DNA of 47,777 bases, from positions 1 through 47,777 of the IMG/VR virus record IMGVR_UViG_3300031227_000082. One strand, given 5' to 3'. A program made the translations under genes and the position numbers. Below the pieces are notes generated by a model. The model did not search any database and had not been told where the DNA came from. It was given only the letters and a program-made list of their open reading frames with translations. This stretch comes from a virus. Of this stretch, positions 1 to 47,777 are shown piece after piece; positions within the stretch are counted from its first letter, which is position 1, and the number at the start of each line of letters is the position of its first letter.

Positions 1-267
1 ATAACACAGTCAACAACACACCCAAGCTAAGCAGCCTATAATTATTATTATGTTAAATAAGACATAACGGCAGGGATTTAAGCTATACCCCTCCCCTACC
101 CTATCAAGGATATAGAATTGCTTTGCTTTTGCCCATAGGGAGCAGGAAACCGCTTTTAAGACCCTGAGAGAAAAGTAAGGAACGCGCAGGAACAATGGGG
201 GGCGGGTTCGGGTTTTGCGTTTTGGTCTGGGAACTAGAGCCCATTTTGTATATATAGAAGACCCAGG
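1..267. other. left-end noncoding stretch, no gene supported
   Basis: I see no convincing gene here. The only open frame is on the minus strand (10-276). Its translation is a mixture of basic and hydrophobic runs with no recognisable domain, and it opposes every other gene. The stretch holds G-rich and A/T-rich patches but no tRNA-like cloverleaf and no array of repeats. It may be a genome end, an origin or a control region; the sequence alone does not decide. Confidence 0.5.
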
Positions 268-317
268 TGGACACACTCAGAAAATTTTTTATAATTTTTT
301 TAATTATTTAGTGTCCA
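268..317. repeat. A/T-rich interrupted inverted repeat
   Basis: TGGACAC at 268-274 is matched by GTGTCCA at 311-317. The two arms enclose a loop of about 36 bases that is almost pure A/T and contains a second small inverted repeat (AAAATT/AATTTT). It could be a terminator for something arriving from the left, an easily melted site such as an origin, or an operator. No function can be fixed. Confidence 0.45.
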
Positions 318-319
318 TC

Positions 320-369
320 TGTGTGGCTATCTCGATAATTTAGTTTATATTTGTCGAGTTGTGTGGCTA
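320..369 (+). promoter_or_regulatory. probable promoter with flanking direct repeats (operator-like)
   Basis: TATATTTG at 346-353 matches the Bacteroidota -7 element TAnnTTTG and lies about 35 bases before the first gene (387). It is bracketed by an exact 10-bp direct repeat, TGTGTGGCTA, at 320-329 and 360-369. It also lies inside a small inverted repeat, CTCGA (331-335) and TCGAG (354-358). This is the expected geometry of a regulated promoter. I found no -33 TTG at the expected distance, so promoter strength is uncertain. Confidence 0.45.
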
Positions 370-386
370 AATGGAATTAGAATAGA

Positions 387-671
387 ATGAAAAGCAAGAG
401 CAGGGATGATTATATGATGGTAGTGGTTGATGATATTACTGATATAGGTGATATGAAGGATTGCTTAATAGTATCCTGTACGACCAAGACTACATTGAGT
501 AAGTTAAGTGGTATTCCTGTTCACCGGTTAACATATGTATTCACCCGTTTAGGGCGTAATATTTTAATTGAGAATGGCAATTTGATTATTAGGAGTAGCA
601 CCAGGTATTTGGGTAGTCAGCCTGGTGGTTTAAGGAATAAGAATCTGAGGAGTTATAACAGACAAAAATAA
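387..671 (+). CDS. hypothetical small protein (94 aa)
   Basis: This is the first gene of the rightward array, about 33 bases downstream of the TATATTTG element. I do not recognise the family. The N-terminal third is acidic (VVVDDITDIGDMKD). The rest is basic and could form a small helix-turn-helix-like fold, since the segment TKTTLSKLSGIPVHRL resembles the first helices of a DNA-binding domain. The tail is rich in Arg and Asn. Its position directly behind the probable regulated promoter would suit an early regulatory protein, but that is inference. The ATG at 387 is the first in the frame after the promoter. Confidence 0.6.
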   Translation: MKSKSRDDYMMVVVDDITDIGDMKDCLIVSCTTKTTLSKLSGIPVHRLTYVFTRLGRNILIENGNLIIRSSTRYLGSQPGGLRNKNLRSYNRQK

Positions 672-675
672 GGAT

Positions 676-825
676 ATGGAAGATTACAAGAATTACCCTG
701 AGAATCATAAACGGCTATTAACGCCTGAAGACTGTAAGACTTGTGATAAGCGGCATACATTGTTCTGTATGAAGTATTGTGTTAATGCTCTAATAGTTAA
801 AGGGCCAGATAAAGATAAGAAATGA
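676..825 (+). CDS. small Cys-rich protein, possible zinc knuckle (49 aa)
   Basis: A 49-residue reading frame runs from ATG 676 to TGA 823-825. The stop overlaps the start of the next gene as ATGA, which supports real translation. It contains four cysteines in the pattern CKTC (spacing CxxC) followed about a dozen residues later by C-x4-C (CMKYC). With the nearby His (KRHTLFC) these could bind one zinc ion. The remainder is charged and ends in a lysine-rich tail. Such small zinc-ribbon proteins are common in phage early regions, but no specific partner or role can be read here. Confidence 0.55.
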   Translation: MEDYKNYPENHKRLLTPEDCKTCDKRHTLFCMKYCVNALIVKGPDKDKK

Positions 826-1052
826 AAAAGGTAGATGTCATAGAGTATGCTAAGATAATGTCAGGGATGGGTTATATTACTCATCTGATGCTACTGGATC
901 TGTATGACGATGAAGATGATGTTCCGGGAGATGTTGTTGACTTAGTGGTACACAAGGCTACTGTGAGGCCGTTGGTGTTGTACGGTAGTGCTGATCTGAT
1001 AGATTTGCTTGGTAAGAGTATGGGAGATCTACTTGATAGACCTAAAAAATAA
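822..1052 (+). CDS. hypothetical acidic small protein (76 aa)
   Basis: The start overlaps the stop of the preceding gene by four bases (ATGA), so the two are probably translationally coupled. The product is acidic, with a DLYDDEDDVPGDVVDL stretch between residues about 25 and 40, and otherwise mixed helical. No signal peptide, membrane segment or catalytic motif is visible. I do not recognise the family. The acidic surface could mimic DNA or bind a basic partner, but nothing in the sequence proves this. Confidence 0.55.
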   Translation: MKKVDVIEYAKIMSGMGYITHLMLLDLYDDEDDVPGDVVDLVVHKATVRPLVLYGSADLIDLLGKSMGDLLDRPKK

Positions 1053-1105
1053 TTTTCGAGAGAGGCGGCTGTTTTGTTGCGCGGCTCGGAGCTAAACTAT
1101 AAATT

Positions 1106-1423
1106 ATGCATAATTGTAAATGGAGTATTAAAGTATTTGGTGTTTATATTCAATTCACCAAGGAGAATGAATTACAAATAGTTTATCAAAAAGAGGGACA
1201 ATGGGTTAAAATTATATTAGCTATTATATTTAGGAAACCGAGAAGGGTCAGAATTATAAAAACCCTTGAGAAGAATAATGTCCAGTACGATCTGCTTGGG
1301 GAAAAAAGCATATCAATAAATATGACATCGATGACCGATGAGCAATGGATTAATGTTAAGCATTTATTCTTCAGGGACACATTAAGAGTTAAAATCATTA
1401 AACTATTTAAAAAGAAATCATAA
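1106..1423 (+). CDS. hypothetical protein (105 aa)
   Basis: It is separated from the previous gene by about 50 bases, and the leader just before the ATG is A/T-rich (ACTATAAATT). The product is basic, with a central hydrophobic segment (VKIILAIIF, near residues 34-42) that could be a short membrane anchor or a buried strand. It ends in LFKKKS. No family is recognised. A second open frame continues immediately after its stop (see 1438-1614), so it may in fact be the front part of a longer, frameshifted gene. Confidence 0.55.
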   Translation: MHNCKWSIKVFGVYIQFTKENELQIVYQKEGQWVKIILAIIFRKPRRVRIIKTLEKNNVQYDLLGEKSISINMTSMTDEQWINVKHLFFRDTLRVKIIKLFKKKS

Positions 1424-1437
1424 TAATACCAACGAAC

Positions 1438-1614
1438 CTGACACGAGTCTCCTACACTAAGGATGGTAAGACGCTGTTTAAGCAGAAGGATGTTTATTTC
1501 CTTAGTATAGAGGAGATAGCTAAGCTGTGCCGTAACTTCCAGGCTGATTGTTTTGATGGCTTTGTGAGTAACGATATTGCTTACCTGGAGCTGAAGTTAA
1601 AAGAGATGGAATAA
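1438..1614 (+). CDS. probable small gene without an ATG start (about 58 aa)
   Basis: The frame is open from 1411 to a TAA at 1612-1614 and reads like coding sequence (ending in IAYLELKLKEME), yet contains no ATG, GTG or TTG before the conserved-looking part. The listed start is a CTG; ATA codons at 1420, 1423 and 1426, just at the stop of the previous gene, are alternatives. It is in the -1 frame relative to the gene at 1106, so a programmed frameshift, or a single-base sequencing or biological indel, could join the two into one protein of roughly 170 residues. I recognise no family. True start and gene status are uncertain. Confidence 0.4.
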   Translation: MTRVSYTKDGKTLFKQKDVYFLSIEEIAKLCRNFQADCFDGFVSNDIAYLELKLKEME

Positions 1615-1629
1615 CTAACATATATTGCT

Positions 1630-1932
1630 ATGAACAGAGATGAATTTTTAAAGACATTAGCCATTAGTGCTGGTGTGGCTGTTATTACACCTAGTGTTCT
1701 AAGAGGTGTCGATTTAAAGCCTGGTGAAAAGAATGGTATAGCCATTGAGATAGACAGTATTAGTGGTATAATAAGTGGAGGAAAAAAGCTTTCTCCATCT
1801 GAAGTTCTCGATCTATACCTAGAAACCGGGATATTGATTTACAACTCCCATGGACCTGATGGTGTATATTGTCAACCTCCTACGGTTATTAAAGGCCAAG
1901 TAGAAGTTGTTGATGTTTCTAAACTTAAGTAA
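1630..1932 (+). CDS. hypothetical protein with degenerate Tat/Sec-like leader (100 aa)
   Basis: The N-terminus reads MNRDEFLKTLAISAGVAVIT. This closely resembles the Bacteroidota twin-arginine leader pattern (RRxFLK followed by a hydrophobic alanine/glycine-rich helix), but the second Arg is Asp, so Tat export is doubtful. The rest contains a segment LDLYLETGILIYNSHGPDG and a Val-rich C-terminus. No catalytic motif is visible. It sits in the small-gene array with a 15-base gap from its upstream neighbour, and its start context (TTGCTATGAACAG) is nearly repeated at the next gene. Confidence 0.55.
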   Translation: MNRDEFLKTLAISAGVAVITPSVLRGVDLKPGEKNGIAIEIDSISGIISGGKKLSPSEVLDLYLETGILIYNSHGPDGVYCQPPTVIKGQVEVVDVSKLK

Positions 1933-1940
1933 CTACTGCT

Positions 1941-2234
1941 ATGAACAGATTTGAGATTTTGTATGAGCGTATAGGTGCTATAAGTAAAGCTGCGCCTGAG
2001 AATGTTGTCCTGCACCGGTTTAATAAGCAAGCGTATAAGCTAAAGAATGTGTGCGATGGAGGAACACCTGATGAGGAAGATCTGATTAAGATCGTTATAG
2101 AGGAGCTGTTATATGACCTTATTGTTATTGCCCATAAGCATGACATCTGTGGGGCATGTATGTGTTCTAAGCTAGAAGACTTGGTGATAGAGAGGCGAAC
2201 TAGTGTGGATCCAGAGGAAGGAGAAAAGGTATGA
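1941..2234 (+). CDS. hypothetical protein with Cys cluster (97 aa)
   Basis: The product is a mostly helical acidic protein with a Cys/His cluster near its C-terminal third (HKHDICGACMCS). This could hold a metal ion together with an upstream Cys. The start context TGCTATGAACAG matches that of the preceding gene, and both begin MNR. The stop overlaps the next start as ATGA (2231-2234), which suggests coupled translation. No family is recognised. Confidence 0.55.
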   Translation: MNRFEILYERIGAISKAAPENVVLHRFNKQAYKLKNVCDGGTPDEEDLIKIVIEELLYDLIVIAHKHDICGACMCSKLEDLVIERRTSVDPEEGEKV

Positions 2235-2551
2235 CTCAGGAGCAATTTGATAAACGAGATAGTAAGATTGCCGTTTCATATAAAGGTAAATATTATATGA
2301 CAGGTAATAACGGACACGGGCTTGTGGATTTACATAATATACTAACAAGAGCGTTTGTAATAAATGTTCGGATAGAAGATATTAACAAGCTAGAAACTAA
2401 ACCACCGATAGGACTTAAACCTAAATTAATCCATGATGAAGAACGCTTCAACGACGTGCAGGCGGCTATTATGAGATATTTATGGGACAATAGAAAGATA
2501 CTCGTAGAGTGGATAACTGAATATAATGATTTAATAACAGAGAAGATATGA
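2231..2551 (+). CDS. hypothetical protein (106 aa)
   Basis: It overlaps the upstream gene by four bases and the downstream 32-residue gene by four bases, so it is the middle of a coupled trio. The product is a soluble mixed alpha/beta protein. The N-terminal half contains short beta-type stretches (KIAVSYKGKYYMTG), and the C-terminal half is helical (AAIMRYLWDNRKILVEWI). No motif is recognised and no function can be assigned. Confidence 0.55.
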   Translation: MTQEQFDKRDSKIAVSYKGKYYMTGNNGHGLVDLHNILTRAFVINVRIEDINKLETKPPIGLKPKLIHDEERFNDVQAAIMRYLWDNRKILVEWITEYNDLITEKI

Positions 2552-2646
2552 GTATCCTAGAACTACTGAAAAGAATAGATAGGCTCTCTAAGCGTATAGA
2601 GCTTGCGATGAAATTACTAGAACTTACTGAAGAACAACTAAACTAA
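2548..2646 (+). CDS. tiny helical protein (32 aa)
   Basis: The ATG at 2548 overlaps the upstream stop (ATGA), and the frame closes with TAA at 2644-2646, six bases before the next gene. The peptide is a single amphipathic helix, with leucines and isoleucines repeating every three or four residues (LELLKRIDRLSKRIEL). It could dimerise as a coiled coil or bind a larger partner. The evidence for translation is the overlap and the tight packing; there is no homology evidence. Confidence 0.45.
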   Translation: MSILELLKRIDRLSKRIELAMKLLELTEEQLN

Positions 2647-2651
2647 TTACC

Positions 2652-3011
2652 ATGGACTGGAAAGAAATAAAAGAGAAATATCCCAAGGCATATGAAAAAT
2701 GCTTTTATTGGTTGAAAGAAAAAGTAGGGGCATATAGGGATGATGAAAACTGGAAGATATTAGTAGGGGAGAGTATAGACCTATCGCAGATGAGCACAAG
2801 AAGACTATTTGACTTCTTTGATGAGAATGATCTGTTTATAGAAACATCAATAGGTCCTAAAATAACAGATTGGTATTATGATATATTTGGATGTTATAAT
2901 AATGATGATATCCACACACTAGCTGAGGCTCAGGAATTTATATCACGCCCAGCAGCAGAGAAAGCAGCCTTTGAGAGAGCATTTGAGTTACTTGAAAAGA
3001 AGCTACGCTAG
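2652..3011 (+). CDS. conserved-looking hypothetical protein (119 aa)
   Basis: The product is aromatic-rich and mostly helical: MDWKEIKEKYPKAYEKCFYW at the start, DWYYDIFGCYNN in the middle and a charged helix at the end. It has no Cys/His metal cluster, signal peptide or membrane segment. The start at 2652 follows the preceding stop by five bases. Its composition looks like a genuine folded protein of the accessory type found in Bacteroidota phages and their hosts, but I cannot name the family or function. Confidence 0.6.
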   Translation: MDWKEIKEKYPKAYEKCFYWLKEKVGAYRDDENWKILVGESIDLSQMSTRRLFDFFDENDLFIETSIGPKITDWYYDIFGCYNNDDIHTLAEAQEFISRPAAEKAAFERAFELLEKKLR

Positions 3012-3013
3012 CC

Positions 3014-3427
3014 ATGGAACTAAAGAAGCTAACCAAAGAAAATATTGGTGGTAGATCCCGGAAGGGAATAGCTACCGTATCATTTACCCAGCGTGGGTTA
3101 GTTATCATGTCCCATAAGGCTGTTACCTTCTTGGAGCTTAACCCGGTAGAGAATAATAATTCATTCGTTGATGTCTTTGAAGGAGATATAAGGGGTGAAT
3201 TTTTTATATCTAAGGGTACTACCTACCTGGTCAGACGAAATGGTGTTGGTGGCGCTATCTTTAATTGTCATAGCCTGTGTTCGCTAATATTAGAGCATAC
3301 CTGGACCGTTATGCCACATGTTTATTCAGAAGAGATCCCTAAGATATTAACTTTCATTGTATGCAATAATCCTATCGATGATGAAGAAAATGCTGGTATT
3401 TTTGCGCTGCTAAGAAAAAAGCCATAA
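3014..3427 (+). CDS. hypothetical beta-rich protein (137 aa)
   Basis: It starts two bases after the previous stop. The product appears beta-rich, with alternating hydrophobics (KGIATVSFTQRGLVIMSHKA) followed by a region with two cysteines (FNCHSLCSLIL). It ends in a lysine-rich tail. No catalytic signature is evident. This is the last gene of the left small-gene array. Its stop codon is embedded in a probable promoter element for the next transcription unit, so it marks an operon boundary. Confidence 0.6.
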   Translation: MELKKLTKENIGGRSRKGIATVSFTQRGLVIMSHKAVTFLELNPVENNNSFVDVFEGDIRGEFFISKGTTYLVRRNGVGGAIFNCHSLCSLILEHTWTVMPHVYSEEIPKILTFIVCNNPIDDEENAGIFALLRKKP

Positions 3428-3432
3428 CTTTA
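3425..3432 (+). promoter_or_regulatory. probable -7 promoter element (TAACTTTA)
   Basis: TAACTTTA overlaps the stop of the preceding gene and lies 44 bases before the ATG at 3477. The identical octamer occurs before the portal gene (16926-16933). It fits the Bacteroidota TAnnTTTG type with a final A. A terminator at 4807 closes the unit it would drive. No -33 element was found. Confidence 0.4.
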
Positions 3433-3476
3433 CATGTACTATATTAAGTAAAACCATTATAAATTAAAAGTGTAAA

Positions 3477-4010
3477 ATGGCAGTAGTAAAAAGTGTAAAA
3501 GTAAAAGCCCGGTTTAGTGTTCTGTTGTCTGAGATTACGATGAAAGGCAATGCACAGAACCGTCCGGGGAAAGATGGGCCACAACAGCATATAACAGTTG
3601 ATTCGCCCGTTTACGAACTTCCTTTTCTGGAATACAAACAGAGACATGGAGATGTTGTCAAGGTCATAGATCGTGGCTGGCAGCTAATCGAAGGTGATCC
3701 CCCCGAAGTATGGCTCGGTGATGTATGTGTAAGCGATGCAGGTATTATCACTATGTCCGGTAAGGTAAGGAGCAATGGTGTAGCAACCACATGTGGATTC
3801 CTATTGGATACCCACCCTGATTTTTCCGCAGAGTCTATAACAGCAGCTAATGAGACTCCTGTATGGGCTGATACTGATGAAGTCATTACAGGCACAGACG
3901 ATGCGAGTGCTTTTCCTGGAACTATATTCTATGTGCGTGCCTATGCAACGGATGGCACTAAGACGGTTTACAGTATTGTTAAGTCCGCTTATGTACCAAT
4001 CATTACTTAA
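3477..4010 (+). CDS. Ig/Fn3-like surface protein, possible virion decoration (177 aa)
   Basis: The C-terminal 90 residues have the look of the fibronectin/Ig-like repeat common in Bacteroidota surface proteins. A first strand (ITMSGKVRSNGVATTCGFLL) is followed by a closing YVRAYATDGTK motif, the typical 'YYVRAYATN' end strand. The N-terminal 70 residues are basic then mixed (SVKVKARFSVLLSEITMKG) and probably form the anchoring domain. No signal peptide is present, so the protein should be cytoplasmic until assembled. It heads a four-gene unit with its own promoter and terminator, which suggests strong, independent expression as expected for a decoration or head-fibre protein. That role is inference. 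Confidence 0.55.
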   Translation: MAVVKSVKVKARFSVLLSEITMKGNAQNRPGKDGPQQHITVDSPVYELPFLEYKQRHGDVVKVIDRGWQLIEGDPPEVWLGDVCVSDAGIITMSGKVRSNGVATTCGFLLDTHPDFSAESITAANETPVWADTDEVITGTDDASAFPGTIFYVRAYATDGTKTVYSIVKSAYVPIIT

Positions 4011-4027
4011 CCTATAAATCTAAAATC

Positions 4028-4291
4028 ATGGCAGTTACAAGAGTAAGAGCAAGCATTAAACTCTGGGCCCTCCTTAACAAGCAGGCTATCGAACATAGTG
4101 ATCCAGGGGATGAAGCACCATTGGAGGTTAGGGAAAAGCAATGGGTCCAGAAATACCCATGTCGTATCAATTGGATTGATATTAACGACTGGGACTGGAG
4201 ATGGGCAACAGCAAAGGCAATACTTTGTTCAGGATACGCGGATACTACAGGGTACTATCTAGGTGATGTTCTTGGTGGAAAATGGGTATAA
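4028..4291 (+). CDS. small paralogue A of the TAKAILC/GYYLGDVLGGK family (87 aa)
   Basis: The C-terminal third (TAKAILCSGYADTTGYYLGD) is nearly identical to that of the protein at 4540-4788; the N-terminal halves have diverged. Both copies share an acidic/aromatic W(D/E)WR motif before it. There is no signal peptide or catalytic motif. The conserved tail may be a self-assembly or docking segment while the variable N-terminus provides specificity. The family is not recognised. It lies 17 bases after the Ig-like gene in the 3477-4788 unit. Confidence 0.6.
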   Translation: MAVTRVRASIKLWALLNKQAIEHSDPGDEAPLEVREKQWVQKYPCRINWIDINDWDWRWATAKAILCSGYADTTGYYLGDVLGGKWV

Positions 4292-4303
4292 AAACATAAG
4301 ATC

Positions 4304-4513
4304 ATGGCAGCACCAACACATTATGTTAAAGTAAAGGTCGAGATCAAGTACACTGTTGTGGAGATTCATGAACCCGAATCGAAACCCATCAAAGAGTCCA
4401 GGAACCAATGGACGGAGGTAGTAAAGACAGAAATTCCTGGTCCTATAAGTCAGGATAATTTTGTTATGCGCAAACACGCTGTCCTGGGGACTATTGAAGC
4501 TTCAGGCTTATAA
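4304..4513 (+). CDS. hypothetical small protein between two paralogues (69 aa)
   Basis: A short protein alternating basic and hydrophobic residues at its start (MAAPTHYVKVKVEIKYTVVE), probably a beta hairpin, followed by a polar segment. Its opening strand loosely resembles the opening of the Ig-like protein at 3477 (VKSVKVKARFSVLL), so these small proteins could share an assembly strand. It lacks the GYYLGDVLGGK tail of its two neighbours. No family is recognised. Confidence 0.5.
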   Translation: MAAPTHYVKVKVEIKYTVVEIHEPESKPIKESRNQWTEVVKTEIPGPISQDNFVMRKHAVLGTIEASGL

Positions 4514-4539
4514 TTTAATAACTATAAAACTATAATACA

Positions 4540-4788
4540 ATGGCAGATCATCGATTAATTCAAGTAGTATCTCATGTTGACCTGAAATGTCTCGTAATAG
4601 AGAAAAGGGGAATAACAGCTCCAACAGACGGAGATCAGTTTATGAGTAATCATAAGTGTGTCACAAAACTGATTGACCGCGACGAATGGGAGTGGAGATT
4701 TGTGACAGCGAAAGCAATACTATGTGCCGGTTATGCTGACACTGTAGGATATTATCTGGGAGATGTGCTTGGTGGCAAGTACGTTTAA
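4540..4788 (+). CDS. small paralogue B of the TAKAILC/GYYLGDVLGGK family (82 aa)
   Basis: It is the second copy of the family seen at 4028-4291. The last 30 residues match almost position for position (TAKAILCAGYADTVGYYLGD), whereas the first 45 residues show only scattered similarity. At the nucleotide level the copies differ at many third positions, which points to an old duplication under protein-level selection. It is the last gene before the hairpin terminator at 4807. Function unknown; its place next to an Ig-like protein suggests a shared structure. Confidence 0.6.
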   Translation: MADHRLIQVVSHVDLKCLVIEKRGITAPTDGDQFMSNHKCVTKLIDRDEWEWRFVTAKAILCAGYADTVGYYLGDVLGGKYV

Positions 4789-4806
4789 CCCTTACTTATT
4801 AACCCT

Positions 4807-4836
4807 GGCCGGGGTGATCATGCTCCGGCCTTTTTT
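4807..4836 (+). terminator. intrinsic terminator
   Basis: GGCCGGGG (4807-4814) pairs with CTCCGGCC (4823-4830), with one wobble pair, around an 8-base loop. Six T's follow directly (4831-4836). This is a textbook intrinsic terminator and closes the 3477-4788 transcription unit. Confidence 0.85.
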
Positions 4837-4859
4837 ATTAATCTATTAAATTCGGCAAT

Positions 4860-5771
4860 ATGATAGAGAAAGCGGTATTCTCGTACTTCAATCCTGAAGA
4901 CGATTTCATCAATAAATGTGGTTTTTTAAAATTCAGCGACTTCCTATATACAACAGGGCTGGCTGTGTGGTGCGCCTCAAAGCACTTTAAAGAGGTTGAG
5001 ATAGTGAGTAATGACTGGGGCATTGATATGTTCGAGAAATTAGGACTACCTGTTACTTCCTATTCCCGGATCCTTAATAAGATGAATGATCCCAAAGCTC
5101 CTGTATCGAGATTCTTCTGGGCCTACGGTAAGCTAATGGCCTATTGTGCGCAAGATAAACCCTTCGTACATCTGGATAATGATGTATTCCTGTGGGATCC
5201 TCTCCCTGAGCGTATCCTTAACGCTGAGCTGTGCTTCCAGAGCCAGGAGCCATTTAAAATACCCGGCTATAGTTATTATAAGCTATTAAAGAAGCCCTGG
5301 AGGAAAGCTAAGGTGCGCCCCAAGAAGATAGTTGATAACGAAGTTAAGGACTATGCTTATAACTGTGGTATCTGTGGAGGTCATAATCTTGATTTCTTTA
5401 AGGAGTGGATAGAGTGTAGTGCTGAATATATCTTCGCACCAGAGAACCAGACTTTATTCTTTAAGGATTATGCGGAGATGATGATACACCAGAACCTATT
5501 CCATGAGCAATATTTCGCTGCATGTCTTATTAAGATGCATAAGATGAGGAAAAGGGTTGAGGTCATCGATAAGGATGCTTCTAAGATCGAAAATATCATT
5601 AAGTACACCCATCTATGGGGAACTACCAAGAAAGACTATAGTATGATGAGGAGAGTGAGTATGCGCCTACAGATAGAAGCACCAGAGCTACATGGTAGGA
5701 TAAAGAAGTATATCATCGATAATGACCTGGAAGCTCCGTTTGAACAATTAGGTAATAAATACACACCTTAA
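4860..5771 (+). CDS. GT-A-type glycosyltransferase-like protein (303 aa)
   Basis: The likely role is transfer of a sugar from a nucleotide-sugar donor. The key feature is FVHLDNDVFLWDPLP (about residues 101-115): a hydrophobic strand ending in a D-x-D-type acidic motif as used by GT-A enzymes to hold metal and nucleotide sugar. The wider pattern, including WAYGKLMAY upstream and NCGICGGHN in the second half, resembles DUF6734-like Bacteroidota sugar transferases; that family match is from memory. It has no signal peptide or membrane helix. The gene stands alone between the terminator at 4807 and an inverted repeat at 5787, separate from the glyco-island at 10148-14679. Acceptor unknown. Confidence 0.6.
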   Translation: MIEKAVFSYFNPEDDFINKCGFLKFSDFLYTTGLAVWCASKHFKEVEIVSNDWGIDMFEKLGLPVTSYSRILNKMNDPKAPVSRFFWAYGKLMAYCAQDKPFVHLDNDVFLWDPLPERILNAELCFQSQEPFKIPGYSYYKLLKKPWRKAKVRPKKIVDNEVKDYAYNCGICGGHNLDFFKEWIECSAEYIFAPENQTLFFKDYAEMMIHQNLFHEQYFAACLIKMHKMRKRVEVIDKDASKIENIIKYTHLWGTTKKDYSMMRRVSMRLQIEAPELHGRIKKYIIDNDLEAPFEQLGNKYTP

Positions 5772-5786
5772 TAAGTTAATATAAAT

Positions 5787-5847
5787 AAAGTGCGCTCCGG
5801 AGGGTTATTCTCTCAGAATTTCCATTACGGCTCCGGAGTTGCACTTT
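5787..5847. repeat. large imperfect inverted repeat upstream of the replication-type gene
   Basis: AAAGTGC-G-CTCCGGAG (5787-5802) is mirrored by CTCCGGAG-TT-GCACTTT (5831-5847), giving about 15 paired bases around a 28-base loop. A second small hairpin (ATTCT/AGAAT, 5807-5819) lies inside the loop. No T-run follows, so it is not a standard terminator for rightward transcription. It could be an RNA structure in the leader of the gene at 5866, an operator, or a processing site. Confidence 0.6.
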
Positions 5848-5865
5848 ACCATAAAACCGTAAATT

Positions 5866-6414
5866 ATGGAAGGCTGGGTAAAGACACATCGAAAATTTTT
5901 AAAATGGGAATGGTTTACATCTCCTTATATGTATCATCTGTTTTCGTACTTACTATTAAAGGCAAGATATGAGGATGGAGACTGGAGAGGGATCCCTTTA
6001 AAGAGAGGTCAGATTATCACTGGATTAAAATCTCTAAGTAAAAATACTGGTATTTCAGTACGATCTCTGCGCACTTGTATAAGTAGGCTAAAATCGACAG
6101 GCGAAATAGCAGTCAAATCGACAAACAAATATAGTATTATAACTATCTGTAATTATGATAATTATCAATCCATGGATGACTTTAACGACAAGCAAAACGA
6201 CAAGCTAGCTGGCAAACAACCGACAAACAACCGACAAGCAAGCGACAACAAAGAAGAAAGAGAAGAAGATAAAGAAAGGAAGAAGTTAAGAATAAAGAGG
6301 GAAAATTTGATTTTAAAACAAAATAAGAAATTAAGACTTAAGGAGGATAAAAAGGATAAGGAATTTCAAGAGTACCTAAAGACTTATGGAGATGATGATA
6401 AAGTAGTGAATTAA
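5866..6414 (+). CDS. winged-helix replication initiator-like protein (182 aa)
   Basis: The N-terminal 105 residues match the winged-helix domain common to phage replisome-organiser/DnaD-like proteins: GWVKTHRKFLKWEWF at the start, LLLKARYEDGDWRGIPLKRG, then a recognition-helix region (TGISVRSLRTCISRLKSTGE) and a wing strand (KYSIITICNYDNYQ). The C-terminal 70 residues are extremely charged (Lys/Glu/Asp runs) and probably disordered or a partner-binding tail. The family binds origin DNA and recruits helicase, or acts as a repressor. The downstream genes are not replication genes here, so its exact role is open. The start at 5866 is preferred to an upstream GTG because the family begins at M-x-G-W. 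Confidence 0.7.
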   Translation: MEGWVKTHRKFLKWEWFTSPYMYHLFSYLLLKARYEDGDWRGIPLKRGQIITGLKSLSKNTGISVRSLRTCISRLKSTGEIAVKSTNKYSIITICNYDNYQSMDDFNDKQNDKLAGKQPTNNRQASDNKEEREEDKERKKLRIKRENLILKQNKKLRLKEDKKDKEFQEYLKTYGDDDKVVN

Positions 6415-6428
6415 CTACCTATAAAATT

Positions 6429-6569
6429 ATGATACAAGAAAAAAGATATACCTTTGTAGAGAATACCGATGCCGACGGTAGTTCTGCTTTCTTGTTTCAT
6501 AGCAAGATGATGGAGGATCCTTCTCTGGAAACAGAGAGGGATCTGACATTTAAACCCTATCTATTATGA
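6429..6569 (+). CDS. hypothetical small protein (46 aa)
   Basis: The ATG at 6429 follows an A/T-rich leader (CTATAAAATT). The frame closes at TGA 6567-6569, overlapping the start of the HNH gene as ATGA. The sequence is acidic and polar (RYTFVENTDADGSSAFLFHS), with no recognised motif. It could be the remnant or first part of a gene into which the homing endonuclease inserted, because the overlap sits exactly at the junction. Confidence 0.45.
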   Translation: MIQEKRYTFVENTDADGSSAFLFHSKMMEDPSLETERDLTFKPYLL

Positions 6570-7111
6570 AATGTAACTACAAACATGGACTGTCTTATCA
6601 AAAAGAGTATTTGATATTTAATACTATTAGGGCTAGGTGTTATAGCAAAAAAGATCACAACTATAAATATTATGGTGCTAGGGGTATTTCTATATGGAAA
6701 AATTGGATAGGAGATCCAAAAGCCTTTATAGATTATATTAAATTACTTCCTTACTATGGAACACCAACTTATTCCCTTGATCGAATAGATAATGATGGTA
6801 ATTACGTCCCTGGTAATCTAAGATGGGCAAGTAAAAGAGTTCAGGTTCTTAATAGGAGAAAATACCATCGATCTCGTAATTATACAGCTATTACTACAAA
6901 TAATAACACATCCGGATATACTGGGGTTGTGTGGTGTAAGGATAAGAAAAAGTGGAAATCTATAATTGGCATTAATCGGGTTAGATATTACCTTGGATCA
7001 TTTAAAAATATTGAATCTGCGGTAAATGCTAGAAATAATTTTATTGTAGAGAATAATCTTGAATATTATAATGTCCAACCATTTAAGAAAAAAGGTGTAA
7101 TTTTGATATGA
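6566..7111 (+). CDS. HNH homing endonuclease with AP2 DNA-binding domain (181 aa)
   Basis: A free-standing homing endonuclease expected to cut a phage-free allele and drive its own copying. The first 95 residues carry the signature of the small HNH family: a RARCYSKKDHNYKYYGARGI segment, then SLDRIDNDGNYVPGNLRWAS, where the Asp/Asn/His-type residues form the beta-beta-alpha-metal site. The C-terminal part (GYTGVVWCKDKKKWKSIIGI, then YYLGSF and a helix) is an AP2-type DNA-binding domain. It overlaps the preceding gene by four bases and is followed by a 28-base gap. It is A/T-richer than its neighbours, as expected of a mobile gene. Confidence 0.85.
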   Translation: MKCNYKHGLSYQKEYLIFNTIRARCYSKKDHNYKYYGARGISIWKNWIGDPKAFIDYIKLLPYYGTPTYSLDRIDNDGNYVPGNLRWASKRVQVLNRRKYHRSRNYTAITTNNNTSGYTGVVWCKDKKKWKSIIGINRVRYYLGSFKNIESAVNARNNFIVENNLEYYNVQPFKKKGVILI

Positions 7112-7139
7112 GAAATTGTCAACAAAAAAAATAATTATC

Positions 7140-7484
7140 ATGGCTAAAAAGAAAGTTAACTTAGTGGTTTCAAAAAAGACAGTTCCTAAAAAATCATCAA
7201 GAGGAAATATTTTAGTGGACCAGAGTAAATCTACAGCTAGTATTCCGAAGGTGGAGGTTCCGGAGGTGGTTAAGAAAAGTAAGGAGGTTAAAGAGATTGA
7301 GAAAATTCTCAAAAAGCCTGAGCGTGTTACTAAAAAATTAATACAGGATGTTATGGCGGTAGCTGCAGTAAAGGTTAAGAGTAACAGGCCCGAGATCCGT
7401 AAAGAAGGGTTAGCGGAGATAGCTGATCTTAATGAGAGATTTAGGAATCAGACTCCCGAACCTCATCCAGACTGGAAGAAATGA
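7140..7484 (+). CDS. hypothetical basic protein (114 aa)
   Basis: I chose the ATG at 7140 over a TTG at 7116 because the A/T-rich leader lies directly before it and MAKKK is a common phage start. The first 60 residues are rich in Lys, Val, Pro and Ser and look disordered (KKTVPKKSSRG). The rest is helical and charged, ending in ADLNERFRNQTPEPHPDWKK. The stop overlaps the next gene as ATGA. No enzyme motif is visible. The lysine-rich N-terminus could touch DNA; its position a few genes before terL would suit a packaging or head-associated protein, but this is only a guess. Confidence 0.6.
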   Translation: MAKKKVNLVVSKKTVPKKSSRGNILVDQSKSTASIPKVEVPEVVKKSKEVKEIEKILKKPERVTKKLIQDVMAVAAVKVKSNRPEIRKEGLAEIADLNERFRNQTPEPHPDWKK

Positions 7485-7822
7485 GAATATTGTCGGTCAT
7501 CGGTAATTTTTTTAGATTCCTTAAACAATGGCTTTGGGATAGACCGGTAACACCACTACCGAAGGAAAAGCCTAAATTCAAAGCTCAGGAGTTGGATCTT
7601 AAAAACTTTTATACTGTACTCGAGTATAAGGGCCAGCGTATTAATCTCAATAAGAATGAGCTTACTGCGTTCAATAATATGAACAGGGCAGCAAAGAGAC
7701 AAGTTCTGGAACACTGGAGAAAGTTAGAGAAGAAAGGACATATACGATTTCAAGAGATTGACGGCCAGGTGGTCGCAATAAAAAATAAAGACTATGAAAC
7801 CAAGAAAGACATTCGGCAATAA
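7481..7822 (+). CDS. hypothetical protein with N-terminal hydrophobic helix (113 aa)
   Basis: The N-terminus (MRILSVIGNFFRFLKQWLWD) is a short amphipathic or hydrophobic helix that may attach the protein to a membrane. The following 90 residues are soluble, helical and charged (NMNRAAKRQVLEHWRKLEKK). It overlaps the upstream gene by four bases and the downstream GroES-like gene by 29 bases. No family is recognised. The long downstream overlap is compatible with co-translation with the co-chaperonin-like protein. Confidence 0.55.
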   Translation: MRILSVIGNFFRFLKQWLWDRPVTPLPKEKPKFKAQELDLKNFYTVLEYKGQRINLNKNELTAFNNMNRAAKRQVLEHWRKLEKKGHIRFQEIDGQVVAIKNKDYETKKDIRQ

Positions 7823-8501
7823 TGTTCTCATTAAACTGGATAAAACTAATGAGTCAATAAAATTCAAGGATGGTTCAGAGATCTACCTGGATACATCATT
7901 TGATCCCGAGAAGCACGCAACGGTAACAGGCGAGGTTTACGGATTACCAACTAATCTCCTTTATACAGGCAAGCCTAATCTGGGTATGCCATGGAAAACA
8001 CCACTCGAAGTAAAGATGGGCGATAGGGTAGTTTTATATTACCTGGCAGTCGTTAATTGTTTCAGACCTGAATCATATAAGGCTGTCATTGAGGGAGAGG
8101 ACCGGTATGTGATTATTACCTACCAGAATATATATGCTATTGTCAGGGATGGTGTGTTAATACCCGTTAATGGTTATTGTCTGATAGAGCCTATAGATAA
8201 TCCGGAGAAGATCAGGATGAAAGAGCGAATGGAGAAAGTCGGCCTGATACAATTAGACCTGGGGGAAAAATCTAATAAAGATGTTGTTTATGGGAAGGTT
8301 GCGCATTGCGGGACACCCAATGAAGAATATGTGGACTCACACCATACGGACAATGGAGTAGATATCGTTGTGGATGATGTAGTCGTTTTAAAACGGATAT
8401 CGGATATTCCCCTGGAGTATGATTTACATGCTAAGATCGATGGAGGACGTAAGTATTGGAGGATTCAACGCAGATATATATTAGCGATTTATGAAAAGTA
8501 G
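7794..8501 (+). CDS. tandem GroES-like co-chaperonin (235 aa)
   Basis: The protein appears to contain two Cpn10/GroES-type barrels. Repeat 1 (residues about 7-110) begins NNVLIKLDKTNES, passes through ATVTGEVYGLP and VKMGDRVVLYYL and ends ENIYAI-like (YQNIYAIVRDG). Repeat 2 (about 112-233) begins PVNGYCLIEPIDNPEK, passes VVYGKVAHCG and VVVDDVVVLKR, and ends RRYILAIYEK. The order 'vLi(k)l...GkV...(k)GD.V...y....i....ilAi' is the GroES pattern. GroES caps the GroEL chamber; phage versions (T4 gp31 is the classic case) help the host chaperonin fold capsid protein. Normal GroES is about 95 residues, so a double-length fusion is unusual. It sits a few genes upstream of terL. Confidence 0.72.
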   Translation: MKPRKTFGNNVLIKLDKTNESIKFKDGSEIYLDTSFDPEKHATVTGEVYGLPTNLLYTGKPNLGMPWKTPLEVKMGDRVVLYYLAVVNCFRPESYKAVIEGEDRYVIITYQNIYAIVRDGVLIPVNGYCLIEPIDNPEKIRMKERMEKVGLIQLDLGEKSNKDVVYGKVAHCGTPNEEYVDSHHTDNGVDIVVDDVVVLKRISDIPLEYDLHAKIDGGRKYWRIQRRYILAIYEK

Positions 8502-8764
8502 TGGATTATCAGATAACCAGTAATATAATCAGATTTGAAGAAGGAGAAGAATGTGATGGTAAGCCTAGTTGGAACGCGATGCATAGTTATTACGATTACC
8601 CTGATAGTAAAAAAGGGGTAAAGATTGGAGTACTGAAATGGGATTTATTTATCGAAGAATACTGCTATCATCCTGAATGTCCTTGGTGGCATGAACAGAT
8701 CATATTATCAGATAAATTACTAAATGAGATAACAAAATTTATAAGAGATCTTAAAACACAATGA
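8501..8764 (+). CDS. hypothetical protein, GTG start (87 aa)
   Basis: The frame opens with a GTG at 8501 that shares its G with the TAG stop of the upstream gene; the stop then overlaps the next ATG (8761-8764). This tight packing argues for the GTG start although an internal ATG (8580) exists. The product is acidic and aromatic, with a Cys/His cluster in its second half (EYCYHPECPWWHEQ) that could hold a metal. No family is recognised. Length and position suggest a small accessory protein of the pre-packaging operon. Confidence 0.5.
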   Translation: MDYQITSNIIRFEEGEECDGKPSWNAMHSYYDYPDSKKGVKIGVLKWDLFIEEYCYHPECPWWHEQIILSDKLLNEITKFIRDLKTQ

Positions 8765-9387
8765 AAAGTCAATTTGTAGATAAAGAATTTACATCAATGA
8801 TGTATAATCCTGTCCGGGTACCGGAGGGAACCAATATATTAAAATTCTATAAAGACCTATCCAAGGTAAGAACGTTTAAGCTGAACCCGGGAGAGGGGAT
8901 TGATAATAACAAGTTGATGCAGTACATATTATGCATGTATGACAAAAACTCGCCATATCGTAAGAAATATTCAGATGTACTTAAGCGTAAGGTAGAAACA
9001 GCACACGATGTTGAATTTCAGGATATAGGAGGAGGGATGTTTGAATCTCCTATTGAGGATCTACTTAAAGGAAAGAATAGGGTTGTCAATAAGAAGATTG
9101 TCGAGTATGTACGGCTGCATCGCAACTTCAAGTATGCCTTCCTGGTGAGCATAGAGGCCAGTTATTTCACACTCATGGTAGATATCATGGGAGGAGAGAC
9201 AAAGAGGATCAGTGATGCCCGGAGCATACAGATGGAGCTGGAAGATACGATGATGGAGATTATCAACCAGGACAATAACCCATATCTAAGGGATGAGATA
9301 TTACGTTATATGGAGGACGAGAGGCTAAAGCTGCGCCCGGAAGATGTAGCTAAGAAGATGCAAAACGGAGAAAACCCCATAAAATGA
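8761..9387 (+). CDS. conserved-looking helical protein upstream of terminase region (208 aa)
   Basis: A predominantly helical soluble protein with the order: N-terminal polar segment with two Met-rich turns (FTSMMYNPVRVPEG), a Lys-rich helix pair (YRKKYSDVLKRKVETAHD), a central GGGMFESPIEDLL turn, and a long acidic C-terminal helical half (MELEDTMMEIINQDNN). It starts in a four-base overlap with the preceding gene and ends in a four-base overlap with the GIY-YIG gene. No family was recognised. A small terminase subunit would be expected in this general neighbourhood and none was identified elsewhere, so this is the best candidate by size and helical content, at low confidence. Confidence 0.55.
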   Translation: MKSQFVDKEFTSMMYNPVRVPEGTNILKFYKDLSKVRTFKLNPGEGIDNNKLMQYILCMYDKNSPYRKKYSDVLKRKVETAHDVEFQDIGGGMFESPIEDLLKGKNRVVNKKIVEYVRLHRNFKYAFLVSIEASYFTLMVDIMGGETKRISDARSIQMELEDTMMEIINQDNNPYLRDEILRYMEDERLKLRPEDVAKKMQNGENPIK

Positions 9388-10139
9388 GAGGTATTTATAA
9401 AATAACATCCCCTATTGGAATGATCTATATAGGTCAGAGTATTGCAATAGAAAGACGGAAAAAAGAACATGAATCAAGATGTAATAAAAATGATACTCCA
9501 GCTTTACTTAATTCTTTTAAAAAACATGGATTTACAAACCATCAATTTGAAATTTTAGAAATAGTTGATGAGAAAATAGATAAGTCTTTAGCAATTAACA
9601 TCCTGAATGGTTTAGAACAGAAATACATAAAAGAATATGATTGCATACATCCCTTTGGCCTGAACTTAAGTATAGGTGGCTATAATAGAATTTTAACAGA
9701 AGAAACAAAACAAAAAATATCTAAATCTCATATAGGAATAATTCCCTCTGAAGAAAGTAAGAGAAAAGGAGTAGAAACCAGAAATAGAAACGGTTCATAT
9801 GTATGCTCAGATAAACAAAAAGCAGCCGTCAGTAAGGCGCATAAGGGTAAGAAGTATTCTATAGAAACCCGGCAAAAAATGAGTAAAGCAGCAATAGGGA
9901 GGAATAAAGGAAGGCGGCACTCTCCAGAAGTAATAGCAAAAATGACATTATTAAAAATAGGAAGACATACAAAAAAAGCAAAGGCCGTTAATCAATATTC
10001 TTTATCAGGAGAATATATACAAACCTATCGTTCTATAACAGAAGCTACAAAGGCGGTGAATGCTGGATCTTGGGATATTAGTAATACTTGTCATGGGAGA
10101 CAGAAAACATGTAAAGGATTTATTTGGAAATTTAATTAG
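9384..10139 (+). CDS. GIY-YIG homing endonuclease with NUMOD modules (251 aa)
   Basis: The catalytic domain occupies residues 1-95: GIYKI at 3-7, IYIGQS at 14-19, the Arg in IERRKKEH and a Glu in LEQKYIKEYDC are the conserved GIY-YIG residues. DNA-binding NUMOD3-type repeats follow (TEETKQKISKSHIG, SIETRQKMSKAAIGRNKGRR, SPEVIAKM). The end is a NUMOD1-like helix-turn-helix (VNQYSLSGEYIQTYRSITEA). This is the classic layout of a free-standing phage homing enzyme. It overlaps the upstream gene by four bases and lies just before the glyco-island. Lys-rich and A/T-rich composition fits a mobile gene. It probably targets the intact junction in related phages. Confidence 0.92.
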   Translation: MRGIYKITSPIGMIYIGQSIAIERRKKEHESRCNKNDTPALLNSFKKHGFTNHQFEILEIVDEKIDKSLAINILNGLEQKYIKEYDCIHPFGLNLSIGGYNRILTEETKQKISKSHIGIIPSEESKRKGVETRNRNGSYVCSDKQKAAVSKAHKGKKYSIETRQKMSKAAIGRNKGRRHSPEVIAKMTLLKIGRHTKKAKAVNQYSLSGEYIQTYRSITEATKAVNAGSWDISNTCHGRQKTCKGFIWKFN

Positions 10140-10147
10140 ATAAAGAT

Positions 10148-10774
10148 ATGGTAATTAAGGGGTTCTGGCACATTTTCGCGATTAACCACTGGTACTCAAT
10201 AATTTCAGAACAAATGAGGATCCTTATCTACTCCGGTCTTTATGATGCATGTGAGGAGATCAATATAGGATGCATAGGAAGCAATGAGGAGTTGGAATTA
10301 CTAAACAAGTATTTCATAGAGATATACCCAAAGCTGGTCATTCGTTATCATTCTGAAGAACCTCAAGATTACGAGTTCCGGACCATTCAGTTAATTGAAG
10401 ACGATAATTCCAGTTATGTAGGCTTTTATTTTCATACAAAAGCTGTAACTTCACCACTAATAACAAGGATGAATCACTGGAGAGGGTGGTTGAATGAATT
10501 TGTTATAAATAGATGGAAGGAGCACTATGAAAGAGTCATTGATGGATATGATGTCTCCGCTGTAAATTTCTTAGGGAGTCCAAATCATTTCTCGGGTAAT
10601 TTCTGGTGGTTTAACAGGGAGCATATAGACGGATTACCTAAGATTGACTCACTTGATCACGATTTCAGGTACTTTGCAGAACAATGGATATGCATGAGGA
10701 AGGGCAAGTATTTTTACGAACCATTTATGGAGCCAGGAGATAATTCTTATAAAATTAAAAAGATGGAGGATTAA
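10148..10774 (+). CDS. glycosyltransferase-like protein (208 aa)
   Basis: The pattern GFWHIFAINHWYSIISEQMR, then YFHTKAVTSP, NHWRGWLNEFVINRW, and finally HFSGNFWWFN matches a family of putative sugar transferases that I recall from Bacteroidota polysaccharide clusters ('YxHTKG ... SGNFWW'). I cannot name an exact family or donor. The start at 10148 is preferred to ATG 10214 because the homology-like block begins before 10214. It lacks signal peptide and membrane segments. It opens a block of five sugar-related genes (10148-14679) with gaps of only 2 bases or with overlaps, so they should form one operon with terL. Confidence 0.55.
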   Translation: MVIKGFWHIFAINHWYSIISEQMRILIYSGLYDACEEINIGCIGSNEELELLNKYFIEIYPKLVIRYHSEEPQDYEFRTIQLIEDDNSSYVGFYFHTKAVTSPLITRMNHWRGWLNEFVINRWKEHYERVIDGYDVSAVNFLGSPNHFSGNFWWFNREHIDGLPKIDSLDHDFRYFAEQWICMRKGKYFYEPFMEPGDNSYKIKKMED

Positions 10775-10776
10775 CC

Positions 10777-11541
10777 ATGAAAGTACTTTTTTATCCTGAC
10801 GCCCCCATTCAACATCAGGGACACACCCTTAGTAAAACTATAAAATATTTTAAGGCTCTAGGGTATGAGTTGACTAACGATATCAATTCTAAATGGGATG
10901 TGGCTGTACACTGGAACCATAAAGATATTAACAAAACCTCGGAGAAATTATTAAAAGATCAAAGGTTGGTATTCAATAGACACCTAAATGATGTGACAAA
11001 ATTGGCAGTTGAGCGTCATTTCAAAGCAGCATTTGGTTATAGTAGTCTTGCCGATACTAGAAAACGTGGATATTGCATTTGTAAAAGTAATCGTCAATCA
11101 GCACATGATGGGGAGTTTGTAAAGACCCCATGTAGCCAGAAGGAGGGGTGGATATATCAGAAACTTATCGATAACAGATCATCGATAGGATCCATATATG
11201 ATATTCGTATCCCGATATTCAGAGGACAAATACCATTTTTGTTTATAAAGACCAAAACCATTGAAGGTAGTTTTGAGGTTGAGTTATCAACAGAGAGAAA
11301 ATACTATACAGCCATGACTGATGAGTACCTTTCAATAGACGAAGTTGGAAAGGTTAAATGGTTCTGTAGAGAATCAGGCTTCGACCTGGGAGAGATAGAT
11401 GCTGTAAGGGATAATAGTACAGGAAAACTTTACCTCATCGATATAAATAATATTCCCGGAGGTGGAGTATTTGATCATATAAAAAATGGGGATGCATTAT
11501 TTAAGCAGTTAGTTGAGTTTTTTAAAAGAGTATTAGTATGA
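10777..11541 (+). CDS. ATP-grasp-like enzyme in glyco-island (254 aa)
   Basis: The second half carries an ATP-grasp-like signature: IYDIRIPIFRGQIPFLFIKT around residues 138-157, and GEIDAVRDNSTGKLYLIDIN with a terminal NNIPGGG, where the Asp/Glu and Asn residues would bind Mg-ATP. ATP-grasp enzymes join a carboxylate to an amine or thiol through an acyl phosphate. The N-terminal half (FYPDAPIQHQGHTLSKTIKY; DVAVHWNHKD) would be the pre-grasp domain. It overlaps the next gene by four bases. In company with glycosyltransferases it may add an amino acid or acyl group to a glycan, as some ATP-grasp ligases do, or modify a peptide. The family call is from motifs only. Confidence 0.6.
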   Translation: MKVLFYPDAPIQHQGHTLSKTIKYFKALGYELTNDINSKWDVAVHWNHKDINKTSEKLLKDQRLVFNRHLNDVTKLAVERHFKAAFGYSSLADTRKRGYCICKSNRQSAHDGEFVKTPCSQKEGWIYQKLIDNRSSIGSIYDIRIPIFRGQIPFLFIKTKTIEGSFEVELSTERKYYTAMTDEYLSIDEVGKVKWFCRESGFDLGEIDAVRDNSTGKLYLIDINNIPGGGVFDHIKNGDALFKQLVEFFKRVLV

Positions 11542-12482
11542 GAGATGTTGCTATTTTCGCTGAAGAAAGTTCATTGTTTGCAGCTCCATTCCTGGCAGAC
11601 GCGATAGGTTGTAATTTGTATGTGATCCTAACTCAGTATAATAATTTCTTTGGCAAAAAGGCACGACAGGGAATATTCTGGGAAGGCGGGAAAGCAATAA
11701 AAGAAAAACACCTGATAATTATAGGTTATGCGGCCTTAAAAGCTATGGTTATATCTGGAGATATAAAGAAGAAAAGGTTTAGGTCGGTGGCCTTCATTGA
11801 TAGTGAGAGTGCGGCATGTAGGTACTGGAAGTGGGTAGATCAATTTATTACTGAAAATAAAATAGTCCATTATGCCATGCCTGACAAGGATCCATTCATA
11901 CACCATCCCTATAAGCCTATTTATCAGACTATAAGCGTAGCAGCCCAGGGATCATATAAAAATCAGGAAAAACCAATAATAGCTCATTCTCCTAATAACT
12001 CCATTAAGGCCAGATATAAGGGAACACCATTTATAATGGATGTGATTAAAAAGCTTAAAAACAGACATGGTTTTGAATATGTCAATATACAAGGTCTTTC
12101 AATGACCGATTGTTTGAAGTTAAAGCTCAAGGCTAATATTTTTATTGACCAGATGATCTACAAGAACCCCGATGTACCACAAGATAGATGGGGAGGGGAG
12201 ATAATATATAATGGAGGACTAGGGAAGTCAGGTATTGAAGCCATGATGTTAGGGGCTTGTGTTATCACAGGGGGAATTGAACCAGATACGAGTAAATATT
12301 TCCCTCCACCTCCGGTAGTATGGGCTTCTTATGATAATTTCCTTGCACTCCTGTATGAGCTTATTACAAACCCAGATTATAGAATACAAAAAGCAAAAGA
12401 ACAAAAAGCATGGACAAAAAATTACAGCACTCCAACTTTCGTAGGACAGTTCGTAACACAGCATATAAAGGGCCGAGGATAG
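11538..12482 (+). CDS. GT-B-type glycosyltransferase (314 aa)
   Basis: The C-terminal half contains NGGLGKSGIEAMMLGACVIT (about residues 226-245), the signature donor-binding loop and helix of GT4-like GT-B enzymes, where the Glu contacts the nucleotide sugar. Just before it come IAHSPNNSIKARYKGTPF and a Rossmann-like strand (FEYVNIQG). The N-terminal half is a second Rossmann-type domain (HLIIIGYAALKAMV). No membrane helix or signal is present. It overlaps the upstream ATP-grasp gene by four bases and the downstream gene by 73 bases. Likely role: sugar transfer to a glycan or protein acceptor; donor and acceptor are not readable. Confidence 0.75.
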   Translation: MRDVAIFAEESSLFAAPFLADAIGCNLYVILTQYNNFFGKKARQGIFWEGGKAIKEKHLIIIGYAALKAMVISGDIKKKRFRSVAFIDSESAACRYWKWVDQFITENKIVHYAMPDKDPFIHHPYKPIYQTISVAAQGSYKNQEKPIIAHSPNNSIKARYKGTPFIMDVIKKLKNRHGFEYVNIQGLSMTDCLKLKLKANIFIDQMIYKNPDVPQDRWGGEIIYNGGLGKSGIEAMMLGACVITGGIEPDTSKYFPPPPVVWASYDNFLALLYELITNPDYRIQKAKEQKAWTKNYSTPTFVGQFVTQHIKGRG

Positions 12483-13132
12483 CTGTCTATACTGTTATCA
12501 TGGGTCCTTTTGATCGCCTCAATGAGGTAAAAAAGGAATTTAAAGAGGAGGCTGATTTCTTTTTATTCACAGACCAAAATATAGAAACGGATGATTATAA
12601 GGTAATTAAAGTTAAACCCAACGGACCCAACCTGAGAAGGGAGTCGAGAAAGTATAAATTTCATCCTTACATTTACTTACCCGATTATAAGCATTCAATT
12701 TACATAGATGGTAATATGGAGTTATTGGAGTCACCGGGTAAATTAATTAATAAATACCTTAAGAAACATCCTATCGCGGTATTCAAACATCCTTGGAGGG
12801 ATTGTATATATGATGAAGGGGAAGAATGTCGGAGGCTAGGGCTTGTAGGGAGAGATAATATTAATAAACAACTTGCTTATCTCCGGGAAATGGGCTATCC
12901 TAAGCATTATGGATTAGCTGAAAATGGGGTAATGATAAGAAGGAACTGTAAAGAGGTTCACGACCTTATGATATTATGGGATCAGATGTATAAACGATTC
13001 ACTCATAGGGATCAGTTATCTTTTTGTTTTTGTGCCTGGTCATTAGAGATAGAATATCAATTAATAGATGGTTTTACCAGAGATGGATTTGATACTAAAC
13101 CAATAGAATTTAAACTACATACACACTCATAA
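12410..13132 (+). CDS. DUF616/TOD1-MUCI70-like glycosyltransferase (240 aa)
   Basis: The pattern IAVYTVIMGPFDRLNEV, then DFFLFTDQN, RRESRKYKFHPYIYLPDYKHS, IYIDGNMEL and AVFKHPWRDCIYDEG is that of the DUF616 (TOD1/MUCI70) glycosyltransferase-like domain, where the IDGN strand is the equivalent of a DxD motif. The whole domain fills the protein. The gene starts inside the previous one (73-base overlap) and no ATG, GTG or TTG exists later before the core, so the long overlap is probably real. It ends at a TAATG junction with the next gene. Families of this type act on plant and bacterial surface glycans; acceptor unknown. Confidence 0.75.
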   Translation: MDKKLQHSNFRRTVRNTAYKGPRIAVYTVIMGPFDRLNEVKKEFKEEADFFLFTDQNIETDDYKVIKVKPNGPNLRRESRKYKFHPYIYLPDYKHSIYIDGNMELLESPGKLINKYLKKHPIAVFKHPWRDCIYDEGEECRRLGLVGRDNINKQLAYLREMGYPKHYGLAENGVMIRRNCKEVHDLMILWDQMYKRFTHRDQLSFCFCAWSLEIEYQLIDGFTRDGFDTKPIEFKLHTHS

Positions 13133-14679
13133 TGACATCAATAACACAAAATTCAATGAAGGATATTACAGGGATAGTAGTATCTCATAACACCTTAGAG
13201 TTGTTACAGAACGCATATGAGTCTGTTAGGAAGTTTCACCCTGACATGAAAATTATTATCATTGATGGTTCAGACAAAACAGATCCTTGCTATTTATATG
13301 CTCGTTCACTCGCATCAGATATAACTACCGTATATGCGGGGGGCTACAACATAGGCCATGGTAGGGGAATGGATATGGCAATAGGGATATGTGAAACAAG
13401 GTTTGCTCTTATTTTTGACTCTGATATAGTAATGCATAAAAGCCCTATACAAAAGATGCTTGATATGATGGAGGAGGACACATATGGGGTCGGATATACT
13501 GAGAAAACGGCATACGATGGACACGAATACGGACATTTCCCTGAACATAAAGACCAACCCTTTATGTACATGCTACATCCGTTTTTTCAACTATTACAGA
13601 TAAGTGAGTATTATAAATTTCACAAGTACGTTCATCACGGCTCGCCATGTTACAAGGCTGCCCTGGATATACATAAGCAAGGATTGACAGATAAAATAAT
13701 TAAGTGCTTACCTGGACTTGGACATACTCATGGAAAAGGAATCGCTTGGTCAGCCGTTCCCGGGGAATGGATCAAGCACGACACAGCAGGGACGAGAAAA
13801 GAGAGAGTTAGACGAGGACAAGCAGAAATAGAACCATGGGAGGAAGAAAAAAAGGGAACTATAGTATTAATAACGCCTACCGGAGCAAGAAAAGACCAAT
13901 TTGAGCTGTGTGTAAGATGGATGAAAAACCAAACTTACACAGGGGCCGTCACATGGATAATAATTGACGATGCTGTTCCTGTTACAACAGATATTATCAC
14001 TGAAGACTTTAGGGAAAATTGGACTATAATTAAAACCTATCCTGAGCCTACGTGGGAGGTAGGGCAAAATACTCAGGAACGAAATACTAAGGCTGGACTT
14101 GAGACAATGAGAAATAATTGTGATCTTGAAAACATAGAAGCGATATTTATAATAGAGGACGATGATTATTATAAGCCTTACTATCTTGAAAAAATGATGA
14201 TGGCAAAGCAAAATTATTGGATCTGGGGAGAAACAAATACGATATATTACAATGTGGTACATCGAAAATTTATGATCCATAATAACAGACATCACGCAAG
14301 CTTATTTCAGACAGCCTTTACAATAGACGCTATTTCTTATTTTGAGGATAATCTGCATCGTCAATTTATTGATGTTGGATTTTGGAAAAAGACACCTAAT
14401 AAGCGGTTATTCTTTGACGGATATCTTTCAGTAGGGATAAAAGGAATGCCCGGAAGAGGAGGGATAGGATCAGGACATGATCATTGTAGGGGGTTAAAAG
14501 ATGATCCTAGTATGCAATACCTGAATAAAATAATAGAGAGAGCTGATGTAAATTTTTACGAGGGATATTATACGGAGAGTGGCAAGATCCTATTGTCAGA
14601 AAGAAATCCCCGTCAAAAAGGTACAGTTCGTGTAAACCCTGATAACCCATTAAGACTAGTTAGAAAAAGATACAAATAA
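13132..14679 (+). CDS. bifunctional GT2-type glycosyltransferase fusion (515 aa)
   Basis: There are two GT-A modules. Module 1 (residues about 10-230) has the GT2 start ITGIVVSHNTLELLQNAYES, the Rossmann pattern KIIIIDGSDKTD, GGYNIGHGRGMDMAI and the FDSDI motif (DxD-like). Module 2 (about 243-500) starts TIVLITPTGARKDQFELCVR, has a WIIIDDA strand and the acidic run IIEDDDYYKPYYLEKM. The double-domain length is typical of polysaccharide or processive transferases. There is no membrane helix. It joins the preceding gene by TAATG and terL by TAATG (ATG 14679), so it is directly coupled to the packaging operon. Confidence 0.78.
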   Translation: MTSITQNSMKDITGIVVSHNTLELLQNAYESVRKFHPDMKIIIIDGSDKTDPCYLYARSLASDITTVYAGGYNIGHGRGMDMAIGICETRFALIFDSDIVMHKSPIQKMLDMMEEDTYGVGYTEKTAYDGHEYGHFPEHKDQPFMYMLHPFFQLLQISEYYKFHKYVHHGSPCYKAALDIHKQGLTDKIIKCLPGLGHTHGKGIAWSAVPGEWIKHDTAGTRKERVRRGQAEIEPWEEEKKGTIVLITPTGARKDQFELCVRWMKNQTYTGAVTWIIIDDAVPVTTDIITEDFRENWTIIKTYPEPTWEVGQNTQERNTKAGLETMRNNCDLENIEAIFIIEDDDYYKPYYLEKMMMAKQNYWIWGETNTIYYNVVHRKFMIHNNRHHASLFQTAFTIDAISYFEDNLHRQFIDVGFWKKTPNKRLFFDGYLSVGIKGMPGRGGIGSGHDHCRGLKDDPSMQYLNKIIERADVNFYEGYYTESGKILLSERNPRQKGTVRVNPDNPLRLVRKRYK

Positions 14680-16919
14680 TGGACCCGCTTTATCTCATGA
14701 AACGGTACGGTAAGGAGGTGGATACTCAGATATTAGCACAATATGAGGATGCGCCACGATTCGTATGGGTGAATACAGAGGATAAAGACATGGTTCCGAT
14801 AAAGATAGACCTACCCGATCCTCCAGAGTTTCATCTGATAGAAGGATTTGGATTACCGGCCAGGGAACAGAAATGGCATCCCCCTAAATTACCAAGACGA
14901 TTAAAAGAGGTTCAGAAGAAATTTGAAACCCTTGATGAGATATGGGTAGAGCTGGATGATCACCAGGATATTTACAGCGAGGAGATAGCGTTTATTGAGC
15001 AGATGTGGGATTACCGGTTAAATGGATACTGGTTTTATAACAATGGGGTGCCAACATATATTGATGGATGGCACTTTTTTTATTGCGCATGGTGGACCAT
15101 TGATGTCGGATTACCCAAGTACAGGGACAGGGACAGGAGGTTTTTTCTCTTTGCCAGGAAGATATTTAACGAAACGAAGTCACCCAAATGTAATGAGAAA
15201 GGGTTCGCAGTAGATGACGGGACGGGTGGATATGAGTGGATAGAGTTTGATAAGCGTTTATTCTATGGGTTCAACTACCCTAAGCACAGGCGCGAGGGCG
15301 CGACATACAAAGCTGAGTGTATAGGCTATGAGATAATAAGCCGTACCGGAGGAGCCTTTGGAGGAATACAGTCCATGAATGATGTTCAGTCCCGTAAATG
15401 CTTCCTAAGACACCTGGTAGCCCCATGGAAGAAACTACCATTCTTTTTCAAACCTAACTATGAAGGATCTACCTCTCCTAAGACAGAGTTATCATTCTCT
15501 CCACCGGCAAAGAGACTTTCATCCAGAGGATCATTAAGCTCATCTGAGCTAGGTCTGGAATCGGGTATAAACTATGAGATAGCCGATCCCTCAGCGTATG
15601 ACGGAGATAAATTATACTTCCATCATGACGATGAAGTAGGTAAGCTTAAAAAGGGCTTATCGTGCTGGGATCGACACACCGTTGTGAAAGAGTGTCTGGT
15701 AATGGGATCTGAAATAATAGGCTTTACAGTTAAGACCTCAACGGTAGGAGAGATGGAGAGAGGGGGAGGAAAGGCATTTAAGCACCAGTGCAAGATGAGC
15801 GATTACTACCAGAGGACACCAAACGGACAAACACCGTCCGGACTGGCTACATTGTTCATCTCCGCAGATGATGGGTTGCAGGGGTTTATAGATGAATATG
15901 GAATGAGTATTACGGGTATTCCTACAAAGCAACAGATAGAATATACCGGACATAAGATAGGAGCAAGGGAATGGTTACTTAACCGTAGGAAAGGATACAT
16001 CGACTTAGGCGACCAGGAGGGGCTATCGGAGGAGATACGTCTTTACCCATTACGTTTTGCGGAATGTTTTCGTACCGCAGCCAAATCATCAGGGTTTAAT
16101 ATGCTTAAACTGGAGACATATATCGATGACTTGTCATTTGCTAAGACACAGACAATTTGTGGTAACTTCAGCTGGAAGGATAATAAAAAAGACTCCAAAG
16201 TTATATTTACAGAACACCCTAATGGTAAGTTTATATTAAGCCAGCAGTTAGATCCCAATGAAGCGAATAGGAAATGGTGGAGTGACGAGATGGAGACATG
16301 GATGCCAGGTAACATGATATGGGGTGTGGCCGGGGGTGACCCCTTCAAGTTTAATAAGACAGAAGGGAACCGTAAATCTAATGGTAGTGGTGCCGTTGTT
16401 AAGAAAGGAAGGATTAAGGATGAAGATTTCTCCATGAAAAGAAGGTTTGCCTGCACCTACAACAATAGAACTTACGATAAGAATATCTATGGCGAGGATA
16501 TGTTGATGATGTGTGTCTATTACGGAGTACAGATGTTCCCGGAGATAAACATCCCTTTCCTATGGGACTATTTTGATGAGAGAGGATATTCAGGGTATCT
16601 GCTTTACAAGGTTGATCCAAAGACCTTTGAATTTGGCAAGACCCCAGGGGGCAGTACTAATGAGAAGATCAAACAGGATATTTTTACAGAGTGGATGACA
16701 TGGATAGAGAATGAGGCTGATGATGAAGTTCATATAGAGATCCTGGAGGAATGTAGGGACATAGAAGGACCGGAAGATATGACTAATTATGACTTATTTA
16801 CAGCTGGTGGATATGCGCTCTTAGGCACCCATGGCATCTATGATGAGGTTGCAGAATTACAAGACAAGGAGTATGATCTGGATAGTTATGTGAAGAAAAG
16901 ATACTATCCAGTGAAATAA
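14679..16919 (+). CDS. terL: terminase large subunit (packaging ATPase/nuclease, 746 aa)
   Basis: TerL pumps DNA into the prohead and cuts concatemers. Visible order: a long N-terminal region with aromatic-rich GVPTYIDGWHFFYCAWW; ATPase Walker A-like loop PKHRREGATYKA (about residues 201-212); Walker B YFHHDDEVGK (about 313-322); the nuclease domain with GVAGGDPFKFN (Asp near 554), and a late YDLFTAGGYALLG block. The usual Walker A Lys (GKT) is replaced by Ala, as HRREGAT. At 746 residues it is longer than average TerL but in range for crAss-like and related Bacteroidota phages. Followed by the portal after a promoter-like element. Confidence 0.88.
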   Translation: MDPLYLMKRYGKEVDTQILAQYEDAPRFVWVNTEDKDMVPIKIDLPDPPEFHLIEGFGLPAREQKWHPPKLPRRLKEVQKKFETLDEIWVELDDHQDIYSEEIAFIEQMWDYRLNGYWFYNNGVPTYIDGWHFFYCAWWTIDVGLPKYRDRDRRFFLFARKIFNETKSPKCNEKGFAVDDGTGGYEWIEFDKRLFYGFNYPKHRREGATYKAECIGYEIISRTGGAFGGIQSMNDVQSRKCFLRHLVAPWKKLPFFFKPNYEGSTSPKTELSFSPPAKRLSSRGSLSSSELGLESGINYEIADPSAYDGDKLYFHHDDEVGKLKKGLSCWDRHTVVKECLVMGSEIIGFTVKTSTVGEMERGGGKAFKHQCKMSDYYQRTPNGQTPSGLATLFISADDGLQGFIDEYGMSITGIPTKQQIEYTGHKIGAREWLLNRRKGYIDLGDQEGLSEEIRLYPLRFAECFRTAAKSSGFNMLKLETYIDDLSFAKTQTICGNFSWKDNKKDSKVIFTEHPNGKFILSQQLDPNEANRKWWSDEMETWMPGNMIWGVAGGDPFKFNKTEGNRKSNGSGAVVKKGRIKDEDFSMKRRFACTYNNRTYDKNIYGEDMLMMCVYYGVQMFPEINIPFLWDYFDERGYSGYLLYKVDPKTFEFGKTPGGSTNEKIKQDIFTEWMTWIENEADDEVHIEILEECRDIEGPEDMTNYDLFTAGGYALLGTHGIYDEVAELQDKEYDLDSYVKKRYYPVK

Positions 16920-16925
16920 TTGTTA

Positions 16926-16933
16926 TAACTTTA
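16926..16933 (+). promoter_or_regulatory. probable -7 promoter element (TAACTTTA)
   Basis: The octamer TAACTTTA, identical to that at 3425-3432, lies 15 bases before the portal ATG (16949) in a short A/T-rich gap. This would give a very short leader. No -33 element was found. Confidence 0.35.
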
Positions 16934-16948
16934 TACAAAAATAAAGGC

Positions 16949-19252
16949 ATGTCAGTACCCTATTTTACGAAGTATAGCACAGGCGCATTCCCCTTCCCTG
17001 ATGACAATATCGATCCTAAGTTAAAGGACAAGGGATGGGCAAAGAAATTTGGCGAAGCCATGCTTTCTTTATGGCTCAGGGACAAAACGGCTATCCCATA
17101 CAGTAAGATAAGAGAGATAGGAGAGCTTCGTGACCTAGCTAACGGTAATCAGGATGTTAGCAAATACCAGAAAATATTATTGGATGAGAGTGAAGACGGA
17201 TCAGGAGTAGAGGGCTACATGAATGTTTCCTTTGACGTATTCTCAGTGATGCCTAAGTTTCTCAGAGTAGTAGAGGGTATGATGGAGCAAACAGATCATC
17301 AGGTAATAGCTACAGCTGTAGATCCTAAAAGCTCAAAGGAGAAAGAAGAAGAAAAGCTCCGGACAGCTTTTAACATGAATTATCGTGAGATTATCGGTGA
17401 AATAGAAAAAGGACTGGGTATTGATAATGATAATCAGTTTATGCCTGAATCGGTTGATGAGTTGGATTTATACACCGGGATGGGAGGATTTAAGCTATCC
17501 AGGGAGACAGAGATAGAGGAAGGTCTGGATTATACTTTTTACATCTCTGATTGGAAGGAGATAAAGAAGAAGCTAATAAAAGACATTTTTACATTCAATG
17601 CGTGCTGTGCGAAGGATTATACTGATAATTACGCCAAGAAAGTAAAAGCCAGATATGTCGATCCGGCAATGTTCATAGGACAGTTCTCAAAAAGGAATGA
17701 CTATAGGGATATGACATTTGGAGGTGAGGTAACTCAGGTGTCAGTAGCTACAATCGTTAAGCAGGATCCGAAAGTTGATCTTTTAAAACTACAAGAACTG
17801 GCAAAGGGGTATAATGGGATTAATGGTAATCCTCAATTAAGTGATGCCCAGATAGGGACGGATTACTCAAAAGGTGGTGGGTGTGCTTGGAATAGTTTCT
17901 TACTTGATGTTCTGGATTTTGAATGGAAGTCTATCAATAGTGAGTACTGGACAAAGAGAGCAACTAAGTACGGATCAGATCTCTTATACGAAGAAGACTG
18001 GGGAGTAATAAAGGACTCAGAGAAGAAAAAAACTAATGTATATAATATCCATGTTGTTTATAAGGGCCAATGGGTCATAGGTTCAGATATAGTTTTTGAT
18101 TTTGGACTACAGCATGACATACCCCGACCAGACGGGAAAGAGGTTGCTTTATCCTATCATTTCTACAAATATGATGAAAAAGCCATTGTTCAGTCAGCTG
18201 AGCCATGCGTTCACCAGATAGCTCTGGCACACATAAAACTTCAAAACGCACTTGCTCAGGCAGCACCAGCAGGTATATCTATCGAATATACTTCCTTAAT
18301 GAATATGAAGCTAGGAGGTAATAAGATGAAACCCTTAGAGCTTCTGAAGATGAGAAAACAGAATGGAGATCTCATCTATAAAGCCACAACCCATAAGGGA
18401 CAACTGAATATCCCAGGAGGATACAGGCCGGTCCAGGAGCTACAGGGAGGTATTGGAACTCAGCTGGATGAGTTTATAAAGATATTTGAGCTGTATATTA
18501 ACTTCATTCGTGAGGTAACGGGTATAAACCAGATAGCGGATGCCTCTACCCCTAATCCCGAACAGTCAGTCGGAGGATCAGAACTAGCCATTGCAGCTAC
18601 AAACAACGCTTTAAGACCGATTTATTCAGCTTATATAGCCACGAAGGAGAAAGTAGCTAAGAACGCCTGTATGCGGATGCAGTTACTCATTAAGCATAAT
18701 AAGAAAGCTCTGGAGGGATATGTCCCGGTATTTGGTAGGGCAGGAGTACAGATATTGAGCGTGAGCGCAGATGTGGTAGATGCTAATTACTATATCAAGT
18801 ATGAAGCTAAACCTACAGACAAGAGGAAAGAGACTATTCGTGCGGCTGCTATTGCTGCTATGCAACCAGACAAAGATGGAACAAAGAGTATTGAGTTACC
18901 TGATTTCCTGCTTATCGAAAGAACATTGGAGAATGGGAACCTAAAATACGCTGAAGCATATCTTAATTACAGGAGTAGAAAGAACAAAGAAAAGCAGCTT
19001 CAGCTCCAGAGAGAGAACATGGAAATAGATAAACAGAGAGAACAGGAAGGCATACAAATGAAGAATAAGCTTGAAACTGAAAAGACTAAGCTTGAGACTG
19101 ACGAAAAGATTAGGTTTGAGAAGGCTAAATTAGAATTAACGGAAGAATATAAGGTAAAGGATCATGAACGCAAGCTAGAGGAGATAGCCCTACAATCAAC
19201 CATGAAGTCCGTTGAGCAGGGCGCAACAGAGAAACAACCCGTACCGGCATAA
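16949..19252 (+). CDS. portal protein (767 aa)
   Basis: Portal proteins form the dodecameric ring through which DNA enters and leaves the capsid. The call rests on position directly after terL, length (767 aa, suited to large Bacteroidota podoviruses) and composition: an acidic N-terminus, a VFSVMPKFLRVVEGMMEQTD helix, alternating crown/stem regions, and a conserved-looking VGGSELAIAATNNALRPIYS segment. The C-terminal 110 residues are a long charged coiled coil (EKQLQLQRENMEIDKQREQE), probably the barrel or a tail for scaffold contact. No catalytic site is expected. The scaffold and capsid genes follow. Confidence 0.82.
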   Translation: MSVPYFTKYSTGAFPFPDDNIDPKLKDKGWAKKFGEAMLSLWLRDKTAIPYSKIREIGELRDLANGNQDVSKYQKILLDESEDGSGVEGYMNVSFDVFSVMPKFLRVVEGMMEQTDHQVIATAVDPKSSKEKEEEKLRTAFNMNYREIIGEIEKGLGIDNDNQFMPESVDELDLYTGMGGFKLSRETEIEEGLDYTFYISDWKEIKKKLIKDIFTFNACCAKDYTDNYAKKVKARYVDPAMFIGQFSKRNDYRDMTFGGEVTQVSVATIVKQDPKVDLLKLQELAKGYNGINGNPQLSDAQIGTDYSKGGGCAWNSFLLDVLDFEWKSINSEYWTKRATKYGSDLLYEEDWGVIKDSEKKKTNVYNIHVVYKGQWVIGSDIVFDFGLQHDIPRPDGKEVALSYHFYKYDEKAIVQSAEPCVHQIALAHIKLQNALAQAAPAGISIEYTSLMNMKLGGNKMKPLELLKMRKQNGDLIYKATTHKGQLNIPGGYRPVQELQGGIGTQLDEFIKIFELYINFIREVTGINQIADASTPNPEQSVGGSELAIAATNNALRPIYSAYIATKEKVAKNACMRMQLLIKHNKKALEGYVPVFGRAGVQILSVSADVVDANYYIKYEAKPTDKRKETIRAAAIAAMQPDKDGTKSIELPDFLLIERTLENGNLKYAEAYLNYRSRKNKEKQLQLQRENMEIDKQREQEGIQMKNKLETEKTKLETDEKIRFEKAKLELTEEYKVKDHERKLEEIALQSTMKSVEQGATEKQPVPA

Positions 19253-19259
19253 TAATTCG

Positions 19260-19267
19260 TATATTTG
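19260..19267 (+). promoter_or_regulatory. probable -7 promoter element (TATATTTG)
   Basis: TATATTTG in the context TTCGTATATTTG lies 18 bases before the scaffold gene ATG (19286). It matches the TAnnTTTG consensus exactly and the TTCGTA context recurs at 22983. No TTG was found at the -33 distance. Confidence 0.45.
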
Positions 19268-19285
19268 TAACATAAAATAATTGCT

Positions 19286-20503
19286 ATGGCACTAAAAAAC
19301 ATTGAAGGCAGAAAAGAAGAATTTGACGCGCTGAAAGATCTTATCGATCCGGCAGAATTAGCAGCGCAATTAGGTGAGGATCCCCCAAAGGTTGATCCAC
19401 CACCAAAAGTAGAGGATCCCCAAAAGGTAGATGATCCACCAAAAGTCGATCCACCACCAAAGGTAGAAGACCCGCCAAAGGTCGATCCCCCCAAACTAGA
19501 CGAAGCAGGAACACCTCCCGATGCAACTGGCATACTGAAAGAGATTTTCGGTGATCAGTTCACATCAGTAGATGATCTTAAAAAGAAGGATATCCCTAAA
19601 ACCCTCAAAGAAGCCGACTTGTTGAGACAACAGGTACAGACTCTTACCAGTGAGAAAGAAGAACTTACTGGCAAGCTCGCTTTAAAGCCAAAGACTAATT
19701 TCGCGAATGATGATGTGGCTTTGTTTAACGAGTTTGTGAAGACAACGGGAGTAATGAGTGCGGATGTATTTAACCGTCTTAATAGTGTAGATGTTGCAAA
19801 CATGGATTATATGGATGCAATTATACTGGCAAGATTGTTAGAGAATCCTAAACTCGCAGCAAAGGAATCAACGCTTCGTAAGCATGTCGAGAAGACATAC
19901 AACGTGGATCCCGCGCAAGTTGAAGAAGAAGAATTGGAGATTAACAAGATGGGACTGGCACAAGAAGGTGGACAGGCCATGAAGAAACTCCAGGAGGTGA
20001 AGGAGAAAATTATTCTTCCGGAACCTGAAGAAGAAATTCCAGTAGCAGCAGCAGAAGCAGTCTGGACCCCAGAACAGGAGGAGCAATCCAAAACAGTATG
20101 GGGTGCAGCGAACAAAGCTATGGGCGAAAAATTATCAAAAATTCCTATTTTCATGCCAGGCAGTAAAGAAGCCTTACTCGACTTCGCTATTCCGGAGGAG
20201 ACACAGAAGGCTATTGAGGAGCGATCACTTGAATTTGCGGTTAGCAACCATATGGAAGCTAATGAAGAAAATTTAGGTGTTGTTGCCAACTTCATGTATT
20301 CAGAGCTTGTCATGAGAAACTTGGATAAGATTGCGCATTCCATATTTGAGAAAGCCCGGTCAATGACCAAGGAGGAAAGTTTGAAATATTATCATAACCC
20401 TTCCTCTCTACCTGCAGGAGATAATCCACCGGTAGTTGAGTTAGGTGATGATGAAGAAGCTCAGAAGCAAAAGATTTTCAATGCTGAGATGGGAATTGAG
20501 TAA
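19286..20503 (+). CDS. putative scaffolding protein (405 aa)
   Basis: It lies between portal and major capsid, the usual place of the scaffold or capsid-assembly protein. It is highly charged and helical, with an early Pro/Lys/Asp/Val repeat (PPKVDPPPKVEDPQK-type, residues about 32-72) followed by a coiled-coil-like section (LLRQQVQTLTSEKEELTGKL) and acidic linkers. The last 100 residues are helical and end NAEMGIE. No protease triad is obvious, so a maturation protease is not evident here. The repeat array is variable by nature and may have been expanded by slippage. Role is inferred from context and composition. Confidence 0.65.
   Translation: MALKNIEGRKEEFDALKDLIDPAELAAQLGEDPPKVDPPPKVEDPQKVDDPPKVDPPPKVEDPPKVDPPKLDEAGTPPDATGILKEIFGDQFTSVDDLKKKDIPKTLKEADLLRQQVQTLTSEKEELTGKLALKPKTNFANDDVALFNEFVKTTGVMSADVFNRLNSVDVANMDYMDAIILARLLENPKLAAKESTLRKHVEKTYNVDPAQVEEEELEINKMGLAQEGGQAMKKLQEVKEKIILPEPEEEIPVAAAEAVWTPEQEEQSKTVWGAANKAMGEKLSKIPIFMPGSKEALLDFAIPEETQKAIEERSLEFAVSNHMEANEENLGVVANFMYSELVMRNLDKIAHSIFEKARSMTKEESLKYYHNPSSLPAGDNPPVVELGDDEEAQKQKIFNAEMGIE
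19379..19497 (+). repeat. Pro-Lys-Val-Asp coding repeats in scaffold gene
   Basis: About seven degenerate repeats of a GATCCACCAAAGGT-like unit code for DPPKV, DPPPKVE and similar. The copies differ mainly at third codon positions and by an added Pro codon, as expected after repeat expansion and drift. It lies inside the scaffold N-terminus and probably encodes an extended linker. Confidence 0.7.
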
Positions 20504-20557
20504 ACAGTAAAGTAAGAGGCATTAGTAGCAGTATTAACAAATTAAACCATAATTAAA

Positions 20558-21931
20558 ATGGGACCAGAAGCTATTGCACAAATATATGCCTCAGATATAG
20601 TATCAGGCTTTGATATCCACAAGCCAGAGAACCTTAACACGCTTTTTAGTCGTTTTGGTGATCAGGGCGCGTCTTACTTCCAGCTACTCAGATCCATGGG
20701 ATTTGAGCAGGAGGTGTCACTCGATGAGTATGGACACTGGGAAGAAAACCGAATCCATGAAATTCTTCATGTCAAGGATGATGTCGTTCAGTCAGCGGTC
20801 GGGGAACCGATTACTTTTGTACTGGATGCACAGGACCTTGATGTTAATGGGAATTTCTATGCTCGTCTGTACGATCAGATACTTTTTCACAATGAAGTAC
20901 CTGGATCAATCACAGAGATTGATGTTACAGATGCAGCTAATCCAGAGATTACGGTTGAACCGAATGATAATACAGATCAAATTCCTGCCTTGACTGCAGG
21001 GGATGAACTTATCATATTCACTGATGCATGGTCAGAAGGATCCGGGCAACCAGACCCAGCTCTCCGTGGAGTATGGAGATATGATAATGTCGCTCAGATC
21101 ATCAAAGAGACTATCGGTTATACCGGTACCGAGATGGTTGATCAGACATGGTTCAATGTAACAAGTAAAGGGGTAAGTATCCCGGCTTATTACTTCCTTG
21201 GTCAGGTAGATATTGACTATCGTATGTCTTTGAAGATTGATGGAGCACTGCTTTGGAACAAGATAACTACCAATGCTGGTATTGTCGATCCAGACACAGG
21301 CCGTCCAATCAAGACAACAGAAGGTCTTATTCCTTATATAAGGCGAGTTGGTAACGAACAGACCTATGCATCAGGAGCATTTGCTGTTGATGAGTTTGAT
21401 GAAATGGATAATACCCTTGACAGGGAACATGCAGGAAATTATATTCTGGGCTTGCTCGGAATATCTCTGCACCAGGACATTGAGAACTCACTTGTTGATT
21501 ATTTCCAGAATACTAACATTAGCTTTGCGAAACAGGCTACTAACAGTGTTCTTTTCAATAACAACGAAGCTCTGTCTGCATCTGTTAACTTCACCTATCT
21601 GACAAAATCAGAAAGGACATTCCTTATGAAAAGGATGGGCGTTTTCAATAATCCCAAATTATACGGAGCTACAGGGTATGAAGCTCCTAATATGGGTATA
21701 TGGATGCCTATCAACAAACGTAAGGATCCTGTCTCCGGGAACCAGGTTGCATCTATCGGGTGCAGATATCGTGGTCTTGGTAAATACAACAGGAGAATGG
21801 AAGTTTGGAGTGTTGGGGGCGCAGGCGAAGGAATGAAGGTCACTGAGTTTGACAAGAGACACACTTACATGAGAGCGCATATTGGAGCTCATTTCCGTGG
21901 AGGAAACCAATTTGTTCTGATGGAGACCTAA
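20558..21931 (+). CDS. major capsid protein, HK97-type (457 aa)
   Basis: This is the best capsid candidate: it is third after portal and scaffold, has the expected length, and is preceded by a long (54-base) A/T-rich leader ending ATAATTAAAATG as in highly expressed Bacteroidota genes. The sequence is beta/alpha mixed with an extended N-terminal arm, a beta-rich insertion (DINVNGNFYARLYDQIL-like strands), and a C-terminal part (GCRYRGLGKYNRRMEVWSVG, MRAHIGAHFRGGNQFVLME) that fits the A-domain and P-domain end of an HK97 fold. It is followed at once by a strong terminator. HK97 fold is inferred from context, not from a match. Confidence 0.78.
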   Translation: MGPEAIAQIYASDIVSGFDIHKPENLNTLFSRFGDQGASYFQLLRSMGFEQEVSLDEYGHWEENRIHEILHVKDDVVQSAVGEPITFVLDAQDLDVNGNFYARLYDQILFHNEVPGSITEIDVTDAANPEITVEPNDNTDQIPALTAGDELIIFTDAWSEGSGQPDPALRGVWRYDNVAQIIKETIGYTGTEMVDQTWFNVTSKGVSIPAYYFLGQVDIDYRMSLKIDGALLWNKITTNAGIVDPDTGRPIKTTEGLIPYIRRVGNEQTYASGAFAVDEFDEMDNTLDREHAGNYILGLLGISLHQDIENSLVDYFQNTNISFAKQATNSVLFNNNEALSASVNFTYLTKSERTFLMKRMGVFNNPKLYGATGYEAPNMGIWMPINKRKDPVSGNQVASIGCRYRGLGKYNRRMEVWSVGGAGEGMKVTEFDKRHTYMRAHIGAHFRGGNQFVLMET

Positions 21932-21940
21932 ACGAATAGG

Positions 21941-21982
21941 AGGGGGGATGAAAGGGAGAGCAATTAGATCCCCCCTTTTTTT
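21941..21982 (+). terminator. intrinsic terminator after major capsid
   Basis: AGGGGGGAT (21941-21949) pairs with ATCCCCCCT (21968-21976) around an 18-base loop, and the T-run extends to 21982. This G/C-rich stem plus T-tract, ten bases after the capsid stop, is a strong intrinsic terminator and would let capsid mRNA be made in excess over downstream genes. Confidence 0.9.
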
Positions 21983-22007
21983 ACTTGAAACCAAATATTA
22001 AAATGCT

Positions 22008-22889
22008 ATGTTATACAAGAACGATCAAATTTACAAGTTGGCACCGGCAGATAAATTGATTCTGATAAAGAAGTTTACACGATTTCCTATGGCGATCACT
22101 TATCCACCTGAAAGGGTCGTAAAGAGTCGATCACCAAAGAATTTAAAACCAGACCAACCAAATTCAATCTCATTTCCTTTAAATGCGGTTCTTAAGACGA
22201 AGATGGGCGCAGAACACTGGAGGTATGCAGATAATGTGATTATCAAGGAGCATGGAGTAAAAAAATATACTCCGAGGAACTTACGATTTAATGGTCGGTT
22301 GATGTTACAGGAGCAGGATGTTGAATTAGCCTGGTTCCTTTACACAAAATCGATCTACTGTAAGGGAGGACTGAACCAACAGGGTAAGACCTTTAAGTTT
22401 ATATTCGAGGATCTTATCTCAGATGCCGAAAAATTAGCAGCTATCGAAGCTGTAAGGGTTAGGGTTAAGTACCTGATCTATGATACCCAAGGGGGATTGT
22501 CAGAAGAAAAACTAAGAGCCGTTGCTAAGGCTTATTTCATTAAGAACGTGGATAAGTTAGCTTATGCTCAGGTGAAGATTGCCGTAGAACACCAGATTGG
22601 CAGGAATAAGAAAGATGGATTGGAGAAATTCATTAAGATGACAAATGCTGAGGAGCTTATCAATGTCAGGATGAGGATGCAAGCCCTTATCGACTTAGGT
22701 AAGCTGAAGTTTGAAATTACCAAGAAGGAATGGTGGTGGACCGAAGGAGACAAGAAGCTGGAGGTTATCTGTAAGGTAGCCCCGGGAACTAATCCAACCG
22801 AGATCCTATATGATTTCTACATGGGAAATAAAGACTTCCAGGAGGTTTTTGAGTCAGTTGAAACGTCAAAAAAGGTCCAGGTGACATAA
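22008..22889 (+). CDS. hypothetical head-associated protein (293 aa)
   Basis: This single gene lies between the capsid terminator (21941) and another terminator (22937), so it is transcribed as its own unit or by readthrough. It is rich in Lys and aromatic residues and mixes beta strands (N-terminal half) with a long helical middle (DAEKLAAIEAVRVRVKYLIY, KMTNAEELINVRMRMQALID). It ends with a hydrophilic domain (WWWTEGDKKLEVICK). No enzyme motif is seen. In this place, phages often encode an accessory head protein or a head-completion protein. I do not recognise it. Confidence 0.65.
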   Translation: MLYKNDQIYKLAPADKLILIKKFTRFPMAITYPPERVVKSRSPKNLKPDQPNSISFPLNAVLKTKMGAEHWRYADNVIIKEHGVKKYTPRNLRFNGRLMLQEQDVELAWFLYTKSIYCKGGLNQQGKTFKFIFEDLISDAEKLAAIEAVRVRVKYLIYDTQGGLSEEKLRAVAKAYFIKNVDKLAYAQVKIAVEHQIGRNKKDGLEKFIKMTNAEELINVRMRMQALIDLGKLKFEITKKEWWWTEGDKKLEVICKVAPGTNPTEILYDFYMGNKDFQEVFESVETSKKVQVT

Positions 22890-22936
22890 TATGAGAACAT
22901 GAAATATTACCACATATTATCACTATGAATTTATCG

Positions 22937-22970
22937 GCACCGAAGATATTACTGTCTCCGGTGCTTTTAT
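22937..22970 (+). terminator. probable intrinsic terminator
   Basis: GCACCG (22937-22942) pairs with CGGTGC (22959-22964) around a 16-base loop, followed by TTTTATTATA. The stem is short but G/C-rich and the T-rich end is typical. It separates 22008-22889 from the next promoter-like element. Confidence 0.7.
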
Positions 22971-22985
22971 TATAAGGGAAATTCG

Positions 22986-22993
22986 TAAATTTA
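22986..22993 (+). promoter_or_regulatory. probable -7 promoter element (TAAATTTA)
   Basis: TTCGTAAATTTA repeats the TTCGTAnnTTT context of the element before the scaffold gene. It lies 25 bases before the ATG at 23019 and directly after a terminator, so it likely starts a new transcript covering the fibre cassette and the connector genes. Confidence 0.45.
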
Positions 22994-23018
22994 TATCATA
23001 ATATTAAAATGTAAAACA

Positions 23019-23345
23019 ATGGGAAACGCTAGCGGATTAAACGATGTAGCTATAGGTAACGGAGGAGCCGGAACATCAGGAGCATGGGATATTATTTGCT
23101 CTACAGCTCATGATTTAGAAGACAAGATAGTTGTTGCTTTTATGTGTCTTACTGCAGGGGGGGGGCTCATGACGGAGATGGAAGAACAAACAACGATTGG
23201 TAAAGCAGGGAAAGCCGGTGTTTCTACACCTGTAACAGCCAAGTATTTGGGTTACACCTATCCTCAGTATGTAATTTTTGAGGGTCGTTATACTTCACTA
23301 ATTCCTGCAGCAGGTCTTTTGTTTAAAGTATGGTTCTTAAAATAA
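23019..23345 (+). CDS. small decoration-like protein (108 aa)
   Basis: A Gly/Ala/Thr-rich, beta-looking protein: GNASGLNDVAIGNGGAGTSG at the start, then a hydrophobic core (KIVVAFMCLTAGGGLMTEME) and a last strand (GLLFKVWFLK). Size and composition fit a small capsid-decoration or fibre-base protein, and it follows its own promoter-like element. It has no signal peptide or cysteine pair of note. No family match is claimed. Confidence 0.55.
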   Translation: MGNASGLNDVAIGNGGAGTSGAWDIICSTAHDLEDKIVVAFMCLTAGGGLMTEMEEQTTIGKAGKAGVSTPVTAKYLGYTYPQYVIFEGRYTSLIPAAGLLFKVWFLK

Positions 23346-23351
23346 GCTATC

Positions 23352-23516
23352 ATGGGAATAGAGAAGATAGGGTTGAAAAACATAGGGATAATTGGGGGGA
23401 CGGGTGTTCCATTACCCATTATTGAGGATGATGTTGTCCCTGCAAATGCTTTATTATTTGAAGACGGTACTCCTGTAAGGAATGAAACAACCGGAGAATA
23501 TATACTTATAGAATAA
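23352..23516 (+). CDS. small hypothetical protein (54 aa)
   Basis: An ATG at 23352, six bases after the upstream stop, opens a 54-residue frame closing at TAA 23514-23516. The N-terminus is Gly/Ile-rich (GIEKIGLKNIGIIGGTGVPL) and the rest is acidic (IIEDDVVPANALLFEDGTPV). The C-terminal half resembles short linkers or fibre-base peptides (LLFEDGTPVRNETTGEY). Its tight spacing on both sides supports it as a real gene. It may anchor the fibre encoded next. Confidence 0.5.
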   Translation: MGIEKIGLKNIGIIGGTGVPLPIIEDDVVPANALLFEDGTPVRNETTGEYILIE

Positions 23517-23531
23517 TTTAACACTATAGAC

Positions 23532-24641
23532 ATGAAAAAGATTTTATCATTATTGGCATTTATAGTTATTGTCAGTTTTACGGCAAATGCACAATACGTA
23601 TCGGCCTTACCTGCAACTTTAACTTTTGGTAATACTGATGTTGTCATGATAGTACAGGGGGGACACAGTTATCAGATCACGAAGGTAAATCTATTAAACG
23701 GATATGCATTACTGACAAATCCAATTTTTGTAACACCTAATCTTGGCACTCCATCCGTCCTGATAGGAACTAATATAACTGGTACGGCAGCAGGATTCAC
23801 GGCTGGGGCTGTTACTAATGGAGTCTATACAACAGACAATCTCTCTGTAATGTCGGCAACTACATCAGCACAATTAAAAGGATTATTAAACGATGAGACA
23901 GGTGATGGGCTTGCGGTCTTTGCAACATCTCCTGTTTTCACAACTCCTAATATCGGTGTTGCCACAGGTAGTGTTTCAGGTAATGCAGGGACAGTGACAA
24001 ATGGAGTCTACACAACGGATAACTTATCGGTAATGTCGGCTACAACTTCAGCACAGTTACGAGGGGTGTTATCTGATGAGACGGGAACGGGCCTTGCAGT
24101 ATTTGGCACTTCACCTACATTTACAGGCACGGTAACAATACCAACACCCTTTACTCTTGGGGCTGTTTCGGTTACTTCAACGGGTGATGAATTAAATCTT
24201 TTAGACGGCATGGTAGGATTAACAGACCTTGATGATGCTGTACCCTTTTTAACAGACGTTAAACTATTTAGTTCTCTTGGCTCTGGATGGGGATACGCAA
24301 CAGACACTCTTTATTTTGCTACTGATAATGATTTAGGACATGGTTTTGCCAAAGTACAAGAAGATAGTTTAGAAATAACAAGAATTGAATATTATATCCC
24401 TGCAAGTGATACTTTAGTTTTAGATGTAAAGTATGGTACTGTTGATGCAGATGGGGGAGTAACCGTAACTGGTACTATATGCTCTATAGAGTGTGATGAT
24501 GGTTTAAATTCAATTACTTCTTTTGATGTTACAACAATAGAAGCAGGTAAATATATTTGGCTTGATATAACAGGAGTAACCTTAACAAGAAAACCAATTA
24601 TATTACAATTAGATATTTACGGGTATATAAAAAAGGACTAA
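23532..24641 (+). CDS. fibre-type protein with Sec signal peptide (369 aa)
   Basis: The N-terminus MKKILSLLAFIVIVSFTANA followed by Q is a classic Sec signal peptide: two Lys, a hydrophobic core and an AxA cleavage site, typical of Bacteroidota. The body has two 61-residue repeats (residues about 95-198) of the kind found in phage tail-fibre proteins (DNLSVMSATTSAQLKG, then LNDETGDGLAVFATSP). The last 140 residues form a beta-rich C-terminal domain ending QLDIYGYIKKD. A signal peptide on a protein encoded among virion genes is unexpected: cytoplasmic assembly would not need it. It may be exported to the infected cell's envelope, or be a fibre assembled from host parts. It is followed two bases later by the beta-helix gene. 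Confidence 0.65.
   Translation: MKKILSLLAFIVIVSFTANAQYVSALPATLTFGNTDVVMIVQGGHSYQITKVNLLNGYALLTNPIFVTPNLGTPSVLIGTNITGTAAGFTAGAVTNGVYTTDNLSVMSATTSAQLKGLLNDETGDGLAVFATSPVFTTPNIGVATGSVSGNAGTVTNGVYTTDNLSVMSATTSAQLRGVLSDETGTGLAVFGTSPTFTGTVTIPTPFTLGAVSVTSTGDELNLLDGMVGLTDLDDAVPFLTDVKLFSSLGSGWGYATDTLYFATDNDLGHGFAKVQEDSLEITRIEYYIPASDTLVLDVKYGTVDADGGVTVTGTICSIECDDGLNSITSFDVTTIEAGKYIWLDITGVTLTRKPIILQLDIYGYIKKD
23814..24125 (+). repeat. two direct 183-bp (61-aa) fibre repeats
   Basis: The copy beginning at 23814 recurs with an offset of exactly 183 bases at 23997. Both encode T-N-G-V-Y-T-T-D-N-L-S-V-M-S-A-T-T-S-A-Q-type sequence followed by a DETG...AVF..SP motif. Differences are mostly synonymous, so selection has kept the protein repeat. 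Confidence 0.75.
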
Positions 24642-24642
24642 C

Positions 24643-26613
24643 ATGAAAAAATTAATAACTATACTTCTTCTTAGCATATCAATGGCTTGTTATAGTACTA
24701 ATTATTATATTAGTAATACAGGAGACGATGCCGAGGCAGGAACATCTGAAGGGACAGCTTGGCTTACGATTGCTAAGGTAAATACAGAATGGAATAATGG
24801 AACTTTTGTTCCCGGTGATTCTATATTGTTTAAAAGGGGTGATATATGGAAAGGCACGATAGTAATAAAAGAATCAGGAACGTCAGGTAATCCCATGACA
24901 ATAAGTGCTTATGGAAGTGGTGAAAAACCTATAATTACAGGCTTTGATACTCTTTCTTCATGGAGCGTACATGCTGGCAGTGTATATAAAGCAACGTTTT
25001 CGGATGCTGAATATTTTACAAATATGGTTGTGGTAGATGGGAAGCAAGTAGGAGTAGGAAGATACCCCGATGAAGGTTCTTATCTTTCATATTCTTTGTA
25101 TTCAACTAATGTTTCTATAACTGATGCTGGTGTAGGTGATTCTCCTGACTGGGATAATGCGCATATAGTTATACATAAAAGTTATTGGAATTGGGAAAGG
25201 GATAGTATAACAGATCACACTAATGATATATATACATATTCGCCTATTTCTGGTAGTTCGGAAACACCTTCTGGATCAGCAGATGATTATTATATATGTA
25301 ATGACTTAAAGACATTGACAGTAGAGAATGAGTGGTATCACGACTTTTCAGGCACAACATTTTATATATATGGCGATCCTTCAGGGAAAGATGTATATGT
25401 TGCTGAGTTAGAATATCTAATAGAAAATACTAGCGGCTATGATTACATTACCATTGACAACATTAAATTTGAAGGTTGTATTATAGCAGGGGTTCTTTTT
25501 GAAGGGATGACTAGCCATACTTTAATTCAAAATTGCGAATTTGTATATATGGGGAAAATTGGTGCAGATTATGAAAGTGGATCAGATCGAAATATATTAG
25601 ATAATGAATTTTCTTACTGTAACAGGGCTGGCTATTACGAAAATTATGTTAATACATCAATGACTATTGAGGATAATTATTTTCATCATATCGGTTTAAT
25701 AATGGGGCAGGATACAAAAAGCTATTTGTCATCGGCAATATATTACGGAATTTTTCAAGAACCAGATTGCCAAATAAGATATAATGTTATAGATTCAGTC
25801 GGGTATAATGGTATTCACCCTGAATCGGCTGCACCATTTAATATTCAATATAATTATATTACAAATTTTGGGTTGGTGTCCAATGATGGGGGGGCAATAT
25901 ATTGCAGTGGTGCTACAATCGTTGACAGAGTGATAGATCACAATATTTGTTTATATGGTGGTGTGGATGGTTCGACCTATATAACAAATGCCATATATTT
26001 AGATGCTTACGCATCGGGTGTTGTTGTTACAAATAATACTGTTGGTTATACTGAATATAATGGTTTTATGTTGAATTGCGGTGACACAAATACATTTAGA
26101 TATAATACTGCTTTTGATAATGAATTGCTTAATTACTCTTTTAGTGTTGGTGGTGGTGGTGTTATAACAGGACAAATATTTGAGGAAAATATAGGAGTAC
26201 AGAAGGCAGGAAACTTAGTATTGGGATGTTATTTCGATCAGGCAACTACAAGGGCGATGGGTACATGGAAATGGAACAGATATATGCGACCCATTGATGA
26301 TACCGACCATATATATTATCCTAGCATAGAACATACACTTGCAGAATGGCAAACATATTGTGCTGCTGATAGTAAAGCAACTGGTACACCTACCGTAATA
26401 ACAAGTGATGACGATATGTCGCTTACATGTAATACAACGAAGGCGGATAAATTCTATATTTTATCAGAAGGTATGTATGATGCTAGGGGAGTGTATCATT
26501 CTGGTGTTATAAAAATAAAGCCTTTTGAGTCTATCATATTAATAGGTGATGGTACAATAACAGATTTATCTGACAGATTAGTAAAGTATGGGAGCAGTTT
26601 GGTAAGTTTTTAG
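24643..26613 (+). CDS. secreted right-handed beta-helix protein, lyase/depolymerase-like (656 aa)
   Basis: The N-terminus (MKKLITILLLSISMACYSTN) is a signal peptide; the Cys could make it a lipoprotein but the lipobox is poor. It is followed by YYISNTGDDAEAGTSEGTAW and PGDSILFKRGDIW, the typical opening of Bacteroidota right-handed parallel beta-helix (pectate-lyase-superfamily) proteins. Helix rungs with NN/N-ladders and Asp/Asn turns fill residues about 230-520 (YITIDNIKFEGC, TLIQNCEFV). The C-terminal domain (LAEWQTYCAADSK, SIILIGD) also fits secreted host proteins. Likely substrates are acidic polysaccharides. The gene is visibly A/T-richer than its neighbours, suggesting recent transfer from a host. 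Start two bases after the upstream stop. Confidence 0.7.
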   Translation: MKKLITILLLSISMACYSTNYYISNTGDDAEAGTSEGTAWLTIAKVNTEWNNGTFVPGDSILFKRGDIWKGTIVIKESGTSGNPMTISAYGSGEKPIITGFDTLSSWSVHAGSVYKATFSDAEYFTNMVVVDGKQVGVGRYPDEGSYLSYSLYSTNVSITDAGVGDSPDWDNAHIVIHKSYWNWERDSITDHTNDIYTYSPISGSSETPSGSADDYYICNDLKTLTVENEWYHDFSGTTFYIYGDPSGKDVYVAELEYLIENTSGYDYITIDNIKFEGCIIAGVLFEGMTSHTLIQNCEFVYMGKIGADYESGSDRNILDNEFSYCNRAGYYENYVNTSMTIEDNYFHHIGLIMGQDTKSYLSSAIYYGIFQEPDCQIRYNVIDSVGYNGIHPESAAPFNIQYNYITNFGLVSNDGGAIYCSGATIVDRVIDHNICLYGGVDGSTYITNAIYLDAYASGVVVTNNTVGYTEYNGFMLNCGDTNTFRYNTAFDNELLNYSFSVGGGGVITGQIFEENIGVQKAGNLVLGCYFDQATTRAMGTWKWNRYMRPIDDTDHIYYPSIEHTLAEWQTYCAADSKATGTPTVITSDDDMSLTCNTTKADKFYILSEGMYDARGVYHSGVIKIKPFESIILIGDGTITDLSDRLVKYGSSLVSF

Positions 26614-26669
26614 TTTGAATATTAATTACTAAATAGGGCAAGCAGACGGCCCGCAATAAAATAAGAAAA

Positions 26670-27371
26670 ATGACTTTATGGGAAAGTTTTGAATTGATAA
26701 AGTTCATATGTAATAAGGATTTTTCTGGTAACATCATTACTCCAGAAAGATACATTCAGTTGATAAAGGTCGTCAATATTGATCTTTTCCGGAAGAAGTA
26801 CGGACTACCGGAGCAATATCAGCCAGGAAGACCCATACCGAAGGAATATGTGGAGATCACATTGAAGAATATGGATGATCTGAAGATATTCAAGACATAC
26901 CTGGCAGGAACAGCCGTAGCAGATGGCATACTACCATATCCTACAGATTACGCACACCGGGACCAGATAATATATAAGTTCAGCACCACCATTAATAATG
27001 TCGCTACAGAGCTTCCCAGACCCGTTGAGATATTAAGAGAGGCACAGGCATCAGAGAGAAGGGGTAACTACACCAAACGGCCTACAACACAGAACCCGAT
27101 AGGTGTGGTAAGGAGTGATGGGATAGCTATCTATCCAGAGACAATCACACTGGTTGACTTTTCATATTATCGTTTCCCTGCGGATCCGGTGTTTGCTTAT
27201 AATATATATGATGGATATATCACTTATGATGCTGATGAATCGACCGAATGGTCTTGGCCCGTTGATGAGCATATGACATTAATAACGATGATGTTATCCT
27301 ATATAGGAATAAACTTAAGGGAGGCAGAGATCTTCCAATATGCAGAAATGAAAAAAAATAAAGGAGAATAA
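26670..27371 (+). CDS. connector/adaptor-type virion protein (233 aa)
   Basis: A soluble alpha/beta protein with the block RPVEILREAQASERRGNYTK, then NPIGVVRSDGIAIYPETI and an aromatic DYPTDYAHRD-type region, and an acidic C-terminal helix (NLREAEIFQYAEMKKNKGE). This type of mixed protein is often placed between capsid and ring genes in Bacteroidota phages, but I cannot put a proven name to it. It follows the A/T-rich beta-helix gene by 56 bases, marking a return to a more balanced composition. Role inferred from position. Confidence 0.55.
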   Translation: MTLWESFELIKFICNKDFSGNIITPERYIQLIKVVNIDLFRKKYGLPEQYQPGRPIPKEYVEITLKNMDDLKIFKTYLAGTAVADGILPYPTDYAHRDQIIYKFSTTINNVATELPRPVEILREAQASERRGNYTKRPTTQNPIGVVRSDGIAIYPETITLVDFSYYRFPADPVFAYNIYDGYITYDADESTEWSWPVDEHMTLITMMLSYIGINLREAEIFQYAEMKKNKGE

Positions 27372-27374
27372 GCC

Positions 27375-27611
27375 ATGACAGCAAGAAAAACTTATGACAG
27401 CAAGAAAAGACTATTGCCTGACTTAGATGCTTTCCTTGCTTTTGTGGATGCTTATTTTGCAGGGGGAACAGTACCATTAATTGATGCTTCTTATCTATTA
27501 AGTGGCACAGGAATGGGAATACCAAGTGCAGCAGGATTAATAAGCAAAACAAGCATTGAAGGCAAATATACAGCACAAGGGAAAACAGCAACAATAACAG
27601 TAAATAGTTAA
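27375..27611 (+). CDS. hypothetical small structural-region protein (78 aa)
   Basis: It starts three bases after the preceding stop. The first 35 residues are charged then hydrophobic (LPDLDAFLAFVDAYFAGGTV), and the rest is Ser/Gly/Thr-rich with the look of a small beta protein (AAGLISKTSIEGKYTAQGKT). No motif is recognised. It belongs to the connector block 26670-29266. Confidence 0.5.
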   Translation: MTARKTYDSKKRLLPDLDAFLAFVDAYFAGGTVPLIDASYLLSGTGMGIPSAAGLISKTSIEGKYTAQGKTATITVNS

Positions 27612-27708
27612 TTATGGCAACTTACGCAGATATAATAGTATTACCAGAAGTATAAATATAAAGATATGGGAAAAGCAAACTACGCAAAGACAGAAAGGAT
27701 ATAAAGCT
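27612..27708 (+). other. 97-bp stretch with two mini-frames of 13 and 12 codons
   Basis: Two short ATG frames lie here: MATYADIIVLPEV (27614-27655) and MGKANYAKTERI (27666-27704). Each is preceded by an A/T-rich leader like true starts in this window. They are too short to count as genes. They may be leader peptides controlling the basic-protein gene at 27709, or remains of a decayed gene. Confidence 0.3.
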
Positions 27709-27822
27709 ATGGCAAAAAAAGGAAAACCATTAAGGACGGGTTCAGGCAAAGGAACCAGAGCAAACGCAGGGCGCGGAGGATGTAAAACACCCAGGAAAAC
27801 AGGCAAAGGTAGGAGATCTTAA
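27709..27822 (+). CDS. very basic Gly/Lys/Arg-rich mini-protein (37 aa)
   Basis: The frame from ATG 27709 to TAA 27820-27822 encodes 37 residues, of which about 17 are Lys or Arg and 9 are Gly, with almost no hydrophobics (KGKPLRTGSGKGTRANAGRG). The composition resembles a protamine- or histone-tail-like DNA-binding peptide. It lies among connector genes, so it may bind DNA or RNA in or near the virion. No homologue was recognised; 11 bases separate it from the next gene. Confidence 0.5.
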   Translation: MAKKGKPLRTGSGKGTRANAGRGGCKTPRKTGKGRRS

Positions 27823-27833
27823 AAAAGTAAACC

Positions 27834-28496
27834 ATGAAGAAGATCCAGATCATTGAAGCAGTCATTGATTTTTTTGAAAATGACCAGTCAGGCGAACAGA
27901 AAGCTGAGTATCACCCTGAGATAGTCAAGGTTCATCTTAATAATCTTTTCAACCAGATAGTATATCAGACATGGTTGAATGGGAAGAATTTCTCAGACTT
28001 TAGCCAGTTAGATGCCTGGAGCAAGACTTATGAATGTGGAGTTTTATCACAGTCAGGGAAGGTGGCTCATGCATTATTGCCCTTTGCACCCATGCAACTT
28101 CCGGATGGGGCAGGGATACGTCAGGTTTGTGATAATGATGATAATGCGAATGTGTTCGCTCCCATTGAGGCTACAGCTAATGTAGTGTTTGCTGAACTGG
28201 AGGTGGATGCCGTTGATACAACACCTACCTACAGGACCGAGCAGAACGACTTAAGTACAGGACCCGGCCAGTCAAGTCATATATTAAGATTGGAGAGATT
28301 ACCTATTGCCCCAGATACTATAACGAGTGTAGATGTTCTTTTAATCGTACCGATGGAGCAGATGGACGATTATGATGATGTGGTTATCCCTGGTATGCAA
28401 GACGACACAATTGTAAGACAGGTTATTGAGCTTATGAGTAAGAAGCCAACACCTGATATCGCGAATGATATGGTAAACGATAATACAGTACAATAA
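27834..28496 (+). CDS. ring/adaptor-like virion protein (220 aa)
   Basis: The N-terminal helix (KKIQIIEAVIDFFENDQSGE) followed by YHPEIVKVHLNNLFNQIVYQ resembles ring or adaptor proteins of crAss-like and related phages, which stack below the portal. The second half is acidic and beta-rich (ANVVFAELEVDAVDTT, TITSVDVLLIVPMEQMDDYD). It overlaps the next gene by one base (TAATG). Together with 28496-29266 it probably builds the head-tail connector. Family from pattern memory; confirm by structure prediction. Confidence 0.55.
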   Translation: MKKIQIIEAVIDFFENDQSGEQKAEYHPEIVKVHLNNLFNQIVYQTWLNGKNFSDFSQLDAWSKTYECGVLSQSGKVAHALLPFAPMQLPDGAGIRQVCDNDDNANVFAPIEATANVVFAELEVDAVDTTPTYRTEQNDLSTGPGQSSHILRLERLPIAPDTITSVDVLLIVPMEQMDDYDDVVIPGMQDDTIVRQVIELMSKKPTPDIANDMVNDNTVQ

Positions 28497-29266
28497 TGAG
28501 CTTAGTTACACCAAAGACCCCAGGACTAGTTACTATTAGGTATATAGTGATGTCTATCCTGAATAGAATGGGAGATTACAGCCTAAAAAAATACAAAAGG
28601 CTCGTACAGATTTGTTTAGAGGGATACGGGGAGTTGTCATTATGGCATATAAATAATCTCGAAGTTGTGTATTTGCGTATGAGTGCAGCAAAAACAGTAG
28701 ATCTACCTGCAGACTTTGTTGATTATACAAAAATAGGGATTCCTATCAATGGGAAACTAAAGGTGCTTACGCAGCATAACCAGATACTATTACCCAGAGA
28801 ATTTGAAGATGGTACACCGGTTGGTAATACTGATGCTGATGATACAGTTGATGCAGCTAGTCTAGTGTTCTTCTCAGATCATTTCAGAGGAGGACAATAT
28901 GTAGGAGGTTTATTTGGGATGCCTGGTGGTGTCGATGATGCGTATTACCGTATCGATATGGAGAACAGGCAGATTGTATTCTCAGGAACCGTTTACAGGT
29001 CTGAGATCGTCCTGGAGTATATTTCAACAGGTGTTAAGACATCAGGTAGCTCATTAATACCCAGAGAGGCCGTACCAGCACTCAGGACATATGTTCAATG
29101 GGTAGCGATAGAAGATAACCCAAGGGTAGCAGCCAATGAGAAGGAGAGGAAGAAAAGGAACCACGAAGAAGAAATTGAAGCACTAAGATCCTTCCAGAGC
29201 ATTTTTACAGCGGATGAATATAGAAGGATGTGTTTTTCTACGTACCGTCAAACTGCGAAACGCTAA
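28496..29266 (+). CDS. ring/tail-tubular-type connector protein (256 aa)
   Basis: An opening helical block (RYIVMSILNRMGDYSLKKYK) leads to TVDLPADFVDYTKIGIPING, a turn-and-strand pattern I associate with podovirus head-tail connector (gp4/tail-tubular-like) proteins of Bacteroidota phages. The middle has a flexible GGQYVGGLFGMPGGVDD loop, and the C-terminus is a charged helix (ANEKERKKRNHEEEIEALRS). It begins on the last base of the upstream stop, and its own stop overlaps the next gene as TAATG, so connector and nozzle genes are coupled. Confidence 0.58.
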   Translation: MSLVTPKTPGLVTIRYIVMSILNRMGDYSLKKYKRLVQICLEGYGELSLWHINNLEVVYLRMSAAKTVDLPADFVDYTKIGIPINGKLKVLTQHNQILLPREFEDGTPVGNTDADDTVDAASLVFFSDHFRGGQYVGGLFGMPGGVDDAYYRIDMENRQIVFSGTVYRSEIVLEYISTGVKTSGSSLIPREAVPALRTYVQWVAIEDNPRVAANEKERKKRNHEEEIEALRSFQSIFTADEYRRMCFSTYRQTAKR

Positions 29267-31518
29267 TGCAAAATAAAGATTTACAGCGCCCGAGGGGGGG
29301 CATGAACACAGATGATAATCCTGCCGATTTACCGGAATTTGATTATCCGGATGCCCTGAACCTAAGAGTATCGTCAAGTGATGAGCAACATGGTGTAGGT
29401 CCGGCAGAATCACTCCAGGGGGAGATAGAGTTATTATTAGGTGTTTCTAGTGAGGTGTTATATTACGGTGCAGCGATTGGTAGTGATTTCATTTATAAAG
29501 GATATGAGGAGGTAGTTGTTGGCACTCAGGTATGGATGAAAAAGAATTGGGATGTAGATTACCCGGGTAGTAAAGTTTATGATGACGATGAGGATAACAG
29601 GGATATATATGGTGGTCTTTATAAATGGACTGATGCTGTGGATCCTAATTTTGCTCCTGATGGTTGGCATCTTCCTACTGAAGCAGATATAGACATTCTC
29701 TTAGCTTATCTTGGAGGAGCTTTGATAGCAGGTGCCATAATGAAAGAAGTAGGCACAGATCATTTCTTAACACCTAATACAGGGGCTAGTGATACTAGTG
29801 GGTTCAGAGGGCTACCAGGTGGTAAATTCGATACAGCATTTGATCTATTACAGGAGACAGGATTATTCTGGCTTGCTGATGAAGCTATCCCCTTAACCCC
29901 TCTTGCTTTAGCTGGAGAAGATATTTTAATCGATGCATTCATGGCTATATGGGGATCAGTAGATGGAGTAGATGGATATAGGATCGATGTTTCTATAAGT
30001 CCTATTTTTGCATCTTTTGTTCTTGGATATGAAGACTTAGACATTGGTAAGGTGTTAAGTTATAATGTTTCAGGGCTAGATGATGATACAATCTATTATT
30101 ATCGTATCAGGGCTTATAACACTCTAGGAACAAGCGAGAGCTCAAATACTATTACGGTAACAACGATTGAAGCAGTATTATCTCTTTTAGCTGGAACCTC
30201 ACCTAGAGGATTAGTTCTTAAATCTACAGATGATGGTGTCTCGTTTAACGAACTAAGTATAATAACAGGAGCATATGACTGGTATCTTCCTAATGTGACA
30301 GAACTAACTTGGTCATATTTTCAATTAACGATAGGCTTAGGAATCTCTGTTTATTCTGCTGACAGATATTGGGCTTCCTGGGAGCAAGATGCTACAACGG
30401 CAAAGACAATGCTTTTCCCAACTCTCACCTCCGCTGCTATGCCCAAAGGGAATACTTACAGAGTAAGAGCGCATAGATCGTTTACTGCAGCAGTAGGGGC
30501 TTATGCTGTTGGAGATAGAGGCCCTGCAGGGGGATGGATATATACTTATACTGGTGGAGGAACTATTTACTATGAAGTAGCTCCATGTGACATTCCTGGA
30601 TTATATGCCTGGAGTAACATAACAAATGCTTTAATAGGATCAGATGCATGGCATATTCAGCAAGGAGAGGGCGTACTCAATACGGCAGCTATAATAGCTC
30701 AAGCGGGTCATGTAAGTAGCGCAGCTAAAAAATGTATTGATTTCACTTATAATATTTATGGCGCTCCTACTTGTTTCTGTCAGCTTGATAACGGCCATAT
30801 TATTTATGGAACGGATACAGGATATGTAGTTAATCATACATTAGGTACAGCCGTAAAGGTTTCTACATATGAGATATCAGATATAATAACATTAGATCTA
30901 AATGAGCATCTTGTTGTTTGCGATATAGTCGGGCAAGTATTTGAAAGCACGAATGGTGTTACATGGAATATTATTGGAAGTGGTGGTTTTGAGTTCTATC
31001 AGCTACTACCAATAGTAGGCACGAATGATTTCTTGATTTTCAGCAACTCCGGAATATATGATGACTCTATAGTTATTATTCAGCTTGGTGATTTTACTTG
31101 TGCTTGTGATGCAGGAGGTGGAGTTTATTATGCTGGTGATGCAAGTGGACATATGTGGAAAAGTGTAAATTATGGAGCAGCGTGGGCTGATCTGGGAACG
31201 ATTCCTGGGACGGGAGCCTTTCAATCGATTGCTATGCTTGGAGGAGTAAGGATAGGATTAGTTGCAGGAGCAACATTCTATTATACGGATGATGAATTTA
31301 CAACAAGTACGGCATCGATAGGCGGGTCTATAGACTGTAAAGCTCCTATATTAAAAATTAGTGATACGATAGTATTAGTTCCTACAGGACCTCACGGTTC
31401 TGATGGACCAGGTGGATTATATAGATCTATTAATAACGGAACGAACTTTGCTGAAATAGCAGGCACTCCACAAAAAGAAGAATTAAGTATAAACTGTTTA
31501 ATAAAGACTAATGAGTAG
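29266..31518 (+). CDS. nozzle/muzzle protein N-terminal piece with adhesion insertions (750 aa)
   Basis: I start it at ATG 29266, in a TAATG overlap, rather than an in-frame ATG at 29230. The first 55 residues (RGGMNTDDNPADLPEFDYPD, ALNLRVSSSD) match the head of nozzle or DNA-stabilisation proteins of Bacteroidota podoviruses. Then come: a FISUMP domain (about 78-205; GTQVWMKKNW, DGWHLPTEAD, SGFRGLPGGKFD), an Fn3 domain (about 218-303; TIYYYRIRAYNTLG), a DUF1566-like module whose halves are swapped (YDWYLP...RAHRSF at 336-406, then GDRGPAGGWIY...CIDF at 415-495), and Asp-box propeller repeats (FESTNGVTW, WKSVNYGAAW, YRSINNGTNF). The product ends NCLIKTNE and is followed in overlap by the next piece. 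Likely a receptor- or glycan-binding tail part. Confidence 0.7.
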   Translation: MQNKDLQRPRGGMNTDDNPADLPEFDYPDALNLRVSSSDEQHGVGPAESLQGEIELLLGVSSEVLYYGAAIGSDFIYKGYEEVVVGTQVWMKKNWDVDYPGSKVYDDDEDNRDIYGGLYKWTDAVDPNFAPDGWHLPTEADIDILLAYLGGALIAGAIMKEVGTDHFLTPNTGASDTSGFRGLPGGKFDTAFDLLQETGLFWLADEAIPLTPLALAGEDILIDAFMAIWGSVDGVDGYRIDVSISPIFASFVLGYEDLDIGKVLSYNVSGLDDDTIYYYRIRAYNTLGTSESSNTITVTTIEAVLSLLAGTSPRGLVLKSTDDGVSFNELSIITGAYDWYLPNVTELTWSYFQLTIGLGISVYSADRYWASWEQDATTAKTMLFPTLTSAAMPKGNTYRVRAHRSFTAAVGAYAVGDRGPAGGWIYTYTGGGTIYYEVAPCDIPGLYAWSNITNALIGSDAWHIQQGEGVLNTAAIIAQAGHVSSAAKKCIDFTYNIYGAPTCFCQLDNGHIIYGTDTGYVVNHTLGTAVKVSTYEISDIITLDLNEHLVVCDIVGQVFESTNGVTWNIIGSGGFEFYQLLPIVGTNDFLIFSNSGIYDDSIVIIQLGDFTCACDAGGGVYYAGDASGHMWKSVNYGAAWADLGTIPGTGAFQSIAMLGGVRIGLVAGATFYYTDDEFTTSTASIGGSIDCKAPILKISDTIVLVPTGPHGSDGPGGLYRSINNGTNFAEIAGTPQKEELSINCLIKTNE

Positions 31519-34500
31519 TATTTTAGGTAGATATTTTTCCTTATCATACGATAGTGCCGCGGTAGTAAAATCCTCAGCGCTGAAGACTCATTTTCATTCT
31601 GTCAGGTTCATAAGTGACCCTGGCACTGAGAATCCGGGGAAAGACTCATATATAACAAATATTCTCTTATGTGGTAATTGCAAGGATCCGGAGAATAGAA
31701 AGATATATGCCTTTTATATTGACACCTACTATGGAGGAGCGTGGATTATTGAGATAGATGTTGATAACAGGGTGCAAAAAATAGTTTATTATGATAGATA
31801 TAACGCTATTGGGTTTGATCCTTTATATAAGATTCGTAATGCTAGGATAGTTAATGGAAGGGTTATTTGGACAGATAACAAAAATGCAATTTACCAGATC
31901 GATATTGAACGAGCAAAAACTTCCTACTATTATGGTATAGGGTATAATAATTTCCCTACAGGAGAATGGGGTGAGATTACGCCTTATTTATTGTCACAGG
32001 TAGTATCTTATGGGAGGAATTTCTACCAAGCAATAAGCGATAATACAGGTATTGAGCCAGGAGTGGATAGTGGTATTACATGGAAGAAGCTCTGCGCTAT
32101 TGAGGATGCTTATTATTCTATGAATATTGAGAATTTCTATTTTGCAGCGATGCCTCCCGATGAAGCTCCGGTAGTTGATTATGTTTCAGACGATGGCAGG
32201 AGGATTAATAATCTCAAACAAACATTATATCAGTTTGCGTACAGGTATGTATATATGGATTGGAGAAAGAGTACTTTTTCACCTGCTAGCATAGTTCCAT
32301 TACCCCAGGCAGAAGAAGAAACAAGTACTGGCCTGGCAAATGAAATGATATCTGTGAATAACTCACTTCGTATCAAGGTTAATTTAGGAGGAGAGGAAGT
32401 AAGGGCTATTGAAGTTGTAGCTAGGAGTAGTGATGATACGGCAAGCTGGTTCTTAGTTAATATAATAGAGAAGTTCGAGAATCTTGATACAGAAAATATT
32501 ATTTCTAAACTTACTCAGGGATCGACTAAAAGATTAACGATCTCGATTAAAGCACCTATAGTTACAAATACAGGCGCACCTGAAGCTCCGGTTGCTACCG
32601 CAGCGACAAGTTTAGGATCTACAAGTTTTACAGCTAATTGGGGTCGTTCAGTATTAGCAACGGGATATTATCTTGATGTTTCAACGGATCCGGCTTTTGC
32701 AACATTTGTGACAGGGTATAGGAACCTTAGTGTTGGAAGAACTTTAAAATTAGTCCAGGGCTTAACTAGTAGTACAACATATTATTATAGAGTGAGAGCT
32801 GTTAGTTCGGGTGGGTTAGTTAGTTATAATTCAAATATAATTACAGTACCTCTCGTACTTACTGCTCCTATTGCTCTTATTGCTACAGATATACTTACGA
32901 ATGGCATGACTGCTAACTGGCAAGCTGTATCCGGGGCAACGGGATATCATCTCGATGTAGCGGAAGATGCAGCATTTACTGTTTTCGTGGGAGCTTATAA
33001 TAACCTTGATGTTGGTAATGTGCTGACCAGGGTTATTGCAGGGTTAGTTCTTGATACAGTCTATTATTACCGCGTAAGAGCTTATGATGCGCTCGATGAG
33101 AGTGTAAGTTCAAATACAATTACTCAGAGTACACACACACCCCCAGATGATGTTGTTGCCACAGCTGCGACATTATTAGCATTAACCGGTTTTACAGCTA
33201 ACTGGAATACTACTACAGGGGCCGTAGGATATTATTTAGATGTATCGACTAATGCTGCCTTTACATCATATATTACAGGCTTAGAACACCGATATGTTTC
33301 AAATAACCTTTATTATATATGTACAGGGCTAGACTCAGACACAACCTATTACTTTAGAGTAAGAGCCGTAAGTGCGGAAGGAGTAAAAAGTATTAATTAT
33401 TCAAATACTATTACCGCACTGACATTATTACCAGCTCCGGTTGCTTACTATGCTTCAGATGTAGGGGCCACAAAAGCTACAGCTAACTGGTTATCAGTAA
33501 CGGGAGCGACAGGTTATAAATTAGATATTTCCTTAGTTAGCACATTTACAACATTTGTAGCAGGCTATGAAGATCTGGATGTGGGATTAGTAACAAGTAA
33601 AGATGTTACCGTATTATCAGTAGATACGACTTATTACTACAGGGTAAGGGCATATACCGGAGCGCAGGAAAGCGTAAGTTCAAATATCATACAGACAAGA
33701 ACAGAAGATCCACCGGATGATCCTATTGCTTTACCTGTATCAGGTATAGATGTAAATTCTTTTACTGCAAATTGGGAATTATCAGTTGGTTCTTTACCTG
33801 TAGCTGGATATTATATCGATATATCAAAGGATTTTGATTTTTCAAGTTTCATATACGAAAATCGTGATGTAGGAAATGTAACATTTTTTGATGCTCAGCT
33901 ATTAACAAGCAATACTGTTTATTACTATCGAGTTCGCGCATATAACACCCATGGAATATTTAGTGGATATTCAAATTTAGAAAGGGCAAGAACGCTTATT
34001 GAGGCACCAGTACTTCTTTCAACTACAGGGCTAGATGCAACAACTTTCACAATTAATTGGCAGGCAGTAGAAGGAGCAAATAAATACTATCTTGATATAG
34101 CTAGTGATAGCGACTTCCTTTCCCTTCTCGTAGGTTATAATAATCTGGATGTAGGGAGTGTAACCTTATACGATATTACAGGATTAACAAATGATACAAC
34201 TTACTATTGTAGGCTAAGGGCTTATAATGGCGAAGCAGTTAGCCCTAATTCACTCACTAAGGTTGTTAGCACAATGGTTGCCCCAGATGATCCGGTAGCT
34301 ATTGCAGCAACAAGTATTGTACCTACCGGGTTTAGAGCAAATTGGTTAGCCGTAGATGGTATAGGAGAGACAGAGGATCCGGAAGGTTCAGGGTCAGATG
34401 ATTTATTAGAGTCAGATGGATATATGATTGATGTTGCGACAGATGCTTTATTCGCTGCAATGATATATGAGGATAGAGATGTAGGCAATGTTTTATATTT

Positions 34501-35191
34501 TGATGCAAGGCTTCTTATTCCTGGTACAACTTATTACTACCGAGTAAGGGCATATACTACACATGGTTTAACAAGTGGATATTCAAATATTATAACCGTT
34601 GTAACAGACAGTACTTTAGTCCCGGTTGCACCGGTGGCTACTGCAGCAACAGGAGTAACACATATTGCTGCTACAGCTAACTGGAATGCTGTAGTAGGAG
34701 CGACAGGATATAGGATAGATGTATCAACAAGTATTGGATTTAGACTCGAAGATGATCCGACAGGATTTAAGCTAGATGGATTTAATGTAGGGAGTGCAAC
34801 TTCTTATGCGATAACAGGATTAGATCCTAGCACAACCTATTATTATCGTGTGAGAGCCTATAATGCTGACGGTACGAGTGTTGTATCAAATACTATTACC
34901 TTAAATACCATAGTAACTCCTGCACCAACGATAAGCTTAAATCCTGCGACTTGGACTTTCTTAGGCTCAGGACCAGCTTTCAGAAAATCTATTATCGTAA
35001 CAGTTACCGATGCAACATATTGGGAAGTTGATATTGAAACAGCAAATAACTATCTTCATGTTTATCAATATACAGGTGATAACGAGGTCGAGCTTTACTT
35101 CGATGGGGCTATAGGGACAAATGACACAATAACATTTACTGTTTATGGACCCGGAGGATTTGATGAAATATTCTTTGATGGTGACAGATAG
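31511..35191 (+). CDS. nozzle protein middle piece with CBM, Fn3 array and BACON-like end (1226 aa)
   Basis: Residues 1-350 read like the body of the nozzle protein, e.g. KIYAFYIDTYYGGAWIIEID, FDPLYKIRNARIVNGRVIWT, DNKNAIYQIDIERAKTSYYY, and QFAYRYVYMDWRKSTFSPAS. A short insertion (VVSYGRNFYQAISDNTGIEP then ITWKKL) resembles a CBM5/12 carbohydrate-binding module. Residues about 355-1130 are eight Fn3 domains, each closing on a YYYRVRAY-type strand. The last 90 residues (ATYWEVDIETANNYLHVYQY) look BACON-like. It overlaps the previous ORF by eight bases. Fn3 and BACON domains bind glycans or extend proteins at the surface of Bacteroidota; here they probably decorate the tail tip. Confidence 0.7.
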   Translation: MSSILGRYFSLSYDSAAVVKSSALKTHFHSVRFISDPGTENPGKDSYITNILLCGNCKDPENRKIYAFYIDTYYGGAWIIEIDVDNRVQKIVYYDRYNAIGFDPLYKIRNARIVNGRVIWTDNKNAIYQIDIERAKTSYYYGIGYNNFPTGEWGEITPYLLSQVVSYGRNFYQAISDNTGIEPGVDSGITWKKLCAIEDAYYSMNIENFYFAAMPPDEAPVVDYVSDDGRRINNLKQTLYQFAYRYVYMDWRKSTFSPASIVPLPQAEEETSTGLANEMISVNNSLRIKVNLGGEEVRAIEVVARSSDDTASWFLVNIIEKFENLDTENIISKLTQGSTKRLTISIKAPIVTNTGAPEAPVATAATSLGSTSFTANWGRSVLATGYYLDVSTDPAFATFVTGYRNLSVGRTLKLVQGLTSSTTYYYRVRAVSSGGLVSYNSNIITVPLVLTAPIALIATDILTNGMTANWQAVSGATGYHLDVAEDAAFTVFVGAYNNLDVGNVLTRVIAGLVLDTVYYYRVRAYDALDESVSSNTITQSTHTPPDDVVATAATLLALTGFTANWNTTTGAVGYYLDVSTNAAFTSYITGLEHRYVSNNLYYICTGLDSDTTYYFRVRAVSAEGVKSINYSNTITALTLLPAPVAYYASDVGATKATANWLSVTGATGYKLDISLVSTFTTFVAGYEDLDVGLVTSKDVTVLSVDTTYYYRVRAYTGAQESVSSNIIQTRTEDPPDDPIALPVSGIDVNSFTANWELSVGSLPVAGYYIDISKDFDFSSFIYENRDVGNVTFFDAQLLTSNTVYYYRVRAYNTHGIFSGYSNLERARTLIEAPVLLSTTGLDATTFTINWQAVEGANKYYLDIASDSDFLSLLVGYNNLDVGSVTLYDITGLTNDTTYYCRLRAYNGEAVSPNSLTKVVSTMVAPDDPVAIAATSIVPTGFRANWLAVDGIGETEDPEGSGSDDLLESDGYMIDVATDALFAAMIYEDRDVGNVLYFDARLLIPGTTYYYRVRAYTTHGLTSGYSNIITVVTDSTLVPVAPVATAATGVTHIAATANWNAVVGATGYRIDVSTSIGFRLEDDPTGFKLDGFNVGSATSYAITGLDPSTTYYYRVRAYNADGTSVVSNTITLNTIVTPAPTISLNPATWTFLGSGPAFRKSIIVTVTDATYWEVDIETANNYLHVYQYTGDNEVELYFDGAIGTNDTITFTVYGPGGFDEIFFDGDR
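32570..34916 (+). repeat. eight tandem fibronectin type III-coding repeats
   Basis: Eight repeats of about 280-330 bases each encode a beta-sandwich starting with an APVA-like turn and an FTANW strand, then GYYLDVSTD, and ending in TYYYRVRAY...SNTIT. The copies differ at the nucleotide level, so the array is not a recent expansion; one copy (34260-34610) has an acidic insertion (EDPEGSGSDDLLESDG). Such arrays vary in copy number between relatives. Confidence 0.85.
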
Positions 35192-35209
35192 AACGTAAAA
35201 AATAATGAT

Positions 35210-35650
35210 ATGGCAGAATTAAGTTGTATTCCAAAATTATTAAAGCAGACCATTATACTTGGTTGGATAGCAGAAGACTTGAAACTTATGCTTTTGACAA
35301 ATTTACATGTACCTAATGCAGAGACACAACAATATGTAAGTGATGTTGTAGAGAACGAGGTTATAGATTCTAATGATGTTTATACTGCAGGAGGAGTGGT
35401 GTTAAGTAACTTGGCAGCTCTTCAGGATCCAAATAGCCCAGCTAATTATGCGCTTGATGCAAATGATGTAACAATCGGGCCAGGCACTACACTAACTTAT
35501 CGTTTTGGAATTATCTATAGAGATATGGGAACAGGAAATCATGCTGTTAATCCAATAAAAGCACAAGTAGATTTTCTGGAAGATCAGATTATAGTTAATG
35601 GAACAACTACTATTACCTGGAATGAGCTGGGGATTATTTATATAAGTTAA
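35210..35650 (+). CDS. phage structural/decoration-type protein (146 aa)
   Basis: The pattern WIAEDLKLMLLTNLHVPNAE, then VSDVVENEVIDSNDVYTAGG and a C-terminal YRFGIIYRDMGTGNHAVNPI segment is that of a widespread small phage structural family ('W..D.IKVML.... YT.... A....Y.AGG.... A.IYKDTG'). These are beta-rich and found near capsid or tail genes. Here the gene is wedged between two pieces of the nozzle protein, with 18 bases before and 6 bases after, so it was probably inserted there. Function: virion decoration or tail fibre attachment, inferred. Confidence 0.6.
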   Translation: MAELSCIPKLLKQTIILGWIAEDLKLMLLTNLHVPNAETQQYVSDVVENEVIDSNDVYTAGGVVLSNLAALQDPNSPANYALDANDVTIGPGTTLTYRFGIIYRDMGTGNHAVNPIKAQVDFLEDQIIVNGTTTITWNELGIIYIS

Positions 35651-35656
35651 AATAAA

Positions 35657-38311
35657 ATGATCGGAGCACACAACACGGACTATGTAACAAACTTTTACAA
35701 TGATAGAGTAAAAGAACTTATGCCTGCAAAAGATATGCAGGAGCCTTTTACTTTTGTTCCTATTCGTGCAGGACACATGGAATTAGTAGGGGGCAATGCG
35801 GTTGTGTTTGGGAAGATAACTGAGGGGTATGATGTTATTACGCCTGTTCTTGGGACTAAGATAGAATATAGAGACGTATCGGGAGATTCTGCGAGGATAG
35901 AATTATCAGTAACCCCTTATCTGATAGAGATGACTTTTGACCGGGTGCTTGATGAGAACGGCTTAATGGTGATGATATATAGGGTTTATGATTGTATGTT
36001 GGGAATATTACCTCCTCTCTATCAAACTTATATTGGAAGCAACTATTCTATTGTAATTAAAAACGAAGTCGAAGGTATTGATATTTCAGTAAGTTATATT
36101 GCTGTACCAGGAGACACAGTAGGATCGATTAAGGTAGCTCTGGAAGCTCTTTTAACAGCAGCAGGGGCAGATGTAGTATTAGGATTTGGCCCAACAATAT
36201 GGCTATATAGAAGATCTAAAAAGTATAGTGACTGGCCGGGGTCTTATAAGGCCGGGGATGAAGTGACGGCATTTAAAGATTTTAATATAGGAGTGAACAC
36301 AGTAGCTTATATTCTAGCTTTAGGGAATACTGTAAAGTTTGGGATTAATAAATGTGGTGCTATTCATGGGTATGGCCTTGTGTATAAGGATATACACGGA
36401 AGACAATGCTCAGTCATGAAGAATGAGGTCTTTTCTGTTTACCTACCGTTCTATACCGAAGAAGCTGATAACCTATTAGAGACAGTAGCAGATATTAGTT
36501 TCTATCTCACACATAAACCTCCTGTATGGGCAAATACTTATGAGATTGTATATTTTGGCAATATGTCAATGGATTGGTTTATGCAAATCAGGATAGATGC
36601 GATCAGTGATTTGGGAGAAGATAAATATACTCTTAATATTCAGGACACTATAAGTTGGGTTAGGGAGCAAAATAATAGAATCAAGGTGCCAGATTATGTA
36701 TGGCAGGAAGGAGATCGTATAAGGCTTATAGGGAGTATAGATGATGGAACAGGAGTCGTAACGAAATATGATATTCTTTATGATTACGAGATCGATGAGA
36801 CAGCGACAGTGGATGGGGCCGATGTAGAAGGAAATTATATAGTTATACAAGCTATTGATAACCCTACTGATTTTGAGGGGTTCGATAATATTATAGCAGA
36901 GGTATATCGTCCAAGGAAAGGGTTAGCTAAAACAATACCCTATGGATGTGGGATGGTGTTTGAAATAGGTATTGATGATTATGGGAATAAGTATCATAAA
37001 GCGGATGTTGATCAAATAATGGATGAAGATGGGGAGTCTCTTAGTTCGGCAGAGATTTATAACACCTCTAACGATAGCTACAAATTCAGCAGGATCAATT
37101 ACAGGCACGATTCAGCCACTATCTTTCCGTTCTGGGCTGAGAGTACATGGCCTAGTGATTGGTGGACCTGGGCGGTTACAAACAAGCTTACATCGAATGG
37201 ATTCCCGTTCCTGGATGATATCAGTCAGAGACAAGTTGAATTGGATGAGCGAATAAGACATGGAGGGTTTATAATAACCGGTACCAGGACAAATAATTTA
37301 GCTCATTTTACATTTCTGGATTATAAAGACCTTGCTAAGAAAAATGGCGATATCACAGGACTGAGAGAAGTTGGATATGTACTAAAAGTTATACAGCTAT
37401 ATAAAGAAACAAGTATTTATATCAATCGTATTCAGAACTTTAGTGCAGATGGAACAGAGAACTTCACTCTCACAGATGCATTTCTAGGCACAGTATATCC
37501 CTTAGAAACAGAATATGGTTGCCAGCACCCTGATAGTATCATGGTAAATGGGAGGAACTTATATTACTGGGACAATAGCGAAGGTAAATTTATTCGTTCA
37601 GCACCTAATGGTCAGATAGTACTAGATATAAAGGTTAAGAGATGGTATAAAGATCTCTTAGAATGGATACAGGCTAACGGAGGAGGAAAGCTTTTAGAGG
37701 TTCGCACAGGTATGAATATTGATCACGATGAGGTATGGATATCGTTCAGGATGGGAGAGGATCCTAAAGGGATAATATTCAGCGAGAAAGATGGAAGATA
37801 TAAGAGCAGGATAGACCTTAAAACGGAGACATACGTTCACATGGGGGCTTTCTTTGCACACCTTTATCAACAACGAGTATGGATATTTAATATAGATGAG
37901 GGGCAGGACTATTTATCCTGGAATGGAGAATCCGTTGAAGGAAAGATAGAATTTGTTTCAAACATTGAGCCTAATAAGAATAAGATATTTAACGCTATTG
38001 CCATCTATTCGGATCATCAGTGGCAAAGTATCTCTAAGAGTATAGAGATACCAGAAGAAGCTTCAGCGACAAATGAGGTTATGGAAACAAATGTTTCTGT
38101 CTGGGATCGTAGTGAAGGAATATATTATGGAGTTATCCTTAAAGATGAGAACTCAAAGGGTAACTTTGTAAGTGTTAATGATAAGAAGATGAATGGTAGA
38201 GAGATGAGAGGTAGATATTGTTTCGTTAGGCTTAAAACCTCAGAGCATAATGAAAAGGTGAGAATTGACTCAGTAATTATATTTTCGACAGGTAGTGAAC
38301 GAACAGCATAA
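35657..38311 (+). CDS. nozzle/muzzle protein C-terminal piece (884 aa)
   Basis: It opens YVTNFYNDRVKELMPAKDMQ, then FTFVPIRAGHMELVGGNAVV and FGKITEGYD. This matches the middle of the same canonical nozzle-type protein (where an 'FYND ... VP..A...ELV.GN... NI.EGYD' block follows the propeller part), so the frame appears to be the third part of a split protein. The remaining 750 residues are long beta-rich stretches, such as CGAIHGYGLVYKDIHGRQCS, SDWWTWAVTNKLTSNG and YETSIYINRIQNFS-like blocks. The end holds RKVRIDS-like strands (FSTGSERTA). No catalytic motif was seen. Together with 29266-35191 it should form the channel at the tail end. Confidence 0.65.
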   Translation: MIGAHNTDYVTNFYNDRVKELMPAKDMQEPFTFVPIRAGHMELVGGNAVVFGKITEGYDVITPVLGTKIEYRDVSGDSARIELSVTPYLIEMTFDRVLDENGLMVMIYRVYDCMLGILPPLYQTYIGSNYSIVIKNEVEGIDISVSYIAVPGDTVGSIKVALEALLTAAGADVVLGFGPTIWLYRRSKKYSDWPGSYKAGDEVTAFKDFNIGVNTVAYILALGNTVKFGINKCGAIHGYGLVYKDIHGRQCSVMKNEVFSVYLPFYTEEADNLLETVADISFYLTHKPPVWANTYEIVYFGNMSMDWFMQIRIDAISDLGEDKYTLNIQDTISWVREQNNRIKVPDYVWQEGDRIRLIGSIDDGTGVVTKYDILYDYEIDETATVDGADVEGNYIVIQAIDNPTDFEGFDNIIAEVYRPRKGLAKTIPYGCGMVFEIGIDDYGNKYHKADVDQIMDEDGESLSSAEIYNTSNDSYKFSRINYRHDSATIFPFWAESTWPSDWWTWAVTNKLTSNGFPFLDDISQRQVELDERIRHGGFIITGTRTNNLAHFTFLDYKDLAKKNGDITGLREVGYVLKVIQLYKETSIYINRIQNFSADGTENFTLTDAFLGTVYPLETEYGCQHPDSIMVNGRNLYYWDNSEGKFIRSAPNGQIVLDIKVKRWYKDLLEWIQANGGGKLLEVRTGMNIDHDEVWISFRMGEDPKGIIFSEKDGRYKSRIDLKTETYVHMGAFFAHLYQQRVWIFNIDEGQDYLSWNGESVEGKIEFVSNIEPNKNKIFNAIAIYSDHQWQSISKSIEIPEEASATNEVMETNVSVWDRSEGIYYGVILKDENSKGNFVSVNDKKMNGREMRGRYCFVRLKTSEHNEKVRIDSVIIFSTGSERTA

Positions 38312-38322
38312 AACTTAAAGAC

Positions 38323-38970
38323 ATGAATCCAGCAATAATAGCAGCGTTAATAGGAGCAGCAACTTCCGCTATCCAGGGAATTTCCGGAGCTAGCCAAAGG
38401 AGAAAGGCTAATGAGTTAGAGAGTCAATATCCCCGGCCAGAAGCAACGATGTCTCCATACGTTCAAAAACAGATGGACTATGCCTATGGGAAAACCTTTG
38501 ATCAGGATGTTCCAGGTGGAGAAAGATATCGTAACGAAGTAAAAGGTGTTGGAGCTGCAGGGATGAGAGCAGCTTCAGAACTAGGCTCCGGATCAGAAGC
38601 TTTCGGTTTCCTTGGACAGGTTGTAGGAGGTGAACAGAAAGGATTTGCTGATCAGGGTAGGGCGATTGCTGAAAGAGTAGCGGGGGCAGAGCAGAACTAT
38701 ATGGGCTCTCTTGAGGGAGGAAATCAGGAATGGCAGAGGATGGACTACTGGAATAAGCAAATGCCATACCTCCAGGCAGCAGAGGCAGCCAGGGCATTGA
38801 GGGAGACTGGAGGACAAAATATGATGTCTGGTGTAAAAAACATGGCAGGAATGGCTACAGCGTTGCTTGGAGGAGGAACCAGTTCAACTTCAGGAGATAG
38901 TCCATTTACGGATGAACAACTACAGCTAAAAATTGAAGAAATAATAAAGGCAGGAGTAACAACACCATAA
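38323..38970 (+). CDS. putative internal virion protein (215 aa)
   Basis: The N-terminus (MNPAIIAALIGAATSAIQGI) is a small hydrophobic, Ala/Gly-rich helix of the kind that starts podovirus internal virion proteins. The rest is Gly/Ala/Glu-rich and probably extended (GSEAFGFLGQVVGGEQKGFA), with a C-terminal helix and GGGTSSTSGDS linker. Ejected proteins coat the DNA channel during infection. The call rests on composition and position after the nozzle gene; it is followed 11 bases later by a small basic gene. Confidence 0.55.
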   Translation: MNPAIIAALIGAATSAIQGISGASQRRKANELESQYPRPEATMSPYVQKQMDYAYGKTFDQDVPGGERYRNEVKGVGAAGMRAASELGSGSEAFGFLGQVVGGEQKGFADQGRAIAERVAGAEQNYMGSLEGGNQEWQRMDYWNKQMPYLQAAEAARALRETGGQNMMSGVKNMAGMATALLGGGTSSTSGDSPFTDEQLQLKIEEIIKAGVTTP

Positions 38971-38981
38971 AAAGGATAACA

Positions 38982-39260
38982 ATGGAAAATCTCATTGATG
39001 ACACACAGGATATTTTAACATTTTATAATAAAAAGGGGACTATTATTCGCATAATTAATACAATACCTACTTCGATAAGTCATAAAGAAAGACGTAAGAT
39101 TGCTAATAAATTAGGTATTAAAAATTGGCATCATTATATGGTTGGAACACTTGGGAAAGGTATGAAAAATAAAAAAAAATGGCATATACGTTTTTATAAA
39201 TGGAGTATGTTTCTTTCTCCTTGGGAAAAAATAAACCTTGCTACAGGTAAAATTATTTAG
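38982..39260 (+). CDS. small basic hypothetical protein (92 aa)
   Basis: A Lys-rich, aromatic product (HISFYKWSMF-type; GIKNWHHYMVGTLGKGMKNK) with a hydrophobic N-terminal third (ILTFYNKKGTIIRIINT). It is A/T-richer than the neighbours on both sides and interrupts two virion genes with gaps of only 11 bases each, which suggests a recently inserted accessory gene. No family is recognised. Function could be nucleic-acid binding, but this is only from charge. Confidence 0.5.
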   Translation: MENLIDDTQDILTFYNKKGTIIRIINTIPTSISHKERRKIANKLGIKNWHHYMVGTLGKGMKNKKKWHIRFYKWSMFLSPWEKINLATGKII

Positions 39261-39271
39261 ATATTAAAACA

Positions 39272-40645
39272 ATGGCAAAAAAAATAGACCCGGCTTTTAT
39301 CGCAGCTCCTTACTACGGGGACTCGTCATACGATCCTATTAAGGCCGTAACAGATATAAAGGCAATGAATTATCAAAGCGCTCTTGCTAGACGGAAGAAG
39401 CAAGAGGCGGACATGGAAAAGGGTAGAAAGGATCTAACCATGGAGATAAAGGGATGGTCAGATCAGCAGGGGTCAGATGAGATAACAAAAGAGTTAGAAG
39501 AAACTCAGGCTAAGTATATTGAGCTAGGGACTCAGGGAATGAATTTATATCGCCCTAATAGCATGGCTGAAAAAAAGGTAGCCAAGGCTTTCAGAACAAA
39601 AATGAATAACCTTAAACAGAAAAATGCTGTATGGCAGGAAGAAAAGATGATAGCTGAGGCAGCAGAGAAATTTTATAGGGATCAGGAACAATTACCACAA
39701 GAGGAGCAAACAGCAGATTTTGAAGCCGGAGTGAAGGCTATGAAAGAATGGAAAGAAACAAAGGGGGGGGTTCTTGAAAGAAGGGATAAGATGAAGGGTC
39801 TTATCGTGACTAAAGCAGGGCCAGAAGATATAGGGGCTTACTTTAAGAAACAAATTGATATCACTCTGCCAGGCTTAGATGCTAATCAAGATAGTGTAAC
39901 CGTTGATCCTACAACAGGAAAGACAACTATCAAAGGATGGGCCGGGATGGATACGAAACGTCTTGAGGCAGGGATTAAGAAGATTGTTAAGAGCATTAAT
40001 AATGCTCCAGAAAATATTCAAAATGCTGTAAATAAAGCCTACGAGAAAGCAAAAGGAGATACAGTATTAAGTAAGGAAGAATGGGTAAGAGAAAATTTCG
40101 TCCCTCTATATCCGGAGAAAACAACAACTAGGATAACAGGTGGTGCTGGGGGTGGAGGACTTTCATTAAGTTTCTTAGGTAAGAAAACATCAATAAAGCC
40201 AGGCACCCTACAGACAAATCCCAGAACGTATGGATCTGGAGAGAAAGGTAGAACATATACGAGTCATTATGAATTTGACACAGACGAAGTATTTACTATT
40301 CCAAGAGGAGAAAGTGGATCTTCAGTTTGGAACACAAATTCATGGACCCCAGTTACAGGAGGTGGTGATGTAGAGGGTAAGCTTTTATTTTATGACTCAA
40401 ACAGGGATGAGCTGGTCTTCCGAACAACTCAGGCAAGTGTATTTCCGTTTACAATGAATAACATGACTCTTGCTGTCCCTAGGGCAAATCTAGGAGATCA
40501 GGTTGATGACTTACCTATTGAAGTAGATGGAGTAACCAGGAAACTTAGTGATATCTATGGTCCTGTTGAGACACCATTAAAATCACCATTTGGAGACAAC
40601 GATCTGGAATGGAGCGTAAACCCATATATACCAAAGAAGAAATGA
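39272..40645 (+). CDS. putative internal/ejected virion protein (457 aa)
   Basis: The first 250 residues are helical and highly charged (ALARRKKQEADMEKGRKDLT; KAFRTKMNNLKQKNAVWQEE), coiled-coil-like. A Gly-rich segment (TGGAGGGGLSLSFLG) leads to a beta-rich C-terminal part (GKLLFYDSNRDELVF, DNDLEWSVNPYIPKKK). It ends in an ATGA overlap with the giant gene. The order small Gly/Ala protein, coiled-coil protein, giant polyvalent protein matches the row of internal proteins ejected with DNA in podoviruses. No catalytic site is apparent. Confidence 0.6.
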   Translation: MAKKIDPAFIAAPYYGDSSYDPIKAVTDIKAMNYQSALARRKKQEADMEKGRKDLTMEIKGWSDQQGSDEITKELEETQAKYIELGTQGMNLYRPNSMAEKKVAKAFRTKMNNLKQKNAVWQEEKMIAEAAEKFYRDQEQLPQEEQTADFEAGVKAMKEWKETKGGVLERRDKMKGLIVTKAGPEDIGAYFKKQIDITLPGLDANQDSVTVDPTTGKTTIKGWAGMDTKRLEAGIKKIVKSINNAPENIQNAVNKAYEKAKGDTVLSKEEWVRENFVPLYPEKTTTRITGGAGGGGLSLSFLGKKTSIKPGTLQTNPRTYGSGEKGRTYTSHYEFDTDEVFTIPRGESGSSVWNTNSWTPVTGGGDVEGKLLFYDSNRDELVFRTTQASVFPFTMNNMTLAVPRANLGDQVDDLPIEVDGVTRKLSDIYGPVETPLKSPFGDNDLEWSVNPYIPKKK

Positions 40646-43600
40646 ACGAGAAAGATAATAAGAAATTAAAAGCGTTGCATGGGAATCTGAAAGGGACTTA
40701 TGATCTTCCAGACTATGATACTTTTGCAAGTAATCTTACTGATACGGTAAAATCAAGAGCCTTTTATGAGACTCTTTCAAAGGATGGATATAATATGCCT
40801 CCGGATTACGATACGTTTATTAACGATCTTGGATTAAAAAAAAAAGATTTATACAAGACTCTTGGCTTTGGCAGAGATTTGGTCAAGGAAGTTTTTGGAG
40901 AAGACGGAGTTGAAAAGCCTCCTGTCTCTGAGAAACCGGAAGAATTAAGTCTATCACCAGAATTAGAAACTCCCGATCTTACTCTTACAACACCAGAATC
41001 AGATGTAATCCCAAAGACTATTCTGGACTCTATGTTGCATAACTCTGTAAAGGATCCTACCAGAAAGAAAGAAGAAAAAGAATCCATTCCAGGTGTGGAT
41101 TATATTACAGCCCTTCCGCAAGGGTTTAACATGCGTATGGGTGAAGCTATACGGAATACAGGAGCATGGCTTAATTTACCCACAGAGTCAATGGCTGATC
41201 TTGCAGGCAAGGTTATGGGGAAGGGGAGTGAGAAAGGAGATATGATGGAGCAAGTAATTCTCCAGTCATTCAAAGATATTCCTATCCTTGGAGCATTTAC
41301 TAAGGAAAATATGAATCAGCTGGCTGAGGTTATTGAAAATGCTGGGCACCCGGGAGAAATACCAGACAATTTACTTGGAAAGACATTATCCGCTACCGGT
41401 AGTATAATGTTTGATATCGCAACGATAAGGGCAGCTCCTACATCAAAACTAAATGTCCTGGCAAAATATAAGATGGAGAGAGTACCTATGTTTCCTGCTT
41501 ATCTGGGTTTTATGGGAGGAACTACTACAGCGAGAGAGGGTGGAACAATGGGGGAAGTAGGCTACAGCACATTAGAAGGAGTAGCTCAAGGATTAACTTA
41601 TGAAGGTATAGGTGTTGGTGCAGGTCGTGTAGGACAATTAGTTAAAGAGCTTGGAGGTAGTCAAGGATTATCGTCAGCTTCACGCGGTCTGGCAAATTCA
41701 ATATTGTTTGGTGCAGACTCAAAACTAAAGGGAGGAACCTTTATGGAGGGCGCAGCCATGGGCTTTGTATTCTGGGGTCATGATGCAGGGATGGGAGCTA
41801 TAAACAAATCAGTAGCTAACAGGGCGAGAGTATCGTACCTCACCACTACGGATAATGCTATTAAGACTATTTCTAAGATGGAAGTTGATCCGGTGGGTAT
41901 GCGTAAGCTATCGGATAAAATATGGGATTTATATGAGAAAGAGACAGACCCGGTGATAAAAAAAGACCTACTGGAGGAGAAGACGGCAGTTGATAATATT
42001 ATAAATGTCAATGCTGTGACCCAAGAGATCATTAAAAACCCTAAAGCTTTCATGGAGAGTATCCGTAATGACGAGAACCTTTCTAAGAGATCAAAGAAAA
42101 TCTGGACTGATAAAATTAGCAAAACCATTGAAGATGCGGATCCACGTATGCAGGAATCAAAACCTATCGTAGAAGAAATTGAGCGATTAACAGGGCAATT
42201 AGAATTTTACCAGAATGATTACGAGGGGGATGTTAATGTTAAAGAAGCACAGATAGAGGGAGTTACTAAGCAGATAGAGGAGGCTAAGAAAAAGTTAGCA
42301 GGTGTATTAAGTAAACCCCTGGAGGACTATAATAAAAAAGAGGAAGTAGTTCCGGAAGAAAAAGTCGTTCCAGAAAAACCCAAGGAAGAAAAGCCTGTTA
42401 TAGCAGAGGAAGAAAAGAAAAAGCCAGAAGTAACAAAGATCAAAGATTTTACCACAGAAGAAGGAGATTTTAGTGTCTATGATATAGATAAAGAGCATAG
42501 AGGTAGGGGGGATATGTTTACGGTCCTGAAGGACAAGGAAGGTTATATAGTAAGAAATGCTTTAGTTCCTGAGAATCTACAGAAACAAGGTATAGCTACT
42601 GATTTATATACCCAGATGAATAAGGAGAGTATTACAAAGACCGGCAAGCCCCTTCGTTCAACACAGCCCAGGATATTAAGTTCAGGAGAGACAGTACATG
42701 AAATGACTCCTGATGCTATTGGTTTATGGGATAGCTTTGTTAAGAAGGGGTTAGCTGAAAAGATAGGAGAGAAAGATTATAGGTTCCTGCCAGAAGAAGC
42801 TAAACCTCCTATTGTAATACCTGAAGGTCCGACTACCGTAGTAGAGCAACCAGTCAAGGGTAAGGGGCGCAAGTTTAAGCCTGACAGCCCAACAGGAAAA
42901 GCGTTAAGTGCCGTTCCTCAAGATTTCACCGATTCAGTACATCAATTCTTTATTGGTGGTGGAAGGATAAAGAGAGAGGATTTTATTGCTCATTCGGGAT
43001 GGGGTGAAGCAGATATTAAAAAAAGTGGTCTAGGGTTTATGTTAAGCAAAACAGGAACACCTATGGATGTATTCCACGAAAGTATAGCTGATGCATTTGA
43101 GTTTAAGGGTGGTGGCGAGTCAATGGATATGATAAATAAGGTCATAGACCTAATGAAAGACAATCCTACCAGGGGAAAAATGCTTAAAGCTATTACTGAA
43201 AAATATGCTGAAAAAGGAAAGAAAGCAGAAGATATCTCTCCAGAAGAAAGACAATTACGGGATACAGAAGATGAGATTATTATTGCTGAGAACACAGGAG
43301 AAATCCATGAACTTGTAAAAGAGGCTAAAGGAGATAAAGATATAGAGGCCGCTATCATGGGATTTGAGACAGATTGGGGATCCGGAAAATTTGACTGGGA
43401 GCAAGCTAATAGACTCCTTGAGAAAGATCCAAAACATTTTGAGGGATGGCCTTATGACTTATCAGAAGCACAAGTAGAAAAGTTAAACCAAATACTATCT
43501 AAAGATGGCAAAATCGAAGAAATCGAATCAAGGCTTACACAACCTGTTAGTACTGAAATCACTGGCGAAGGGGACATCGTACCTAGAGGAGCTAAGGCTG

Positions 43601-46600
43601 ATGAGGGACCAGCTGAGGGAAAGGGCAGAGAAAAACCGGTCGAAGTAGAGACTAAGCCGAAAGGCACACCTGAGCAACAAGTTAAGATTGAGACTATCAA
43701 TAAAGACTATGATGCACAGATAACGGAGAAGGAGGTATCTATCCAGGATCAGAAGAAAGCCATGAGTAAGGCTGCAGCTGAAGCAGAATCTCGGTCAGGA
43801 ATATTTGGAGATACCAAGGCACCAGAGAAAGGAGAGTTATTCAAATCAGAGGAGCAAGGATTTGAAGTAAGCAAAGAAACACTTGATGCTGTAAGGAAAC
43901 CATTTGAGGAACGAATAGCTGAAGTTCAGAAGGAAATTGATTCCCTAAAGAATGAGCAGAAAGGCAAGGTTGAAGAAGTGTTAGGCCAGAAGGATATAAC
44001 TTTTGAGGAGAAACCCGCAGAAGAAGTTAAGCCGGTGGAGGAAAAACCAGTGGAGGAAACATTCACTATCCCTCAAAAGGGAAGTGATGCGCTTGAGTTT
44101 AAGAGCAAGGAAGAATTGTTCGCATGGTTAGATAAAGGTAACGAGATAGGAGCACCTAATGATATAGGTTATCTTGATAATAATGTTATGAAAGCTGTCA
44201 CCGAATGGGGTAAGACAGAGAAAGCCAAAAAGATACAATCTGATAGAATACTAACCAATGTTAGGGAGGCAGCTAGTGAAGAAAAAGCTAAACAAACAGA
44301 AGCACCTAAGCCAGAAGTAGTAACGGATCCTGCAAAACCAAAAGATGAATACGCAGATATACGGCCAGAGCTAGAGGATATTCCCTTTGAGACAGCGAAA
44401 AGAGCATATAACTGGAGCAGTATGGATCCTGATAGGAGAGCTGTACAGCAACAGAAAGAGTATGTCGCTCAGGTTAATGGAGTTATTGATGAGATGTCAG
44501 TACTTGCTAAGAGTCCGGAACAAAAGACTGTACTAAAGGCAGAGATAGAAAGATATAAGACTGGGTATAAGGCTAAGTTTGAAGCTTACCTGGGCGCAGT
44601 AGGCCGTACAGCTAGCTCTATGGTAACAGGTCCTTCAAAATTCCCTGTAGAACGTAATAGGAAAGCATTAGCGGTAGCCGATAGAAGGATGCAGGAACTT
44701 ATCGATTGGGACAAGAAGGCTCAGAAAGCGATTAAAAAGGCTCTCCTGGGGTCAAGGACACCAGAACAAGCACAATCAGAGAACTGGGCATTGATCAAAG
44801 GTAAGCTTGATAAGGATATTGCTACTATAGTTGGGTTAGATCAGGGTAAGATAAAAGGATATAATAGAGCCTTATTCGTTAGCTCTATGAAGGGGTTCAT
44901 TGAACGCATGGCAAAGAATGGTCAGGTTGAGAATGTTCGTGAAGCACTTGACTATGTGAGAAAAGTACAGAAGGATCTGGGGTTGAAGAAGCCTATTTTT
45001 GCTGATAGGAATATAGTATGGGAGCAGGTTAAGGTAGCAGAGAGTGTGGTAAAAGCTAAGGAGGGAAAGAAAGGAGCCGGAGAGGTAGAGATTGTAAAAT
45101 ACGAGGATGCCCGTATTATTAATAACAACGAGGCTGAGAGGGTACAGATAAAAATGGATGAGAAACCCACTCCGGAAGTGATCGCGGCACTCAGGAAGGA
45201 GGGGTGGAACTGGAGTCCTAAGAATGGAGTATGGCAGAGAAAGAACACCCCACAAGCTATACGCAGCGCTGAGAGAATAATGGATAAGTTCTATAAGCCA
45301 GAGCTAACAGAGCTATATAAACAGGCTGAGGCAATAATAAGTGAAAAGGGAGAGGATAAAAGTCTAGTTGATATTTCAAACCTTATCAGTAGATCAACAG
45401 ATATCGAAGGATTAAAATCATTACTGGAGCTTCCTTATGTTAAAAAGAGCATGGAGTTACCGAAAGATATTAATGGTAAGATACAGTATCTTGAACGTCA
45501 TCCTGAGAAAATTGGGGCTCCTATAGCTGAAGGGGTAGAAGGAGAGGGAATATTATTTAAAGATAAACGCTATACAGAGGTTGATCAGGTACAGAAAGAT
45601 GTTTCTGAAGGGCGTATGACCTTTGATGAATCTAAGGAGCTATTACAGAAAGTAAGGGAATATGAACAAAAGAAGCTGAAGAACGAGCCTCTACAGGATG
45701 AGTCAGACGGTCCGGAAGCAATAGCTTTTGATCAGCCATTACCATTATCATCCAATGAAGATCCTAATTATAAGTCTAGTGATCTTAATAACGCTATGTC
45801 CATACGGAACATGGGACGATCACTCATTAAGAACCTGGGATTAAAAGAGGGAGAGAATGTGCGTACCGGTTTATTTAAGCGATTCATAAGAAAATCAGCA
45901 GGGCTATTTAATGGCCGGAGTGGTGTTGTCCGGGTTAAGAGCATAAATGATATCAGAGTGCTTACACATGAGCTAGGACACTATCTTGATTCCTTTGTAT
46001 TCGATATAAGAGGTATCACAGGAGCAAGGGGAACGGATAAGAAAACAGGTATAGCTGGCAAATATTCGGATATTGTTGATGCTAATACCATAAAGGATGT
46101 AGCACTAAAGAATAGAAAACTAAATCAACTACGCGATAAATTCGGTAAAGAGGTTGTTGATGGTGTGCTACAGAGACATGCCTTTCAGAGAGAACTAGCG
46201 GGATTTCTTAAAGTTATTAACTATCCTTCAAAGAAAAGAACAGAGGCACTGGCTGAATTTTTATACAATTATATCATTGACCCAGCAACGGTTATCAAGC
46301 ACACACCCAAGTTCTATGCATGGTTTGAGAAATTACTTGATAATGCCCCAGGCATAAAGGATGCATTATCTCAGGCTAAGCAGGACTGGAACAGGTATGA
46401 TGCTCAGGACTCACGACTGAAAACACTTACATTATTTGAGCCACCATCACAGAAAGAGACTTTTATGGATGGGATTGTTAAGATAGATAAGGATAATATA
46501 CTTTACTCCTGGGTTAACCATCTTCAACACATGAGAAACCTTGCTAGTGAATGGAAGAAGATAGTAGGACCGGAAGCACCTACATATAAGGATCCGCACT

Positions 46601-47777
46601 TATCAGCTAAGCAGATGATGGGGATAGACGGTAGGGCGCAAACATATTTAATAAATCATCCTTATGAAAGACAAGGTAAGGAAATAATTTTAAGAAAAGA
46701 TATCGATGGACTAATCAAGGTATTAAAGCCTATACTAGGGACTGCGAAAGATGCTGATTACATGGGTTATCTTTTAGCTAAGGATAGTATGGAGTCTTAT
46801 CAGAACGGTAAACCTAAGCAGGCTGCGATGCCGAAAGAACAGGCACAAACTTCTATTAAGCTATGGGAGGAACAGTATGGGGTAAAAGACTTATGGGATT
46901 TTCAGAGCAAGGTGCAGAAGTATAATGAATCACTAATAGACTTCTATGTTGCATCAGGGAAGATGTCTGAAGAAGCAGGTATTAAGGTAAAGGCTGACCA
47001 TCAATTTTATGCTCCATTAAAAAGGGTTTTTGAAGATTTTGAAATTGGAGGAGGTAAAAAGAATGTCTTAAGAGATGCTTTGGCTACCTCAGAGAAAGCG
47101 GTATTTGCCAGGAGAGGATCAATGAAGCAGATCAAGTCCTTATGGGAAAGTATGGTAGAGAACACCTATCAGATATTAGCTTCAGGAGAGCGTAATATTC
47201 AGATGCAGAATATCAAGGATGCTTTATACGATATTCAAGAATGGAACCACAAGCAAAAGATACCACATTCGGTCATTGAGGAAATACCTCCTTATAATAT
47301 AAAGGCATTCCGGGATATAAAAACGGGAGAGGTGAAATTCTCACTTGTTAAAGAAAAGCCTGAGAGTGGAAGAATAATGAGTGTATGGGAGAAAGGGGAT
47401 GTTCATTATTATGATGTTGCTCCGAAGGAATACGACATGTATTTTCAACAGGAACCTAAAGTATTGGAGGTAATCAGGCTAGCAAGTGCGCCCTCCAGGT
47501 GGTTACAAGCAGGAGCCGTTGTTTATGATCCTACCTTCCCGATCCGTAACGTATTTAGGGACCAGCAATCAGCATGGTTCTATTCTAAATACAATTACAT
47601 GCCTACTGATTTTGTTAAAGGAATATTTTCTGCGGTTAAGAAAGATGATATCTATCAAAAATGGATGGCCGCTGGAGGAGATCAGTCATTTCTTGTCTCA
47701 GCCGATAGAATGATGGAGAAAGATTATGCTACAAAGAAGGTTGGGAGAGTACTTCAGCGTAAATGGGAGACATACAA
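40642..47777 (+). CDS. giant polyvalent (ejected) protein, 3' end beyond window
   Basis: The frame starts in an ATGA overlap and stays open for 2378 codons to the window edge, with no stop. Order: charged N-terminus; Gly/Ala-rich hydrophobic segments (about 290-375; MGGTTTAREGG, GGTFMEGAAMGFVF) that could insert in membrane; coiled coils and Pro/Glu/Lys linkers; a GNAT-like segment (about 590-710; VPENLQKQGIATDLYTQM); a block SSMVTGPSKFPVERNRKALA (about 1323-1342); a zinc metallopeptidase site HELGH at 1776-1780 (LTHELGHYLDSF) with a downstream ALAEFLYNYI Glu as likely third ligand; and near the end VYDPTFPIRNVFRDQQSAWF, which resembles the LPD38 region. Such polyvalent proteins carry enzymes packaged and injected with phage or plasmid DNA. 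Confidence 0.7.
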   Translation, partial: MNEKDNKKLKALHGNLKGTYDLPDYDTFASNLTDTVKSRAFYETLSKDGYNMPPDYDTFINDLGLKKKDLYKTLGFGRDLVKEVFGEDGVEKPPVSEKPEELSLSPELETPDLTLTTPESDVIPKTILDSMLHNSVKDPTRKKEEKESIPGVDYITALPQGFNMRMGEAIRNTGAWLNLPTESMADLAGKVMGKGSEKGDMMEQVILQSFKDIPILGAFTKENMNQLAEVIENAGHPGEIPDNLLGKTLSATGSIMFDIATIRAAPTSKLNVLAKYKMERVPMFPAYLGFMGGTTTAREGGTMGEVGYSTLEGVAQGLTYEGIGVGAGRVGQLVKELGGSQGLSSASRGLANSILFGADSKLKGGTFMEGAAMGFVFWGHDAGMGAINKSVANRARVSYLTTTDNAIKTISKMEVDPVGMRKLSDKIWDLYEKETDPVIKKDLLEEKTAVDNIINVNAVTQEIIKNPKAFMESIRNDENLSKRSKKIWTDKISKTIEDADPRMQESKPIVEEIERLTGQLEFYQNDYEGDVNVKEAQIEGVTKQIEEAKKKLAGVLSKPLEDYNKKEEVVPEEKVVPEKPKEEKPVIAEEEKKKPEVTKIKDFTTEEGDFSVYDIDKEHRGRGDMFTVLKDKEGYIVRNALVPENLQKQGIATDLYTQMNKESITKTGKPLRSTQPRILSSGETVHEMTPDAIGLWDSFVKKGLAEKIGEKDYRFLPEEAKPPIVIPEGPTTVVEQPVKGKGRKFKPDSPTGKALSAVPQDFTDSVHQFFIGGGRIKREDFIAHSGWGEADIKKSGLGFMLSKTGTPMDVFHESIADAFEFKGGGESMDMINKVIDLMKDNPTRGKMLKAITEKYAEKGKKAEDISPEERQLRDTEDEIIIAENTGEIHELVKEAKGDKDIEAAIMGFETDWGSGKFDWEQANRLLEKDPKHFEGWPYDLSEAQVEKLNQILSKDGKIEEIESRLTQPVSTEITGEGDIVPRGAKADEGPAEGKGREKPVEVETKPKGTPEQQVKIETINKDYDAQITEKEVSIQDQKKAMSKAAAEAESRSGIFGDTKAPEKGELFKSEEQGFEVSKETLDAVRKPFEERIAEVQKEIDSLKNEQKGKVEEVLGQKDITFEEKPAEEVKPVEEKPVEETFTIPQKGSDALEFKSKEELFAWLDKGNEIGAPNDIGYLDNNVMKAVTEWGKTEKAKKIQSDRILTNVREAASEEKAKQTEAPKPEVVTDPAKPKDEYADIRPELEDIPFETAKRAYNWSSMDPDRRAVQQQKEYVAQVNGVIDEMSVLAKSPEQKTVLKAEIERYKTGYKAKFEAYLGAVGRTASSMVTGPSKFPVERNRKALAVADRRMQELIDWDKKAQKAIKKALLGSRTPEQAQSENWALIKGKLDKDIATIVGLDQGKIKGYNRALFVSSMKGFIERMAKNGQVENVREALDYVRKVQKDLGLKKPIFADRNIVWEQVKVAESVVKAKEGKKGAGEVEIVKYEDARIINNNEAERVQIKMDEKPTPEVIAALRKEGWNWSPKNGVWQRKNTPQAIRSAERIMDKFYKPELTELYKQAEAIISEKGEDKSLVDISNLISRSTDIEGLKSLLELPYVKKSMELPKDINGKIQYLERHPEKIGAPIAEGVEGEGILFKDKRYTEVDQVQKDVSEGRMTFDESKELLQKVREYEQKKLKNEPLQDESDGPEAIAFDQPLPLSSNEDPNYKSSDLNNAMSIRNMGRSLIKNLGLKEGENVRTGLFKRFIRKSAGLFNGRSGVVRVKSINDIRVLTHELGHYLDSFVFDIRGITGARGTDKKTGIAGKYSDIVDANTIKDVALKNRKLNQLRDKFGKEVVDGVLQRHAFQRELAGFLKVINYPSKKRTEALAEFLYNYIIDPATVIKHTPKFYAWFEKLLDNAPGIKDALSQAKQDWNRYDAQDSRLKTLTLFEPPSQKETFMDGIVKIDKDNILYSWVNHLQHMRNLASEWKKIVGPEAPTYKDPHLSAKQMMGIDGRAQTYLINHPYERQGKEIILRKDIDGLIKVLKPILGTAKDADYMGYLLAKDSMESYQNGKPKQAAMPKEQAQTSIKLWEEQYGVKDLWDFQSKVQKYNESLIDFYVASGKMSEEAGIKVKADHQFYAPLKRVFEDFEIGGGKKNVLRDALATSEKAVFARRGSMKQIKSLWESMVENTYQILASGERNIQMQNIKDALYDIQEWNHKQKIPHSVIEEIPPYNIKAFRDIKTGEVKFSLVKEKPESGRIMSVWEKGDVHYYDVAPKEYDMYFQQEPKVLEVIRLASAPSRWLQAGAVVYDPTFPIRNVFRDQQSAWFYSKYNYMPTDFVKGIFSAVKKDDIYQKWMAAGGDQSFLVSADRMMEKDYATKKVGRVLQRKWETY

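Follow-up and report, generated by a model that had tools for sequence, protein, structure and literature searches.

A swappable glycan locus tied to the head and packaging operons of tailed phages

Chlorovirus PBCV-1 glycosylates its capsid autonomously through a cytoplasmic pathway of soluble, virus-encoded glycosyltransferases (GTs), and the acceptor is proven. Mycobacteriophages encode GTs that are believed to glycosylate the proteins of their capsid and tail tube (Freeman et al. 2023, as cited in PMC12619734). The host recognition cluster of pelagimyophages and cyanomyophages is a hypervariable island of the structural region that contains many GT and deoxysugar genes (PMC7029224). The cultured Cellulophaga phage phi18:1 (Helsingorvirus) carries a GT (of the gene D family defined below) and a PF13578 methyltransferase, gp40-gp41, within its head gene cluster, between the portal and protease/capsid (MCP) genes; its authors count the GT among the genes of the structural module and suggested LPS, DNA or regulatory roles (PMC11946311). 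Bacterial O-antigen and capsule loci hold allelic cassettes of the same enzyme classes in conserved flanks, with GC content below that of the flanks. The enzyme classes, virion glycosylation by phages and hypervariable GT islands in phages (PMC7029224) are already known. We report wholesale exchange combined with recurrence at the packaging genes of unrelated phages, a combination for which a literature search found no description. The glycan locus, swappable and tied to the operons for phage heads and packaging, is confirmed here and is larger than first described.

The window, the whole stretch of DNA analysed, is a 47.8 kb virus fragment (47,777 nucleotides; IMG/VR record IMGVR_UViG_3300031227_000082) in which a cassette of sugar genes sits between head-assembly and DNA-packaging genes. 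Its terminase large subunit (terL) and portal group it with Cellulophaga phi46:3, Maribacter Panino and Flavobacterium elemo, marine Bacteroidetes phages of podovirus type, to which its terL is 27-28% identical; terL relatives are also present in a Prolixibacteraceae MAG and a Bacteroidetes MAG. The annotated GroES lies immediately 5' of terL in Panino and elemo, and one gene apart from it in phi46:3. The features of the window considered here are as follows.

4860..5771, +, DUF6734 protein, probable GT-A glycosyltransferase (PF20508, E 3e-41)
7794..8501, +, GroES (Cpn10)-like co-chaperonin, conserved upstream flank (PF00166, E 2e-4, barely above the cut-off)
8761..9387, +, conserved 208-aa gene, left border of the slot (mostly 49-78% identity within the clade)
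9384..10139, +, GIY-YIG + NUMOD homing endonuclease, left edge of the cassette (PF01541/PF07460; phrog_314, E 9e-29)
10148..10774, +, gene A, putative glycosyltransferase, GT-A fold, commonest first cassette gene (AF2 and Foldseek)
10777..11541, +, gene B, predicted ATP-grasp enzyme, amino-acid ligase or small-molecule kinase (AF2 and Foldseek)
11538..12482, +, gene C, probable GT-B glycosyltransferase (from its C-terminal motif alone)
12410..13132, +, gene D, predicted TOD1/MUCI70 (DUF616) glycosyltransferase (PF04765, 57.3 bits against a cut-off of 21.4)
13132..14679, +, gene E, two predicted GT-A/GT2-type domains, fused (PF00535 in two stretches, E 1.6e-16, 61.1 against 23.3 bits)
14679..16919, +, terL, right border of the slot (phrog_6681, E 4e-74)
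16949..19252, +, portal protein (phrog_6547, E 1e-75)
20558..21931, +, head structural protein, probable major capsid protein and possible acceptor (phrog_13704, virion structural protein, E 7e-27)

As the initial annotation had it, genes A to E run consecutively into terL: all of the ORFs are present on the + strand and adjoin by overlaps or gaps of at most 2 nt. The gene D ORF starts 73 nt inside gene C here; this overlap is 4 nt in relatives. The homing endonuclease, which opens the cassette, had been left out of the gene list. Promoter-like sites were no commoner than in shuffles, in a scan that covered promoters other than those of Bacteroidetes, and no + strand terminator was found.

Profile matches and structural models uphold the reading of the block as glycan genes. 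Gene D is by PF04765 a TOD1/MUCI70 GT, and gene E, by PF00535 above the gathering score, a GT2 whose E2 and E1 parts share a single ORF; the loci L089 and L090 have them as two separate ORFs in reverse order. The AlphaFold (AF2) model of gene A (pLDDT 89) has a nucleotide-sugar GT-A fold, with Foldseek matches to GtrB/ArnC/RmlT and to nucleotidyltransferases (E 4e-5 to 1e-3, TMq <=0.60). The gene A family has the motif H[FY]SGNFWW and 275 viral matches, found no match among 297 Bacteroidota genomes in a search run without a positive control, and is separate by alignment from another GT that occupies the last cassette position. Gene C owes its probable assignment to a GT-B-like C-terminal motif, GLGKSGxEAM, which is kept in 5 homologues; it had no PDB or Pfam match, and PDB sequence searches with A, C, D, E and the DUF6734 protein gave no useful match.

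The ATP-grasp call for gene B also held up. Its AF2 model (pLDDT 84.6) places it in the ATP-grasp superfamily, and the top Foldseek matches shown were to ATP-grasp proteins only (ArgX/LysX, ITPK1, PPIP5K, RimK, PsnB and Ddl, with ArgX, ITPK1 and PPIP5K in the lead; E about 1e-7 to 5e-6). D208, D222 and N224 are invariant, fitting metal-binding acidic residues and a (D/N)xN motif, and the Pfam match falls under the cut-off. Because the nearest folds include amino-acid ligases as well as inositol-phosphate kinases, the activity of this predicted enzyme is ambiguous, and the aminoacyl decoration of the sugar that had been suggested for it is possible. Gene B is rare among these Bacteroidota genomes, being found in 6 of 297.

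At 4860, where a further GT had been placed, there is indeed a gene, encoding a DUF6734 protein with a conserved HxDNDVF motif (DND, DxD-like); its identity as a GT is likely, short of proof. The gene is present in 10 of 10 cassette-bearing records of at least 48 kb (7 distinct phages) and in 0 of 4 cassette-less records with an empty slot. The slot is empty in L026, L030 and L058, yet these three loci keep the DUF6734 gene, adjoined by A/GT or methyltransferase genes.

We compared the slot in about 50 relatives with terL 60-85% identical. Their common order is the GroES-like gene, the conserved 208-aa gene, a variable interval and terL. Both borders are visible in 32 loci, 15 of them empty and 17 filled (the window and 16 others, some near-identical pairs included); in empty-slot relatives the 208-aa border gene touches or overlaps terL. 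Filled bounded slots measure 3.0-8.6 kb and hold 4-13 genes, and two more loci extend at least 10 kb 5' of terL before the border gene is reached. The initial annotation had treated the five genes as one system, a reading that by its own account depended on relatives keeping the block. The comparison gave 15 empty loci and 16 others with different sugar genes; since relatives swap the whole block or go without it, a fixed five-gene system is ruled out. What is conserved is the slot, the kind of cargo and gene A, which comes first in most filled slots.

Across loci, the 220 cassette ORFs fall into 62 families. Pfam searches with representatives identified GT2, GT10-, GT11-, GT17-, GT25- and GT92-like transferases, together with polysaccharide dehydratase, RmlD, DegT aminotransferase, hexapeptide acyltransferase, NDP-sugar C-methyltransferase, FkbM and O-methyltransferases, radical SAM-B12, FabH-like synthase, MaoC and amine oxidase; the cargo includes NDP-sugar dehydratase, epimerase, aminotransferase and acetyltransferase enzymes. 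The cassette genes are translationally coupled: neighbours overlap in 118 of 144 pairs, by exactly 4 nt in 68. Cassette GC averages 38.8% against 43.6% for terL and is the lower of the two in 26 of 27 comparisons. A TM-like window occurs in 2 of the 220 proteins and two such windows in none, which rules out a Wzx/Wzy O-antigen locus; the same scan rules out lipid-linked polymer export, the cassettes being without membrane machinery, as well as a GtrABC serotype-conversion cassette, as it found neither a GtrA flippase nor an integral-membrane Gtr. Mapped onto the terL tree, the filled or empty state switches about four times, so occupancy is stable and content is not. Complete relatives carry the families of cassette genes essentially at the slot alone, and one with an empty slot (G005) has none of them. 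G009, whose slot is empty too, has three such genes slightly upstream (a GT2, an unassigned gene and a methyltransferase). A DNA methyltransferase frequently adjoins the slot.

Cassettes, and genes within them, move between phages. Between L013/L014 and L056, the left-border genes are 94.8% identical and terL 95% over the compared part, whereas the cassettes have only three genes in common, at 29-69% identity; with flanks nearly identical and cassettes nearly all different, the cassette must have been exchanged. L014 and L020 share cassette gene content, with single genes 91-96% identical against 74% in terL. L056 has a homing endonuclease at the same position as the window (37% identity). In a 99.95% identical contig (L087) the endonuclease contains a stop codon, and the sugar genes are intact over the covered part.

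The coupling of sugar genes to the packaging operon recurs in other phages. In L090, a siphovirus whose tape measure, protease, portal and terL belong to families of their own, B-x-C-D-E1-E2 stands between the tape measure and the head protease, with identities of 49-68%. L089 has B, C and E1-E2, and in G012 the module sits between the tape measure and protease/portal. A second, six-gene module, comprising a GT-B, a methyltransferase, a GT, A, a 266-aa gene and an epimerase (GTB-MT-GT-A-x-SDR), lies directly 3' of terL-portal in another siphovirus family (L170-L179, L174-type), and between GroES and terL in L176 (terL 32%); in L166 (terL 27%) its order is partly changed and it separates terL from the portal gene. 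At least three terL lineages have this A-type module next to terL/portal. A slot with different coupled sets of soluble sugar enzymes, their exchange between near-identical phages and the head/packaging placement of such modules in unrelated phages are established.

In our view the five genes form a single allele of an exchangeable glycan cassette, which occupies a fixed recombination hotspot of the packaging operon and probably acts in the cytoplasm, at virion assembly, on a virion protein; we assign this reading a probability of roughly 55%. Sugar enzymes would be co-produced with the head proteins, and an oligosaccharide would be assembled stepwise in the cytoplasm from nucleotide sugars directly onto a virion protein. 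Gene A and the DUF6734 protein may supply the constant steps, gene B may add an amino acid or phosphate, and genes C, D and E may add allele-specific sugars, such that a change of cassette would change the glycan type of the particle. Homology for exchange would be provided by terL on one side and by the 8761 gene and A on the other, perhaps aided by the homing endonuclease. A virion target is favoured because independent lineages put such modules by terL, portal, protease or tape measure; late operons tolerate any extra gene, so position is no proof of one, and the numerous cassette-less relatives imply that the glycan is not essential. No acceptor signature was found in the capsid: neither the capsid candidate nor two of its neighbours has an insertion or tail that tracks cassette presence. 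More tentatively, at somewhat below even odds, Bacteroidetes tailed phages may possess an exchangeable O-antigen-like "serotype locus" in the head/packaging operon, which would give each phage a particle glycan of its own with an aminoacyl or phosphate decoration made by the ATP-grasp enzyme, and which would be traded between unrelated phages.

Among the three jobs originally proposed for the block, virion glycosylation fits best and remodelling of the host surface is still in play. The latter is the main rival, though we judge it less likely: the cassette would alter host LPS or capsule during infection, blocking superinfection or keeping particles from sticking to debris, and its variety would mirror that of host O-antigens. 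The cargo does resemble O-antigen loci (dehydratase, aminotransferase, acetyltransferase, methyltransferases and GTs), LPS core can also be modified by cytosolic GTs, and this is how the GT islands of pelagimyophages, also hypervariable, have been interpreted (PMC7029224), as well as one of the proposals for phi18:1 gp41 (PMC11946311). It sits poorly with the repeated siting with head/packaging genes across several lineages and with the 220 cassette proteins, none of which is a flippase, polymerase, initiating transferase or Gtr-type integral protein. It is improbable that the genes are instead unrelated morons, gathered by chance where insertions are permitted and sharing no pathway; fast turnover, lower GC, the neighbouring homing endonuclease and the many empty slots would suit such a collection, but all long cassettes consist largely of sugar enzymes, the ordered modules B-C-D-E and GTB-MT-GT-A-x-SDR recur in unrelated phages, and the DUF6734 gene tracks the cassettes from elsewhere in the genome.

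The third job, a sugar coat on phage DNA, would place hypermodified bases in the packaged genome and shield it from restriction. Adjacency to terL and the methyltransferase that often neighbours the slot are compatible with it, and virus-encoded GTs can hypermodify DNA (Pyle 2024, as cited in PMC12619734). Nevertheless, a thymidylate-synthase-type hydroxymethylase was found in 0 of 15 records and TET/JBP in 0 of 16, a search for hydroxylated-base enzymes (ThyA-like hydroxymethylase or TET) that draws mainly on relatives of 65-78 kb, the window being a fragment. A C5-methylase occurs in only 3 of 16 records, two of them with an empty slot; the methylases next to the slot are of ordinary N6/N4 or Dam types, and the early genes are ordinary. 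With the supporting base-modifying enzymes missing from these relatives, we reject DNA glycosylation as highly improbable.

Should particles carry the glycan, as in the preferred virion reading, tailed phages would vary in an antigenic manner much as bacteria do in their O-antigens, and this would affect adsorption, neutralisation and clearance; the swappable cassettes would in addition offer new glycan enzymes. Virion mass spectra of phi18:1 already exist (PMC13288928), and the question is directly testable because this cultured phage, which has a laboratory host in Cellulophaga baltica, carries part of the locus.

PBCV-1 resembles the proposed system in its virus-encoded soluble GTs in the cytoplasm and differs in being a eukaryotic virus with a proven acceptor, where ours is a candidate. 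Unlike O-antigen and capsule loci, the cassettes lie in a phage packaging operon and contain no Wzx, Wzy, Wza or initiating phosphoglycosyltransferase; gene A resembles just the soluble GT-A domain of GtrB in the GtrABC system. The gp40-gp41 pair of phi18:1 comprises two genes only and belongs to another terL lineage. The pelagimyophage and cyanomyophage cluster spans 35-45 kb of T4-like phages and includes tail-fibre genes (PMC7029224), whereas the cassettes described here are 3-10 kb of enzymes alone, coupled to terL, with no tail fibres inside. In mycobacteriophages, the citing text places glycans on the C-termini of the capsid and tail-tube proteins (PMC12619734); the present locus, from different phages and hosts, has in contrast up to 14-16 genes, NDP-sugar synthesis and wholesale exchange.

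Two unrelated siphoviruses carry genes B-C-D-E of the sugar cassette. Beyond these genes, what the window phage chiefly has in common with both is a tail-region protein with a Fib_succ_major domain (PF09603), found at the following positions.

Window 29230-31518: Fib_succ_major protein, tail region
Viral locus L116, 101-1558: Fib_succ_major protein, tail region
Viral locus L114, 15300-16300: Fib_succ_major protein, tail region

The window protein and those of the two siphoviruses match at 46-50% over about 130 aa, and the protein is absent from G005, a relative without the cassette. The domain is a possible candidate for receptor binding or for the role of acceptor.

The left edge of the cassette itself is occupied by a homing endonuclease. 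Its gene is unbroken in the window, but in L087, a contig that comes from a different sample and is 99.95% identical, a stop codon cuts it short early on. Further upstream, a second slot separates the GroES-like gene from the conserved gene at 8761; in relatives it takes N6/N4 or Dam-type DNA methyltransferases.

Window 9384-10139: homing endonuclease
L087, 3857-4612: homing endonuclease, broken copy
Relative L037, 3291-4574: DNA methyltransferase
Relative L008, 4537-5874: DNA methyltransferase
Relative L020, 1409-2593: DNA methyltransferase
Relative L014, 2073-2780: DNA methyltransferase

Transferases of the A family (GT-A fold) were identified in 275 viral stretches, some on contigs of 170-494 kb, and frequently lie inside long runs of 200-300-aa ORFs. 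L180, L190 and L207 are examples among the huge-phage contigs.

A giant ORF (window 40609-47775) encodes at least 2389 aa and continues past the window end; its homologues in relatives span 2300-3800 aa. The C-terminal part of the product of 35657-38311 matches PF25729, a domain of the crAss muzzle protein, at E 1e-6, hinting at a distant tie between the podovirus group of the window and crAss-like phages. In the cultured Cellulophaga phage phi18:1, gp40 owes its annotation as a DNA methyltransferase to PF13578.

L225 (phi18:1), 5564-6031: gp40

Because PF13578 is also present in sugar cassettes, gp40 may, judging from family membership, methylate sugar rather than DNA.
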